This document shows positions 1-39,294 of a stretch of 39,294 bases of DNA, piece by piece. The stretch spans positions 1-39,294 of the IMG/VR virus record IMGVR_UViG_3300032770_000056. One strand, 5' to 3'. Positions within the stretch are counted from its first letter, which is position 1; every line of letters begins with the position of its first letter. The position numbers were made by a program, and so were the translations under genes. The DNA comes from a virus. A model generated the notes under the pieces. That model saw only the letters and a program-made list of their open reading frames with translations. It was not told where the DNA came from and ran no database searches.

Positions 1-260
1 TGCAGGCGGCTTCGGGCGGAACGACCGTAACCCTACCGGCTGCTACCTGTTTCATCGGCTATGTGAAGAACCTGTCCTCGGCTACAAATCTTACGGTGGC
101 ATGGACGGCGGTAGGGGCTTCAGGTTCAAGCAGCATGCTTTTGCTTCCCGGTGGAGTCTTCATCTACTTCCAGCCAGCAACGAGCGGAGGTGGATTCACG
201 GCCATGACGGTGACTGCGGCTTCTGGCACTTGTTCCTGCGAAGTTCTCGTAGGAGCGTAA
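1..260 (+). CDS. Small head-decoration or structural protein, 5' end cut by the window
   Basis: The reading frame is open from base 3 at the left edge to the stop at 258-260, so the gene starts outside the window. The visible 85 residues are rich in Gly, Ala, Thr and Val and end in a segment that alternates small and hydrophobic residues, as in beta-sandwich head-fibre or decoration proteins that follow the major capsid gene. An internal GTG at 63 has no ribosome-binding site, so the longer frame is preferred. The next gene begins at base 261 with no gap. The structural role is inferred from composition and position; no enzymatic motif is visible. Confidence 0.6.
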   Translation, partial: QAASGGTTVTLPAATCFIGYVKNLSSATNLTVAWTAVGASGSSSMLLLPGGVFIYFQPATSGGGFTAMTVTAASGTCSCEVLVGA

Positions 261-1001
261 ATGACCATTAACGACTTGATTCCGGCAGTCCAAGCGATTC
301 TACAGAACCGCTCGGACGTTTCGGAATCCCAGTCCAACCCGGAGATGAGGCCGAGTACGTGGATTGCCAAGGCCATCACCAATCTCACGGGGAAGTACAT
401 ATTCGAGGAATTGCGCGTCATTGGCCCTACCGTGAATGTTGGTCCCGGCCTTGGTTTGAACGGCTCGAATTATCTCTACCCCGTGAAGTATTTCCTTCAG
501 CCTGGGGACGACTACACCTTCACGGCAACGAGCATGGTGATTTTCCTCGACCCGCCATCGAATACGGTGAGCTATCCGATGGACTACATGCAGCCCAAGG
601 CCATCACGCCGCTGGTGAATATTCCTGGTGGGGTTCCGTTCAAGTACACGCGATACGGCTCAAACTTCTGGTTCGGCGTGCAGGCGGGACAGAACTATCA
701 AATTTACTATCCTTACCAGCGCAAGCATCCGTTCGAGGCGAAACTTCCGGCTTCAACGGTTTTCATTCCCGATGACTGGATAGAAGCGGTAGAATGGTCT
801 GCGGCGGAACGTGGGGCGCAAGTGTTGCGCTGGAACGACCAAGCCACGTTCATCCACAATACGCTGTTTGGAGACCCGGAGTTCCAGACAAGTGGAGGAG
901 TGAAGGGCAGGCCGGGGCTTCTGGCGGGATTGCTGTTGCAGCAGGAACGCGACCAGCAGACTTCAACCCGTCAAATAGTCTATATGGGCCAGAGGTATTA
1001 A
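261..1001 (+). CDS. Probable head-tail adaptor (neck) protein
   Basis: A 246-residue protein starting with ATG directly after the stop of the preceding gene. The N-terminal ~50 residues are helical, with an early Leu-Ile-Pro-Ala segment and a WIAKAI helix. The middle is beta-rich with many Tyr, Pro and Gly, and a C-terminal helix (about 165-195) contains DDWIEAVEWSAAERGAQVL. This helix-beta-helix plan, the length and the place between head and ejection proteins resemble podovirus and siphovirus head completion/adaptor proteins that sit under the portal. It belongs to the late rightward operon, 1 nt from the next gene. The specific adaptor family could not be assigned; the role is inferred from context. 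Confidence 0.5.
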   Translation: MTINDLIPAVQAILQNRSDVSESQSNPEMRPSTWIAKAITNLTGKYIFEELRVIGPTVNVGPGLGLNGSNYLYPVKYFLQPGDDYTFTATSMVIFLDPPSNTVSYPMDYMQPKAITPLVNIPGGVPFKYTRYGSNFWFGVQAGQNYQIYYPYQRKHPFEAKLPASTVFIPDDWIEAVEWSAAERGAQVLRWNDQATFIHNTLFGDPEFQTSGGVKGRPGLLAGLLLQQERDQQTSTRQIVYMGQRY

Positions 1002-1002
1002 A

Positions 1003-1743
1003 ATGCTGAGCACCGTAAATCCGACTGGCAGCACAGCAACACCGGGAATGTCGAATCCCACGGGGGTTGCCATTACCGGCCCACTCGCGGCTGGCAGCAC
1101 GTATACGAATCCTTATCTGACCGGCTCGGCGCTTGGCTATGTGCCCGGAAGTCCTGCCACGCCGTCCACGACACCGACTTCAGGAACCACGCCGACAGCA
1201 ACCGATACGACACTTGGAGCAACAACGGCTCCTCCGCTTACCATACCCGGTGGCGGGCCTTTGGGGGTGACTATCGGGCAAAACGCTCCCGGTGTAAGCC
1301 CGAAAGACACGGCTCGGCTGTTAAAGGAATTGCAGCACGTCTATGGGAAAGGAATTGGCTCTGCGCTCTATCAATTCCTCACGACTGGCGCAGGCTACAA
1401 CCCGAACGTGGTTGAGGCCGAGATTCAGCAGATGCAGCCTCAAATCCAGAGGGGCTACAACACCCTTCAAGAGCAGTTTGCTGCGGCAGGGGCAGGGGGA
1501 AGTTCTGCGGCTGGCATCGGCGGCGCGGATTACCTATCGCAAGTCACGGCGGATGAGAATGCCCTGTTCGCACAGCAATACGAGCAGGCCATCAACAACT
1601 ACATGAACATTCTCATGGGAGTGAAAGGCGAAGCGGCCACCTATACAGCAAACAAACCGTCAGAGCTTGATACCATTCTTGGGTATCTTAATACGGCTGC
1701 AAGCGTAGGATTAGATATTGCGGGGATTTTTAAGAAGCCATAA
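1003..1743 (+). CDS. Structural protein with Thr/Pro/Gly-rich N-terminus and helical C-terminus
   Basis: 246 residues in two parts. Residues 1-95 are low complexity (Thr, Pro, Gly, Ala) and probably disordered. Residues 95-246 are helical and Gln/Ala-rich, with a Gly-rich hinge (AAAGAGGSSAAGIGG, about 160-175) between two helices and a hydrophobic C-terminal helix ending in IFKKP. Small proteins with a Gly hinge and terminal amphipathic helix, placed before large coiled-coil proteins, are typical of podovirus internal or ejection proteins. It starts 1 nt after the adaptor gene and ends 2 nt before the next. Function is inferred from context only. Confidence 0.5.
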   Translation: MLSTVNPTGSTATPGMSNPTGVAITGPLAAGSTYTNPYLTGSALGYVPGSPATPSTTPTSGTTPTATDTTLGATTAPPLTIPGGGPLGVTIGQNAPGVSPKDTARLLKELQHVYGKGIGSALYQFLTTGAGYNPNVVEAEIQQMQPQIQRGYNTLQEQFAAAGAGGSSAAGIGGADYLSQVTADENALFAQQYEQAINNYMNILMGVKGEAATYTANKPSELDTILGYLNTAASVGLDIAGIFKKP

Positions 1744-1745
1744 AT

Positions 1746-3059
1746 ATGCCATCCGATACTCCACAACAATTTGACATTCCGGGTTCTTTTGGAAGAGACC
1801 CCGGCATGAGCTTTCCTTCTGCTCAGGGAAATGTTCCTGGAGCGGACGTTCAATTACCGCAACAGGCTCAACCATCAAGCCAGCTTCCCAATCCCCAACA
1901 GTCCGTTATGGACTTGCTGAAGAATCTCATGGCGCAGCGGCATTCACAGCTTGCGCAGCCCGTTCCCGCACCCGTTCCGGGGCAGACGGACACGACTCCG
2001 CCTCCCTACATGCAGAGCCATCAATGGGCCAAGCAGAGGTTTCTATTCGGGCTTGCAGGCGTCATCAAGAATGCCGATTCGATGCACAAGCAGAAGGAAC
2101 TCGCCAAGGCGGAATCGGACTGGAACATCCTTCAGACGGTCATATCGAGAAACACCGACCCCAATACGGGGCAGGTGGACCAGCAGAAGCTAATGCAAGA
2201 CCCGCTGGCAATGTCGATTTTGGGAGACCCGAAGAAACTGAAGCGCATGTCGAAGGCGCTCAATCAGGACTGGCTCAATCCCAAGAGCAGCCCGGAATAT
2301 CAGGCGCTTCAGAAGTCCATGCAGACAACGGACCAGAAGCACCAAGCCGCTACCGGACTAAAGGGAATCTTCCAGAAGCTCATGGGCCGTCAAGCGACTC
2401 CATCTCCTGAAGCCCGCGCAGCACTGGCGTCGAGTGTGGCATCACGCGCACCACTCACCCCGGAACAGGGTGTGGACGCAAAGACGCTTCTGGAGTTTTA
2501 CAAGACGGCTGCGGATTTCGGCTACAAGGACAAGGAATTCGCGCTCCGCAAGCAGGAACTTGAAGCACGTCATCAGGAGCATCTTGACAACATTCAACTT
2601 CGGCGCGACCAACTGGAGCAGCAGAACAGGCTAGCCGAAGAGCGTTTGAAAGACCAGAAACTGAGCGAGCAGGACAGGGCCGATGCCGCAAAGCAGCGCA
2701 ACGATATTCAGCGTGAGATGCTTCAGTTGCGCCGTGACGAATTGCGGGACAGGTATTCCTATGCCGAGACTCCCAAGCAGCGGCAAGGCGTTCTTGATTC
2801 GGCTATCAAAGACATCCAGACGCAGCGCAGTTCTGCCTATAAACGGCTTCAGGATTCCGAAAAGCGTGGCGTAATTGCGCGTACATTTGGGATGGGGGAA
2901 GACGCCAATACGGTTCGTTCCGAGATTGCGCGTTATGATGCCGCCATTCAGATGCTCAATCAGCGCAGACAGGCCATTCTTTCCGGTCTGGTGGATGGTG
3001 GTGCGGCGATTAACGAGGCCTACGAATCGCTAAACCCGGACGCAGTGCCTAAGAAATAG
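1746..3059 (+). CDS. Coiled-coil internal virion protein candidate
   Basis: 437 residues. The first ~85 are Pro/Gln-rich and likely unstructured; a short helical region with a TRP-like WAKQRFLFGLAG segment follows. From about 255 to 345 there is a long, highly charged coiled coil dominated by Glu, Gln, Arg and Leu. A second helical stretch runs to a hydrophobic segment near the end. No enzyme motif was seen. Together with the neighbouring 246- and 791-residue proteins it forms a three-gene block resembling the internal core/ejection protein block of podoviruses (analogous in position to T7 gp14-gp16). The assignment rests on composition and position. Confidence 0.5.
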   Translation: MPSDTPQQFDIPGSFGRDPGMSFPSAQGNVPGADVQLPQQAQPSSQLPNPQQSVMDLLKNLMAQRHSQLAQPVPAPVPGQTDTTPPPYMQSHQWAKQRFLFGLAGVIKNADSMHKQKELAKAESDWNILQTVISRNTDPNTGQVDQQKLMQDPLAMSILGDPKKLKRMSKALNQDWLNPKSSPEYQALQKSMQTTDQKHQAATGLKGIFQKLMGRQATPSPEARAALASSVASRAPLTPEQGVDAKTLLEFYKTAADFGYKDKEFALRKQELEARHQEHLDNIQLRRDQLEQQNRLAEERLKDQKLSEQDRADAAKQRNDIQREMLQLRRDELRDRYSYAETPKQRQGVLDSAIKDIQTQRSSAYKRLQDSEKRGVIARTFGMGEDANTVRSEIARYDAAIQMLNQRRQAILSGLVDGGAAINEAYESLNPDAVPKK

Positions 3060-3061
3060 CC

Positions 3062-5437
3062 ATGCCCAACGGCGACTCAGTTCCTTGGAGCATACCGGAC
3101 GTTCAAGCCTACTTGAAGAAGCAGGGATGGGCGAAGCTCGACACACCAGAAAAGATTCAGGCATATGAAGCCGATGCCGCGCAACGTACGGGCAGGCCCC
3201 AACGTCCGGCAATCCGGGTGCCAACTGAAGCGCCCAACATAGTTCAGAAAGCCCTTACGCCCCTCGCATCACCACAGCAACTTCTGGGTGCTGTGCCGGG
3301 CGCTCCTGACCTTCATGGCAGGTTTGCCGGAGCAGAGGAATCGGCTATTTCGCGTGGCGACCCGGCCAAGGCAGCCCTTTTTGCTGAAACCAAAGGATTG
3401 ATGGAAAGTGGTGCCGGATTCGCTTCTTCCTTCACTTCCCCTGCCGCAATTATGATGGCGACTCTTCCCGGTGCTGCGGAGATGCTTCCCGAGGCATCGG
3501 CAGCGGTAAAGGCAATTCGTGGCGCGGAGGCTTTAGGTGGGGCTGGTTTCGGTGTGGCTGGCCTGTCACAAGCCGTCCAACCCCGCCAGAAAGGAGAGAC
3601 AAGTCCTGATTACTGGGAGCGCGTTCTTTACGGCAGTTCGGTAACCGCGTTCGGACTTGCTGGCGCAACAGCGATTTCAAAGGACGCGCTCCATTCCATG
3701 CTGCGCACGAAGATGGGGTTGAACGAAGACCTCGCGGCCAAGATTGCTCCAAAAGTGGCAGAGATGCAGAAAGTGTATGCGGAATCCGGCAAGGAGTCCG
3801 TGCGCATCGCCACCGATTACGCCGAAGCGATGAAGGGAATTAAGGGTACGCAAGACGCCAAGGCATCAGAAGTGCAGCAGCAACTTGCGAAAGAACTGCG
3901 AGACATACAGAAACAGTCGGACATCGCCAGCGGAGCCATCAAGCAGAAAACCATCAATGCGCTCAAGGCCAACGAAGCGCAAATGGGAGAACTCGACAAA
4001 CAGAAAACCGAGCAAGGCATTGCTCTTATTCGCGACACAGCCAAGGCTCTCCATGAAGAGCAAACACAACTCTCGGCTCGGTACGATGCACTGGGAGACA
4101 AAATCAAAGAGCCGGTATCTACATCCAGTCAAGTCGTAGATTTGGTGAAGGCTGAGTTCCGCGCTCTAGGAATCAATGAGAAGGAAATCCCTCCCGCCGC
4201 TTTCAAGGCATTGCAGGAAGCCAAAGAGCCTTCTACGCAGCGGATGTCTGCAAGTCAAAATACTGCCGCCATGCAAGCTGCTCGGTATCTCAAGGAAGGC
4301 ATGTCCGTACAGGATGTACGAAGCGCGATGACGAATCTTGGCTACACGCCACGAGAAGTGGCTGGAATCATGCAGATTGTGGCACCGCAGGATGCGGCTG
4401 GCGATGCCCTTGGATTCAACCAAATCACGCGCATCCGTGAGGACTTGTATCAGGCGGGCCGCGCATCGAAAGACGGGGCGGTTCGGCATGCCCTAGGCGA
4501 AGCCTACGCTAAGCTGACCGACCTACAGGAACAGGCGGCAAACAAGGCCAAGTTGGGTGGTGAATACAAGACACTCAAATCCGACTACATGAAGTTCATG
4601 CGCGGCATCAATTCCGACCTCATGCAAAACTGGCTGAATGCCGAGGATATGGAATCGCAGGCCATCAACAACAAAGTCCGTGAGTTGACCTCGCGCACGA
4701 AGGAAGAAGCTCTCCGGGCAATCCTGCGTTCCGCTGGACTCTCTACGGATGCCTTTGATGCCGTGGTGAAGGCGCAGGAGCAGGCAACCAAGGCTACCGC
4801 TGAAATCAAATCTCAGGCCGTCGCTGAAAAGGAAGCCCTGACTAGGGGAACGAAGCAAGAGATAGCTGCGGCGAAGGAGCGTGCTGCGGGTGCGAAAAAG
4901 GCCATTACCGAGGAGGCTGCGGCGGCAAAGGAGAAGGCTGAGGGCACGCGAAAGCAGGCCGAAGCCGCTGAAGAGTACACCACCAAAGAGCAGCTAGGAA
5001 AGCTCGAAAAGGAAGGCGAGAAGGTTGTCCCTCACAAGGGCACAAGCGAACTGGCGGGCATGACGGATGCGCAACTCAAAGAACAGCGCATTAATGCGCT
5101 CGTGGCCGACCTGAAAAAGAACGGAGTCATTGAGCCGGGACGATTCGCCTACCTGATGTATGGACTCATTCGCACGCTCTCTGGGAGCATGTTCGGGCCT
5201 CTAACATTGGCCTACGGGGGCAGCAGAATCGGCATGGAGGCTGTCGTGCAGAATCCGAAGTTCACGAACTGGCTCCTGAGTGAAAGCGGTATTGAGCCTA
5301 ACTCGGCATTGGGACGCAAGATGTTCAGTGCCATCAAGAACAGCTATCCACTCCTTCGCGCAGCGGCCAAGACGGGAATCCCGGCAGCGGCAGCGGCCAG
5401 CAAGGAACCGTGGAAGCAGATTTCTGTTGTGCAGTAG
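3062..5437 (+). CDS. Large internal virion / DNA-ejection protein candidate
   Basis: 791 residues, the largest protein of the head-proximal module, starting 2 nt after the previous stop. Residues 1-25 (SVPWSIPDVQAYLKKQGW) look like a short helical tether. About 100-200 holds two Gly/Ala-rich hydrophobic stretches that could insert in a membrane. About 215-320 and 560-640 are long coiled coils rich in Lys, Glu, Ala and Gln. Near 700-730 is a further hydrophobic segment (IRTLSGSMFGPLTLAYGG). Long helical proteins with amphipathic or membrane-active segments are known to form ejection tubes in podoviruses. No lytic transglycosylase motif was found, so a peptidoglycan-cutting activity is not claimed. 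Confidence 0.5.
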   Translation: MPNGDSVPWSIPDVQAYLKKQGWAKLDTPEKIQAYEADAAQRTGRPQRPAIRVPTEAPNIVQKALTPLASPQQLLGAVPGAPDLHGRFAGAEESAISRGDPAKAALFAETKGLMESGAGFASSFTSPAAIMMATLPGAAEMLPEASAAVKAIRGAEALGGAGFGVAGLSQAVQPRQKGETSPDYWERVLYGSSVTAFGLAGATAISKDALHSMLRTKMGLNEDLAAKIAPKVAEMQKVYAESGKESVRIATDYAEAMKGIKGTQDAKASEVQQQLAKELRDIQKQSDIASGAIKQKTINALKANEAQMGELDKQKTEQGIALIRDTAKALHEEQTQLSARYDALGDKIKEPVSTSSQVVDLVKAEFRALGINEKEIPPAAFKALQEAKEPSTQRMSASQNTAAMQAARYLKEGMSVQDVRSAMTNLGYTPREVAGIMQIVAPQDAAGDALGFNQITRIREDLYQAGRASKDGAVRHALGEAYAKLTDLQEQAANKAKLGGEYKTLKSDYMKFMRGINSDLMQNWLNAEDMESQAINNKVRELTSRTKEEALRAILRSAGLSTDAFDAVVKAQEQATKATAEIKSQAVAEKEALTRGTKQEIAAAKERAAGAKKAITEEAAAAKEKAEGTRKQAEAAEEYTTKEQLGKLEKEGEKVVPHKGTSELAGMTDAQLKEQRINALVADLKKNGVIEPGRFAYLMYGLIRTLSGSMFGPLTLAYGGSRIGMEAVVQNPKFTNWLLSESGIEPNSALGRKMFSAIKNSYPLLRAAAKTGIPAAAAASKEPWKQISVVQ

Positions 5438-5454
5438 GGAAAGGGTGCTAGGAT
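5427..5454 (+). promoter_or_regulatory. Possible promoter with -10 box 6 nt before a start codon
   Basis: TTGTGC (5427-5432), 16-nt spacer, TAGGAT (5449-5454), then 6 nt to the ATG at 5461. The -35 match is weak. The geometry is the same as at several other genes in this window. AGGA inside the -10 box could instead act as a ribosome-binding site, so this is the least certain member of the set. Confidence 0.25.
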
Positions 5455-5460
5455 ACCTCT

Positions 5461-5652
5461 ATGCGCGGACGTAGAAGCCCGAAGGCGAAGATGACGACTG
5501 TATCTCACGGGCACAGCCCGGAGATTGAAGGCGGAGAGATTCCTTCACACATGGGGCGCACGCGCACCGGACTTCCCCGTACCGAAGTACACGGAAACAG
5601 GACTTTCTCAGCACTCGACCGGAAGCACAAACTTGCAAAGCCTTGCCACTGA
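5461..5652 (+). CDS. Small basic protein of unknown function
   Basis: 63 residues, strongly basic (many Arg, Lys, His), with no predicted membrane segment or cysteine pair. It contains a GRTRTGLPRTE segment; a related TRTG word occurs in the next small protein. It lies 23 nt after the large ejection-type gene and 9 nt before the next small gene, within the module that contains the ATP-grasp enzyme. A weak AGGA lies 8-12 nt before the ATG. Possible roles are a minor virion component or a substrate/partner of the downstream ligase; neither is shown by the sequence. Confidence 0.55.
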   Translation: MRGRRSPKAKMTTVSHGHSPEIEGGEIPSHMGRTRTGLPRTEVHGNRTFSALDRKHKLAKPCH

Positions 5653-5661
5653 GGAGGATGT

Positions 5662-5874
5662 ATGAGTTTTCTGGGCAGTAAGGAAGACGCAAAGAAATAC
5701 GGCAAAGAAGCAACGATGGTGATTGACGCCGATTCCCCGACCTCCCCGGTAGGCTCGGGTGGGGGCACAGATGTTGGCGGAGCGCCGATGGGCGGAACGA
5801 CTGAGTTCACCCAAGCGCGTACCCGCACGGGCATCGGAGACCACCAAAAGACCGTTCTGCGCGAACGCAAGTAA
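5662..5874 (+). CDS. Small Gly/Thr-rich protein preceding the ATP-grasp gene
   Basis: 70 residues with a good ribosome-binding site (GAGGAGGATGT before ATG). The N-terminus is charged, the middle Gly/Ser/Thr/Pro-rich (SPVGSGGGTDVGGAPMGG) and the C-terminus basic (HQKTVLRERK). The stop codon at 5872-5874 is followed immediately by the GTG of the ATP-grasp gene at 5876, so the two are probably translationally coupled. No domain was recognised. A small virion protein is the conservative reading; a peptide acted on by the neighbouring ligase is a possible but unproven alternative. Confidence 0.6.
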   Translation: MSFLGSKEDAKKYGKEATMVIDADSPTSPVGSGGGTDVGGAPMGGTTEFTQARTRTGIGDHQKTVLRERK

Positions 5875-5875
5875 T

Positions 5876-7138
5876 GTGCGCGTCGCATGGCCTTCCAACT
5901 TCGGGGAAGGTTTGTGGCTGGCCTGGCTTTTGGGTCAGGAAGGCCACGAAGTATCCGTATCGGTAGCTGAACCCTCCTGCCGTAATGCTCTTCGCGGCAT
6001 CGTCAACCACGTTGAAGATTTTTCTCCTGTAGGAGACTACGACCTTGCCGTGTTCGATGTAACCGGGCAGGGAGAACTTGCCGACCGCACGGCTGCATTG
6101 ATACCCACGATTGGCGATTCCTCACTTGCCGACCGTCTGGAAGACGACCGCCTTTACGCTTTGGAGTTCATGGAGCAATGCGGCATTCAGGTATCGCCGT
6201 GGGAGCACTTCACCAATCCTGCCGATGCCATCCGCTACATCAAGAAGCAGGGAACGCGCCAAGTCTTTAAGCCCGTAGGCGAGCAGGCCGATAAGAGCAC
6301 AACCTACGTGTCATCCTCTGCCGAGGATATGCTGCGGTATTTCGATGTGCTGTTCCGCTCAACCCCGCAGAAAGAATTCGTGCTTCAGGAGGTAGTGGAC
6401 GGAACGGAAGTTTCGACGGAAGTCTATCTCAACGACACGGGCTACTATGCGCTGAATCACACGCTTGAATTGAAGCGGCTGATGAACGGGGATGTTGGCC
6501 CCAACACGGGATGTTCCGGTTCGCTCTGCTGGATGGCCCCTACGGAGAATCAGATATTCACGAAGGGATTAAAGAAGGCCCTTGGCCCGCTGCGCGAGTT
6601 GGGCTATCGAGGCCCAATTGACCTGAATACCATTGTGAACCGTTCTGGTGTGTACGGTCTGGAGTTTTGTGCCCGGTTCGGCTATGACGCCACGGCTCCG
6701 TTGACAAAACTGCTGTCCGTTGGCTTCGGTGATTTCCTGTATGCCATCGCCACGAATCAGAAGGTTCCTGAACTCGTTCCACGGCATTCGTTCTGCGCGA
6801 CAACGCGGCTTTCCATTCCTCCCTATCCGTCAGAGGGATTGCCCGAGAAATTCTACAAGCAGGGTGTTCCGATTGAAGGGCTGAAGCCGGACATGCTCGA
6901 CAAGTTCTTCATCTACGATGTCATGGCAAAAGAGGATTCCGACGAACTGGAAAGCGCAGGAATATGCGGCTGGATTGGCGGTCCTTTAGCAGTAGGAGAA
7001 ACCATCGGGCAGGCATGGGAAGGCGCAAAAGACATGGTGTCGCAAGTCAAGATTCCCAACTGCCAGTATCGTACCGACTGCCCGCAGAACACAGCGCGAC
7101 GCTACGAGGAATTGCGCTCAAATGGATGGCTGCGGTGA
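5876..7138 (+). CDS. PurD-like ATP-grasp ligase (phosphoribosylamine-glycine ligase family)
   Basis: 420 residues from GTG 5876; the frame is open further upstream (ATG 5759), but that part overlaps the preceding gene in another frame and lacks the family's N-terminus. The start VRVAWPSNFGEG matches the N-terminal nucleotide-binding-like domain of GAR synthetase. The ATP-grasp core has the nucleotide-binding Lys132 in VFKPVG and the family signature KRLMNGDVGPNTG (200-212). The metal-site region is LEFCARFGYDA (262-272), where PurD proteins normally have EFNARFGDPE, so the Asn ligand is Cys265. The C-terminal part (PNCQYRTDC, 394-402) matches the end of PurD, so the protein is full length (usual about 425). 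It could be an auxiliary purine-synthesis gene, or a PurD-derived ligase for a peptide or virion substrate, given that it sits among structural genes and small peptides. Confidence 0.85.
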   Translation: MRVAWPSNFGEGLWLAWLLGQEGHEVSVSVAEPSCRNALRGIVNHVEDFSPVGDYDLAVFDVTGQGELADRTAALIPTIGDSSLADRLEDDRLYALEFMEQCGIQVSPWEHFTNPADAIRYIKKQGTRQVFKPVGEQADKSTTYVSSSAEDMLRYFDVLFRSTPQKEFVLQEVVDGTEVSTEVYLNDTGYYALNHTLELKRLMNGDVGPNTGCSGSLCWMAPTENQIFTKGLKKALGPLRELGYRGPIDLNTIVNRSGVYGLEFCARFGYDATAPLTKLLSVGFGDFLYAIATNQKVPELVPRHSFCATTRLSIPPYPSEGLPEKFYKQGVPIEGLKPDMLDKFFIYDVMAKEDSDELESAGICGWIGGPLAVGETIGQAWEGAKDMVSQVKIPNCQYRTDCPQNTARRYEELRSNGWLR

Positions 7139-7242
7139 TGCCGGAAGAGATTGACGACAGCGAAGACATTCTTCAGGAAAACCTGGACCCCGAAGCGGAT
7201 TCCAGTCTTGGCGAAGGGGCTGATGAAGAGGAAGACGACTGA
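7138..7242 (+). CDS. 34-residue highly acidic peptide coupled to the ATP-grasp gene
   Basis: The ATG at 7138 overlaps the ATP-grasp stop (TGATG), so translation is probably coupled; a GTG at 7135 is in the same frame. The product is 34 residues, of which about half are Asp or Glu, ending in ADEEEDD. It has no cysteine or hydrophobic core. Very acidic small proteins occur in phages as nucleic-acid mimics or minor structural proteins. Coupling to an ATP-grasp ligase also makes a modified-peptide hypothesis possible. No function can be assigned from the sequence. Confidence 0.5.
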   Translation: MPEEIDDSEDILQENLDPEADSSLGEGADEEEDD

Positions 7243-7318
7243 GTGTATGACAAAAGCTAGCTTTCTCGTTTCCCTGCTGTAGCTTCCCGCATAGAATTGG
7301 CCTATGCGTAAGCACGCT

Positions 7319-8035
7319 TTAACGTTTGCGGTTGAGGCGATGCTCAATCGCGTGGCAATTGGGGCACAGGAACTCCAGATTATCCAAGGAATTGTGAGAT
7401 ACATCTTCGTCCTTGTGATGGGCCTGAAGAATTTCTATGTGCTCTTCATATCCACATTTAGCGCACTTCTGTTCCCTACCAGAAGACACAAGAAAGTCTC
7501 TGATTCTGGACGGCCTACCCCTTGCCCTATTTCTACAATTATTGGAACAAAATTTAGTCCTTTTTCCGTTGAGTTTGGAAGTGGAGAATTCCCGGCCACA
7601 AAGGACACAGAATACCGTTACTCTTTGAGATGCAATGAACAGGAGCTTGCATCTGTCAGAACAAAACTTCTGAATTTTGCTGCTGTATGTTTTGCGTTTG
7701 AATTCATTCTTGCAGTGGAGGCAAGTCCAGGACGGGACAGGTTTGATTCTTCCAGAGTATTCTCCAGACTTCGCTCTCCACTTTGCGGTGCATGTACATG
7801 AACAAAAACGCGATGGATTTTTTGTCCCTGCATTCCATGATTGGAACTTTTTACCGCACATTTCGCAATGAATTAAAGGACCTTCTCTTGGTCTTCCCTT
7901 CCTCTGTCCCGGCAGGTAATGGACATTGTGAAACTTCCTATCCGCGCATTTACGATTGCAATAAAGCCTCGTTGCTTTGTAAGTTTCAAAACTCACGCCG
8001 CAGTATTCGCACTTCTTTTTTCTCAGTGCTCGCAT
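7319..8035 (-). CDS. HNH endonuclease with four tandem zinc-finger modules
   Basis: 238 residues on the minus strand, in an otherwise rightward region. The ATG at 8035 has AAAGGA 7 nt upstream. Residues about 9-160 contain four repeats of a CxxC ... CxxxC zinc-finger-like unit (CEYC/CNRKC, CEMC/CSCTC, CLHC/CSDRC, CVLC/CSNNC). The C-terminal HNH domain has CAKCG ... LQAHHKDED ... LEFLCPNCHAIEHR, with the His-His pair, the Asn-rich loop and the second zinc knuckle. HNH proteins of this kind are usually free-standing homing-type nucleases in phages; the zinc fingers would bind DNA. It overlaps the first codons of the tail gene on the other strand and has its own promoter, both consistent with a mobile intruder. 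Confidence 0.88.
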   Translation of the reverse strand: MRALRKKKCEYCGVSFETYKATRLYCNRKCADRKFHNVHYLPGQRKGRPREGPLIHCEMCGKKFQSWNAGTKNPSRFCSCTCTAKWRAKSGEYSGRIKPVPSWTCLHCKNEFKRKTYSSKIQKFCSDRCKLLFIASQRVTVFCVLCGREFSTSKLNGKRTKFCSNNCRNRARGRPSRIRDFLVSSGREQKCAKCGYEEHIEILQAHHKDEDVSHNSLDNLEFLCPNCHAIEHRLNRKR

Positions 8036-11000
8036 TTTTATTCCTTTGTCTTACTGTACCAGTCCTGAGGGCGCAGTCAACTAGTGTTTCAGGAAACGTC
8101 AGTGATGCCTCCGGGCAGGCATGGTTCGGCGGCACCTACCAGTTTTCTTTCTATCCGTCTCCCACAAATCCAATCGGCCCGTACTTCATCAACGGGACTC
8201 CGTTCGATACCGGGACGACAATATCAGGAAGCCTCGATAGTTCGGGCAATTACTCAGCTTCCGTTCCCCCCAACACGTCCATTTCCCCATCGGGAAGCCT
8301 GTGGACGCTGACGGTTTGTCCGCAAGCCACTTACAAGTGCTACACGCAGAACTATTCCGTCACCGGAGTATCGCAAACGGTTTCTCCTGTTCCTCCGGCC
8401 ATCACCATTGATATGTCCCAGCCGCATGTACGGACAGCGGCCTACGCAGACACGGAAATCATAAACGCCAATCTCGGCATCACGTATTTCAATCTTCTGG
8501 ACAACACAATCCACATTTGCAATTCATATCCATGCGGGTGGATTTCAGCGGCAATAAGCAGCCTAGCCACTGGTGTAAATGCTCCGCAGAACACCCAACT
8601 GCCTCCCTACCAAGTCGGCCCGGACTGGTATGCAGGTACAGCATCGGGACTTTGTCCGGTTCCTGCCGCTCCTACTGTATCCACGGAAAGTGCCATCTCT
8701 GTTACTGGGAATTTCGATTCATCCACGACGTACTATGTTGTTGTCACTGGCCTCGACCGAAACGGCGAGACGACGAAAAGCGCGGAGACATCCTATAAGC
8801 CCGCGTCCGGCTCAACCAACACGGCACTCGTTAAACTTTCGGGCTATTCCTATCGGGCCGGTTGCTACGCTTACCGCACCTACATCGGAACCTCTAGCGG
8901 TGGTCCTTACTACCTCGCATCCGCGTACACTTCCCCGGCGTCTAGCATTTCTTCATGGTCTTGCACGACAACAAAACTCTGTACGGTAACCACTTCTGCC
9001 GGGCATGGATTCCTGCCCGGAGAGTATGTGACGATTTCAGGGGCAACGACGGGAGGAAGCGCCACCACAATCAACGGTTCGTTCACGTTGGTTGCGCAAC
9101 AGGGTTCCAGTCCTACAACCTTTTTCTTCTTCCGTTCCAGCGCAACATCGGATTCTGCATCAGCGGGTGGAACAGCTACAGTGACTTTGGGATTTGGTTC
9201 CGATGCCACGGCGCATATGGCCCCCGGCGACATGATTATCTCGACGGTGCCTGTGAGCGGTACGCAGCCACCGAGTTCCAATACTGCGAAGATTGACGCA
9301 ATCCAAGTGGCCCTGAATGCTACTTGCAACTATGCGGCTGGCACCTGCGCGAACGGGGAACTCATCGTCCCGCAGGGAAGTCTGACCTTGACCACCCCGC
9401 TTATCGTCTCTAACCAGCAGACCGTAACCGGGGTTAATACGGCCAATGCCAAAGGAAAATCACAACTATTGTGTCCGTGGGCCGACCCGAATCTTGGTTG
9501 CGTGATGCGACTCGGCGGAGCGAATGGAGTAAGAATCCAAAACCTTGACATTCAGAGCAGCGGGAACGGTTTGATGATTACGGGTCAAGGTGCGGCGTAC
9601 GCAGGGTCAAACAACTTTTTCATGAACAACAATATCACCGCCAACTCCACCTCGGGAACGTACTCGGCGGTCATTTACCGGACTGGGGTATGGTACGAGG
9701 AGCACTGGACTGGCAATTTGCTTACCGGTGATTTGGCGTGCGTATTAATGCAGGGAATCTCTGGGGGATTCTATTTCTACAGCAAGGGGCGCTGGCAGGC
9801 GGCGAATCTTTCAGCGCAAGGTTTGTTCACGAACGGCCTTCTTGGCTATTCCGCCGTAACCGACCCCGATAGAGGGCAGAACCGTGGAGGATTCAGCAAT
9901 GGTGCCTCCATGGTGGAGGTGTCCGACTTAATCCTTGAGGTAAGCACGGGCGTGGCAATGGATTGCATCAACCTTGGCTGCAAGTTCCGAAACTTTCAGA
10001 CAGCGGATTCATCCGCGCTATCTGGCGCTCCGGCTCTAGTACAGTTCGGAGCGGACGCCAATGCTGGGGGGAGTTCCACTCTGTTTGCTTTCGAGATGGA
10101 GGACTCGGTGGTGTTCCCCACCGGAAATGTCCCCGTTGGTTTCCAGTTTACGGGAGGACAAACTGGAATCATCAGTTTCACGCGCTCTTCCATGGGCGGA
10201 ACGATAGACCTCCAGAACAACAGTCCGACCATAAACTGCATCGCCTCCCCTTGCCGGGCGTGGGGCGGAGCGACGGTTGGGGATTATTTCATCAATGTGG
10301 GCGTATCTGCACGAATCAATGTGTACGCCGCGCAGAGCGACGGTTCTAGCAATTCCGGCTGGGGACAGAATATGTTCAACGGCGGGATTCGATTGCTGTC
10401 GGATGGAAGTTCCGGTGGTGGATTTCCGCACCCCGATATTTATCTGGAGACCTACAACTACAACGGTTCGGGGGATGGCCACGGCAACGCCGGAGAGTTC
10501 TGGTTCCAAGGTACCCCGGCTACGGTTGCCAACCAGTATAAAAACTGCCAAGCATTCGGAAGTGGTGCTCGGTGCAAATGGCTTGAGAACGATGGCTCTA
10601 CTGCTTTGCTGGACTTAAATGCTCAGGCCGGAGCGAATCAAATCAATCTGTGCTCGTCATCTGGAACGAACAGCCAATTGACGGTCGGATGCACGATGAA
10701 CGCGCAGATGATTATCCCGAGCGCCGACCACACGTATGCTCTGGGAAGCCTAATCGCTCCGACTTCGGGATGGGTGTCGCTAATCCTTTCCGCCAATGGG
10801 AGCGAAACTGCCCTGCAAGGCAACGCAAGCTGGGCTGGCATCGGCAACAACAAGACCGTGTATTTGCCTCCTGGCCCGAGCACGATGGTCGGTGTCCCTT
10901 TCGGGGTCGGATTAGACCAGACCGGAGTAAGCACAGCCAATTCAGGAAGCCCGCAATCCATTCTTGCCACTGTTCCAGTATCAGGCCAATACAGAGTCAG

Positions 11001-11274
11001 CATCTACGTGGACCAGAGCGCCGGATGCGCCACAGTCGGTGCTGGTTCATTGACGGTTGTTTTGGGATGGACGGACGGCACAAATGCCAGAGTATCGGCC
11101 ACGCTCACACTGACGCCAGGTACGGCAGCTACAGGAACTAGCAGTTACGTTTCGGCCACGCAATTCATTTGGGCCGCAGCCTCATCCGCTATCACTGTGA
11201 CGGATACCTATACCGCTTGCAGCGTAGGAACATGGACATACGACCAGCACGCAACGGTCGAGAGGACTGAATAA
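8026..11274 (+). CDS. Large tail-fibre/tailspike-like beta-helix protein with N-terminal signal peptide
   Basis: About 1082 residues if translated from GTG 8026. The frame stays open back to ATG 7783, but that part is antisense to the HNH gene and is rejected. No clear ribosome-binding site precedes 8026, so the start is uncertain and may have been altered by the HNH insertion. The N-terminus (LAFLFLCLTVPVLRAQ) is a typical Sec signal peptide. Two immunoglobulin-like regions follow (about 15-220 and 220-330), then a GHGFLPGEYVTISG module (about 325-340) seen in phage tail proteins. A long right-handed beta-helix-like region of pectate-lyase type follows (about 415-850, with repeated hydrophobic-Asn/Gly turns), then a C-terminal beta-rich domain. 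It is the first of four similar secreted-type genes; receptor binding or polysaccharide degradation is the likely role. Confidence 0.72.
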   Translation: MLAFLFLCLTVPVLRAQSTSVSGNVSDASGQAWFGGTYQFSFYPSPTNPIGPYFINGTPFDTGTTISGSLDSSGNYSASVPPNTSISPSGSLWTLTVCPQATYKCYTQNYSVTGVSQTVSPVPPAITIDMSQPHVRTAAYADTEIINANLGITYFNLLDNTIHICNSYPCGWISAAISSLATGVNAPQNTQLPPYQVGPDWYAGTASGLCPVPAAPTVSTESAISVTGNFDSSTTYYVVVTGLDRNGETTKSAETSYKPASGSTNTALVKLSGYSYRAGCYAYRTYIGTSSGGPYYLASAYTSPASSISSWSCTTTKLCTVTTSAGHGFLPGEYVTISGATTGGSATTINGSFTLVAQQGSSPTTFFFFRSSATSDSASAGGTATVTLGFGSDATAHMAPGDMIISTVPVSGTQPPSSNTAKIDAIQVALNATCNYAAGTCANGELIVPQGSLTLTTPLIVSNQQTVTGVNTANAKGKSQLLCPWADPNLGCVMRLGGANGVRIQNLDIQSSGNGLMITGQGAAYAGSNNFFMNNNITANSTSGTYSAVIYRTGVWYEEHWTGNLLTGDLACVLMQGISGGFYFYSKGRWQAANLSAQGLFTNGLLGYSAVTDPDRGQNRGGFSNGASMVEVSDLILEVSTGVAMDCINLGCKFRNFQTADSSALSGAPALVQFGADANAGGSSTLFAFEMEDSVVFPTGNVPVGFQFTGGQTGIISFTRSSMGGTIDLQNNSPTINCIASPCRAWGGATVGDYFINVGVSARINVYAAQSDGSSNSGWGQNMFNGGIRLLSDGSSGGGFPHPDIYLETYNYNGSGDGHGNAGEFWFQGTPATVANQYKNCQAFGSGARCKWLENDGSTALLDLNAQAGANQINLCSSSGTNSQLTVGCTMNAQMIIPSADHTYALGSLIAPTSGWVSLILSANGSETALQGNASWAGIGNNKTVYLPPGPSTMVGVPFGVGLDQTGVSTANSGSPQSILATVPVSGQYRVSIYVDQSAGCATVGAGSLTVVLGWTDGTNARVSATLTLTPGTAATGTSSYVSATQFIWAAASSAITVTDTYTACSVGTWTYDQHATVERTE
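8053..8080 (-). promoter_or_regulatory. Promoter of the HNH gene
   Basis: Reading leftward: TTGACT (8080-8075), 16-nt spacer, TACAGT (8058-8053), then a short leader containing AAAGGA before the ATG at 8035. The promoter lies inside the coding sequence of the oppositely oriented tail gene. Confidence 0.5.
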
Positions 11275-11285
11275 TAGGAGATTCC

Positions 11286-12785
11286 ATGAAAAAGCAACTC
11301 TCATTTCTGCTTCTGGCGCTTGCGATGGCGCTTTTCCTGTCTCCGCCGATTCATGCGCAAGTCGTATCCACAGGAACCATTACGGCGCAAGATGCAGGAA
11401 CGTGCGCCACTTCTCATGCCTGTGTAACTCTGACGTGGCCCCTAGTCGCCCAATTTGCCACGGTGGGTGTCAACGTAACGGGAAACGGAAGTGCCAACAC
11501 CTTGCAGTTTGAGGGCACTGTGGACGGAACAACCTTCGTGAGCGTGCAAGCGTTTCCCGTGGCGGGAGGTTCCTCCGTAACCAGCACAACGGGTAATGGC
11601 GCATGGCAGGTGCAGGTTGGGGGAATGGTTGAATTTCGCGTCCGTTGCTCAACCTTCGTAGGCGGAACGGTTACTGTTCAGCTTCAGACTTCACAGGCCC
11701 CACTGATGAGCGGTGGCGGAGGTGGGGGTGGCTCTGGCACGGTCAATAGCGGGACGGCCACCCATTTTGCCTATTATGCCGGGAGCGGTACGGCAGTTAG
11801 TGACATGGGCGCGGACTTCGTGTTTGGCAGCCACACGATTACTGGCGGAGCGTCCGCGATACTCGACTTGCACTCCGCCAGCACTCTGTTTTACCCCGTA
11901 AGTGCGGGATGCTCCTCAGCAACGACTGGCTCCATCTGCTACGACACAACGAACAAGAACACGCATATATGGACAAATGGCGCAGACTCAATCGCGGCAG
12001 CAGAAGCATCGGCTATTACGTCCGGCTACATTCCGAAGTCGTCTAGTTCAACTATAGGATTACTTGCAGCCTCGGCGTTGAATGACGGAGTTACGACAGC
12101 AAATACGCTTACTTACACAGGTTCTGGAGGCATTGCGGCCTCAAATGGTTCCATCACGGCATCCGGCAGCATCGCGGCAGGCTCCTCCTGCACTCCCATG
12201 GGAGCCTCGGCGCATGGCGGGGTGTGCATGGGCGAGAACGCCTCGACGGGATGGACGCCGACTTCGGGATTCGATTACATCCGGGCCGATTCTACGCTTC
12301 ACGGCTTCGAGGGTTCGGTGAACGGCGGCTCAGAAGCTCCTCTGGTGCAGGGGCCGACATCGAGCACGGCAGGCTATCTGGCCGTTTTCAGCAACACGAC
12401 CGGGAATATCCTGAAAAACGGCGGCCTGTTCTCCTGCACGGAAGTCTGGGGCGGCTCGGGTACATCGTTCGCCATGCAGTCCGGCGACGACCTTATCGTA
12501 AAGAACGGCTGTTACAACGATTCCGGTGTGACGCGAACCATCGTGGCCGTGAAGTGCCGCTCCGACAACGCATCGAACAGCACGACCGTCAACCCGACCT
12601 TCGGCTCAGATGGCACAGGCACAACGATTCTCTCGGGTGCGCTGACCTGCGGAAACAGTTACGCCTACTCATCGAGCGGAACTGTCTCGAACGCTTCATG
12701 GACTACCGGAACAGGCATCGCTCCGGGCATGGCTACGGTTGGCAATGCAACGAGTATCGCGCTCATCGTGGAGTACCACTACTGA
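11286..12785 (+). CDS. Tail-locus protein with signal peptide and poly-Gly hinge
   Basis: 499 residues; ATG preceded by AGGAG with good spacing. The first 25 residues are a classic signal peptide (Lys-Lys, then LSFLLLALAMALFL, ending IHAQ). About 27-138 forms a beta-sandwich-like domain resembling phage structural domains that bind a host surface. A run of seven Gly around 142-149 forms a hinge. The rest is Ser/Thr/Gly-rich and beta-predicted, with repeated short motifs of trimeric fibre stalks and a C-terminal beta domain (DDLIVKNGCYNDSG). The stop overlaps the next start (TGATG). Probably a tail fibre or a secreted surface protein; the signal peptide is unexpected for a virion component. 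Confidence 0.65.
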   Translation: MKKQLSFLLLALAMALFLSPPIHAQVVSTGTITAQDAGTCATSHACVTLTWPLVAQFATVGVNVTGNGSANTLQFEGTVDGTTFVSVQAFPVAGGSSVTSTTGNGAWQVQVGGMVEFRVRCSTFVGGTVTVQLQTSQAPLMSGGGGGGGSGTVNSGTATHFAYYAGSGTAVSDMGADFVFGSHTITGGASAILDLHSASTLFYPVSAGCSSATTGSICYDTTNKNTHIWTNGADSIAAAEASAITSGYIPKSSSSTIGLLAASALNDGVTTANTLTYTGSGGIAASNGSITASGSIAAGSSCTPMGASAHGGVCMGENASTGWTPTSGFDYIRADSTLHGFEGSVNGGSEAPLVQGPTSSTAGYLAVFSNTTGNILKNGGLFSCTEVWGGSGTSFAMQSGDDLIVKNGCYNDSGVTRTIVAVKCRSDNASNSTTVNPTFGSDGTGTTILSGALTCGNSYAYSSSGTVSNASWTTGTGIAPGMATVGNATSIALIVEYHY

Positions 12786-13516
12786 TGCGCCGCGCAATTC
12801 TATTCACAGCGTTAATTCTGCTTGCTGCATTTGTGCTCTCAGGATTCTCGTCTCAGGAGATAGTAGTAGGGAGACGCAGGGCAGTGAGCGGCGGGTCTCC
12901 CGCTCTAGTTACCCAATGCGCCGGGGGCAGTTTCGGGAATTCGACTACCACCACCTGTTACACGACGGGAACTACCAAACCATCAATTGGAGCGGGAACG
13001 GATGTTTTGGTCTTGTGGGTGCAAGGCACTTCTCACCAGACTGTCACAACTCCATCCGGCTGTGGGGCTACTTGGAGCATCGTAGGCAGTATCGACCCAA
13101 CAGTTTACGCTGTCTTCTATATAGGCACATCTCCAACCCCGGGCACCTGCACGCTCACGGAAACGTCCAGTGGCGACGGAACGTCCGGGGAAGTGGATAT
13201 GTATATGTGGGACACAAGCGGAACGCTCTCTACTGTGGATGGGACGCCAGGCTATGCCTCGACTTCTTTCTGTACCAGTTGCTCAGGTGCCAGCACTACA
13301 TCCAGCAATGACGGCGGATTGGCTTTGGGGGTTGTAAGAGGCGGCAATTTAACTGGCTGGACAAGCCCTTCTCATCAGATTACGGGAATTTCGGAGGGTG
13401 GAGTTGTATTCAACGGCGCATGGGAAGTGCAAGGAACTCATGGAGCGAAACAGAACGTGTGGACGAGTAGCGGCTCTGCGGCCTACAACGCAATCATTAT
13501 AATGAGGCACTCTTGA
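12785..13516 (+). CDS. Tail-locus secreted protein with concanavalin/Ig-like beta fold
   Basis: 243 residues. The ATG overlaps the stop of the previous gene (TGATG). Residues 1-25 (RRAILFTALILLAAFVLSGF) are a signal peptide or membrane anchor. The mature part is Gly/Ser/Thr-rich, with four closely spaced cysteines (FCTSCSGAS near 160, and others) that could form disulfides, which would suit an extracytoplasmic protein. The sequence pattern (LVLWVQGTSHQTVTTPSGCG) resembles phage and environmental proteins with an Ig-like or lectin fold. Function unknown; probably part of the receptor-interaction set. Confidence 0.58.
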   Translation: MRRAILFTALILLAAFVLSGFSSQEIVVGRRRAVSGGSPALVTQCAGGSFGNSTTTTCYTTGTTKPSIGAGTDVLVLWVQGTSHQTVTTPSGCGATWSIVGSIDPTVYAVFYIGTSPTPGTCTLTETSSGDGTSGEVDMYMWDTSGTLSTVDGTPGYASTSFCTSCSGASTTSSNDGGLALGVVRGGNLTGWTSPSHQITGISEGGVVFNGAWEVQGTHGAKQNVWTSSGSAAYNAIIIMRHS

Positions 13517-15543
13517 TACGCCGAATACTCCTGTTCGCGTGTATCGCGTGTTTGCTGGCCATACCCGTAAGCGCACAGACCATTAACGCATCCTCGTGCT
13601 CGGCCAACGATATTGCGGACGCACTGGGCAGCATCGCGTCAGACGGGGCCGTGGTCGTGGTTCCCTCGGGAGATTGCACTTGGGGCGCTCAATCGGCGCA
13701 CAGTTCCGGCACCGCCAGCGTGAGCACAGCCGGGCAGCTTACCTACACGCAGACCAACTCGTTTACCCTGCAAGGTGCGGGGGCCATCTACTTCGACCCT
13801 TCGAACATTTCCGGGCAGGGCAGCGATCTCACCACCATCGAGAACAACATCACCAGCGGGTCGAATATGTTTGCGGTGACGACCATCACCGGAAAATCGT
13901 TCCGCATGACGGGCTTCCACTGGAAGTGGCACAGCGGCAACAGCAACGGCCAGTCAAACGGATGGGTGCAAGTGGGGGGAGTATCCACGTCCGTGCGCGT
14001 TGACCACAACCATTTCGACCAGATGAACAACGTGGACTTGCAGCTTCAGGGCTGCGTTCGCGGGGTGGTTGACCACAACCAGTTCGATACAAGCTACGGC
14101 AGCGAGACGCCCCACCGCTTTCAGAGCGGAAGCTGCACCGGAGATACGCAGGGTTTCGGAGATGGCACTTGGGCGTCTGCGTCGGGATGGGGAACCTCCG
14201 ACTTCGTTTTCGCGGAACTCAATAACTACCAGACCGTGAGCGGGACGAATGCCGGTTACCCGTTCGATTGCTCGAAGGGCGGCAAGTTCGTATGGCGGTT
14301 CAATCACACCGGGAACTACCAGCTTCTCGTCACGCACGGAACTGGAAACTCTTCCGATGGCAGCCGGGGATGCCGTGCCGGAGAAGCGTACGGCAATACG
14401 ATGGTTTACAGTGCCGACCCTACTGACCATAACGCCACGCTGATTCAGGCGGAAAGCGGCGGCTACTACTGGTGGGGCAACACGCTGACCGGATACTACG
14501 GGGTATTTCAAGCGGACATCGTTCGGACGAACGAGGTCACCTACACGCAGGGCACGCCTCCTGCCGGATGGGGCTACTGCGGGACGACCTACGGCCCGTC
14601 CAACTGGGACGAAAACAACGACTCGACGGGATATGCGTGCCTCGATGGGATTGGGCGGGGCGGAGGAGACATCCTGCAAGGGACACTGACTGCCCACAAC
14701 CGCTGCGATGCGACGCTGAGTTCGGGAACGCCGGGAGCCTGCGGAAGTGGAGTCTACACGGGCGTATGGCCCAATCAGGCGCTTGACCCTGTGTATGTCT
14801 GGAGCAACGTGCAGAACGCCGTGCCGGATAGGACGAATCACTATTGGGTGAACTATCCGACGCCGACCGCCGTCACGGAAAATCAGGACTACTATCTGGA
14901 GCAACCGAATGTGGATTCCGCCTCCACGTTTGACGGCACAAAGGGCGTTGGTTGCGGACCGTCTTCCTCGCCGTCCTGCACGAACAATGTGGCGCGTCCT
15001 GCGACCTGCACGAAGGGCGTGGCTTACTGGAACGAATCCGAAGGAAGCTGGAACACAAGCGGCAATGGCTTTGGCAGCGGACGGTTGTATATCTGCACTT
15101 CGACAAATACTTGGACGCTTTCCTATACGCCCTACACGTTTCCGCATCCGCTCGATACGGGCACGCAGGCCGCTACGCCGACTTTCAACCCCGGTGGCGA
15201 ATCCCATTCCGGCTCGCTGACCGTTACGATGTCCTCGACCTCGGGCACGGTGATTTGCCACGGGACGGGCAGCAGCCCGGCCACGAACGGTGACGGCTCG
15301 ACGTGTTCCATCGGTTCGGCCATCACGACGAATTCCGGCACGAACTGCGTGGCATCCTCGACCGTGTGCGGCGACATCACGGTGAGCACGACACAGACGC
15401 AGTACGCCGTAGCAGGCTCGGCCTCGCTGACCGACTCAAATATCCAGAGCGCGGCGTACACGATTCTCTCGGCATCGCAGGCAGGCGGCGTGGCGTCTGG
15501 CGTGGGGCTGGCATCGGGGACGGCGATTAAGCCGTACCAATAG
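13513..15543 (+). CDS. Beta-helix tail protein with signal peptide and chitobiase-like C-terminal domain
   Basis: 676 residues starting with TTG at 13513, overlapping the previous stop (TTGA); no ATG fits. Residues 1-22 (IRRILLFACIACLLAIPVSAQ) are a signal peptide. Residues about 25-400 look like a right-handed beta-helix of pectin-lyase type (many His-Asn and Gly turns, DHNHFDQMNNVDLQLQGC). Residues about 550-676 match the repeat found at the C-terminus of chitobiase/hexosaminidase-type proteins (TPTFNPGGESHSGSLTVTMS), common in Acidobacteriota secreted proteins. A carbohydrate-binding or -cleaving tailspike is likely; catalytic residues cannot be assigned by eye. Confidence 0.65.
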   Translation: MIRRILLFACIACLLAIPVSAQTINASSCSANDIADALGSIASDGAVVVVPSGDCTWGAQSAHSSGTASVSTAGQLTYTQTNSFTLQGAGAIYFDPSNISGQGSDLTTIENNITSGSNMFAVTTITGKSFRMTGFHWKWHSGNSNGQSNGWVQVGGVSTSVRVDHNHFDQMNNVDLQLQGCVRGVVDHNQFDTSYGSETPHRFQSGSCTGDTQGFGDGTWASASGWGTSDFVFAELNNYQTVSGTNAGYPFDCSKGGKFVWRFNHTGNYQLLVTHGTGNSSDGSRGCRAGEAYGNTMVYSADPTDHNATLIQAESGGYYWWGNTLTGYYGVFQADIVRTNEVTYTQGTPPAGWGYCGTTYGPSNWDENNDSTGYACLDGIGRGGGDILQGTLTAHNRCDATLSSGTPGACGSGVYTGVWPNQALDPVYVWSNVQNAVPDRTNHYWVNYPTPTAVTENQDYYLEQPNVDSASTFDGTKGVGCGPSSSPSCTNNVARPATCTKGVAYWNESEGSWNTSGNGFGSGRLYICTSTNTWTLSYTPYTFPHPLDTGTQAATPTFNPGGESHSGSLTVTMSSTSGTVICHGTGSSPATNGDGSTCSIGSAITTNSGTNCVASSTVCGDITVSTTQTQYAVAGSASLTDSNIQSAAYTILSASQAGGVASGVGLASGTAIKPYQ

Positions 15544-15583
15544 CCTAAGGTTTGTGTTACGTTACCGCTCGGGGGAGGGTCGG

Positions 15584-15835
15584 ATGAAGGAGACGCTCTG
15601 GGGCCACTTCGACAAGCTGCTTCTGGCCGCGCTATTCCTCATTGTCACCAGCCTTACCTTCTGGACGATGCACCACTTTCCCGGCTCCGAACAACTGCAC
15701 TGGATTGAGAATGCCGATGGGCAAATCCTAGCCGCCTTGCTAACGCTGATGGTGGGCCAGCGCATGACGCAGCGCAAGGCGGATGAGGCTTTACCAGCGA
15801 CTGCGCCAAAGTCCGATGCGCCCGAGGCCACATGA
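15584..15835 (+). CDS. Small membrane protein, lysis-module candidate
   Basis: 83 residues from ATG 15584 with a strong GGGGGAGGGTCGG upstream; an in-frame GTG at 15554 lacks such a site. Two hydrophobic segments are visible (about 11-28, LLLAALFLIVTSLTFW; and about 45-58, ILAALLTLMVG), followed by a hydrophilic Ala/Pro-rich tail. The stop overlaps the ATG of the next gene (ATGA). Size, two membrane segments and position after tail genes are typical of holin-like proteins. The assignment is from topology only. Confidence 0.55.
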   Translation: MKETLWGHFDKLLLAALFLIVTSLTFWTMHHFPGSEQLHWIENADGQILAALLTLMVGQRMTQRKADEALPATAPKSDAPEAT

Positions 15836-16062
15836 ACCCTTGGCCGATTCTAGCGGGCCTGTTTGCCGGAACGGGCGGCTCCATCATCGTTCTGGCTGTC
15901 ATGCTTCCCTATAGACTTGGGGATATGAAGCGGCGCTTTGAAGATTACATGGAGAAAACGGAAGCGCACAGCGAACGCCTTGATAAGATGGGTGAAGACA
16001 TTGTTCGACTGCGGGAACGAATGGCCGCAGCGACAGGACGAGCGAATGGAGGCTCACTATGA
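15832..16062 (+). CDS. Small membrane-anchored coiled-coil protein
   Basis: 76 residues, start overlapping the previous stop. An N-terminal membrane segment (about 5-26, ILAGLFAGTGGSIIVLAVML) is followed by a charged helix with coiled-coil spacing (MKRRFEDYMEKTEAHSERL). This topology resembles small phage spanin-like or holin-partner proteins such as inner-membrane subunits. It is part of a run of coupled membrane-protein genes. Exact role unknown. Confidence 0.55.
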   Translation: MNPWPILAGLFAGTGGSIIVLAVMLPYRLGDMKRRFEDYMEKTEAHSERLDKMGEDIVRLRERMAAATGRANGGSL

Positions 16063-16133
16063 GCGGAGGCCCAACACCACGGGCAGTACTGGCAGGCAAG
16101 AAGCCGAAGCGCAAGAAAAAGTCAAAGAAGTGA
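16059..16133 (+). CDS. 24-residue very basic peptide
   Basis: The ATG overlaps the previous stop (ATGA), and its own stop overlaps the GTG of the next gene (GTGA). The peptide ends in ten residues with eight Lys or Arg (KKPKRKKKSKK). Coupling on both sides favours real translation. A membrane- or nucleic-acid-binding role is possible but not shown. If it is not real, the downstream gene could start at ATG 16046. Confidence 0.4.
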   Translation: MSGGPTPRAVLAGKKPKRKKKSKK

Positions 16134-16723
16134 CGGAAATCTCATTCTCCGTCGTTACCCTTGGGGCGCTCCTTTGGGCGCTCAAGGCATGTCCGCGTGC
16201 CCGGTGGCTGAGAAACTATCTACTCGCTCAAACCTTCGCCACGCCGGTTGAGCTTTTGCTGTGGTCAGCCATCGGCTACGGGCCTGTCTATACGTTCTGC
16301 TACGTCCTGCTCACGGGGATTGTGCTTGCCACCATCGTTGGGCTGGCGCTTGACTATCTGGCCGAGCCGAAGCAGGCAACCATCGTAGCGGCATTCATCA
16401 TTGCCAGCATGGGGCTGATTGCGGCGCTTACGGGCATGGGCGAAACCATCTGGACGCAGCAGCTACAGGTTGCCACGGCCTATATCCTGAGCTTCTGTGG
16501 GATTGTGATGGGGCTTTCGGCTGTCGGGCGGCGCGATAACTTGCTTCCGCTTTCTCTGTCGCTTCTATGGATGGCGCAGGCCGGAATGCACTACGGCATT
16601 GTTCTCCACTGGGATAGCGGCTGGTGGATAGGCGCAAGCCGGTGGATGCCGGGAACGATGATTGCCGTGAGTACGTTGTGGCTGGGATGGATATTCCGCC
16701 ACAGGCACATTGAGGCCCGGTGA
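16130..16723 (+). CDS. Multi-spanning membrane protein
   Basis: 197 residues from GTG 16130, which overlaps the stop of the basic peptide; an in-frame ATG at 16046 is an alternative. Five or six hydrophobic segments are visible (SFSVVTLGALLWALKA, VELLLWSAIGYGPVYTF, LLTGIVLATIVGLALDYL, IVAAFIIASMGLIAALTGM, YILSFCGIVMGLSAVG, and a C-terminal one around WLGWIF). It sits between the small membrane genes and a further holin-like gene. No transporter or enzyme motif was recognised; the lysis connection is positional. Confidence 0.6.
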   Translation: MTEISFSVVTLGALLWALKACPRARWLRNYLLAQTFATPVELLLWSAIGYGPVYTFCYVLLTGIVLATIVGLALDYLAEPKQATIVAAFIIASMGLIAALTGMGETIWTQQLQVATAYILSFCGIVMGLSAVGRRDNLLPLSLSLLWMAQAGMHYGIVLHWDSGWWIGASRWMPGTMIAVSTLWLGWIFRHRHIEAR

Positions 16724-16726
16724 TGG

Positions 16727-16999
16727 ATGGACAGCAACCTCACGAATCTAAGCCTCGGGGCCATCGTAGCCCTGCTCATCATTAAGGAAGTTCTCGCCTT
16801 TCTCAGAAGCCAGCGCACCGAGAAGAAAACGAACGGCTCGTCCGGCTCACTTGACCCGCACTACTGGCGCATGGAGTTTCGCGCAGCCGTGAAGGAATGC
16901 CTGGAACCTGTAGTGTCCAACCAGAAGCGCATGGAAGAAAATATAGGGCGCGTAGAAGAGGCTATCGAAAGGGCTGGGTGCCGCTGGCGCGAGCACTGA
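16727..16999 (+). CDS. Holin/spanin-like small membrane protein with coiled coil
   Basis: 90 residues; ATG 16727 follows the previous stop by 3 nt. One N-terminal membrane segment (about 8-26, LSLGAIVALLIIKEVLAFL) is followed by a charged linker and a helical C-terminus (NQKRMEENIGRVEEAI). It is the last gene of the rightward late operon; the convergent lysis-type DUF5675 gene ends 4 nt further on the other strand. Topology fits a class III holin or inner-membrane spanin, but no family was recognised. Confidence 0.55.
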   Translation: MDSNLTNLSLGAIVALLIIKEVLAFLRSQRTEKKTNGSSGSLDPHYWRMEFRAAVKECLEPVVSNQKRMEENIGRVEEAIERAGCRWREH

Positions 17000-17003
17000 G
17001 CCG

Positions 17004-17453
17004 TCACTCGTTAACCGCGTGTGAGATGCTACTCGGCCCTATCTCTTCTCTTCCGCCATACACCGTAATCCAGCAGTTGCCTGCCGCAGCAGCCTCTTCA
17101 ATCTTCGTGTAGAACGCATCGAAGGCTGGAGTGGAAGTGCCCGGCTCCAACTGGTCCGGCGTGTTGCGGTTGTACTTGCCCAAAAGAATGCAGCCTTCCG
17201 TGTTGTGCGGATAGTCGCCCTTGTGAATCTCGATGCCCGAACGGTTCGGCACGCCTACGAGCAAAGGCATATTGCGCTGGAAGTGTGGCGAGAAGGCAAT
17301 CGTGACTTGATACTTGCCGGGAGGTATGGCCGAGCCGGGTAGCCCGTCCTTCACGGTAAGCTCAAGCGTATTGCATTCCAGGCGCGTATCAACGTCCAGT
17401 TCGCCTATGGTGCTTTTGTCGGTGAAGTAGATGCGCCAGAGAGTCAAGTCCAT
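17004..17453 (-). CDS. DUF5675 family protein, possible cell-wall lysis enzyme
   Basis: 149 residues from ATG 17453, which has GGGAGG at ideal distance; the longer open frame to 17516 lacks one. The protein matches the phage-associated DUF5675 pattern: SAIPPGKYQV near 41-50, then GIEIHKGDYPHNTEGCILLG (73-92). His77 and Cys88 in this IHxG...TEGCI motif resemble the His/Cys pair of L,D-transpeptidase/carboxypeptidase folds (YkuD-like HG...GCIR), so a peptidoglycan-peptide-cutting role is plausible. It is the last gene of the long leftward operon and sits end to end with membrane lysis-type genes of the opposite strand. No other endolysin was seen in the window. Confidence 0.75.
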   Translation of the reverse strand: MDLTLWRIYFTDKSTIGELDVDTRLECNTLELTVKDGLPGSAIPPGKYQVTIAFSPHFQRNMPLLVGVPNRSGIEIHKGDYPHNTEGCILLGKYNRNTPDQLEPGTSTPAFDAFYTKIEEAAAAGNCWITVYGGREEIGPSSISHAVNE

Positions 17454-17522
17454 GCCGAACCTCCCGAGCCGGGACCGCGACGGGGTGGAACGCAGCCCCG
17501 GCCCTTTTTGCCTCACACTCGC

Positions 17523-18047
17523 TTAGTTGCCAGTCTTGGGCACAACGGCATTGACCGCAGCCACAGCCGCTGAAGCCGCCGCCACCGCTGATGCTGTCGG
17601 AGCCGGAGGCACGGCATGGCCGTCAAGCCAGTTGGCGAACTTCACGGCTGAATTGGTGTAGCCGGTGATGAGGTCTTGCCGTGCCGCTGCGTAGCCTTCG
17701 ACCTTCTGAATCGCTGTACTGCCGGGGAAATGGCCTGCCACCCATGCGTCCACGTCCTGCTCGACGCCCTGTGTGACGGCTGCGAGCTTCGCGGGGCCGT
17801 TGCTGGCTTGCCCAACCGCAGCGAACGCGGCCTCGTTGATTTTGATGAGGTCCATCGCCTTGTCGAACCACGATGCTCCCGCAGCGATGAGCGGAGCTTC
17901 GGCAGGTAACAAAGTCTCCGCGAGAGGCACTATCACAGGCTCAGCCGCCTGCGCGTCCTTCGCCACGATGCCGATAACCTTGAGAACTTCCTGCCCGAAC
18001 CGCTTGAGCCAGGAAACCTTCGGGGCCGGTGTTGCCGATGATGCCAT
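17523..18047 (-). CDS. Ala-rich helical protein of unknown function
   Basis: 174 residues from ATG 18047 with GGAGG 8 nt upstream; the frame continues to 18233 without a start signal. The N-terminus is basic (PKVSWLKRFGQEVLKVIGIVAKDAQ) and amphipathic, the middle helical, and the C-terminus an Ala/Val-rich stretch (AVAAASAAVAAVNAVVP). Similar proteins occur next to endolysin genes in some phages, but no family was recognised. It lies between a membrane coiled-coil gene and the DUF5675 gene. Confidence 0.6.
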   Translation of the reverse strand: MASSATPAPKVSWLKRFGQEVLKVIGIVAKDAQAAEPVIVPLAETLLPAEAPLIAAGASWFDKAMDLIKINEAAFAAVGQASNGPAKLAAVTQGVEQDVDAWVAGHFPGSTAIQKVEGYAAARQDLITGYTNSAVKFANWLDGHAVPPAPTASAVAAASAAVAAVNAVVPKTGN

Positions 18048-18084
18048 TTGTGTTGCCTCCTTGTGCGAGAAAAGTGTACTCCCG

Positions 18085-18771
18085 TTACTTGAAAAATCCA
18101 GCCGCAATTTGCGCTGCCTGCACTGTCTTTTCGAGCAGGAATGTGCCGATACGAACCGTCCAACTTGCGGGCCGCGTTGAGCGATGCACGGCCTCTTTGA
18201 TGTCGGCGCTTGTGGCCTCGACGTTCGCTGCAATGGCTGCTGTATGTTGCGAGGTTTCGGCCAGATTGGTGAGCGTGGAGGTGATGAAGGGCGAACCTGT
18301 AATGCGGGCAGAATTTTGAGCCGTCTCAGTCATGGCTTGAATGCCGGGTTGGAGGGCGGCGACGGTGTCCCCGACTTGCTTAATAGTTGCGGTGGATTGT
18401 GACTCAAGTAGAGAAATCCCCGCATCGAGATGATTAACGGTTCTCTGCAATTGGGACATTGTAGATGTCCCCGATTGAAGGACTCGCTCAAGCTCAAGTA
18501 GGTCGGTATTTGTTTGCTTACTGATTGTGGCCCAGTACGCCCGTTGCTCTTTCGACGCGGCTTCCGCTTCCCTCGTTGCGTGTTCGACATGGCTGATGGT
18601 TCCTCCCAGTACAATCAAGTCCCTGTTTACGTGCTCAATGGTCAGTAGCCCTTCCCGGTGAAAGTCCCGCGCCATCTCCAGCCCCTCGATGAGCAGCAGC
18701 ACGCCCACCACCCCGGCTACGACGGCCAGCAGGCCCAGCAGGACGATGAGGATGTTGCGGAAGCGGGTCAT
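18085..18771 (-). CDS. Membrane-anchored coiled-coil protein
   Basis: 228 residues; ATG 18771 follows GAGGAG. An N-terminal membrane segment (about 7-29, ILIVLLGLLAVVAGVVGVLLLI) is followed by a long helical region rich in Thr, Gln, Ala and Glu (about 45-205) with heptad-like spacing, resembling the cytoplasmic helices of methyl-accepting proteins, and a C-terminal amphipathic helix (LLEKTVQAAQIAAGFFK). It may be a spanin-like or host-membrane-interacting protein. The stop lies 37 nt before the next start. Confidence 0.6.
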   Translation of the reverse strand: MTRFRNILIVLLGLLAVVAGVVGVLLLIEGLEMARDFHREGLLTIEHVNRDLIVLGGTISHVEHATREAEAASKEQRAYWATISKQTNTDLLELERVLQSGTSTMSQLQRTVNHLDAGISLLESQSTATIKQVGDTVAALQPGIQAMTETAQNSARITGSPFITSTLTNLAETSQHTAAIAANVEATSADIKEAVHRSTRPASWTVRIGTFLLEKTVQAAQIAAGFFK

Positions 18772-19145
18772 GGCCTCTCCTCGTCCCTATTCACCACCAC
18801 CAGCGCCGACCGACCGCATCCCTTCTCGCGCGTGTACTCTCGGTTGGCGTGACTCCGTTGCTGCAACTGGAAGTCAATCGGCAGCCCAGTCAGGTGCCGC
18901 CCGTAATCGGAGAATACGATGCACAGCGCCCGCCATTTGCGGTTGTCGTGCGGATTCTCAGGATTACCGAGTCCCATCGCGGCCCATTCTTCGTCCTCCA
19001 GCATGAGGCGCACGTCCACATCGCGCCATGAGTCGGTCTTAGGTCCTAGGGACGAGCCAACCTGATAGGCCACTTCTCCGAAGGCGTCCCAGAGCCGCTG
19101 ACCGAACTCATTGAGCAACATCCCTTGTGGCTGGCCTATGCTCAT
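18768..19145 (-). CDS. Predicted nucleotidyltransferase-fold protein
   Basis: 125 residues from ATG 19145 (AGGAGC upstream); it overlaps the start of the downstream gene by 4 nt. The motif order YQVGSSLG (about 27-34), DVDVRLMLEDEEW (about 42-54) and LTGLPIDFQLQQ (about 85-96) gives a Gly-Ser start, an Asp-x-Asp pair and a third Asp, as in Pol-beta-like nucleotidyltransferases (MNT/KNT type). Similar proteins are found as conserved hypothetical genes in phages. What it would modify is unknown. The catalytic reading is inference from motif spacing. Confidence 0.55.
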   Translation of the reverse strand: MSIGQPQGMLLNEFGQRLWDAFGEVAYQVGSSLGPKTDSWRDVDVRLMLEDEEWAAMGLGNPENPHDNRKWRALCIVFSDYGRHLTGLPIDFQLQQRSHANREYTREKGCGRSALVVVNRDEERP

Positions 19146-19219
19146 GGCTTCGGCTCCTGCCCCGACGCCCCTACCGTCACGAGAACCAGCAACGCGGCGA
19201 GTGCGAGTTTGGGCTTCAT
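19142..19219 (-). CDS. 25-residue exported or membrane peptide
   Basis: A short gene with GGAGC before the ATG at 19219. Its start overlaps the stop of the upstream gene (ATGA) and its stop overlaps the start of the downstream gene (ATGA). The peptide is a hydrophobic stretch after Met-Lys-Pro-Lys (LALAALLVLVTVGASG) followed by QEPKP, essentially a signal peptide alone. Coupling on both sides argues that it is translated. It could be a small lysis or membrane-interacting peptide. Confidence 0.5.
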   Translation of the reverse strand: MKPKLALAALLVLVTVGASGQEPKP

Positions 19220-20022
19220 GGCTTGGCTCCGCAGACGAGGCGGCGGTAAAGCGGAACGAGCATGTAATGTTCTTCATCTTCCGCGAGGTCGTCGTTCAGC
19301 ATATCTACCTCATCTTGTGCCGACTGTTCGTCCCCGAACACGCAATTCTCCCCATCGTGCCACGCTCCGCTTGGTTCAGCGATGGCGTAGAGCCAGGGCT
19401 TGGCCTCCTCCACCGCCGCGTCCTCGTGCGGCTCGTCAAGAATCAATTGAAGCCTTTCCGCTGCTAGGTCGAACCACTTTTGCACTTTGTTCTTGCTCTC
19501 GTTGCTCAGGGCGTTCCACTCCTGGTCGGGCAATAATTGGGCCTTCGTATCGGAAGGCCATACATCCGTCGCAGTAGGGCGGGAAGCCGCGTTCATTGAG
19601 ATGTCCGCATTTGAAGCAGAACCACATAATGCCTCCTGTGCCGAGGGCGGCTCGGCGTGCTGGCGGTCCAGAGCGGCGTTCAGGGCGGCGGTCAGCCCTA
19701 CGACGTGTTCTGCTCGCAGGTTCAGGCTGTGGAACGATTCGCGCACCTCGTCCTCCGTCAGAACTGCTCGCACGGGCCGGGCGGCGAGGGCTTGGCGTAT
19801 GGCGGCGTCCACTTGCTCCAACTGTGTCAAAGTAAAGTGCGTGCCGATTGACCTCAGCGCGGCGACGCGCACCGCCTCCACCGTATCCTGCGGCACGGCG
19901 GCGGGGGCCTTTCTAAGTTCCACGGAGCAAAAGTCGAAGGTAGCAGACCGCTCAAACTTCGACTCGAAATAGGCTTCTTTGCCAAGTTGAGCGAACCGCT
20001 CCACCAGCTTCGTCAGGTCCAT
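19216..20022 (-). CDS. Hypothetical early-operon protein with acidic C-terminal domain
   Basis: 268 residues from ATG 20022, with AGGAGG 5 nt upstream and TGATG coupling to the gene before it. The N-terminal half is helical (LTQLEQVDAAIRQALAA, LTEDEVRESFHSLN). A low-complexity link (about 130-170) precedes a helical NESKNKVQKWFDLAAERL segment, and an acidic C-terminal part ends in EEHYMLVPLYRR, a phrase common at the end of small phage early proteins. A second gene with its own strong ribosome-binding site lies inside it in another frame (19436-19627), over the linker region. Function unknown. Confidence 0.6.
   Translation of the reverse strand: MDLTKLVERFAQLGKEAYFESKFERSATFDFCSVELRKAPAAVPQDTVEAVRVAALRSIGTHFTLTQLEQVDAAIRQALAARPVRAVLTEDEVRESFHSLNLRAEHVVGLTAALNAALDRQHAEPPSAQEALCGSASNADISMNAASRPTATDVWPSDTKAQLLPDQEWNALSNESKNKVQKWFDLAAERLQLILDEPHEDAAVEEAKPWLYAIAEPSGAWHDGENCVFGDEQSAQDEVDMLNDDLAEDEEHYMLVPLYRRLVCGAKP
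19436..19627 (-). CDS. Zinc-ribbon mini-protein nested inside another gene
   Basis: 63 residues. The ATG at 19627 has a perfect AGGAGG with 4-5 nt spacing. The first 25 residues form a two-knuckle zinc ribbon (FKCGHLNERGFPPYCDGCM), followed by a Pro/Glu-rich tail. The frame lies entirely within the larger gene on the same strand but in another frame, opposite its low-complexity linker. Both the start signal and the cysteine pattern argue for a real overlapping gene. Confidence 0.5.
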   Translation of the reverse strand: MWFCFKCGHLNERGFPPYCDGCMAFRYEGPIIARPGVERPEQREQEQSAKVVRPSSGKASIDS

Positions 20023-20159
20023 CACTTCCTCCTTCGTGGCCGGGGGCCGCTAGCCTTGCGCTTCTTGCGAACGGGCTGCGGGCCGAGACAAAATCCATTG
20101 CATACATGCGGTTCACGGTCATAGGCGCACGTCACCAGCTTGCGGAATCTCGGCTTCAT
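20022..20159 (-). CDS. Small basic Cys-containing protein
   Basis: 45 residues from ATG 20159 with AGGAGC upstream. It contains two cysteines within CNGFC and a basic tail (VRKKRKASGPRPRRRK) that could bind nucleic acid. It overlaps the stop of the preceding gene (ATGA-type) and the start of the next (TGATG). Function unknown. Confidence 0.55.
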   Translation of the reverse strand: MKPRFRKLVTCAYDREPHVCNGFCLGPQPVRKKRKASGPRPRRRK

Positions 20160-20605
20160 GTGCGCTCCTGCTGGGCGTCGGCGATGGCAGCATCCCAAGA
20201 TACGAGCGCCGCACACTTGATGCAGGTTACAGGGTACAAAGGATGGCCGTCTTTCATTGAGCGGTGGTCGTCCTCGAAAACATCCACAACGCGCCGGGCT
20301 GTCTCGACTATCTTTTGCAGCCTCTCCCGTTCGGCCAGCAGCCGGTCGCGCTCGGCACGAAGCGTTAGATAATCGGCGGCGAGTTGCGGAGCGGCAGCAA
20401 TCAATGGAGCGTTTGCTTTGCTTTCGGCATCGTTTTCGCTATACCCATCGCGCCAGAACTGTACATCGGCAATGTGCCCTGATTCGGCCTCAATGGTTGC
20501 CCAATAGGGAGCGGCACTCTTGCGTGTGAAGCTCCACGGCCCCGGCGTCGTACCTTCCAGCAGCCGCTCCACTTCCTCGGTCGTCAGGATGCGTTCGTCG
20601 GGCAT
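20156..20605 (-). CDS. Ead/Ea22-like phage early protein
   Basis: 149 residues; GGAGG before ATG 20605. The signature NAPLIAAAPQLAADYLTL (about 65-82) followed by a coiled coil (RAERDRLLAERERLQKIVE) is shared with Ead/Ea22-type early phage proteins and other hypothetical proteins of temperate and lytic phages, whose role is unclear. The N-terminus (LTTEEVERLLEGTTPGPWSF) fits the same family. A C-terminal CIKC pair may bind metal. It overlaps both neighbours slightly. Confidence 0.65.
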   Translation of the reverse strand: MPDERILTTEEVERLLEGTTPGPWSFTRKSAAPYWATIEAESGHIADVQFWRDGYSENDAESKANAPLIAAAPQLAADYLTLRAERDRLLAERERLQKIVETARRVVDVFEDDHRSMKDGHPLYPVTCIKCAALVSWDAAIADAQQERT

Positions 20606-20865
20606 CGCTCGCCTCCGCAGTTGAAGTCATTGCCCCGGCATTCCTCGTAGCCGGGATAGCCGGGCTGATTTCCGTAGTCAATTTCCCCGCAAAAGTCACA
20701 GGTGTACACGGGCTGCGATGTCATCCCGCATCCGTCCCCATCATGAAACGGGCACGCTCGACCGCCGATTTGTTTCCACTTGTGGCCTAGAGTCTCACAG
20801 GGATGCTCACCGCCAGCCAGGACACTCGCCTCCGCGATGAGGCGCGTCAGTATGCGTTCGGCCAT
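20584..20865 (-). CDS. Cys-rich small protein
   Basis: 93 residues from ATG 20865 (AAGGAGCC upstream). The N-terminal helix (AERILTRLIAEASVLAG) is followed by an eight-cysteine C-terminal half, including a CDFCGEIDYG knuckle, CRGNDFNCGG and a Cys near the end. The pattern suggests one or two bound zinc ions. It overlaps the start of the downstream gene by 22 nt. Typical of small phage early proteins that bind nucleic acid or host proteins. Confidence 0.58.
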   Translation of the reverse strand: MAERILTRLIAEASVLAGGEHPCETLGHKWKQIGGRACPFHDGDGCGMTSQPVYTCDFCGEIDYGNQPGYPGYEECRGNDFNCGGERCPTNAS

Positions 20866-20866
20866 C

Positions 20867-21379
20867 TCAGGGCTCCTTGCGGTCACGGGAGAGCGGCGCT
20901 CTCAGCCAAATATCCGCACGTCTTGTCGCGCGGTGCAGAAACGGCCTCCATCCTGCACGGAGGAAGCATTCGCCCGGCTGCGAGCGTTTTGACCTTCCCT
21001 TGCGAGTCTTGTCTGAGTTCACGCCTGTAATCGCTCCATCGGGCCAGTCCGTGTCTTGCGCGTGCTCCCAAGTGGGAAGTAGGTCTACGGCCTCCCTAAT
21101 CAGTTCACTGGACAGCAGTCCGGAAACATTCCTGAAGATAGTGCATTCGATGGCCCGCAGACCATCCATGCGTGAAGTCCCCTTTCGGCCATCTTCCCAC
21201 TTCGGACGCCACCAGACGTAGACAGCTCCTCCCTTTGGGCCGATGGCATAGAGCACGAGGTTGTAGCCCGGACGTGTGAACATCGGATGGCCCGGCGTCT
21301 GCCGCGAGTAGTGACCATCCGCCAACAGGCGGCAGCGAACGTCTCCCTTGTGGACTTCGCGCCAATGCGGCCCGCCCAT
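20867..21379 (-). CDS. Conserved phage hypothetical protein, possibly GNAT-like
   Basis: 170 residues from ATG 21379 (GGTGG upstream). Recognisable conserved stretches are DVRCRLLADGHYSRQTPGHP (about 13-32), IFRNVSGLLSSELIREAVDL (about 81-100) and RSQPGECFLRAGWRPF (about 135-150). This order recurs in conserved hypothetical proteins of actinobacterial and other phages. The His-Tyr-Ser-Arg and Gly-Trp-Arg elements are compatible with an acetyltransferase-like fold, but this is uncertain. Expressed from the leftward operon. Confidence 0.58.
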   Translation of the reverse strand: MGGPHWREVHKGDVRCRLLADGHYSRQTPGHPMFTRPGYNLVLYAIGPKGGAVYVWWRPKWEDGRKGTSRMDGLRAIECTIFRNVSGLLSSELIREAVDLLPTWEHAQDTDWPDGAITGVNSDKTRKGRSKRSQPGECFLRAGWRPFLHRATRRADIWLRAPLSRDRKEP

Positions 21380-21380
21380 C

Positions 21381-21590
21381 TCACGCCACCTTCCGCTCGG
21401 GCCTGCGGTCAGGTACGGCTTCGTAGCGCCAAACTCTGTATTCCAATCCTTCTGCGCGATATTTCGGGTTGCCCATGTTCAGCTTTGCGCCCCCCTGTGA
21501 ATCCGAAACTCCGAAATTCGGCATGGCGGTCCACGGAATAGTATCGGTTCTCGCCTCCACGACCCACACGCTGCTGCGCGTTCTCGCCAT
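21381..21590 (-). CDS. Small hypothetical protein
   Basis: 69 residues; a GAGGGGG site lies 5 nt before the ATG at 21590, which overlaps the stop of the upstream gene. It has a basic start, no cysteines and no membrane segment, with LEYRVWRYEAVPDRRPERK at the end. Its first five residues (MARTR) and 16 bases of DNA are shared with the next upstream gene. Function unknown. Confidence 0.5.
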   Translation of the reverse strand: MARTRSSVWVVEARTDTIPWTAMPNFGVSDSQGGAKLNMGNPKYRAEGLEYRVWRYEAVPDRRPERKVA

Positions 21591-21862
21591 TAGGCCCCCT
21601 CTCGGTCTCTGTAAGCGTCTAGAGTGCGCTTGAGCAATTTCTCGCGTAGCTCGGGGGTGTTGCAGTGGGCTAGCAACGCACCGAACTCGGTATTTTTCAA
21701 AGATGCCTCTGCTCCATCAGCGAACATCACAAATCCCTGAGCAAGAGGGTCTGGGAGTTCTTTCATTCCCTTGTCTCGAATCATGTCAAGGCACAGACAG
21801 AATCCACAGGCTACGCCCTGAAGGAATTGGTCATGCTCGTTTGCGTTGCGCGTTCTCGCCAT
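21590..21862 (-). CDS. Small helical hypothetical protein
   Basis: 90 residues from ATG 21862 (GGAGCC upstream); the longer frame to 22066 overlaps the next gene and is rejected. After MARTR it has a CGFCLCLDMI segment and two amphipathic helices (LPDPLAQGFVMFADGAEAS and ELREKLLKRTLDAYRD). No known domain. It overlaps the downstream start by one base. Confidence 0.5.
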   Translation of the reverse strand: MARTRNANEHDQFLQGVACGFCLCLDMIRDKGMKELPDPLAQGFVMFADGAEASLKNTEFGALLAHCNTPELREKLLKRTLDAYRDREGA

Positions 21863-21872
21863 CGGGAGGCTC

Positions 21873-22115
21873 CTAGGTGGCCTGCTTGCGAATGTAGTAA
21901 GTAAGCCCCATTTTCTTGCACTCGAATCCGCGCATTCTCCATACCCAGGCTTGATTGGAGAGGCGGTGAATCTGCTCTTCGGTTTCAAAGGTAACGGGGA
22001 GCCATTCGCCGTTTTTAAGCTGCGCGGCCTTCTCAAAAAGTGGCTCGTATTTGCTCCGCAAGCCACCCTTACGAGTTGCCATCGGTAGTTGTCTTACGGG
22101 CTGTCCTGTTTTCAT
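21873..22115 (-). CDS. Small hypothetical protein
   Basis: 80 residues from ATG 22115 with AGGAG upstream, overlapping the stop of the preceding zinc-finger gene (ATGA). The sequence alternates basic and aromatic residues (EWLPVTFETEEQIHRLSNQ, AWVWRMRGFECKKMGL) with no domain recognised. Likely a small nucleic-acid-interacting or host-takeover protein, without direct evidence. Confidence 0.5.
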   Translation of the reverse strand: MKTGQPVRQLPMATRKGGLRSKYEPLFEKAAQLKNGEWLPVTFETEEQIHRLSNQAWVWRMRGFECKKMGLTYYIRKQAT

Positions 22116-22279
22116 TTCATCTCCTTTTCTTCGCGTTCGATTCGCCGTCGCCAGTACGCGTGAGACTTGCAAGTTTTGCCGCAATAGTCAGGAACCTGTT
22201 TCCTCGCTAGCAGGCGCGGCTTAACCTCAAATGCTTTTCCACATTCCTTGCACTGGCGGGTCACGGCTACCGTTGTCAT
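22112..22279 (-). CDS. Single-module zinc-finger protein, probably leaderless
   Basis: 55 residues from ATG 22279. There is no ribosome-binding site before it, but a promoter-like sequence lies 6 nt upstream. Residues about 10-35 form a CKECGKAF ... YCGKTCKSHAYWR zinc-finger-like unit (CxxC ... CxxxC) of the same kind as the four tandem units in the HNH protein at 7319-8035. The C-terminus is very basic. It may be a free DNA-binding module related to, or derived from, the HNH family. Confidence 0.55.
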   Translation of the reverse strand: MTTVAVTRQCKECGKAFEVKPRLLARKQVPDYCGKTCKSHAYWRRRIEREEKEMK

Positions 22280-22285
22280 ACGCGT

Positions 22286-22314
22286 ATAGTGCGCCTTCTT
22301 TTGGGGTGTGTCAA
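22286..22314 (-). promoter_or_regulatory. Internal promoter with leaderless geometry
   Basis: Reading leftward: TTGACA (22314-22309), 17-nt spacer, CACTAT (22291-22286), 6 nt, ATG at 22279. The -35 box overlaps the stop of the upstream winged-helix gene. The -35 is perfect, the -10 weak. Confidence 0.4.
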
Positions 22315-22562
22315 GAAAAATCGGATGAATCGTGGATGGCTCCAGATTCATTTTTGGCTTTTCTGGAAAGGAGTCTATACGCCGTCCGTCTTTGGCCCCC
22401 AACCCACTCATCGCGCAACTCAATCTCCCATTCGCGGCGGAGTTCTGTAATACGTGAGCCGTACTTGGCGATGCGCAAGTCGAGGATGCGCGGCAGAGAA
22501 ACCCATTCGCCGCTAGAGAGAAGCGAGAGAATCCGTTGCTGCTGCGTTTGCCTGTCGCTCAT
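22311..22562 (-). CDS. Winged-helix DNA-binding protein
   Basis: 83 residues; ATG 22562 overlaps the previous stop. The pattern QRILSLLSSGEWVSLPRILD (about 8-27) followed by KYGSRITELRREWEIE (about 33-48) and RRTAYRLL (about 58-65) is the helix-turn-helix plus wing found in small phage and bacterial proteins that resolve variable-length HTH domains (recognition helix around SRITELRRE). It could regulate the operon or assist replication. Its stop codon lies inside the -35 of the next promoter. Confidence 0.65.
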   Translation of the reverse strand: MSDRQTQQQRILSLLSSGEWVSLPRILDLRIAKYGSRITELRREWEIELRDEWVGGQRRTAYRLLSRKAKNESGAIHDSSDFS

Positions 22563-22807
22563 TGGCCCACCTCCGGGAGTTGCTTAATCTCAGACACTTT
22601 CCTTACGCTGGAGCGAATCCCCGCTTCCCAGCAGTGCGGACAGCCGTTAATATATTCGGCGTAAACGGAGCCGCACGTTTCGCACTGCCAGATATTCGGC
22701 CAGTTCGCATGGATGGAGCAATAGCAGCACCCCTCATCGGCGGGATTCATGCAGTAGGAACCACCATCAGTCGGAACACCGCAACGCGGCATATGCCTGT
22801 CGCTCAT
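22559..22807 (-). CDS. Double zinc-ribbon small protein
   Basis: 82 residues; GAGG before ATG 22807. Ten cysteines: CGVPTDGGSYC and CCYCSIH in the first half, then CETCGSVYAEYINGCPHCW in the second, giving at least one classical CxxC...CxxC zinc ribbon. A C-terminal charged helix follows. It overlaps the next start (ATGA). Likely nucleic-acid or protein binding. Confidence 0.58.
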   Translation of the reverse strand: MSDRHMPRCGVPTDGGSYCMNPADEGCCYCSIHANWPNIWQCETCGSVYAEYINGCPHCWEAGIRSSVRKVSEIKQLPEVGQ

Positions 22808-22820
22808 TGGTGCCTCGCTT

Positions 22821-23138
22821 TCAGGTGCGTGCCTTCTTCCATGCCTTCAGGGTTTGCTCGGCTTGGCCATTCAGGACTTGCCGGGTAGTGAAGCGCAGAA
22901 GCGCGTGGCCTGCGAGCGTTGAGTAATTGTATTTCTCCATGTCCTTGATGAATCCGCCGATGCTTTGGTGCCTTCCGTTCAGCCCTTCAATCTCAACTGC
23001 CAATCCGTAGTACGGAATGAAGTAGTCGTAGCGCCAGCGCCTAGGGGAAGCGAACTGCCATTCCGCATGGGCCGAACCGAAAAGCTCCACCAAAATGCCC
23101 TCCATGCACAGATGCGCCTCGCTCGGCTTCTTAGCCAT
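22821..23138 (-). CDS. PD-(D/E)XK nuclease
   Basis: 105 residues from ATG 23138 (AGGGGA upstream). RRWRYDYFIP (about 33-42) supplies the first Asp, LAVEIEGLNGRH (about 46-57) the Glu-x-Glu strand, and DMEKYNYSTLAGHALLRFTT (about 65-84) the lysine-containing helix and following strand. This is the layout of small phage PD-(D/E)XK endonucleases that act in recombination or as structure-specific nucleases (alternatives to RusA-type resolvases). Together with ERF in the same operon it would provide recombination functions. Confidence 0.7.
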   Translation of the reverse strand: MAKKPSEAHLCMEGILVELFGSAHAEWQFASPRRWRYDYFIPYYGLAVEIEGLNGRHQSIGGFIKDMEKYNYSTLAGHALLRFTTRQVLNGQAEQTLKAWKKART

Positions 23139-23148
23139 TTGGATTCCC

Positions 23149-23328
23149 CTATGCCTGCCCATGCAGGATGTCTGAAAGCCGCTTCCATTCTTTCCTGTAG
23201 CGTTCTTTTGCCAGTTCGGTTCTCGGGCCTCCGTACTTGCAGACCCGCGCCCAATTCAACTCAAACGTGTATCTGGCGAAGAACCAGCGGACGTGCCTTA
23301 TCAGCGGCCAGCATTTCAGTTCAACCAT
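23149..23328 (-). CDS. Small basic/aromatic hypothetical protein
   Basis: 59 residues. ATG 23328 has a clear GGAGG and overlaps the stop of the preceding gene by 8 nt. The sequence is basic and aromatic (VELKCWPLIRHVRWFF, ELAKERYRKEWKRLSDIL) with one amphipathic helix. No domain recognised. It fills the interval between the nuclease and the replication-like gene. Confidence 0.5.
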   Translation of the reverse strand: MVELKCWPLIRHVRWFFARYTFELNWARVCKYGGPRTELAKERYRKEWKRLSDILHGQA

Positions 23329-23680
23329 TGCGATTCCTCCCGACGTTCAGTTCGGCCCGCGCCTCTTGCTCTTTGGCGCTTTGCCTTGCATTGACCGGCC
23401 CGAAGGCCCATGAGTCAAACCTTTCTGCGAAGAACCTCAGCCCCCATCCCTGCGCCTTTATGAACTCATCTGGCGAGTCGAGGTAATTGAGCCAGCGTCG
23501 CCAAATCTCTTCCCGCTCGATGCCGCGCTTCATGAGCCTGCGCAGAGCCGAATAATCACGACCGGACCAGCAAGGCTTCATGCCCGTGCGCCTGAACCAT
23601 TCGGCGTGCATGTCCACTTCTAGCCGGGGCTGGGCCTCGATTTCCTGCGGTGCGCCGAGAAAGCTCATTTGCCGCGCCAT
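23321..23680 (-). CDS. Replication-associated phage protein candidate
   Basis: 119 residues; AGGAG before ATG 23680. The core KPCWSGRDYSALRRLMKRG (about 35-53) followed by EEIWRRWLNYLDSPDEFIKA (about 57-76) and WGLRFFAERFDSW resembles the C-terminal part of phage replication-initiation and helicase-loading proteins of DnaD/RepO type. Only this domain is present, with no DNA-binding N-terminus, so it may be a loading partner. Assigned by motif resemblance only. Confidence 0.45.
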   Translation of the reverse strand: MARQMSFLGAPQEIEAQPRLEVDMHAEWFRRTGMKPCWSGRDYSALRRLMKRGIEREEIWRRWLNYLDSPDEFIKAQGWGLRFFAERFDSWAFGPVNARQSAKEQEARAELNVGRNRNG

Positions 23681-23690
23681 GCGCCCTTCT

Positions 23691-23897
23691 CCTTTCAGCC
23701 CCGCTGCCCCGCAAGCTCCTTCAAAAGCTCTTCATGCTCTGAGAAAAACTCACCCATGATGCGCTTGCACTCGTTTATGAACTCCGCTCGGTGCTCCCCG
23801 GAGTAACTCTGAATACCCGTTCCGTGGATAGGACAAATGTAATTTGACTTTCCGCATGTACAGGTCAGTGTAATCACCCCCTTTCAGCCCCGCTGCC
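23691..23897. repeat. 18-bp direct repeat bounding a small gene
   Basis: CCTTTCAGCCCCGCTGCC occurs at 23691-23708 and again at 23880-23897, 189 bp apart. Each copy covers the end of a coding frame. It marks a local duplication or recombination point beside an HNH gene. Confidence 0.6.
23695..23877 (-). CDS. Small Cys/His protein
   Basis: 60 residues beginning with GTG 23877, closely preceded by AAGGGGG. The N-terminus has CTCGKSNYICPIHGTG, a possible metal-binding pattern; the rest is an acidic amphipathic helix (MGEFFSEHEELLKELAG). It ends in QRG followed by a stop, within an 18-bp sequence also present at the end of the upstream mini-frame. Function unknown. Confidence 0.48.
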   Translation of the reverse strand: MITLTCTCGKSNYICPIHGTGIQSYSGEHRAEFINECKRIMGEFFSEHEELLKELAGQRG

Positions 23898-23928
23898 GAT
23901 TTACCGACTCCGCCAGCTTGTGAATCAT
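23884..23928 (-). pseudogene. 14-codon mini-frame, probable gene remnant
   Basis: The ATG at 23928 overlaps the HNH stop (ATGA) and encodes 14 residues (MIHKLAESVNRQRG). Its last bases are part of an 18-bp direct repeat (23880-23897) also found at the end of the next gene (23691-23708). It may be the tail of a gene lost when the HNH gene inserted, or a short coupling frame. Confidence 0.3.
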
Positions 23929-24425
23929 GCGCTCCCGAGCCACGGATGAACCTTTGCGTGACAGCCGTTGCACAGCGCCACTAGGTTCTGCTGACTGTTC
24001 CTGCCGCCCGCGTAAATCGGAATTAGGTGGTGCCTGACTTCCGCTCTTTCGGGACAGCAAAAGCATGTAGCGCCTTTCAGCTTCAACAGGTGGTGTTTGC
24101 TGACATTGAAGTGCCTCCGCATTCTGCTCCTCCAGTGCTCGCTTGCGCGGCCTAGAAAACTCTCTGCAAACGCCTTCAGAACGTCCACCCTTTGGTGCTT
24201 GGGAAGGTTGTCCACTCGCCTGTGTAGCTTTTTGAGCACGTTCTTCTGGCCGTTGCGCCCGTAGACTGGCCCCTTCCGCTGCTTCATCTTGATTTGCTGC
24301 GCCTTCGGTCGTTGCGCCTGTGGAACATACGGATTCGCCGCCTTGAACTTGGCCCAATCCTCTTTGAGCCGTTGAGCGCGTGGCCGAGAATCTGTATTCA
24401 GTCGCACCAACACCATACTGCTCAT
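23925..24425 (-). CDS. HNH endonuclease
   Basis: 166 residues from ATG 24425 (GGAG 9 nt upstream). The first 70 residues are basic and helical (probably DNA-binding), followed by FAESFLGRASEHWRSRMRRH. The HNH domain is CFCCPERAEVRHHLIPIYAG ... NLVALCNGCHAKVHP (about 120-162): the His pair, the Asn and the closing zinc knuckle are all present. A free-standing phage HNH nuclease; some act with terminase in packaging, but this one is far from the terminase gene and inside the early operon. Confidence 0.85.
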   Translation of the reverse strand: MSSMVLVRLNTDSRPRAQRLKEDWAKFKAANPYVPQAQRPKAQQIKMKQRKGPVYGRNGQKNVLKKLHRRVDNLPKHQRVDVLKAFAESFLGRASEHWRSRMRRHFNVSKHHLLKLKGATCFCCPERAEVRHHLIPIYAGGRNSQQNLVALCNGCHAKVHPWLGSA

Positions 24426-24503
24426 CTCTCTTTGCTCCGATGGCCGCTGTGTCGCGCAAGCCCTTCTCTCTACCGGTTGCCTTATTAGGGGCCAGCAGGC
24501 TGC

Positions 24504-24884
24504 TCAGAAGGAAAAGCGGAACATTCCGTCGCAACGGTACGACGGGCCACTCCAGATGAGCACCGGGTCGCAGGTCGGCGTAGCCCGGATTTGGTAATGG
24601 GTAAAGCGGAGCGGCTGCAACACTTCGGCCCACCGGAAGGATGCTCTCGTGGTTCGCAATGCATACCCTGTTGCGAACGGCGGCGGGCTGCATTTTAAGG
24701 CCGCGCATGTCACTCTCACTTTCACGGGCATGTACGTCCCGTTCGGCGTTAGGAGTGCGGTCGAGCCGTTCCACTTTACGCGCCAGAGAGTAGAGAGCAT
24801 CCTTCGAGTGAGCCGACACACCAAGCCAGTCATTTCGCTCTGAATGCGAGCGCCGAGTGACGGGACAGAGACGGGAAAGGCCAC
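24504..24884 (-). CDS. Hypothetical basic protein
   Basis: 126 residues from GTG 24884, three bases after the upstream stop, with GAAGAGGAA before it. The sequence is basic, with aromatic and beta-type stretches (TALLTPNGTYMPVKVRVTC) and a C-terminus GMFRFSF. No domain was recognised. The ribosome-binding site and close spacing support it. Confidence 0.42.
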   Translation of the reverse strand: MAFPVSVPSLGARIQSEMTGLVCRLTRRMLSTLWRVKWNGSTALLTPNGTYMPVKVRVTCAALKCSPPPFATGYALRTTRASFRWAEVLQPLRFTHYQIRATPTCDPVLIWSGPSYRCDGMFRFSF

Positions 24885-24887
24885 GCG

Positions 24888-25106
24888 CTATTCCTCTTCG
24901 ACGAGGAACATCATGCGTGCCATGCGGCGCTTCCCGAGAGAATCTGTGAACGCTAAGTAGCCGCGGTCGTTCGACACCTCGGTACAATTCGGGAACACAT
25001 CGCGCCCGAATTTCGAGTCGTGTCCCTGAGCATTCTTTCTTGTCTGAATGCAAGCGTGCGGCGGCCAGATAAGCGTTACGCGGAAAGTGGGATGGTCTTT
25101 GCTCAT
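24888..25106 (-). CDS. Small hypothetical protein
   Basis: 72 residues from ATG 25106, which overlaps an upstream stop (ATGA). A moderate AAGGTCC lies upstream. The sequence is beta-rich (TFRVTLIWPPHACIQTRKN, DRGYLAFTDS) and ends in an acidic LVEEE. Function unknown. It is the first intact gene downstream of the HNH insertion at 25279. Confidence 0.5.
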   Translation of the reverse strand: MSKDHPTFRVTLIWPPHACIQTRKNAQGHDSKFGRDVFPNCTEVSNDRGYLAFTDSLGKRRMARMMFLVEEE

Positions 25107-25270
25107 CGCCGGTGGACCTTTCTGGAAATGCAAGAAGGCGGTAGCGGCGGCCCACCGGCAAAGATGTGCTTACCGACAGCCGCCTCTTGCGATTCCTGAG
25201 CCGATTGTGTCTCGATGGCCGCTGCAAAGCAATCCCTAATCTCTTGACACGCCGGACTGTTTGCATAATA
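25103..25270 (-). pseudogene. 3' remnant of a leftward gene truncated by the HNH gene
   Basis: The frame ending at 25103 has the operon-typical ATGA overlap with the next gene, so its stop belongs to a real gene. About 55 codons are readable (for example CQEIRDCFAAAIETQSAQE). No usable start codon lies in this part; further upstream the frame runs antisense through the HNH gene and its promoter. The simplest reading is that HNH insertion replaced the 5' part. Confidence 0.45.
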
Positions 25271-25272
25271 CT
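25244..25272 (+). promoter_or_regulatory. HNH promoter with leaderless geometry
   Basis: TTGACA (25244-25249), 17-nt spacer, AATACT (25267-25272), 6 nt, ATG at 25279. No ribosome-binding site is present before the ATG. Confidence 0.5.
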
Positions 25273-25278
25273 GGGCAC

Positions 25279-25839
25279 ATGAGAATATGTACGATAGAAG
25301 GCTGCGAGAAAGAAGTTCACGCAAAGGGATGGTGTATGGCGCACTGGTCGCGCTGGTATAAACGCGGAAGCCCTGATGTATTTCTCACCATGAGAGGAGC
25401 GAGAACCGCAGAGCAAGCGAGGAAGTTTCTCCGTTCTAGGTGTACGGTTACCTCCAGTGGATGCTGGCAATGGAATGGTGCCCACGATACTCGCGGATAT
25501 GGCTTCGTCATTTACGATGGCAAACGCACCAGAACGCATCGTCTCGCATATTTGCTTTTCAAAGGGCCGGTCAAGAATCTCTGTGTTTGTCATCGGTGCG
25601 ATAACCCGCCGTGCATCAATCCCGAGCATTTGTTTCTTGGCACACAAACCGACAATATGAACGATGCCCGAAACAAAGGAAGAATGGAAAGTTGGGGCAC
25701 TCCCAGAGATAAAGTGCACATTGCCAGAAGGTTGAGAAACGAAGGATGGAAGCTCCTCGCAATCGCGGCCCACATCGGTATATCTGAATCTGGTGTCTGC
25801 CGCATCGTAAAAGGTAATCGCCGCGCTCATTTCCGATAG
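25279..25839 (+). CDS. HNH endonuclease with C-terminal helix-turn-helix
   Basis: 186 residues from ATG 25279 (an in-frame TTG lies at 25261, inside the promoter). The N-terminus has CTIEGCEKEVHAKGWCMAHW, a small Cys/His knuckle. The central HNH domain is THRLAYLLFKGPV ... CVCHRCDNPPCINPEHLFLG ... TDNMNDARNKGR, matching the HNH_3 type common in phages. The C-terminus (LLAIAAHIGISESGVCRIVK) is a helix-turn-helix, as in homing nucleases that use it for target recognition. It is the only rightward gene inside the leftward operon and appears to have truncated a neighbour, as expected for a mobile element. Confidence 0.9.
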   Translation: MRICTIEGCEKEVHAKGWCMAHWSRWYKRGSPDVFLTMRGARTAEQARKFLRSRCTVTSSGCWQWNGAHDTRGYGFVIYDGKRTRTHRLAYLLFKGPVKNLCVCHRCDNPPCINPEHLFLGTQTDNMNDARNKGRMESWGTPRDKVHIARRLRNEGWKLLAIAAHIGISESGVCRIVKGNRRAHFR

Positions 25840-26132
25840 CACCCCTTCTCGCACACATGCGTATTGAGATAGGCCCACCGCGTATGCTCCTCGACTTCGT
25901 ACATCACCAGCAGCCTGACGGCCCACTTCAGCACTCGTTTCTTGCGCGTGGCGTGCAGGCCGTAAATCTCGGCTCCTGTAATGGCTGCGCTTTCAGCCCA
26001 CAAGCGGCCTGGCGAAGGATGACGGCCAAACACCGGGTCTCGCTCAACGCATCCCCGGCTCTGGCAGGTATTCGACGTATGCACATCGGCCACAGTCGAA
26101 AGCGAGAGCAAGATGGCAAGCAGCCAAGTCAT
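25827..26132 (-). CDS. Small protein with signal peptide, membrane-associated
   Basis: 101 residues from ATG 26132 (GGGGTGAGG upstream). An N-terminal hydrophobic segment (TWLLAILLSLSTVADV) looks like a signal peptide or anchor. It is followed by cysteines (CQSRGC) and a second moderately hydrophobic helix (KWAVRLLVMYEV), ending with CEKGC. Cysteine pairs outside the membrane could form disulfides. It overlaps the convergent HNH gene by 13 nt at the 3' end. Function unknown. Confidence 0.5.
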   Translation of the reverse strand: MTWLLAILLSLSTVADVHTSNTCQSRGCVERDPVFGRHPSPGRLWAESAAITGAEIYGLHATRKKRVLKWAVRLLVMYEVEEHTRWAYLNTHVCEKGCYRK

Positions 26133-26136
26133 CGCC

Positions 26137-26208
26137 TCACCCCAGCAGGCAAAAGCCCATGAGCACAAAGAAGGCCACGAGAAGCAGAAAGCCGAACAAG
26201 CGTTTCAT
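26137..26208 (-). CDS. 23-residue hydrophobic peptide
   Basis: ATG 26208 overlaps the stop of the upstream gene (ATGA), with AAGGAG upstream. Only Lys-Arg precedes a continuous hydrophobic run (LFGFLLLVAFFVLMGFCLLG). A single-pass membrane micropeptide; the downstream gene starts 5 nt later. Too short for family assignment. Confidence 0.48.
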   Translation of the reverse strand: MKRLFGFLLLVAFFVLMGFCLLG

Positions 26209-26375
26209 GGTTTCATCTCCTTAACCTCTTCCGTTAACTCCCAAACGCATAAGCCGACGAACATTACGGCGATGCTTGTGGCCGCTTCAAAACGCCCAAG
26301 GATAAACTCCGCACCCCACACCACGGCGAACAAGACCTGTGAAATCACGATTATCACCTTCAGGAACGTATTCAT
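26205..26375 (-). CDS. Small two-pass membrane protein
   Basis: 56 residues from ATG 26375 with GGGAGG upstream; it overlaps both neighbouring genes by four bases. Two hydrophobic segments are present (VIIVISQVLFAVVWGAEFIL and ATSIAVMFVGLCVW), followed by an acidic tail. The size and topology resemble holins or anti-holins, although the gene lies in the early operon. Confidence 0.5.
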   Translation of the reverse strand: MNTFLKVIIVISQVLFAVVWGAEFILGRFEAATSIAVMFVGLCVWELTEEVKEMKP

Positions 26376-26608
26376 AGTTCCGCCTCCCAGTCCAAATCCC
26401 TATGTCCTTTCAGCCCCACCGCGTTCCACATGCGCGTGCCCTCGTCTGGCGGCTTCGCGTTGTACTCAACGGCACATCTGCGGCAGCCCTCAACCGGACA
26501 GCGCAATGCAATGCGGGCCGGATGCAAGTCAATCGTGGTTCCCGCAGGGCGCTCGCGCGGCTCACTGATGGCGACCATATCAACCGAGACGTGCAGCGGG
26601 CAGCGCAT
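26372..26608 (-). CDS. Cys-containing small protein
   Basis: 78 residues from ATG 26608, coupled to the preceding gene by TAATG. It contains CPVEGCRRCAVEYN (a short Cys knuckle) and a Trp-rich C-terminus (RMWNAVGLKGHRDLDW). Likely a small metal-binding early protein of unknown function. Confidence 0.5.
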   Translation of the reverse strand: MRCPLHVSVDMVAISEPRERPAGTTIDLHPARIALRCPVEGCRRCAVEYNAKPPDEGTRMWNAVGLKGHRDLDWEAEL

Positions 26609-26871
26609 TAGTCCACGTCCACCATGTGCTCGCAAACCCACGCACTTTGTTCTGGGAAGTACCATTTAAAGGCGGGACACAACGATGCTGTATTTCCGTC
26701 CTGCTCTACCGCTTTGCCGGTCATGTCAAGGCTAATTTCCAACTCTTGTCCTTGCCACCCCTGGAAGAATGACTCAAATTCGCCATCGTCCTGAAAGCGA
26801 CTCTTCACGGACGGGCACTCCAGCCACCTTTCTCTTTTCTCTGTGAATCTCACCTTCGTCGTTCTTGGCAT
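26608..26871 (-). CDS. Small acidic hypothetical protein
   Basis: 87 residues; ATG 26871 has a strong GGAGGT 5 nt upstream. The sequence is acidic with aromatic residues (DDGEFESFFQGWQGQELEIS) and ends in DVD. It overlaps the 3' part of the upstream gene by 98 nt in another frame, which is unusual for this operon. Function unknown. Confidence 0.5.
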   Translation of the reverse strand: MPRTTKVRFTEKRERWLECPSVKSRFQDDGEFESFFQGWQGQELEISLDMTGKAVEQDGNTASLCPAFKWYFPEQSAWVCEHMVDVD

Positions 26872-26971
26872 TTCTTACCTCCAGCATGGCATCAATGACA
26901 GCAAAAAGCTCATTCACGCCGCAGCCCTCGGCAAGCATGGAGTGGAGCAGGCGCTTCTCAGCGGCGGTCAT
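26774..26971 (-). CDS. Small helical hypothetical protein
   Basis: 65 residues from ATG 26971, coupled to the upstream gene by ATGA. The first 35 residues form a good amphipathic pair of helices (AAEKRLLHSMLAEGCGVNEL); the remaining residues overlap the next gene and may be a read-through tail. No domain recognised. Confidence 0.42.
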   Translation of the reverse strand: MTAAEKRLLHSMLAEGCGVNELFAVIDAMLEVRNAKNDEGEIHREKRKVAGVPVREESLSGRWRI

Positions 26972-27135
26972 TGGCGCACCTTGAATATCGGGCGTTGCTT
27001 GCAGCCCGCATTCCTGCACAGCAGCCATCTCAGCCCGCACCAGCGGAACAGCGAACCCCCGCAGCGCGGGCAAACGAGCGGCGTAGCATCGGCCAAAAGG
27101 CGGTCAATCCTAGCGGCATAGCTGATTCGGCTCAT
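26968..27135 (-). CDS. Zinc-ribbon mini-protein
   Basis: 55 residues from ATG 27135 (AGGAG upstream), coupled to the HNH stop (ATGA). The C-terminal half contains CPRCGGSLFRWCGLRWLLC and CKQ, giving a compact zinc ribbon. The N-terminal helix is basic (RISYAARIDRLLAD). One of several zinc-ribbon micro-proteins in the operon. Confidence 0.55.
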   Translation of the reverse strand: MSRISYAARIDRLLADATPLVCPRCGGSLFRWCGLRWLLCRNAGCKQRPIFKVRQ

Positions 27136-27482
27136 GATTTCTCCTTCTTCGTCCATCTTGGTACTCGCCCATGCCGCTTTACGTGGCAATCGTGGCAGCG
27201 AGTCATCAGTGCTTCGGGGCACCAACAGCGCGTTACCTTTGTATTCCCGCCTATGTGGTCAAGCTCGCCCGTGAAGATGTTTATGGCCACGCCGCAGTCC
27301 ACGCATCTATAGCCGTCCCGGTCAAAAACTCTCCTTCGCTCGATTTCGCAATCATCGCCAGCAAGATACACGCAACAGTGGTCGCTCCTCGGATGGACGC
27401 GAAAGCTCACGTAGGAATATCGGCTGAGAAACCCCGCCGCTTTCGTGGCCTCAACATCCTTGCGAATCGGCCTTTTGTGCAT
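27132..27482 (-). CDS. HNH endonuclease, small
   Basis: 116 residues from ATG 27482, overlapping the stop of the upstream gene (TGATG); an alternative GTG lies at 27485. The HNH domain is RRRVFDRDGYRCVDCGVAIN ... GELDHIGG ... LMTRCHDCHVKRHGR (about 50-108): two CxxC knuckles, the catalytic His in LDHI and the closing His. Unlike the other HNH genes here it is translationally coupled to its neighbours and has no separate promoter, so it may be a resident of the operon. Confidence 0.82.
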   Translation of the reverse strand: MHKRPIRKDVEATKAAGFLSRYSYVSFRVHPRSDHCCVYLAGDDCEIERRRVFDRDGYRCVDCGVAINIFTGELDHIGGNTKVTRCWCPEALMTRCHDCHVKRHGRVPRWTKKEKS

Positions 27483-27643
27483 CACTGGCGCTCCCGTTCG
27501 TTAAGCTCTTCCACTAGACGGTCGGTATCAATCCATCCGTGGATATAGCATCCGGTTAGCGAAGGCTCTGCTATAACCGGTGGGCCGCAATCGTGCCGCT
27601 TCAAAATCTCAATGAATCGCTGGATGGTCCACGGCTCTTTCAC
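27482..27643 (-). CDS. Small hypothetical protein displaced by the HNH gene
   Basis: 53 residues from GTG 27643, which has a strong AGGAGGG 6 nt upstream; the open frame continues to 27796 but without a start signal. It has EPWTIQRFIEILKRHDCGPP at the start and a helical acidic end (TDRLVEELNERERQ). Its ribosome-binding site and first codons lie inside the 3' end of the HNH gene in another frame. Function unknown. Confidence 0.5.
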   Translation of the reverse strand: MKEPWTIQRFIEILKRHDCGPPVIAEPSLTGCYIHGWIDTDRLVEELNERERQ

Positions 27644-28124
27644 GTTTATCCCTCCTGTATCTGGCGGCTGCGTTCTCTCGATTACAAGCTTTGCAGTGCC
27701 TGGCTCCGCGCCAGTGGTATGTGTTTTGCTCATTGAATTCGTGCCCATGGATACAGTGCGTTTGCCGAGCATGCCGCCACGCCTTGTTTGGCCCAATTTC
27801 CCAATGTTCTCTTTTGGTAAGCGGCTTCACATGACGAGGATTGACACAATTTTTCGACGGGCATAGATGGTGCAGGTCTATTCCCGCTTCCACCGGCCCG
27901 ACAAGCTGGAAATAAGCGAATCTGTGGGCAGGCCATTTGACATCGTGCCTCTCTGTAAATATGCCGTGCCCTAGCCGCCCAGTCTCGCATTCCCATAACC
28001 AACACCTTCCCAATCTGCGGAACTTCGGCCCTTCCATGTTTACCTTCGACCAAAATCGAGCGATTATTGGCGCTTTTGTGCGCTCTTTTTGGCTACCCGT
28101 TTTCCCACCCTTTGATTTGCTCAT
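27609..28124 (-). CDS. HNH endonuclease with AP2-like basic region
   Basis: 171 residues from ATG 28124; the frame continues upstream through another gene and is not used. A Lys/Ser-rich N-terminus is followed by RFWSKVNMEG ... CWLWECETGRLGHG ... AHRFAYFQLVGPVEAGIDLHHLCPSKNCVNPRHVKPLTKREH: the classic HNH_3 arrangement (His-Arg, His-His, Asn-Pro-Arg-His). It ends with a CIHGHEFNEQNTY...HCKAC segment that may bind zinc. The gene overlaps the end of the preceding gene by 32 nt and the start of the next by 35 nt, and has a promoter-like sequence 6 nt upstream of its ATG. Confidence 0.88.
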   Translation of the reverse strand: MSKSKGGKTGSQKERTKAPIIARFWSKVNMEGPKFRRLGRCWLWECETGRLGHGIFTERHDVKWPAHRFAYFQLVGPVEAGIDLHHLCPSKNCVNPRHVKPLTKREHWEIGPNKAWRHARQTHCIHGHEFNEQNTYHWRGARHCKACNRENAAARYRRDKRERAVDHPAIH

Positions 28125-28386
28125 CGGAGCAATGTTCCCACAGTGTACACATAATGTCAAGCGCCTGTCCTTTCGGAAGCAGACCGAACCAGCGGTCACG
28201 CGCAGCATAGAGGCGCGAGGCATGGTCATCGTCGCAGCAGATGACAAAGCGCCTTTGGGGATGCTTGGCCTTAAAGCGCATCTCAATCCGAGGCATGTAT
28301 GGGATGACGCCCTGCGCCACAACTTCATCCGAGACGGAATCCAGCCATTGCCGAATCTCCGCCTTTGTGTGCATGGCACGGCTCAC
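28093..28386 (-). CDS. Hypothetical protein downstream of ERF
   Basis: 97 residues from GTG 28386, which overlaps the ERF stop (GTGA) and has AGGGGG upstream; TTG 28395 and ATG 28374 are alternatives. The sequence has HTKAEIRQWLDSVSDEVVAQ, then PRRIEMR-like basic strands and a CCDDDHASRLYAARDRWFGL segment. No domain recognised. Its last 32 nt overlap the HNH start on the same strand. Confidence 0.5.
   Translation of the reverse strand: MSRAMHTKAEIRQWLDSVSDEVVAQGVIPYMPRIEMRFKAKHPQRRFVICCDDDHASRLYAARDRWFGLLPKGQALDIMCTLWEHCSDEQIKGWENG
28131..28160 (-). promoter_or_regulatory. HNH promoter with leaderless geometry
   Basis: Reading leftward: TTGACA (28160-28155), 18-nt spacer, AACATT (28136-28131), 6 nt, ATG at 28124. 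It lies inside the 3' part of the upstream gene. The -10 match is weak, the -35 perfect. Confidence 0.38.
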
Positions 28387-29195
28387 GGGTTCCAATCCCC
28401 CTTGACGGTGTATCCGATTTTCTCAGCCATCGCTTTGCAGTCCTTGGCATACCTGATATCCAGCTTGAAGAAGATTCCGCGCGGGCCACGGAACCGCCCG
28501 GCCCCACAGTCGTTGAAGAATATCCGCATCTGTTCATCGAAGATAGGCTCTCCACGCACGGCCAGAAATTCCCCCTGGTACTTCTCTTCTTGCTCGATAT
28601 AGAGAATCTTGGCCTTCTTCATAATCTTCTCAGCATCCGCTTCGGACTGGGCAAGCTGCGCGTCTTTCTTCGCTCCAAGGGTTGCCATCCGCTGTTCGGC
28701 CACCTCTGCCTGTAGCTTCTTCTTGTCCGATGGCGACATTGCCTCGGCATCGTCGTAAGTGGGAATCAGGAAGGTCTTGAGCAATAGGTACTTTTCGCTT
28801 CCCGTGATGGCCTTATAGGTTCCCTTGTCGCTCGCATCTTCGCCGCAGCCGGGCATATGGCAGACCAGCTTTTCGCCCGTGTCGCCGTCAATCCAAGTCC
28901 ATTCAATGTTCATGTCGGTGATAGCTTTCCGCTTGGCCTTCGGGTCATCTTTGGCCGTGACATCTTCGCGGGCCGTGCTGAGCACATTCGGCACAAGAAA
29001 CACATGCCGTTCGTAAAGCTCAAGGCGAATCGCCATCACAAGGTCAGCCTCGGTCGCGTACTTGTAGCCGTGGAACTTGTTTTCGCCGCGCTTCTCAACC
29101 CACGTAAGCTCCTGGCCCACTTCGCACAGCTTTTGAATCAGGGTCTTTGGCTTCGGCGGCTCGGGCGGCTTCACAGGCTCATTTTGTTCCGGCAT
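28383..29195 (-). CDS. erf: ERF-family single-strand annealing protein
   Basis: 270 residues from ATG 29195 (AGGAG upstream). The N-terminal domain matches the Essential Recombination Function family: LIQKLCEVGQELTWVEKRGE, then KYATEADLVMAIRLELYERH, IEWTWIDGDTGEKL, and the hallmark KGTYKAITGSEKYLLLKTFL (about 130-149), ending in TYDDAE. The middle (about 160-200) is a charged helix. ERF proteins form rings on single-stranded DNA and promote annealing; in phages they circularise or recombine the genome. The C-terminal part (about 205-270) is a domain of its own, with an aromatic/basic pattern, not seen in short ERF proteins. Confidence 0.85.
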   Translation of the reverse strand: MPEQNEPVKPPEPPKPKTLIQKLCEVGQELTWVEKRGENKFHGYKYATEADLVMAIRLELYERHVFLVPNVLSTAREDVTAKDDPKAKRKAITDMNIEWTWIDGDTGEKLVCHMPGCGEDASDKGTYKAITGSEKYLLLKTFLIPTYDDAEAMSPSDKKKLQAEVAEQRMATLGAKKDAQLAQSEADAEKIMKKAKILYIEQEEKYQGEFLAVRGEPIFDEQMRIFFNDCGAGRFRGPRGIFFKLDIRYAKDCKAMAEKIGYTVKGDWNP

Positions 29196-29391
29196 TCGTT
29201 GTCTCCTTTTTCTGCACGGTAAACTCGGGAATGTATCCGTACTCGTCCACAATAGCGAGCAAGTCGTGGTAGAGGTTGTCGCGCTCTGGGGCGGCTTCCG
29301 GCATCTGCGCTATCACTTCGTCAACGCGGGCGTAGATTTGCTTGCTCAGGGAATCGGGCACGATATAGATGCGGTTGAGTTGGCTATCCAT
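29179..29391 (-). CDS. Small hypothetical protein preceding ERF
   Basis: 70 residues from ATG 29391 (GGAGG upstream). The sequence has NRIYIVPDSLSKQIYARVDE and an acidic helix (ERDNLYHDLLAIVDEYGY). It overlaps the ERF start by 17 nt, so the two are probably coupled. Function unknown. Confidence 0.5.
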   Translation of the reverse strand: MDSQLNRIYIVPDSLSKQIYARVDEVIAQMPEAAPERDNLYHDLLAIVDEYGYIPEFTVQKKETTNAGTK

Positions 29392-29395
29392 CGGC

Positions 29396-29674
29396 CTATC
29401 CTCCAAACTGACCCGCCGCACATGGGGCGCACATATCGCCAGCCACGCCACGGTCGGGAATCTCGACTCCACACTTTCGGCAATTCGTCTTGCTGGCCGT
29501 GCGCTCATGCGCAAAAATCCAGTTCAGGGCTTCGAGCCAGCCAATCAGCCTGGCGCATTCGTTCGTGTGCAGTAAAATTTCATGGGCTTCTTGGGGCATC
29601 GCCAACGAAGATTTGCAGAGGAAATCGTGTTGCGTATTGAGCATCTTGGCTATGACTTCGGATTCGTTTCTCAT
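29396..29674 (-). CDS. Small protein with C-terminal zinc ribbon
   Basis: 92 residues from ATG 29674 (AGGAGC upstream). A helical N-terminal region (RNESEVIAKMLNTQHDFLC, MPQEAHEILLHTNECARLI) is followed by a zinc ribbon, CRKCGVEIPDRGVAGDMCAPC. The combination of a helical and a zinc-ribbon part is common in phage early proteins that contact host RNA polymerase or DNA, but nothing specific is shown. Confidence 0.53.
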   Translation of the reverse strand: MRNESEVIAKMLNTQHDFLCKSSLAMPQEAHEILLHTNECARLIGWLEALNWIFAHERTASKTNCRKCGVEIPDRGVAGDMCAPCAAGQFGG

Positions 29675-29684
29675 AGGAGGCTCC

Positions 29685-29882
29685 TCACTTGAGCGAGAGA
29701 TTGACCACAAGCACTTGTTTACCGGTGGGCAGCTTCTTGTTAAAGCCGAAAGCCTCACTGAACGTCTTTTTGGTCCAAACGAACAATGGGTCGCCAATCC
29801 ACATATATCCATCCCAACGTGGCTTCGCGCAATGAAGCACGCAGTAATCGCCTAGTGCTGATTCGGTCATGTAGAGTTTCAT
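29685..29882 (-). CDS. Small hypothetical protein
   Basis: 65 residues from ATG 29882, which overlaps the stop of the membrane micropeptide (ATGA). Beta-rich with Trp and Cys (GDYCVLHCAKPRWDGYMWIG) and a basic end. No domain. Confidence 0.5.
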   Translation of the reverse strand: MKLYMTESALGDYCVLHCAKPRWDGYMWIGDPLFVWTKKTFSEAFGFNKKLPTGKQVLVVNLSLK

Positions 29883-29983
29883 GGCGTCCCCGCATTCATA
29901 TAGGCAGCCGCAGCCAGCACAGCAGCAATCGCAGCCACGGCCATAAAGAACAGCACGGCCTGAAGCAATCCCTCACGCCTCAT
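29879..29983 (-). CDS. 34-residue membrane peptide
   Basis: ATG 29983 lies inside the last codons of the upstream zinc-ribbon gene. A short basic start (RREG) precedes one long hydrophobic segment (LLQAVLFFMAVAAIAAVLAA) and a short tail. Its stop overlaps the next start. A single-pass membrane protein. Confidence 0.45.
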   Translation of the reverse strand: MRREGLLQAVLFFMAVAAIAAVLAAAAYMNAGTP

Positions 29984-30107
29984 ATTCCGGCCCCGGCTCG
30001 GCCACGTAGCCGCATTCCTCGCACTGCTTGGCATCGAAGGGAACGCTGGCCCCGCATGTCGGGCATTCCCAATCGTTCTCGCGCGTCCAGCTTTCAGGCA
30101 CGGCCAT
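29973..30107 (-). CDS. 44-residue zinc-ribbon protein
   Basis: ATG 30107 with GGAGG upstream. WECPTCGASVPFDAKQCEEC (14-33) is a clean CxxC...CxxC zinc ribbon, followed by GYVAEPGPEYEA. Likely a nucleic-acid-binding or regulatory micro-protein. It overlaps the downstream gene by 11 nt. Confidence 0.58.
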   Translation of the reverse strand: MAVPESWTRENDWECPTCGASVPFDAKQCEECGYVAEPGPEYEA

Positions 30108-30146
30108 CGCTCTCCCTCCTCTCGGGTGTGCCGCTCGCGGGCGGGG

Positions 30147-30317
30147 CTACTGGATGCCCAATTCCTGCTTGGCCCGCGCTGCGGCCAGCTTGACATCTTC
30201 TAGCGAGTATTTCTCGTGCTTGCCTTGGGCCGTGAGAATCTCCTCGATGCGCTGATTGAGCTTGCGCCCGACGTTCTCCTGCCAATCAATCCAATCGTGC
30301 AAATAGGGCGTTGCCAT
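30147..30317 (-). CDS. Small helical hypothetical protein
   Basis: 56 residues from ATG 30317 (GGAG upstream). Two amphipathic helices (WIDWQENVGRKLNQRIEEIL and LEDVKLAAARAKQELG) with no cysteines. It sits second in the leftward operon. Function unknown. Confidence 0.5.
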   Translation of the reverse strand: MATPYLHDWIDWQENVGRKLNQRIEEILTAQGKHEKYSLEDVKLAAARAKQELGIQ

Positions 30318-30350
30318 CGTGGCTTCTCCTTGTCGCTGTGCTCTGGGGGC

Positions 30351-30536
30351 CTAGCGTGCGCCCAACGTTCCGAATTCTGGCCGCGGTAGCCTTTCCAGTA
30401 GGTCGCTGATTATGCGAAGGTCGTTGCGGTCGTCCTTGTCGCCCGAGAGTATCAACTCCCTTTCTAGCCTCAACAGACTGCGCCTGACTACGCTTACTTC
30501 ATCCGTCGTATTCAATGTGATTGGATTTTCGCTCAT
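30351..30536 (-). CDS. First gene of the leftward operon, small helical protein
   Basis: 61 residues from ATG 30536, with AGGAGG 7 nt upstream. It is helical and charged (VVRRSLLRLERELILSG, NDLRIISDLLERL). It lies directly downstream of the leftward promoter at 30570-30598. A small early protein of unknown function. Confidence 0.55.
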   Translation of the reverse strand: MSENPITLNTTDEVSVVRRSLLRLERELILSGDKDDRNDLRIISDLLERLPRPEFGTLGAR

Positions 30537-30569
30537 CCGCGGCCTCCTGTGCTCCTCGATTGCGGGGCC

Positions 30570-30598
30570 AGAATCTCACAAGGTAGAGGGTATGTCAA
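30570..30598 (-). promoter_or_regulatory. Leftward early promoter
   Basis: Reading leftward: TTGACA (30598-30593), 17-nt spacer, GATTCT (30575-30570) with a TGA just before it, that is an extended -10. A leader of about 25 nt with AGGAGG leads to the ATG at 30536. The -35 overlaps one copy of the 15-bp repeated motif. Confidence 0.55.
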
Positions 30599-30655
30599 GC
30601 GGAAAGTTAGGGTGTATGCCGATAATCGCACAGAAAGTGGTAGGGGGCATCTTGA
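30584..30655. repeat. Three copies of a 15-bp operator-like motif
   Basis: TAGAGGGTATGTCAA (30584-30598), TAGGGTGTATGCCGA (30608-30622) and TAGGGGGCATCTTGA (30641-30655), all in the same orientation, between the leftward and rightward promoters. A fourth copy (TAGGGGGTATGTTAG) is at 31192-31206 in another promoter. The first and third overlap -35 boxes. Confidence 0.5.
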
Positions 30656-30681
30656 CGCGCTCGTAGCCCCTACAATACAAT
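30652..30681 (+). promoter_or_regulatory. Rightward early promoter with leaderless geometry
   Basis: TTGACG (30652-30657), 18-nt spacer, TACAAT (30676-30681, five of six consensus), 6 nt, ATG at 30688. No ribosome-binding site precedes the ATG. The -35 overlaps the third copy of the 15-bp motif. Confidence 0.6.
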
Positions 30682-30687
30682 GACTGC

Positions 30688-30855
30688 ATGAAACTGCAAC
30701 TTTCACCTGAGGCTCTAGAAGAATTCCGCAAGGCAGGACGCAAAGGCGGTCTGAAAACGGCGCGAAAATACAAGAAGGCGCAACGGCGTATTTGGGGTGC
30801 AATACGAAAGGTGAAACCAAATGAGCAGCCAGTTACCGTTGAGTCCAGAAGCTAG
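30688..30855 (+). CDS. Small basic protein, first rightward early gene
   Basis: 55 residues, probably translated from a leaderless mRNA. Basic and helical (ALEEFRKAGRKGGLKTARKY, KAQRRIWGAIRKVKP), compatible with DNA or RNA binding. It overlaps the next gene by 35 nt. Position next to the divergent control region suggests a regulatory role, but no HTH was recognised. Confidence 0.52.
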   Translation: MKLQLSPEALEEFRKAGRKGGLKTARKYKKAQRRIWGAIRKVKPNEQPVTVESRS

Positions 30856-31183
30856 GCGCGCCTACATCCTCGCCAGAGTGACGGCCATCGGGATCGTAAA
30901 CCAAGCCCGGCGCAACGGTGTGCTGACGGACTTGAAGAAGGCCAGTATCGCGTGCGTCGATTGCGGCGCGAAGGCCACTCAATACGACCACAGGGACTAC
31001 CGCAGGCCACTTGACGTGGTTCCCGTCTGTCATCGCTGCAATTTGAAGCGCGGCCCGGCCAATCTACAGCCGTTCCTTGACGGCGAGCAAGTCTCCATCG
31101 GATGTTGGGTTGAGAGCTTTGCGGCCAGGCTTTTCTATGCTTCCTCGTTCGGTTATCGCACACAATCCGCACAAACCCCTTGA
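30821..31183 (+). CDS. HNH-like / zinc-knuckle protein
   Basis: 120 residues from ATG 30821 (AAGGTGA upstream). An N-terminal helix (SPEARRAYILARVTAIGIVN) is followed by CVDCGAKATQYDHRDYRRPL and VVPVCHRCNLKRGPANLQP (about 44-83): two CxxC knuckles with a central DHRDY, the arrangement of small HNH/recombination-endonuclease-type domains, although the usual second His is replaced by Asn-Leu-Lys. It may be a nuclease or only a zinc-stabilised DNA-binding domain. The C-terminal 35 residues are aromatic. Its end runs into the next promoter. Confidence 0.58.
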   Translation: MSSQLPLSPEARRAYILARVTAIGIVNQARRNGVLTDLKKASIACVDCGAKATQYDHRDYRRPLDVVPVCHRCNLKRGPANLQPFLDGEQVSIGCWVESFAARLFYASSFGYRTQSAQTP

Positions 31184-31209
31184 CAAGCACATAGGGGGTA
31201 TGTTAGCGT
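31180..31209 (+). promoter_or_regulatory. Promoter with palindromic operator
   Basis: TTGACA (31180-31185), 18-nt spacer, TAGCGT (31204-31209, weak). The spacer holds ACATA-GGGGG-TATGT (31189-31203), a palindrome with 5-bp arms that includes the fourth copy of the 15-bp motif. A leader with GGGAGG leads to ATG 31246. Confidence 0.45.
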
Positions 31210-31245
31210 GTGTCTGTGAGCAGGCAGACCACGGGAGGCGGAAAC

Positions 31246-31503
31246 ATGGAAGATAAAATCGTGATGCGGGGTGCGGCACCTGAGATTATCGAAGGGGCGC
31301 AAATACAGTCGGCGTGCAATGATTTTCTTGCCGAAACGCACAGTCTTGCCGGGCTAGTGGCGAACCTATCCATTAAATTTGATGTCCCAAAAGAAACCGC
31401 AAACAAGTGGGTTTGCGAGTGGGTCGAGTACGTGGAAATCCATCCTTATGATTTCCCTAATACGTTTGTGCACGAATTCAGTTCTTTCATTTTGGGCCGG
31501 TGA
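31246..31503 (+). CDS. Small hypothetical protein
   Basis: 85 residues from ATG 31246 (GGGAGG upstream). The sequence includes QIQSACNDFLAETHSLAGLV and VPKETANKWVCEWVEYVEIH, the second resembling a helix-turn-helix-like helical pair. It is expressed from a promoter with an operator-like palindrome. No family recognised. Confidence 0.5.
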   Translation: MEDKIVMRGAAPEIIEGAQIQSACNDFLAETHSLAGLVANLSIKFDVPKETANKWVCEWVEYVEIHPYDFPNTFVHEFSSFILGR

Positions 31504-31530
31504 GCAGGCAGATCAGACAAGGAGACGCCA

Positions 31531-31770
31531 ATGGCACGCACACCAAAATTCAAGTACGCATGGCAAGCATATCTTGAGCGGCAAACGGGACCACATGATG
31601 TTAGCTCCTGCCGCGTGGGTGATTTGTTCACTTGCGCGTCCCAGGCCGAGAGGACCGCTAAGGCCACATTCGGTTTCAAGTCTGGCCGATTCGAGACGGT
31701 AGTGCTGTATAAGGTGCGCGTTTCGTTGGGACTCTGGCAAAAATTGAATGCCACGGAGATTGCAGCCTAG
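31531..31770 (+). CDS. Small basic hypothetical protein
   Basis: 79 residues; AAGGAGACG before the ATG. Basic and aromatic start (ARTPKFKYAWQAYLERQTG), two cysteines, and a beta-rich end (GRFETVVLYKVRVSLGLW). Located 27 nt after the previous gene. Function unknown. Confidence 0.5.
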   Translation: MARTPKFKYAWQAYLERQTGPHDVSSCRVGDLFTCASQAERTAKATFGFKSGRFETVVLYKVRVSLGLWQKLNATEIAA

Positions 31771-31800
31771 GCCCATCCCAGAGGACAGGAGGCACAGACC

Positions 31801-32001
31801 ATGACGAAAGCGCAGGCAATCAAAGGTCTAGAGCGGCTCGGCTGGAAAGTAATAGACGCCCGTAAGGGCCGTTCGTCTGTTGAATTGGAACCCCCCGTGT
31901 GCGCTACTTATCCTGAGGGCTGGACCGCATGGGCAACAAAAACGCGGGTCGTGAGTGGCGACCCGAAAGACCTGCTCGCGGAACTAATGGAGGGCCAATG
32001 A
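31801..32001 (+). CDS. Small hypothetical protein
   Basis: 66 residues; CAGGAGG about 9 nt before ATG 31801. It begins with an amphipathic helix (KAQAIKGLERLGWKVIDARK), then a beta segment with Trp, and ends in LLAELMEGQ. Its stop overlaps the next ATG (ATGA). Function unknown. Confidence 0.5.
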   Translation: MTKAQAIKGLERLGWKVIDARKGRSSVELEPPVCATYPEGWTAWATKTRVVSGDPKDLLAELMEGQ

Positions 32002-32285
32002 GCACCCAGACGACGCACGAGAAAGCGCAGCGCAAGCCGCGGCCAGGCTCAGTTGAGGAATGGGGCCAAGAACGCTACGAGGCGGGCAAAGCCGAAGCAA
32101 AGGCACAGGTGGCCGAACTGACGGCCCAGAGGGACGCGCTGCTGACGGCCTGTGGAAAGTTGGCAGACCAAGCCGATTTCATTGACCTTCACATCCTGCA
32201 AAATGACCTCCGCGGTTATAGATTGCTGCGAGAAGTTCAAGAGGCACGTCAGGCCATCGCACAGGCCACAGGCAACGGCCAATGA
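31998..32285 (+). CDS. Coiled-coil hypothetical protein
   Basis: 95 residues from ATG 31998, coupled to both neighbours by ATGA. Charged N-terminus, then a helix with coiled-coil spacing (AKAQVAELTAQRDALLTACG) and a second helix ending in IAQATGNGQ. Similar short coiled-coil proteins are frequent in phage early regions. Function unknown. Confidence 0.5.
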   Translation: MSTQTTHEKAQRKPRPGSVEEWGQERYEAGKAEAKAQVAELTAQRDALLTACGKLADQADFIDLHILQNDLRGYRLLREVQEARQAIAQATGNGQ

Positions 32286-32398
32286 GCTTCCTCACAGCAC
32301 TCATCTTGGCTCTCGCTTCGATCTGGGCCGATATTGCTCCTCCACGCCCGCCAAGCCAGCCTGTTGGCGTTCACAAGCCTGTACCGCGCAGGCGCTAA
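32282..32398 (+). CDS. 38-residue exported or membrane peptide
   Basis: ATG overlaps the previous stop (ATGA). A hydrophobic segment (SFLTALILALASIWADIA) is followed by a Pro/Arg-rich tail (PPRPPSQPVGVHKPVPRRR). It could be a membrane-anchored or secreted micropeptide. Too short for family assignment. Confidence 0.42.
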   Translation: MSFLTALILALASIWADIAPPRPPSQPVGVHKPVPRRR

Positions 32399-32405
32399 AA
32401 TCCGC

Positions 32406-32435
32406 TTGACTCCCGGCCACTCCAAGACTTACGCT
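32406..32435 (+). promoter_or_regulatory. Promoter with leaderless geometry
   Basis: TTGACT (32406-32411), 18-nt spacer, TACGCT (32430-32435), 7 nt, GTG at 32443; no ribosome-binding site is seen. Confidence 0.38.
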
Positions 32436-32442
32436 TCTGCTC

Positions 32443-32886
32443 GTGGGCACTGAGCCGCAAATCATTGATTCAAACCCCGCCCCTAGTGAAACTTCTGAGC
32501 CACTTTCGCCACAAAACACACAGATTAAGCCCACTTCCGGCAGAGGCAAGAATCCCAACAGTCTGGCTAATCTAAGACCTTGGCCTAAAGGCGTTTCCGG
32601 CAATCCAAAGGGCTACAGAAGTAAGATTCCTGGCGCTATGGAACGTCTCGCGCGTAAGAAGAAAGAGGCTGATAAGCTTGCACTTGCGCAGTTTAGAATG
32701 GCGCAAGATCCTGAGAATCCTCGTTCTGTATCGGCTGCGCAGCTTATCCTCGACCGCGTAGAAGGGCCTGTAACACAGCGCATTGAAACCGCATCGGTTA
32801 GCCTGAATATCTCAGTCAGTGAGCAGGAAAGCGCATTAGCGACACTGGCGCTACTGCGTAGTACAACTGAAGGCCGCGAGGATTGA
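32443..32886 (+). CDS. DUF5681-type protein, candidate small terminase subunit
   Basis: 147 residues from GTG 32443. The signature KNPNSLANLRPWPKGVSGNP followed by KGYRSKIPGA (about 37-66) is the DUF5681 motif of phage proteins, which often lie near packaging genes. A helical region follows (MERLARKKKEADKLALAQFR, then AAQLILDRVEGPVTQRI). In many phages the DUF5681 protein occupies the small terminase position upstream of TerL. Here TerL follows after a short cluster of regulatory genes, which fits. The role as TerS is inference. Confidence 0.55.
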   Translation: MGTEPQIIDSNPAPSETSEPLSPQNTQIKPTSGRGKNPNSLANLRPWPKGVSGNPKGYRSKIPGAMERLARKKKEADKLALAQFRMAQDPENPRSVSAAQLILDRVEGPVTQRIETASVSLNISVSEQESALATLALLRSTTEGRED

Positions 32887-32932
32887 CAATGTACGACGTT
32901 GTAGTACACTTCGCCTGTGAGCCGTACTACAA
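32883..32932 (+). promoter_or_regulatory. Autoregulated-looking promoter of the first RHH gene
   Basis: TTGACA (32883-32888), 16-nt spacer, TACACT (32905-32910), 6 nt, GTG at 32917. A perfect 9-bp inverted repeat, TTGTAGTAC (32899-32907) and GTACTACAA (32924-32932), with 16 nt between, spans the -10 and the start codon. A related TGTACGAC lies just upstream. Confidence 0.6.
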
Positions 32933-33186
32933 AGCGCGACAATGTACTGCAGGTCAGACTGACGCCTTCGGAGTACGAGGCTTTGGAAGTGCGGGCCATC
33001 GCGCAAGGGTTGGCGGTATCCACCTACGCTCGATCAATCCTAATTGCCAGTTTGGACTCTTCACGATCTACAGAGCCGCGCCGTGAGCCAGACAGTCACT
33101 CTACGGCCTGCAAGCGGTGTAAGCACCCTATCGGCCAGCACTCCCCGCACTGCCTCGCCAAAGGATGTGAGTGCCGTGGCGCGTGA
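32917..33186 (+). CDS. Ribbon-helix-helix regulator with C-terminal Cys motif
   Basis: 89 residues from GTG 32917, probably leaderless. LQVRLTPSEYEALEVRAIAQ and GLAVSTYARSIL (about 11-42) form a ribbon-helix-helix domain (beta strand then two helices). The C-terminal part (CKRCKHPIGQHSPHC...CEC) may bind zinc. RHH proteins bind palindromic operators as dimers, and a perfect inverted repeat overlaps this gene's own promoter and start, so autorepression is likely. The next gene is another RHH protein. Confidence 0.7.
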   Translation: MSRTTKRDNVLQVRLTPSEYEALEVRAIAQGLAVSTYARSILIASLDSSRSTEPRREPDSHSTACKRCKHPIGQHSPHCLAKGCECRGA

Positions 33187-33337
33187 CACTGAGATGCTCT
33201 CCTTCCGCATCTACTCCCACGAGGCGCAGGCCGCAAGGCGGGTAGCCAACCGGCGCGGGAGCACGCTATCGGCTCTTGTACGCCTCGCACTGGCCCGCTA
33301 CCTGGCTGAGCAAGGCGAACGGGTCAACGGAGGCTAG
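33176..33337 (+). CDS. Second ribbon-helix-helix protein
   Basis: 53 residues from GTG 33176 (AAAGGA 10 nt upstream); ATG 33194 is an alternative without one. MLSFRIYSHEAQAARRVANR and RGSTLSALVRLALARYL form a ribbon-helix-helix of Arc/MetJ type. It overlaps the first RHH gene by 11 nt. Together they are the clearest transcription regulators in the window and may control the late genes. Confidence 0.6.
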   Translation: MARDTEMLSFRIYSHEAQAARRVANRRGSTLSALVRLALARYLAEQGERVNGG

Positions 33338-33340
33338 CCA

Positions 33341-33442
33341 ATGGCCCTATTCCTTATCATCGTCGCTGCTGTCCTTCTGGCCTCGTGGCTATCAGACAGA
33401 CGCCGTGCAGAACAAGACTTCTGGAGGAATCTCAATCCGTGA
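33341..33442 (+). CDS. 33-residue membrane peptide
   Basis: ATG 33341 with GGAGG upstream. A hydrophobic segment (ALFLIIVAAVLLASWL) precedes a charged tail (SDRRRAEQDFWRNLNP). Single-pass membrane micropeptide, the last gene before a 145-nt gap. Confidence 0.45.
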   Translation: MALFLIIVAAVLLASWLSDRRRAEQDFWRNLNP

Positions 33443-33587
33443 TCGGCCATTCTCAGTTTCCCGGGTACGGGGAGGGGGTCGGTGGGGAAGTAGGAGTCCC
33501 GTTTCATCAGCATCCCCCTGCCACCAAAAATTTTTGCGCAAATTTAAGGCTCCGCCCGAGTAGGTACTAGTACGAACTGGAGGAACG
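33443..33587 (+). other. Non-coding gap with G-rich and A/T-rich blocks
   Basis: No gene in 145 nt. 33465-33495 is strongly G-rich on the + strand (TACGGGGAGGGGGTCGGTGG); 33527-33552 is A/T-rich with short self-complementary parts (AAAAATTTTTGCGCAAATTT). A promoter for the following gene, or a packaging-related site, could lie here; no convincing -10/-35 pair was found. Confidence 0.3.
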
Positions 33588-34241
33588 ATGGCCGCTGAGA
33601 CATTTCGAGATGGAATACTATCTGGTGGCACGGTTATGAAGGATGGTGCGAACGATGCTTCGTGGAGTGTTGAGGTATCAGGAAAGGCAAAGCCGATGCC
33701 GCAGGAGATAGATTTGCGCGGGGAGACGAATGTATTGAAGTTGGGGAGTTTGGAGCTTGAGGCGCACGCCGATAGGCTCATCGTGGTTCGGGACGAGTTC
33801 CGGTCGGGGTATGAGTGTGTGACGTGTACGGGGAAGGGGATGGTGGTTTGCGGGAATTGCGGGGGGACTGGGAAGTCGATAGTGGCTGGGAATGCGAGGT
33901 GTAGCCGGTGTAAGGGCGAGCGGGAGGTGGTGTGCCCGGAATGTCATGGGAAGCAGGTAATGGAGGGCGGGTTGGTGGTGCCGGAGTCGAAGCAGAATGA
34001 ACCGACTACGGGAACGGTGGTGAGTGTGGGGCCGGAAGTAAAGAAGTTTAAGCGGGGGGATGCGGTGCTGTTTGCAAGTTTCACGGGGCATGAGATGGAG
34101 TTGAATGCTTATGATTTGGAGGGGCGCGAGGTTCAGGTGAATATCGTCATTATGCGGGAGTCGGAGCCATTGGCGAGGGTGAGAGGCCATTTGGAGTTGC
34201 GCAGGGTGAAGCGGTCTGTGGCCGTTTCAACGGCGGTGTAG
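33588..34241 (+). CDS. GroES-like co-chaperonin with inserted DnaJ-type zinc finger
   Basis: 217 residues; GGAGGAACG before ATG. Residues 58-72 (ELEAHADRLIVVRDE) and 126-200 (EGGLVVPESKQN, GTVVSVGPEVKKFKRGDAVL, FASFTGHEM) match the two halves of the GroES/Cpn10 barrel, including the GxVVxVGP and GDxVLFxxxxG signatures. Between them, where GroES has its mobile GroEL-binding loop, lies a DnaJ-type cysteine-rich domain: CVTCTGKG (77-84), CGNCGGTG (88-95), CSRCKGER (105-112), CPECHGKQ (116-123), two exact CxxCxGxG repeats and two variants. A 55-residue N-terminal extension precedes the barrel. Phages use co-chaperonins to fold capsid proteins, which fits the position before packaging and capsid genes. 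Base usage here is much more G-rich than in neighbours, suggesting separate origin. Confidence 0.85.
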   Translation: MAAETFRDGILSGGTVMKDGANDASWSVEVSGKAKPMPQEIDLRGETNVLKLGSLELEAHADRLIVVRDEFRSGYECVTCTGKGMVVCGNCGGTGKSIVAGNARCSRCKGEREVVCPECHGKQVMEGGLVVPESKQNEPTTGTVVSVGPEVKKFKRGDAVLFASFTGHEMELNAYDLEGREVQVNIVIMRESEPLARVRGHLELRRVKRSVAVSTAV

Positions 34242-34242
34242 G

Positions 34243-34413
34243 ATGGATGCCCTGTCAGCTATTGGGACGGTGGTGATTTGGATTCTGGCCGCAGCCGGGG
34301 CTTTGGCGATTGGGACATGCGCGGCAGTAGGGCTTGAGACGTTGAGGCGGGAGCGGCTGATAGGGAAGGCCAGGGTGGTGAGGGCCGAGGAACTGGCGAG
34401 GCTTGAGCCATGA
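34243..34413 (+). CDS. Small membrane-anchored protein
   Basis: 56 residues from ATG 34243, 1 nt after the co-chaperonin stop (ATG 34247 is in another frame). One hydrophobic segment (AIGTVVIWILAAAGALAIG) is followed by a charged helix (LETLRRERLIGKARVVRAEE). Its stop overlaps the next ATG. Same G-rich base usage as the co-chaperonin. Function unknown. Confidence 0.5.
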   Translation: MDALSAIGTVVIWILAAAGALAIGTCAAVGLETLRRERLIGKARVVRAEELARLEP

Positions 34414-34631
34414 AACGCAAGTCCATGTCCTATTGGAAGCCGTTGGATTTAACGGAAGAGGAGTTAGCTACAAAGCATTTGTTTGTCAGTACCCCTGATT
34501 TCCGTCCTACGATTACCTGGACCCCTGAACCGTTGCGCCGAAAGCTGGCCGACCGCCGCAGGCCGGAGATATTCAAGTCAAGCGTAGGAATCATTTCTGA
34601 CCGAAGGAAACACGACAGGCGGGCACGGTGA
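34410..34631 (+). CDS. Small basic hypothetical protein
   Basis: 73 residues from ATG 34410 (overlap ATGA). It has LDLTEEELATKHLFVSTPDF and a very basic C-terminus (SVGIISDRRKHDRRAR). Coupled on both sides (GTGA at its end). A DNA-binding or packaging-accessory protein is possible; nothing specific is visible. Confidence 0.5.
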   Translation: MKRKSMSYWKPLDLTEEELATKHLFVSTPDFRPTITWTPEPLRRKLADRRRPEIFKSSVGIISDRRKHDRRAR

Positions 34632-34768
34632 AAAATAAGTATCAAAAAGTTCTACACGGAATTGTCTTCACAGAAGAATGCGTTGAGTACTACCCCGAGA
34701 TTGCCATTCTTCTGAGCTTTCTGGAGTTTCGCTATCTACCGTGGCTTAAAGCCTACGAGGTCCTGTGA
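34628..34768 (+). CDS. 46-residue hypothetical protein before TerL
   Basis: GTG 34628 overlaps the previous stop, and its stop overlaps the TerL GTG (34765), so the row is translationally coupled. The sequence is aromatic and acidic in the middle (TEECVEYYPEIAILLSFLEF) and ends in RYLPWLKAYEVL. Function unknown; coupling to terminase suggests a packaging-related role. Confidence 0.5.
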   Translation: MKNKYQKVLHGIVFTEECVEYYPEIAILLSFLEFRYLPWLKAYEVL

Positions 34769-36429
34769 AGTGGAATCCTGTCCCCGTAAATCTTCCCACC
34801 CCTGAAGCCACCAAGGACGCCATGCGGCTTAACTCGCTTGGCAGCCTGTTCTTCTTTGCCCGCGAAGTGCTGATGAAGAAACGCTTTGCCCGTCTGCACG
34901 TTGAGATGTGCCGTTCGCTTGAAACCGAAGACCTGCACCTAGTTCTGGAAATGCCCATGTCGCATTTCAAATCCACTTGTGGGTTGGCTCTTTCCATCTG
35001 GTGGGCATTGCCGTTTACCGACCGCGATGAGTTGCTTATGCGCGGACTGGGTTACGGCGATGAATGGATTCGCTGGATGCGATTCGCCCACAAACAGAAC
35101 ATGCGAACACTCGTTACGCATGAAACCGATGCCCGTGTCACGGCCATGGGCAAGGAAGTAGATGAAGCCTACCAGTCAAATGACCGGTTCCGGGCACTGT
35201 TCCCTGAAATCATTCCCACCGGAAAAGAGACTTGGACCGAGCATACGAAGTATCAACGACGCATACCGGGCGGAGATGTTACAACCGGCACCTATGAGTA
35301 CCGTTCGGTGGGCCAGCCCTTGCAGGGAATTCACGTCGGCGGAATCATTGAAGACGACACAATGGGCAAGGATGCCCAGGATTCCATGCTCAAAGGCGAC
35401 GGACGAGTTCTTGCGGATTTGATTCGCTGGCACCGTCAGGTAGGAACGCGTTTTGACCCGTCAGAGTTTACGACTACTGGACTGGGCAGGCAGTTGGTCA
35501 TCGGCAACCGCTGGGGCCATCAGGACTTGAATAGCTGGATTAAAGCGAATCAGCCGGAATTCAAGTTCGAGACGCATTCGGCTGAAGGGGGATGCTGTCC
35601 GCGCCATCCCAAAAACCAGCCCATCTTCCCCGAAGAATGGACGATGGAACGTCTTCAGCAGCAGAAGAAAACCAGCGGCCCCTATGATTACGCCCATTTC
35701 TATCTGAATCAGTCCGTTCTTCCCGAAGAGTGCATTTTCAAACCGGAATGGCTGCGCTACTTCAAATACAAGCCTTCCCGCCCCGATTTGCCTCTGGAGC
35801 ACGAAGACAACTGGCTGATGATTGAGCATGAAGTCCAGAACGGCGAAACGATTCAGGATGTAAATGCAGGAGTACTCGAAAAGCGCATGATTGTGGATTT
35901 GGCGCACGCCAAAAAGCAGAAACGCTGCAATCATGTCGTTCTCATCGCAGGCCGAGACCCCGAGACGGAAAGGATTTACCTGCTCGATGTATGGGCCGAG
36001 CCTACGCAGTACTCCGATTTGGTGGGCAAGATTTACGAAATGGGCCGCAGGTGGGGAATGCGCGAGATGTGGCTGGAAACAGTGGCGGCGCAAAACCTGA
36101 TGAAGTTCTACCTCGAAGAGCGTAATATGCGCGAGACGAGGCCGATTCAGGTGAATGAACTTCCCTACGACAATTCCCCGAACGCCAAGCGCAACCGCAT
36201 CGAAGTACTGGAGCCGATGTTCAAGAACGGAAACTTCTTCTGCCATCGTTCCCAATCGGCATTCCTGAACGAGTACAATTCCTATCCGGCTGGGCTGATG
36301 GATGTTCTTGACACTCTCGGCTATGTGCCGCAGACTTTCCGCGTAATGAACATGCGTTCGGCTATGGAGTGGTTCTCACGCCAGAGGGATACGTTCGCTT
36401 CGCGTCCTGTGGGTGCCGGGGGCTACTGA
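34765..36429 (+). CDS. terL: Terminase large subunit
   Basis: 554 residues from GTG 34765 (GTGA overlap with the gene before). The ATPase domain has a Walker-A-like loop EMPMSHFKST (62-71, a terminase-type deviant P-loop) and a Walker B strand GGIIEDD (192-198). The nuclease domain has an RNase H-like core: MIVDLAHA (Asp378), IYLLDVW (404-410), MWLETVAA (Glu438) and LMDVLD near 511-516. Terminase cuts concatemeric DNA and pumps it through the portal. The deviant P-loop and context suggest a T7-like or related podovirus type. Its stop overlaps the portal start (TGATG). Confidence 0.93.
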   Translation: MKWNPVPVNLPTPEATKDAMRLNSLGSLFFFAREVLMKKRFARLHVEMCRSLETEDLHLVLEMPMSHFKSTCGLALSIWWALPFTDRDELLMRGLGYGDEWIRWMRFAHKQNMRTLVTHETDARVTAMGKEVDEAYQSNDRFRALFPEIIPTGKETWTEHTKYQRRIPGGDVTTGTYEYRSVGQPLQGIHVGGIIEDDTMGKDAQDSMLKGDGRVLADLIRWHRQVGTRFDPSEFTTTGLGRQLVIGNRWGHQDLNSWIKANQPEFKFETHSAEGGCCPRHPKNQPIFPEEWTMERLQQQKKTSGPYDYAHFYLNQSVLPEECIFKPEWLRYFKYKPSRPDLPLEHEDNWLMIEHEVQNGETIQDVNAGVLEKRMIVDLAHAKKQKRCNHVVLIAGRDPETERIYLLDVWAEPTQYSDLVGKIYEMGRRWGMREMWLETVAAQNLMKFYLEERNMRETRPIQVNELPYDNSPNAKRNRIEVLEPMFKNGNFFCHRSQSAFLNEYNSYPAGLMDVLDTLGYVPQTFRVMNMRSAMEWFSRQRDTFASRPVGAGGY

Positions 36430-38462
36430 TGGCAGCCGTTCCCCAAATCGCAGAAGATTCCAAAGTCACACTGACCCACCGTTCGCGGCGAGACTTTGAG
36501 TTGCGCGAGGCCGATTTTGGGAAGGACACGAACGAGGCCATCAATAAATGGGTGTGGGAGCAAATCAACGTCCGGCGCAAGCAACTTGAAAACCTTCACA
36601 AGCACAAAGTCCCGGAATGGCGGCGCATCGCCTCTGGCAAGCCCCGCGAGGAAAACAAATCCTGGCCCTTCCCGAACTGCGCCAATCTTGTCTACCAGCT
36701 TGTCGGGCAGTCCGTGGATGAGTTGGCTTCGCGTGTCATTGGTCTTCTTTACGAGACTTCCCCGCTCGCCTATTTCGAGTATTTCACAGAGCCGAAAGAC
36801 CAAGCGGAGGCTCATCACAACGCGCGGAAGTCGGAACTACTTGAAAAGTTCATTGATGTTGTTGGCTACGAGCCGGAAGAACTGGACTTGCGCAGGATTG
36901 AAAGCCTGTGGTTTTCCGATTCCGCCAAACTCGGAACGGCATGGGTAGCAGCCTATCCAGAGAAAGTAGCGGAAGCTGTTTACGTGGGATACGTGCCGGA
37001 CAAGAAGAAGACGGCCTTTGAGGAAGACACGCTCTACGAGGGGCCGAAGTGCAGGGTACTGCGCTACGAGGATGTACTGTTCGACCCCGATGCGGATACT
37101 CCCGAAGAATCAGAATGGCTCTCTCGGAAAGTCACACTAAGCAAGCGGCAGTTGCAGGAACGCGCCTTCCGGGGAATCTTCAACGAAGACAAGGTTCGTT
37201 CGATTCTCGGCAAGCCCGACCGCTACGGCCCCGGAGAAATCAAGAAGCGTGAGCAACTGAAAAAGGGAATACAGACAGATTCCGAAGAGCATGTACTGGC
37301 CGAATGGGATATTGAAGAGGGCTATTTCTACTGGTACAAGGGCAAGAAGAAGTTCCGCCTGATTTGCTGGTATCACTTCGCCACAAAGACGATGCTTAAT
37401 CTCGTCTTCAACTTCATTCCCGATAACCGGGTTCCTCTTGTGCGCACCCGGCTGTCGATGGACGAGCATGGCATGATTGGACGCGGCTATGCCGACATGC
37501 TCAAGGATTCGCAGGATGAAATCTCGACTGCCAAGAATCAGCGCACCGATGCCATTACGTTTGGAATCCTCGGCATCAACCGTGTCTCCCCGCAGAACAA
37601 GAACATCGACAAGAACTTCACCATCTTTCCCGGGGCATGCATGCCGTTCGGGGACGGGGAGTTCGAGCATTTCTCGATTGGCGAGGCGGCAATGGCCGGA
37701 GTGTCTCTCGAAAACGAATCCATGATGATTCAGCAGGCCATCGAACGCGCAGGCGTAGGGCCTCCGGCTTCGGGGTTGGGCGCAGGGTCAGGAAAGATTG
37801 GCGCAAAGGGACAGATTCAATTTGGCTCGATGGGCACGCTTGCCGTTCTTCAAGCCAACAATACCCGTTCGAGTCACAGACTTTCTGACTTCCGGCACTC
37901 CCACGTCAAGCTCATCAGCCTTCTGACTTCGATGTACGGAGCAATGGGGCTGGGGCGCAAGGGAACGCTTTTCGGAATGGATGAAAAGATTCTTACCGAA
38001 GCGTTGCAGGACGTTCTGGAGCATCGCGTAAGAATACCGATTCGCGCTTCCGAGGCTTCCTCGAATAAGGAAGTGGACAAGGCGAACGGGATGTTGTTCA
38101 TGCAGGTAATGAGACAACATCATCAGTCCATTTCAACGCTGCTTCAGGCCCTATCGAATCCGAATGTACCTGATGAGGCTAAGAAATACTTCGCCAAGGT
38201 GATTGACGCGCAGAACTTCATGTTCCAGAGACTGTTGCGCGATTTTGGCTACGAGCAGGTAAAGCAATTCGCGCCGGAGCCGGACATCCATGAGCAGGAA
38301 AAAACGAAGCGTGCAGGACTCCTTCAGATGGCCGCAAGCCTTCGCCAACCTGGAGGCATCCACGCTCCTGGTGGAACAGGCGGGATGGAAGGCGGTTTTG
38401 GCGGACCTCCAAGCTCTAGCGGACTCCCTCCGGTACAAGGTGGTCCATCAAGTTCCAGTTAA
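36429..38462 (+). CDS. Portal protein
   Basis: 677 residues from ATG 36429 (the open frame to 36369 overlaps TerL). Features of podovirus portals are present: WPFPNCANLVYQLVGQSVDE, a hydrophobic helix SRVIGLLYETSPLAYFEYF, a beta core including VLRYEDVLFDPDADTPEESE, and helical stretches around AKNQRTDAITFGILGINR and MLKDSQDEISTAK. The last ~35 residues are Gly/Pro/Ser low complexity. The portal forms the dodecameric DNA channel at one head vertex. The C-terminal tail is overlapped by another gene in a different frame (38290-38571). Confidence 0.88.
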   Translation: MAAVPQIAEDSKVTLTHRSRRDFELREADFGKDTNEAINKWVWEQINVRRKQLENLHKHKVPEWRRIASGKPREENKSWPFPNCANLVYQLVGQSVDELASRVIGLLYETSPLAYFEYFTEPKDQAEAHHNARKSELLEKFIDVVGYEPEELDLRRIESLWFSDSAKLGTAWVAAYPEKVAEAVYVGYVPDKKKTAFEEDTLYEGPKCRVLRYEDVLFDPDADTPEESEWLSRKVTLSKRQLQERAFRGIFNEDKVRSILGKPDRYGPGEIKKREQLKKGIQTDSEEHVLAEWDIEEGYFYWYKGKKKFRLICWYHFATKTMLNLVFNFIPDNRVPLVRTRLSMDEHGMIGRGYADMLKDSQDEISTAKNQRTDAITFGILGINRVSPQNKNIDKNFTIFPGACMPFGDGEFEHFSIGEAAMAGVSLENESMMIQQAIERAGVGPPASGLGAGSGKIGAKGQIQFGSMGTLAVLQANNTRSSHRLSDFRHSHVKLISLLTSMYGAMGLGRKGTLFGMDEKILTEALQDVLEHRVRIPIRASEASSNKEVDKANGMLFMQVMRQHHQSISTLLQALSNPNVPDEAKKYFAKVIDAQNFMFQRLLRDFGYEQVKQFAPEPDIHEQEKTKRAGLLQMAASLRQPGGIHAPGGTGGMEGGFGGPPSSSGLPPVQGGPSSSS

Positions 38463-38571
38463 GATGGAAGATGCTGCGCAGCAGAACTTCGAGCGCGGGC
38501 AGATTGCGGCATTCGAGAGGATTCTGGAATTCGAGCAGGAACTCGATGAATGGAAAAAGGAGCGCCGCTGA
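38290..38571 (+). CDS. Small helical protein overlapping the portal gene
   Basis: 93 residues from ATG 38290 (GGAG 9 nt upstream). Its first 57 codons overlap the portal's low-complexity tail in another frame. The protein is helical and ordered (FANLEASTLLVEQAGWKAVL, NFERGQIAAFERILEFEQEL), as in small proteins that often follow podovirus portal genes. It overlaps the next start (TGATG). The role is unknown; possibly a head-assembly accessory protein. Confidence 0.55.
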   Translation: MSRKKRSVQDSFRWPQAFANLEASTLLVEQAGWKAVLADLQALADSLRYKVVHQVPVKMEDAAQQNFERGQIAAFERILEFEQELDEWKKERR

Positions 38572-38684
38572 TGCCGAAAAAGCTCATGGATTGCGTTCGC
38601 AAAGTATCCAAGAAGAAAGGCACGAAGTCAGCATGGGGAATTTGCGTCGCATCGACCGGCCTCAAACCTCACAAGAAGAAGTAA
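38571..38684 (+). CDS. 37-residue basic conserved phage protein
   Basis: ATG 38571 overlaps the previous stop. Very basic (MPKKLMDCVRKVSKKKGTKS) with an AWGICVASTG core and a terminal KPHKKK. Proteins of this type are common small hypothetical genes next to head genes in environmental podoviruses. Function unknown. Confidence 0.55.
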   Translation: MPKKLMDCVRKVSKKKGTKSAWGICVASTGLKPHKKK

Positions 38685-38783
38685 GTTGGCTCGTTGAGTA
38701 GCTGTTAATTGTTGGGCCGCGTATCCCACTTTTCGCAGCTACATGTTATCCAGTCGGTCCAGAGCCTACCCGGATGTTCCGAC

Positions 38784-38820
38784 ATTGAGCCTTTCGGCCA
38801 TAAAGTCATTATGGCTCAAT
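38784..38820 (+). terminator. Hairpin upstream of the scaffold gene
   Basis: ATTGAG and CCATAA on the left pair with TTATGG and CTCAAT on the right around a 5-nt loop (AGTCA), with an 8-nt bulge between the left arms; 12 bp of stem in all. There is no clear U-tract after it, so it may be an attenuator or RNA-processing element rather than a terminator. Confidence 0.4.
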
Positions 38821-38852
38821 TCCTTCTGTCATACAAATCCACGGTTTGTCGT

Positions 38853-38882
38853 TGACACTCTTTGCATTGCGCCTCTACTCTT
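38853..38882 (+). promoter_or_regulatory. Promoter of the scaffold/capsid operon
   Basis: TTGACA (38853-38858), 18-nt spacer, TACTCT (38877-38882), then a short leader with GAGAGG before ATG 38902. It lies within the 217-nt gap between the portal-linked genes and the scaffold gene. Confidence 0.5.
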
Positions 38883-38901
38883 GCTTCCGAGAGGCGGACA
38901 A

Positions 38902-39294
38902 TGCCTAGCTGGAATCCGTTCAAGAAGGAAGACTCCCCCGCAGAGCAGAAGCCGAACGAGCAGGAAGAATTTCTTTCCAAGCTGCGCACCTCGATTGAGG
39001 AAGTGGTAAAGCCCGTGCGTGATTCGGTTGCGCAGATGCAGGCCCGCTGGGAAGAATTGGAAAAGGCGGCCACAAATCCTCCGGCACCGGCTGCTGAACA
39101 CAAAGACCCTGCCGACCCGAATACGGACCTTCCTGGCTACCTGAAAGAGCAGTTGACTCCGCTTGCCGTGCAAACGATTCAGACCAACGCAAGGCTAACG
39201 GAGCGCGAGATTCTGGATGAAGTGGCCCCCTACTGGGCGCATCTGGTCCCCGAAATCAAAAAGATGTTTGCCGAGACTGCGCTGATTCGCAAGT
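38902..39294 (+). CDS. Probable scaffolding protein, 3' end cut by the window
   Basis: 131 codons are visible and the frame is open at the right edge. The first 20 residues are charged (PSWNPFKKEDSPAEQKP), followed by a helix (EEFLSKLRTSIEEVVKPVRD), a Pro/Ala linker and another helical segment (LKEQLTPLAVQTIQTNARL), then EILDEVAPYWAHLVPEIKKM. Acidic helical proteins directly after the portal and before the capsid gene are typically scaffolds. The capsid gene itself is outside the window. GAGAGG precedes the ATG and a promoter lies upstream. Confidence 0.6.

Follow-up and report, generated by a model that had tools for sequence, protein, structure and literature searches.

A putative phage co-chaperonin with a BSD2-type cysteine-rich domain inserted in its GroES-like mobile loop

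Few known proteins are as constrained as GroES, in which the mobile loop serves as the textbook docking element. The CxxCxGxG motif of DnaJ-type cysteine-rich domains is a structural zinc site. Phage T4 encodes gp31, which is needed for folding of the T4 capsid protein and replaces GroES on GroEL; relative to GroES, its roof loops are absent and its mobile loops are longer (PMC6318259). Zinc proteins of the BSD2 type bind client proteins and protect them, ZnJ2 is likewise a client-binding chaperone, and thiol activity has been described for DnaJ Cys-rich domains (PMC5818400). Here we describe a phage gene, P0001, in which these two kinds of chaperone appear to be joined, with the cysteine-rich domain lying within the mobile loop of the lid.

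The window, which is the whole 39,294-base stretch analysed, is the record of an uncultured virus to which no named phage is closely related, and the features of the P0001 locus are listed in Table 1. The start of P0001 is ambiguous and may be either the ATG behind the GGAGG or the internal ATG at M37; the latter is suggested because close relatives start there. The first 36 residues are unconserved. Elsewhere in the window there are matches to an ERF-type recombinase and, weakly, an HNH endonuclease (28386-29252 and 27612-28379, both on the minus strand), and ten large ORFs of the left arm (261-15543) gave no clear matches when compared with PHROG.

Table 1. Features of the P0001 locus in window coordinates.
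Feature	Coordinates	Strand	Remarks
Zinc-finger co-chaperonin ORF (P0001)	33588..34241	+	217 codons, 217 aa; 181 aa if translation begins at ATG 33696
GGAGG, ribosome-binding-like	33579..33583	+	4 nt 5' of ATG 33588; read from the sequence
N-terminal extension, residues 1-52	33588..33743	+	Residues 1-36 with low pLDDT and no counterpart in close relatives
Predicted Cpn10 barrel, first half, residues 53-76	33744..33815	+	Includes DRLIVVRDEF, equivalent to GroES DRVIVKRKEV
BSD2/DnaJ-type Cys-rich insert in the mobile-loop N-terminal arm	33816..33944	+	CxxC pairs C77/80, C88/91, C105/108, C116/119
Putative GroEL-docking element G127-G128-L129-V130-V131-P132	33966..33983	+	Equivalent to GroES G23-G24-I25-V26-L27
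Predicted Cpn10 barrel, second half, residues 133-199	33984..34184	+	Roof segment of ~8 residues at 34035-34055
C-terminal tail GHLELRR...	34185..34238	+	Common to most family members; absent from L027/L029 and GroES
Terminase large subunit	34765..36429	+	Downstream of P0001; syntenic marker
Portal protein	36429..38462	+	Listed ORF start is GTG 36369

By sequence, predicted fold and docking motif, P0001 is a Cpn10. The Pfam Cpn10 profile matches residues 120-174 (E 2.5e-9, 37.5 bits, cut-off 21.1) and the PHROG match is co-chaperonin GroES (1.5e-9); the protein falls below the NCBIfam GroES equivalog cut-offs. Family-wide, the Cpn10 profile matches with E up to 0.01 in 43 of 44 members. The plain match begins past the Cys-rich stretch, and the N-terminal half was therefore tested apart. 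With the insert excised, the Cpn10 match reaches profile position 2-3 in three family members, with gains over controls in which the N-terminal half was shuffled of 5.6, 8.5 and 12.8 bits, values that are indicative since they rest on one shuffle per member. Sixteen family sequences were used to build an AlphaFold2 model of the single chain; its pLDDT exceeds 90 across most of the barrel and is 87-90 within the insert, and in this model both halves form one GroES-like barrel. VIA-align places model residues 53-200 on the Cpn10 structure 1p3h with Z 10.6 (1.5 A over 71 residues) and the model on gp31 with Z 9.9 (2cgt_O; 4.0 A over 78 residues) and Z 8.8 (1g31_A), against a background in which unrelated rows have Z 7 and below. 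A sequence-only reading of this DNA had proposed a GroES barrel assembled from two halves, with residues 58-200 in a single barrel, and the profile, N-terminal half and model comparisons all agree with it. The model is a monomer and the hinges of its zinc module are of lower confidence (pLDDT ~65-71), so that any placement of the module relative to GroEL is tentative.

The insert contains four CxxC motifs, starting at residues 77, 88, 105 and 116, and both profile and predicted structure place it closer to BSD2 than to DnaJ. Pfam BSD2_CRD matches residues 77-128 (E 4.5e-6) at 27.2 bits, just above its cut-off of 27, whereas DnaJ_CXXCXGXG (0.046, 14.4 bits) remains below its cut-off of 32.7. 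The model aligns with Arabidopsis BSD2 6ekb over P0001 residues 73-123, and a Foldseek superposition of the insert on this structure gives 1.0 A for 54 columns. In sequence, each of the eight cysteines has its counterpart in 6ekb. From motif and fold, the insert would be predicted to bind two zinc ions. The four-repeat DnaJ-type cysteine-rich insertion that had been claimed is thus recovered; of the two profiles proposed for checking it, Cpn10 is matched above its cut-off and the DnaJ Cys-rich domain is not. P0001 has no Pfam match to a J domain (HPD motif), and its classification as a DnaJ was rejected on this count and on the DnaJ profile score. Among the wider family, the DnaJ_CXXCXGXG profile matches with E up to 0.01 in 24 of 44 members, one of which (L060) is just above the cut-off.

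The order of elements indicates where the insert lies. P0001 residues 62-71, DRLIVVRDEF, align with residues 8-17 of E. coli GroES, DRVIVKRKEV; the four CxxC motifs follow, and after them G127-G128-L129-V130-V131-P132, corresponding to GroES G23-G24-I25-V26-L27-T28. As aligned, the insert splits the mobile loop in its N-terminal arm, and the C-terminal arm is retained with a hydrophobic docking triad (IVL in GroES, LVV in P0001) right behind the last CxxC. Among the 48 members that have this region, the triad invariably begins with I, L or V, continues with V or I in 37 and ends with V, I or L in 41; a charged residue (E/D) mid-triad in three members and a histidine at the triad end in two are counted against docking. 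The mobile loop, earlier described as replaced, is therefore better described as interrupted, and its loss was rejected since the triad is kept across the family. The kept triad favours ordinary GroEL docking with an extra module over two alternatives, one in which GroEL is no longer bound and one, also put forward earlier, in which another partner is recruited. The roof segment of P0001 is ~8 residues long, compared with 17 in GroES and 10 in gp31, and to judge from this alignment P0001, like T4 gp31, lacks the roof hairpin. The roof is similarly short in the plain co-chaperonins of phages DSL-LC05 and SJC03.

The phages with this gene are a little-known group represented by environmental sequence only. 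After merging near-copies there are 51 distinct homologues, all in uncultured phage contigs, and the zinc region is intact in 48, the other three being truncated or partial; the same fusion is thus found in many other phages. Four or more CxxC motifs are present in 46 of the 48, and two in the remaining pair (L012 and L056). These counts combine an automatic parse of 46 members (four CxxC before the docking element in 44, two in two) with a reading by eye of L024 and L028, each of which has four or more. P0001 alone as a query gave no matches among viral contigs. A terminase query recovered 30 related contigs, many with the zinc co-chaperonin gene, and family-alignment scans recovered more, the alignment of all first 16 members being too diverse as a scan query; the portal found no relatives, and the divergent members L028 and L029 matched only themselves.

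The gene lies upstream of the terminase gene, on the same strand and within ~2.2 kb, in 49 of the 50 loci with terminase in reach, a synteny that is partly due to selection because some loci were fetched through terminase, although it is present too in loci recovered through the co-chaperonin gene itself. The phage setting proposed earlier is thus supported, and the same architecture recurs in dozens of phages. In two further related phages (L018 and L019), both among 27 longer records that were tested, the gene is away from terminase and the zinc insert is still present. L029 (12751-13620, minus strand) is the sole member oriented opposite to terminase and also lacks the conserved C-terminal tail; it shares a GroES-like end with L027. 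Cpn10 is matched in 26 of 27 longer records, and the 27th (G022, L068) has a family member too weak for Pfam. No Cpn60 was found in the 27 related phage records (14 of 14 control genomes were positive), and host GroEL would therefore be the partner.

We found no published, named-phage or plasmid example of a GroES lid with a zinc module in its mobile loop. A literature search, in which coverage of papers and public proteins is incomplete, returned no description of such an architecture; the plasmids searched gave no matches to the zinc co-chaperonin; and named phages gave partial Cpn10 matches only, the three examined being plain Cpn10s. In 84,980 bacterial and archaeal genomes, two scans with short conserved motifs turned up no copy of either cellular or prophage origin, which only suggests absence from cellular genomes because such scans are narrow and may miss relatives. 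An uncultured 636-kb phage (H2) has a match to the Cys-rich part alone.

Selection was computed on close pairs, in which synonymous sites are often saturated; with that proviso, dN/dS is ~0.03-0.12 for the barrel in most pairs and 0 to ~0.4 for the insert among four-motif pairs. These sequence comparisons indicate purifying selection on both barrel and insert, with the barrel more tightly constrained in most pairs. Insert dN is mostly above barrel dN, the eight cysteines being nearly fixed, and insert length from first to last CxxC ranges from 21 to 68 aa across the family. Two members, L060 (2947-3768) and L069 (4953-5633), have a second CxxCxGxG pair exactly at the position of the GroES roof hairpin. 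L060 is nested among members without a roof module (support 99/98) and L069 groups with L065 and L068 (93/70), so that two separate gains of the roof zinc module are likely, though not proven. Reduction is also seen, in the two-motif members L012 (1173-1823) and L056 (4956-5423). What L012 retains is the outer pair, motifs 1 and 4; in DnaJ these share one zinc, and loss of motifs 2 and 3 therefore fits the loss of one whole site.

A plausible scenario, which we consider probable from sequence and model, is that P0001 is a phage co-chaperonin of the gp31/GroES kind that caps host GroEL for phage proteins, its zinc modules contacting either clients or GroEL. Seven copies would form a dome on host GroEL, with the retained hydrophobic triad as the point of docking, and the folding chamber would thereby be turned over to phage proteins, among which the capsid protein is the likeliest client. 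By analogy with T4 the capsid protein is a plausible client, and the location of the gene in the packaging/head region, with a major head (capsid) protein gene further downstream in L002, is counted for such a gp31-like reading. Against it stands the L002 capsid protein, the only one found, which at ~322 aa is well under the size thought to make T4 need gp31, so that the lack of a roof does not by itself imply that the client is oversized. With a two-zinc BSD2-type module in each mobile-loop N-terminal arm, seven zinc modules would be arrayed near the GroEL apical domains and chamber rim, where we favour client contact as their role, the modules holding the phage client or passing it on. Client contact is favoured on three grounds: apart from its nearly fixed cysteines, the insert evolves faster; in L060 and L069 a second module sits at the roof, which is far from GroEL; and BSD2 and ZnJ2 are client-binding chaperones (PMC5818400).

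An alternative role, nearly as likely and a serious possibility in its own right, is that the zinc module mainly gives a second grip on GroEL, by a rigid loop or an added apical contact, allowing the phage lid to win out over host GroES, with clients left untouched. In its favour, the insert is next to the docking triad within the loop that contacts GroEL, and displacement would pay since host GroES is present at infection; but the roof modules of L060 and L069 lie far from GroEL, and the insert varies more in length than a single fixed docking interface would lead one to expect. The barrel might instead have been co-opted, for instance as a DNA-packaging or head-assembly factor that no longer uses GroEL and whose zinc domain binds nucleic acid or terminase. 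The near-constant position just upstream of terminase, the frequency of nucleic-acid binders among zinc modules and the imperfect triads of some members would fit, yet this seems unlikely, as triad position 1 is invariably I, L or V although we know of no barrel-stabilising role for the triad, L018 and L019 have the gene elsewhere, and plain GroES genes occupy the same neighbourhood in other small phages. Less likely again is a redox or zinc-responsive on/off switch of the co-chaperonin, since the CxxCxGxG pattern marks a structural zinc site and two members retain half of it, which a switch could hardly tolerate, even with eight near-invariant cysteines and the thiol activity reported for DnaJ Cys-rich domains (PMC5818400) in its favour. 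An assembly chimera or out-of-frame coincidence of two motifs can be dismissed, since 51 distinct homologues from many metagenomes share the same junctions, both parts appear to be under purifying selection and the structure model matches; recurrence in dozens of phages together with that selection excludes chance.

Returning to client contact, a more specific and tentative proposal is that the lid itself binds clients, being in effect a DnaJ/BSD2-type holdase fused to a GroES lid that delivers the client straight into the GroEL cage. Under the same proposal, and with similar reserve, evolution may have placed modules at the loop or the roof and later removed some of them in part. In the systems that we know of, one protein acts as holdase and another as lid, and a client-binding lid, if true, would join two steps in one protein. 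A loop that holds a 21-68-residue zinc domain and keeps its docking triad would show that the mobile loop tolerates large folded insertions. With this family, a lid that chooses its clients for itself becomes conceivable; the protein could be used as a scaffold in chaperonin engineering, and it adds to the ways in which phages are known to take over host folding.

Compared with known systems, P0001 is most readily set beside T4 gp31, with which it shares a phage-encoded Cpn10 barrel, no roof hairpin, no phage GroEL found and a hydrophobic docking triad (LII in gp31, LVV in P0001). It differs in that the gp31 mobile loop is plain, longer and cysteine-free whereas that of P0001 carries a zinc domain of ~43 residues, and in having a C-terminal tail; the P0001 phages are also unrelated to T4, their terminase matching other phages only, at 20-27%. 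Bacterial GroES/Cpn10 (PF00166) has the same barrel topology and docking element, but without the interrupted mobile loop and extra C-terminal tail, and with the roof hairpin that P0001 lacks. Plant BSD2 (BSD2_CRD, PF25436) shares the four CxxC motifs and the spacing of 11 between motifs 1 and 2, but is free-standing and acts on Rubisco, whereas the P0001 domain is inside a co-chaperonin. The DnaJ/Hsp40 Cys-rich domain (PF00684) shares the CxxCxGxG motifs, but P0001 is without the J domain and the C-terminal client-binding domains. Finally, the plain GroES proteins of phages DSL-LC05 and ct2G2228 and of Bacteroides phage SJC03 are likewise phage Cpn10s, but have no zinc insert. In DSL-LC05 (L085, 3926-4174) and ct2G2228 (L086, 3929-4252) the plain gene lies near terminase and portal, and the terminase-side position therefore seems general to phage co-chaperonins.
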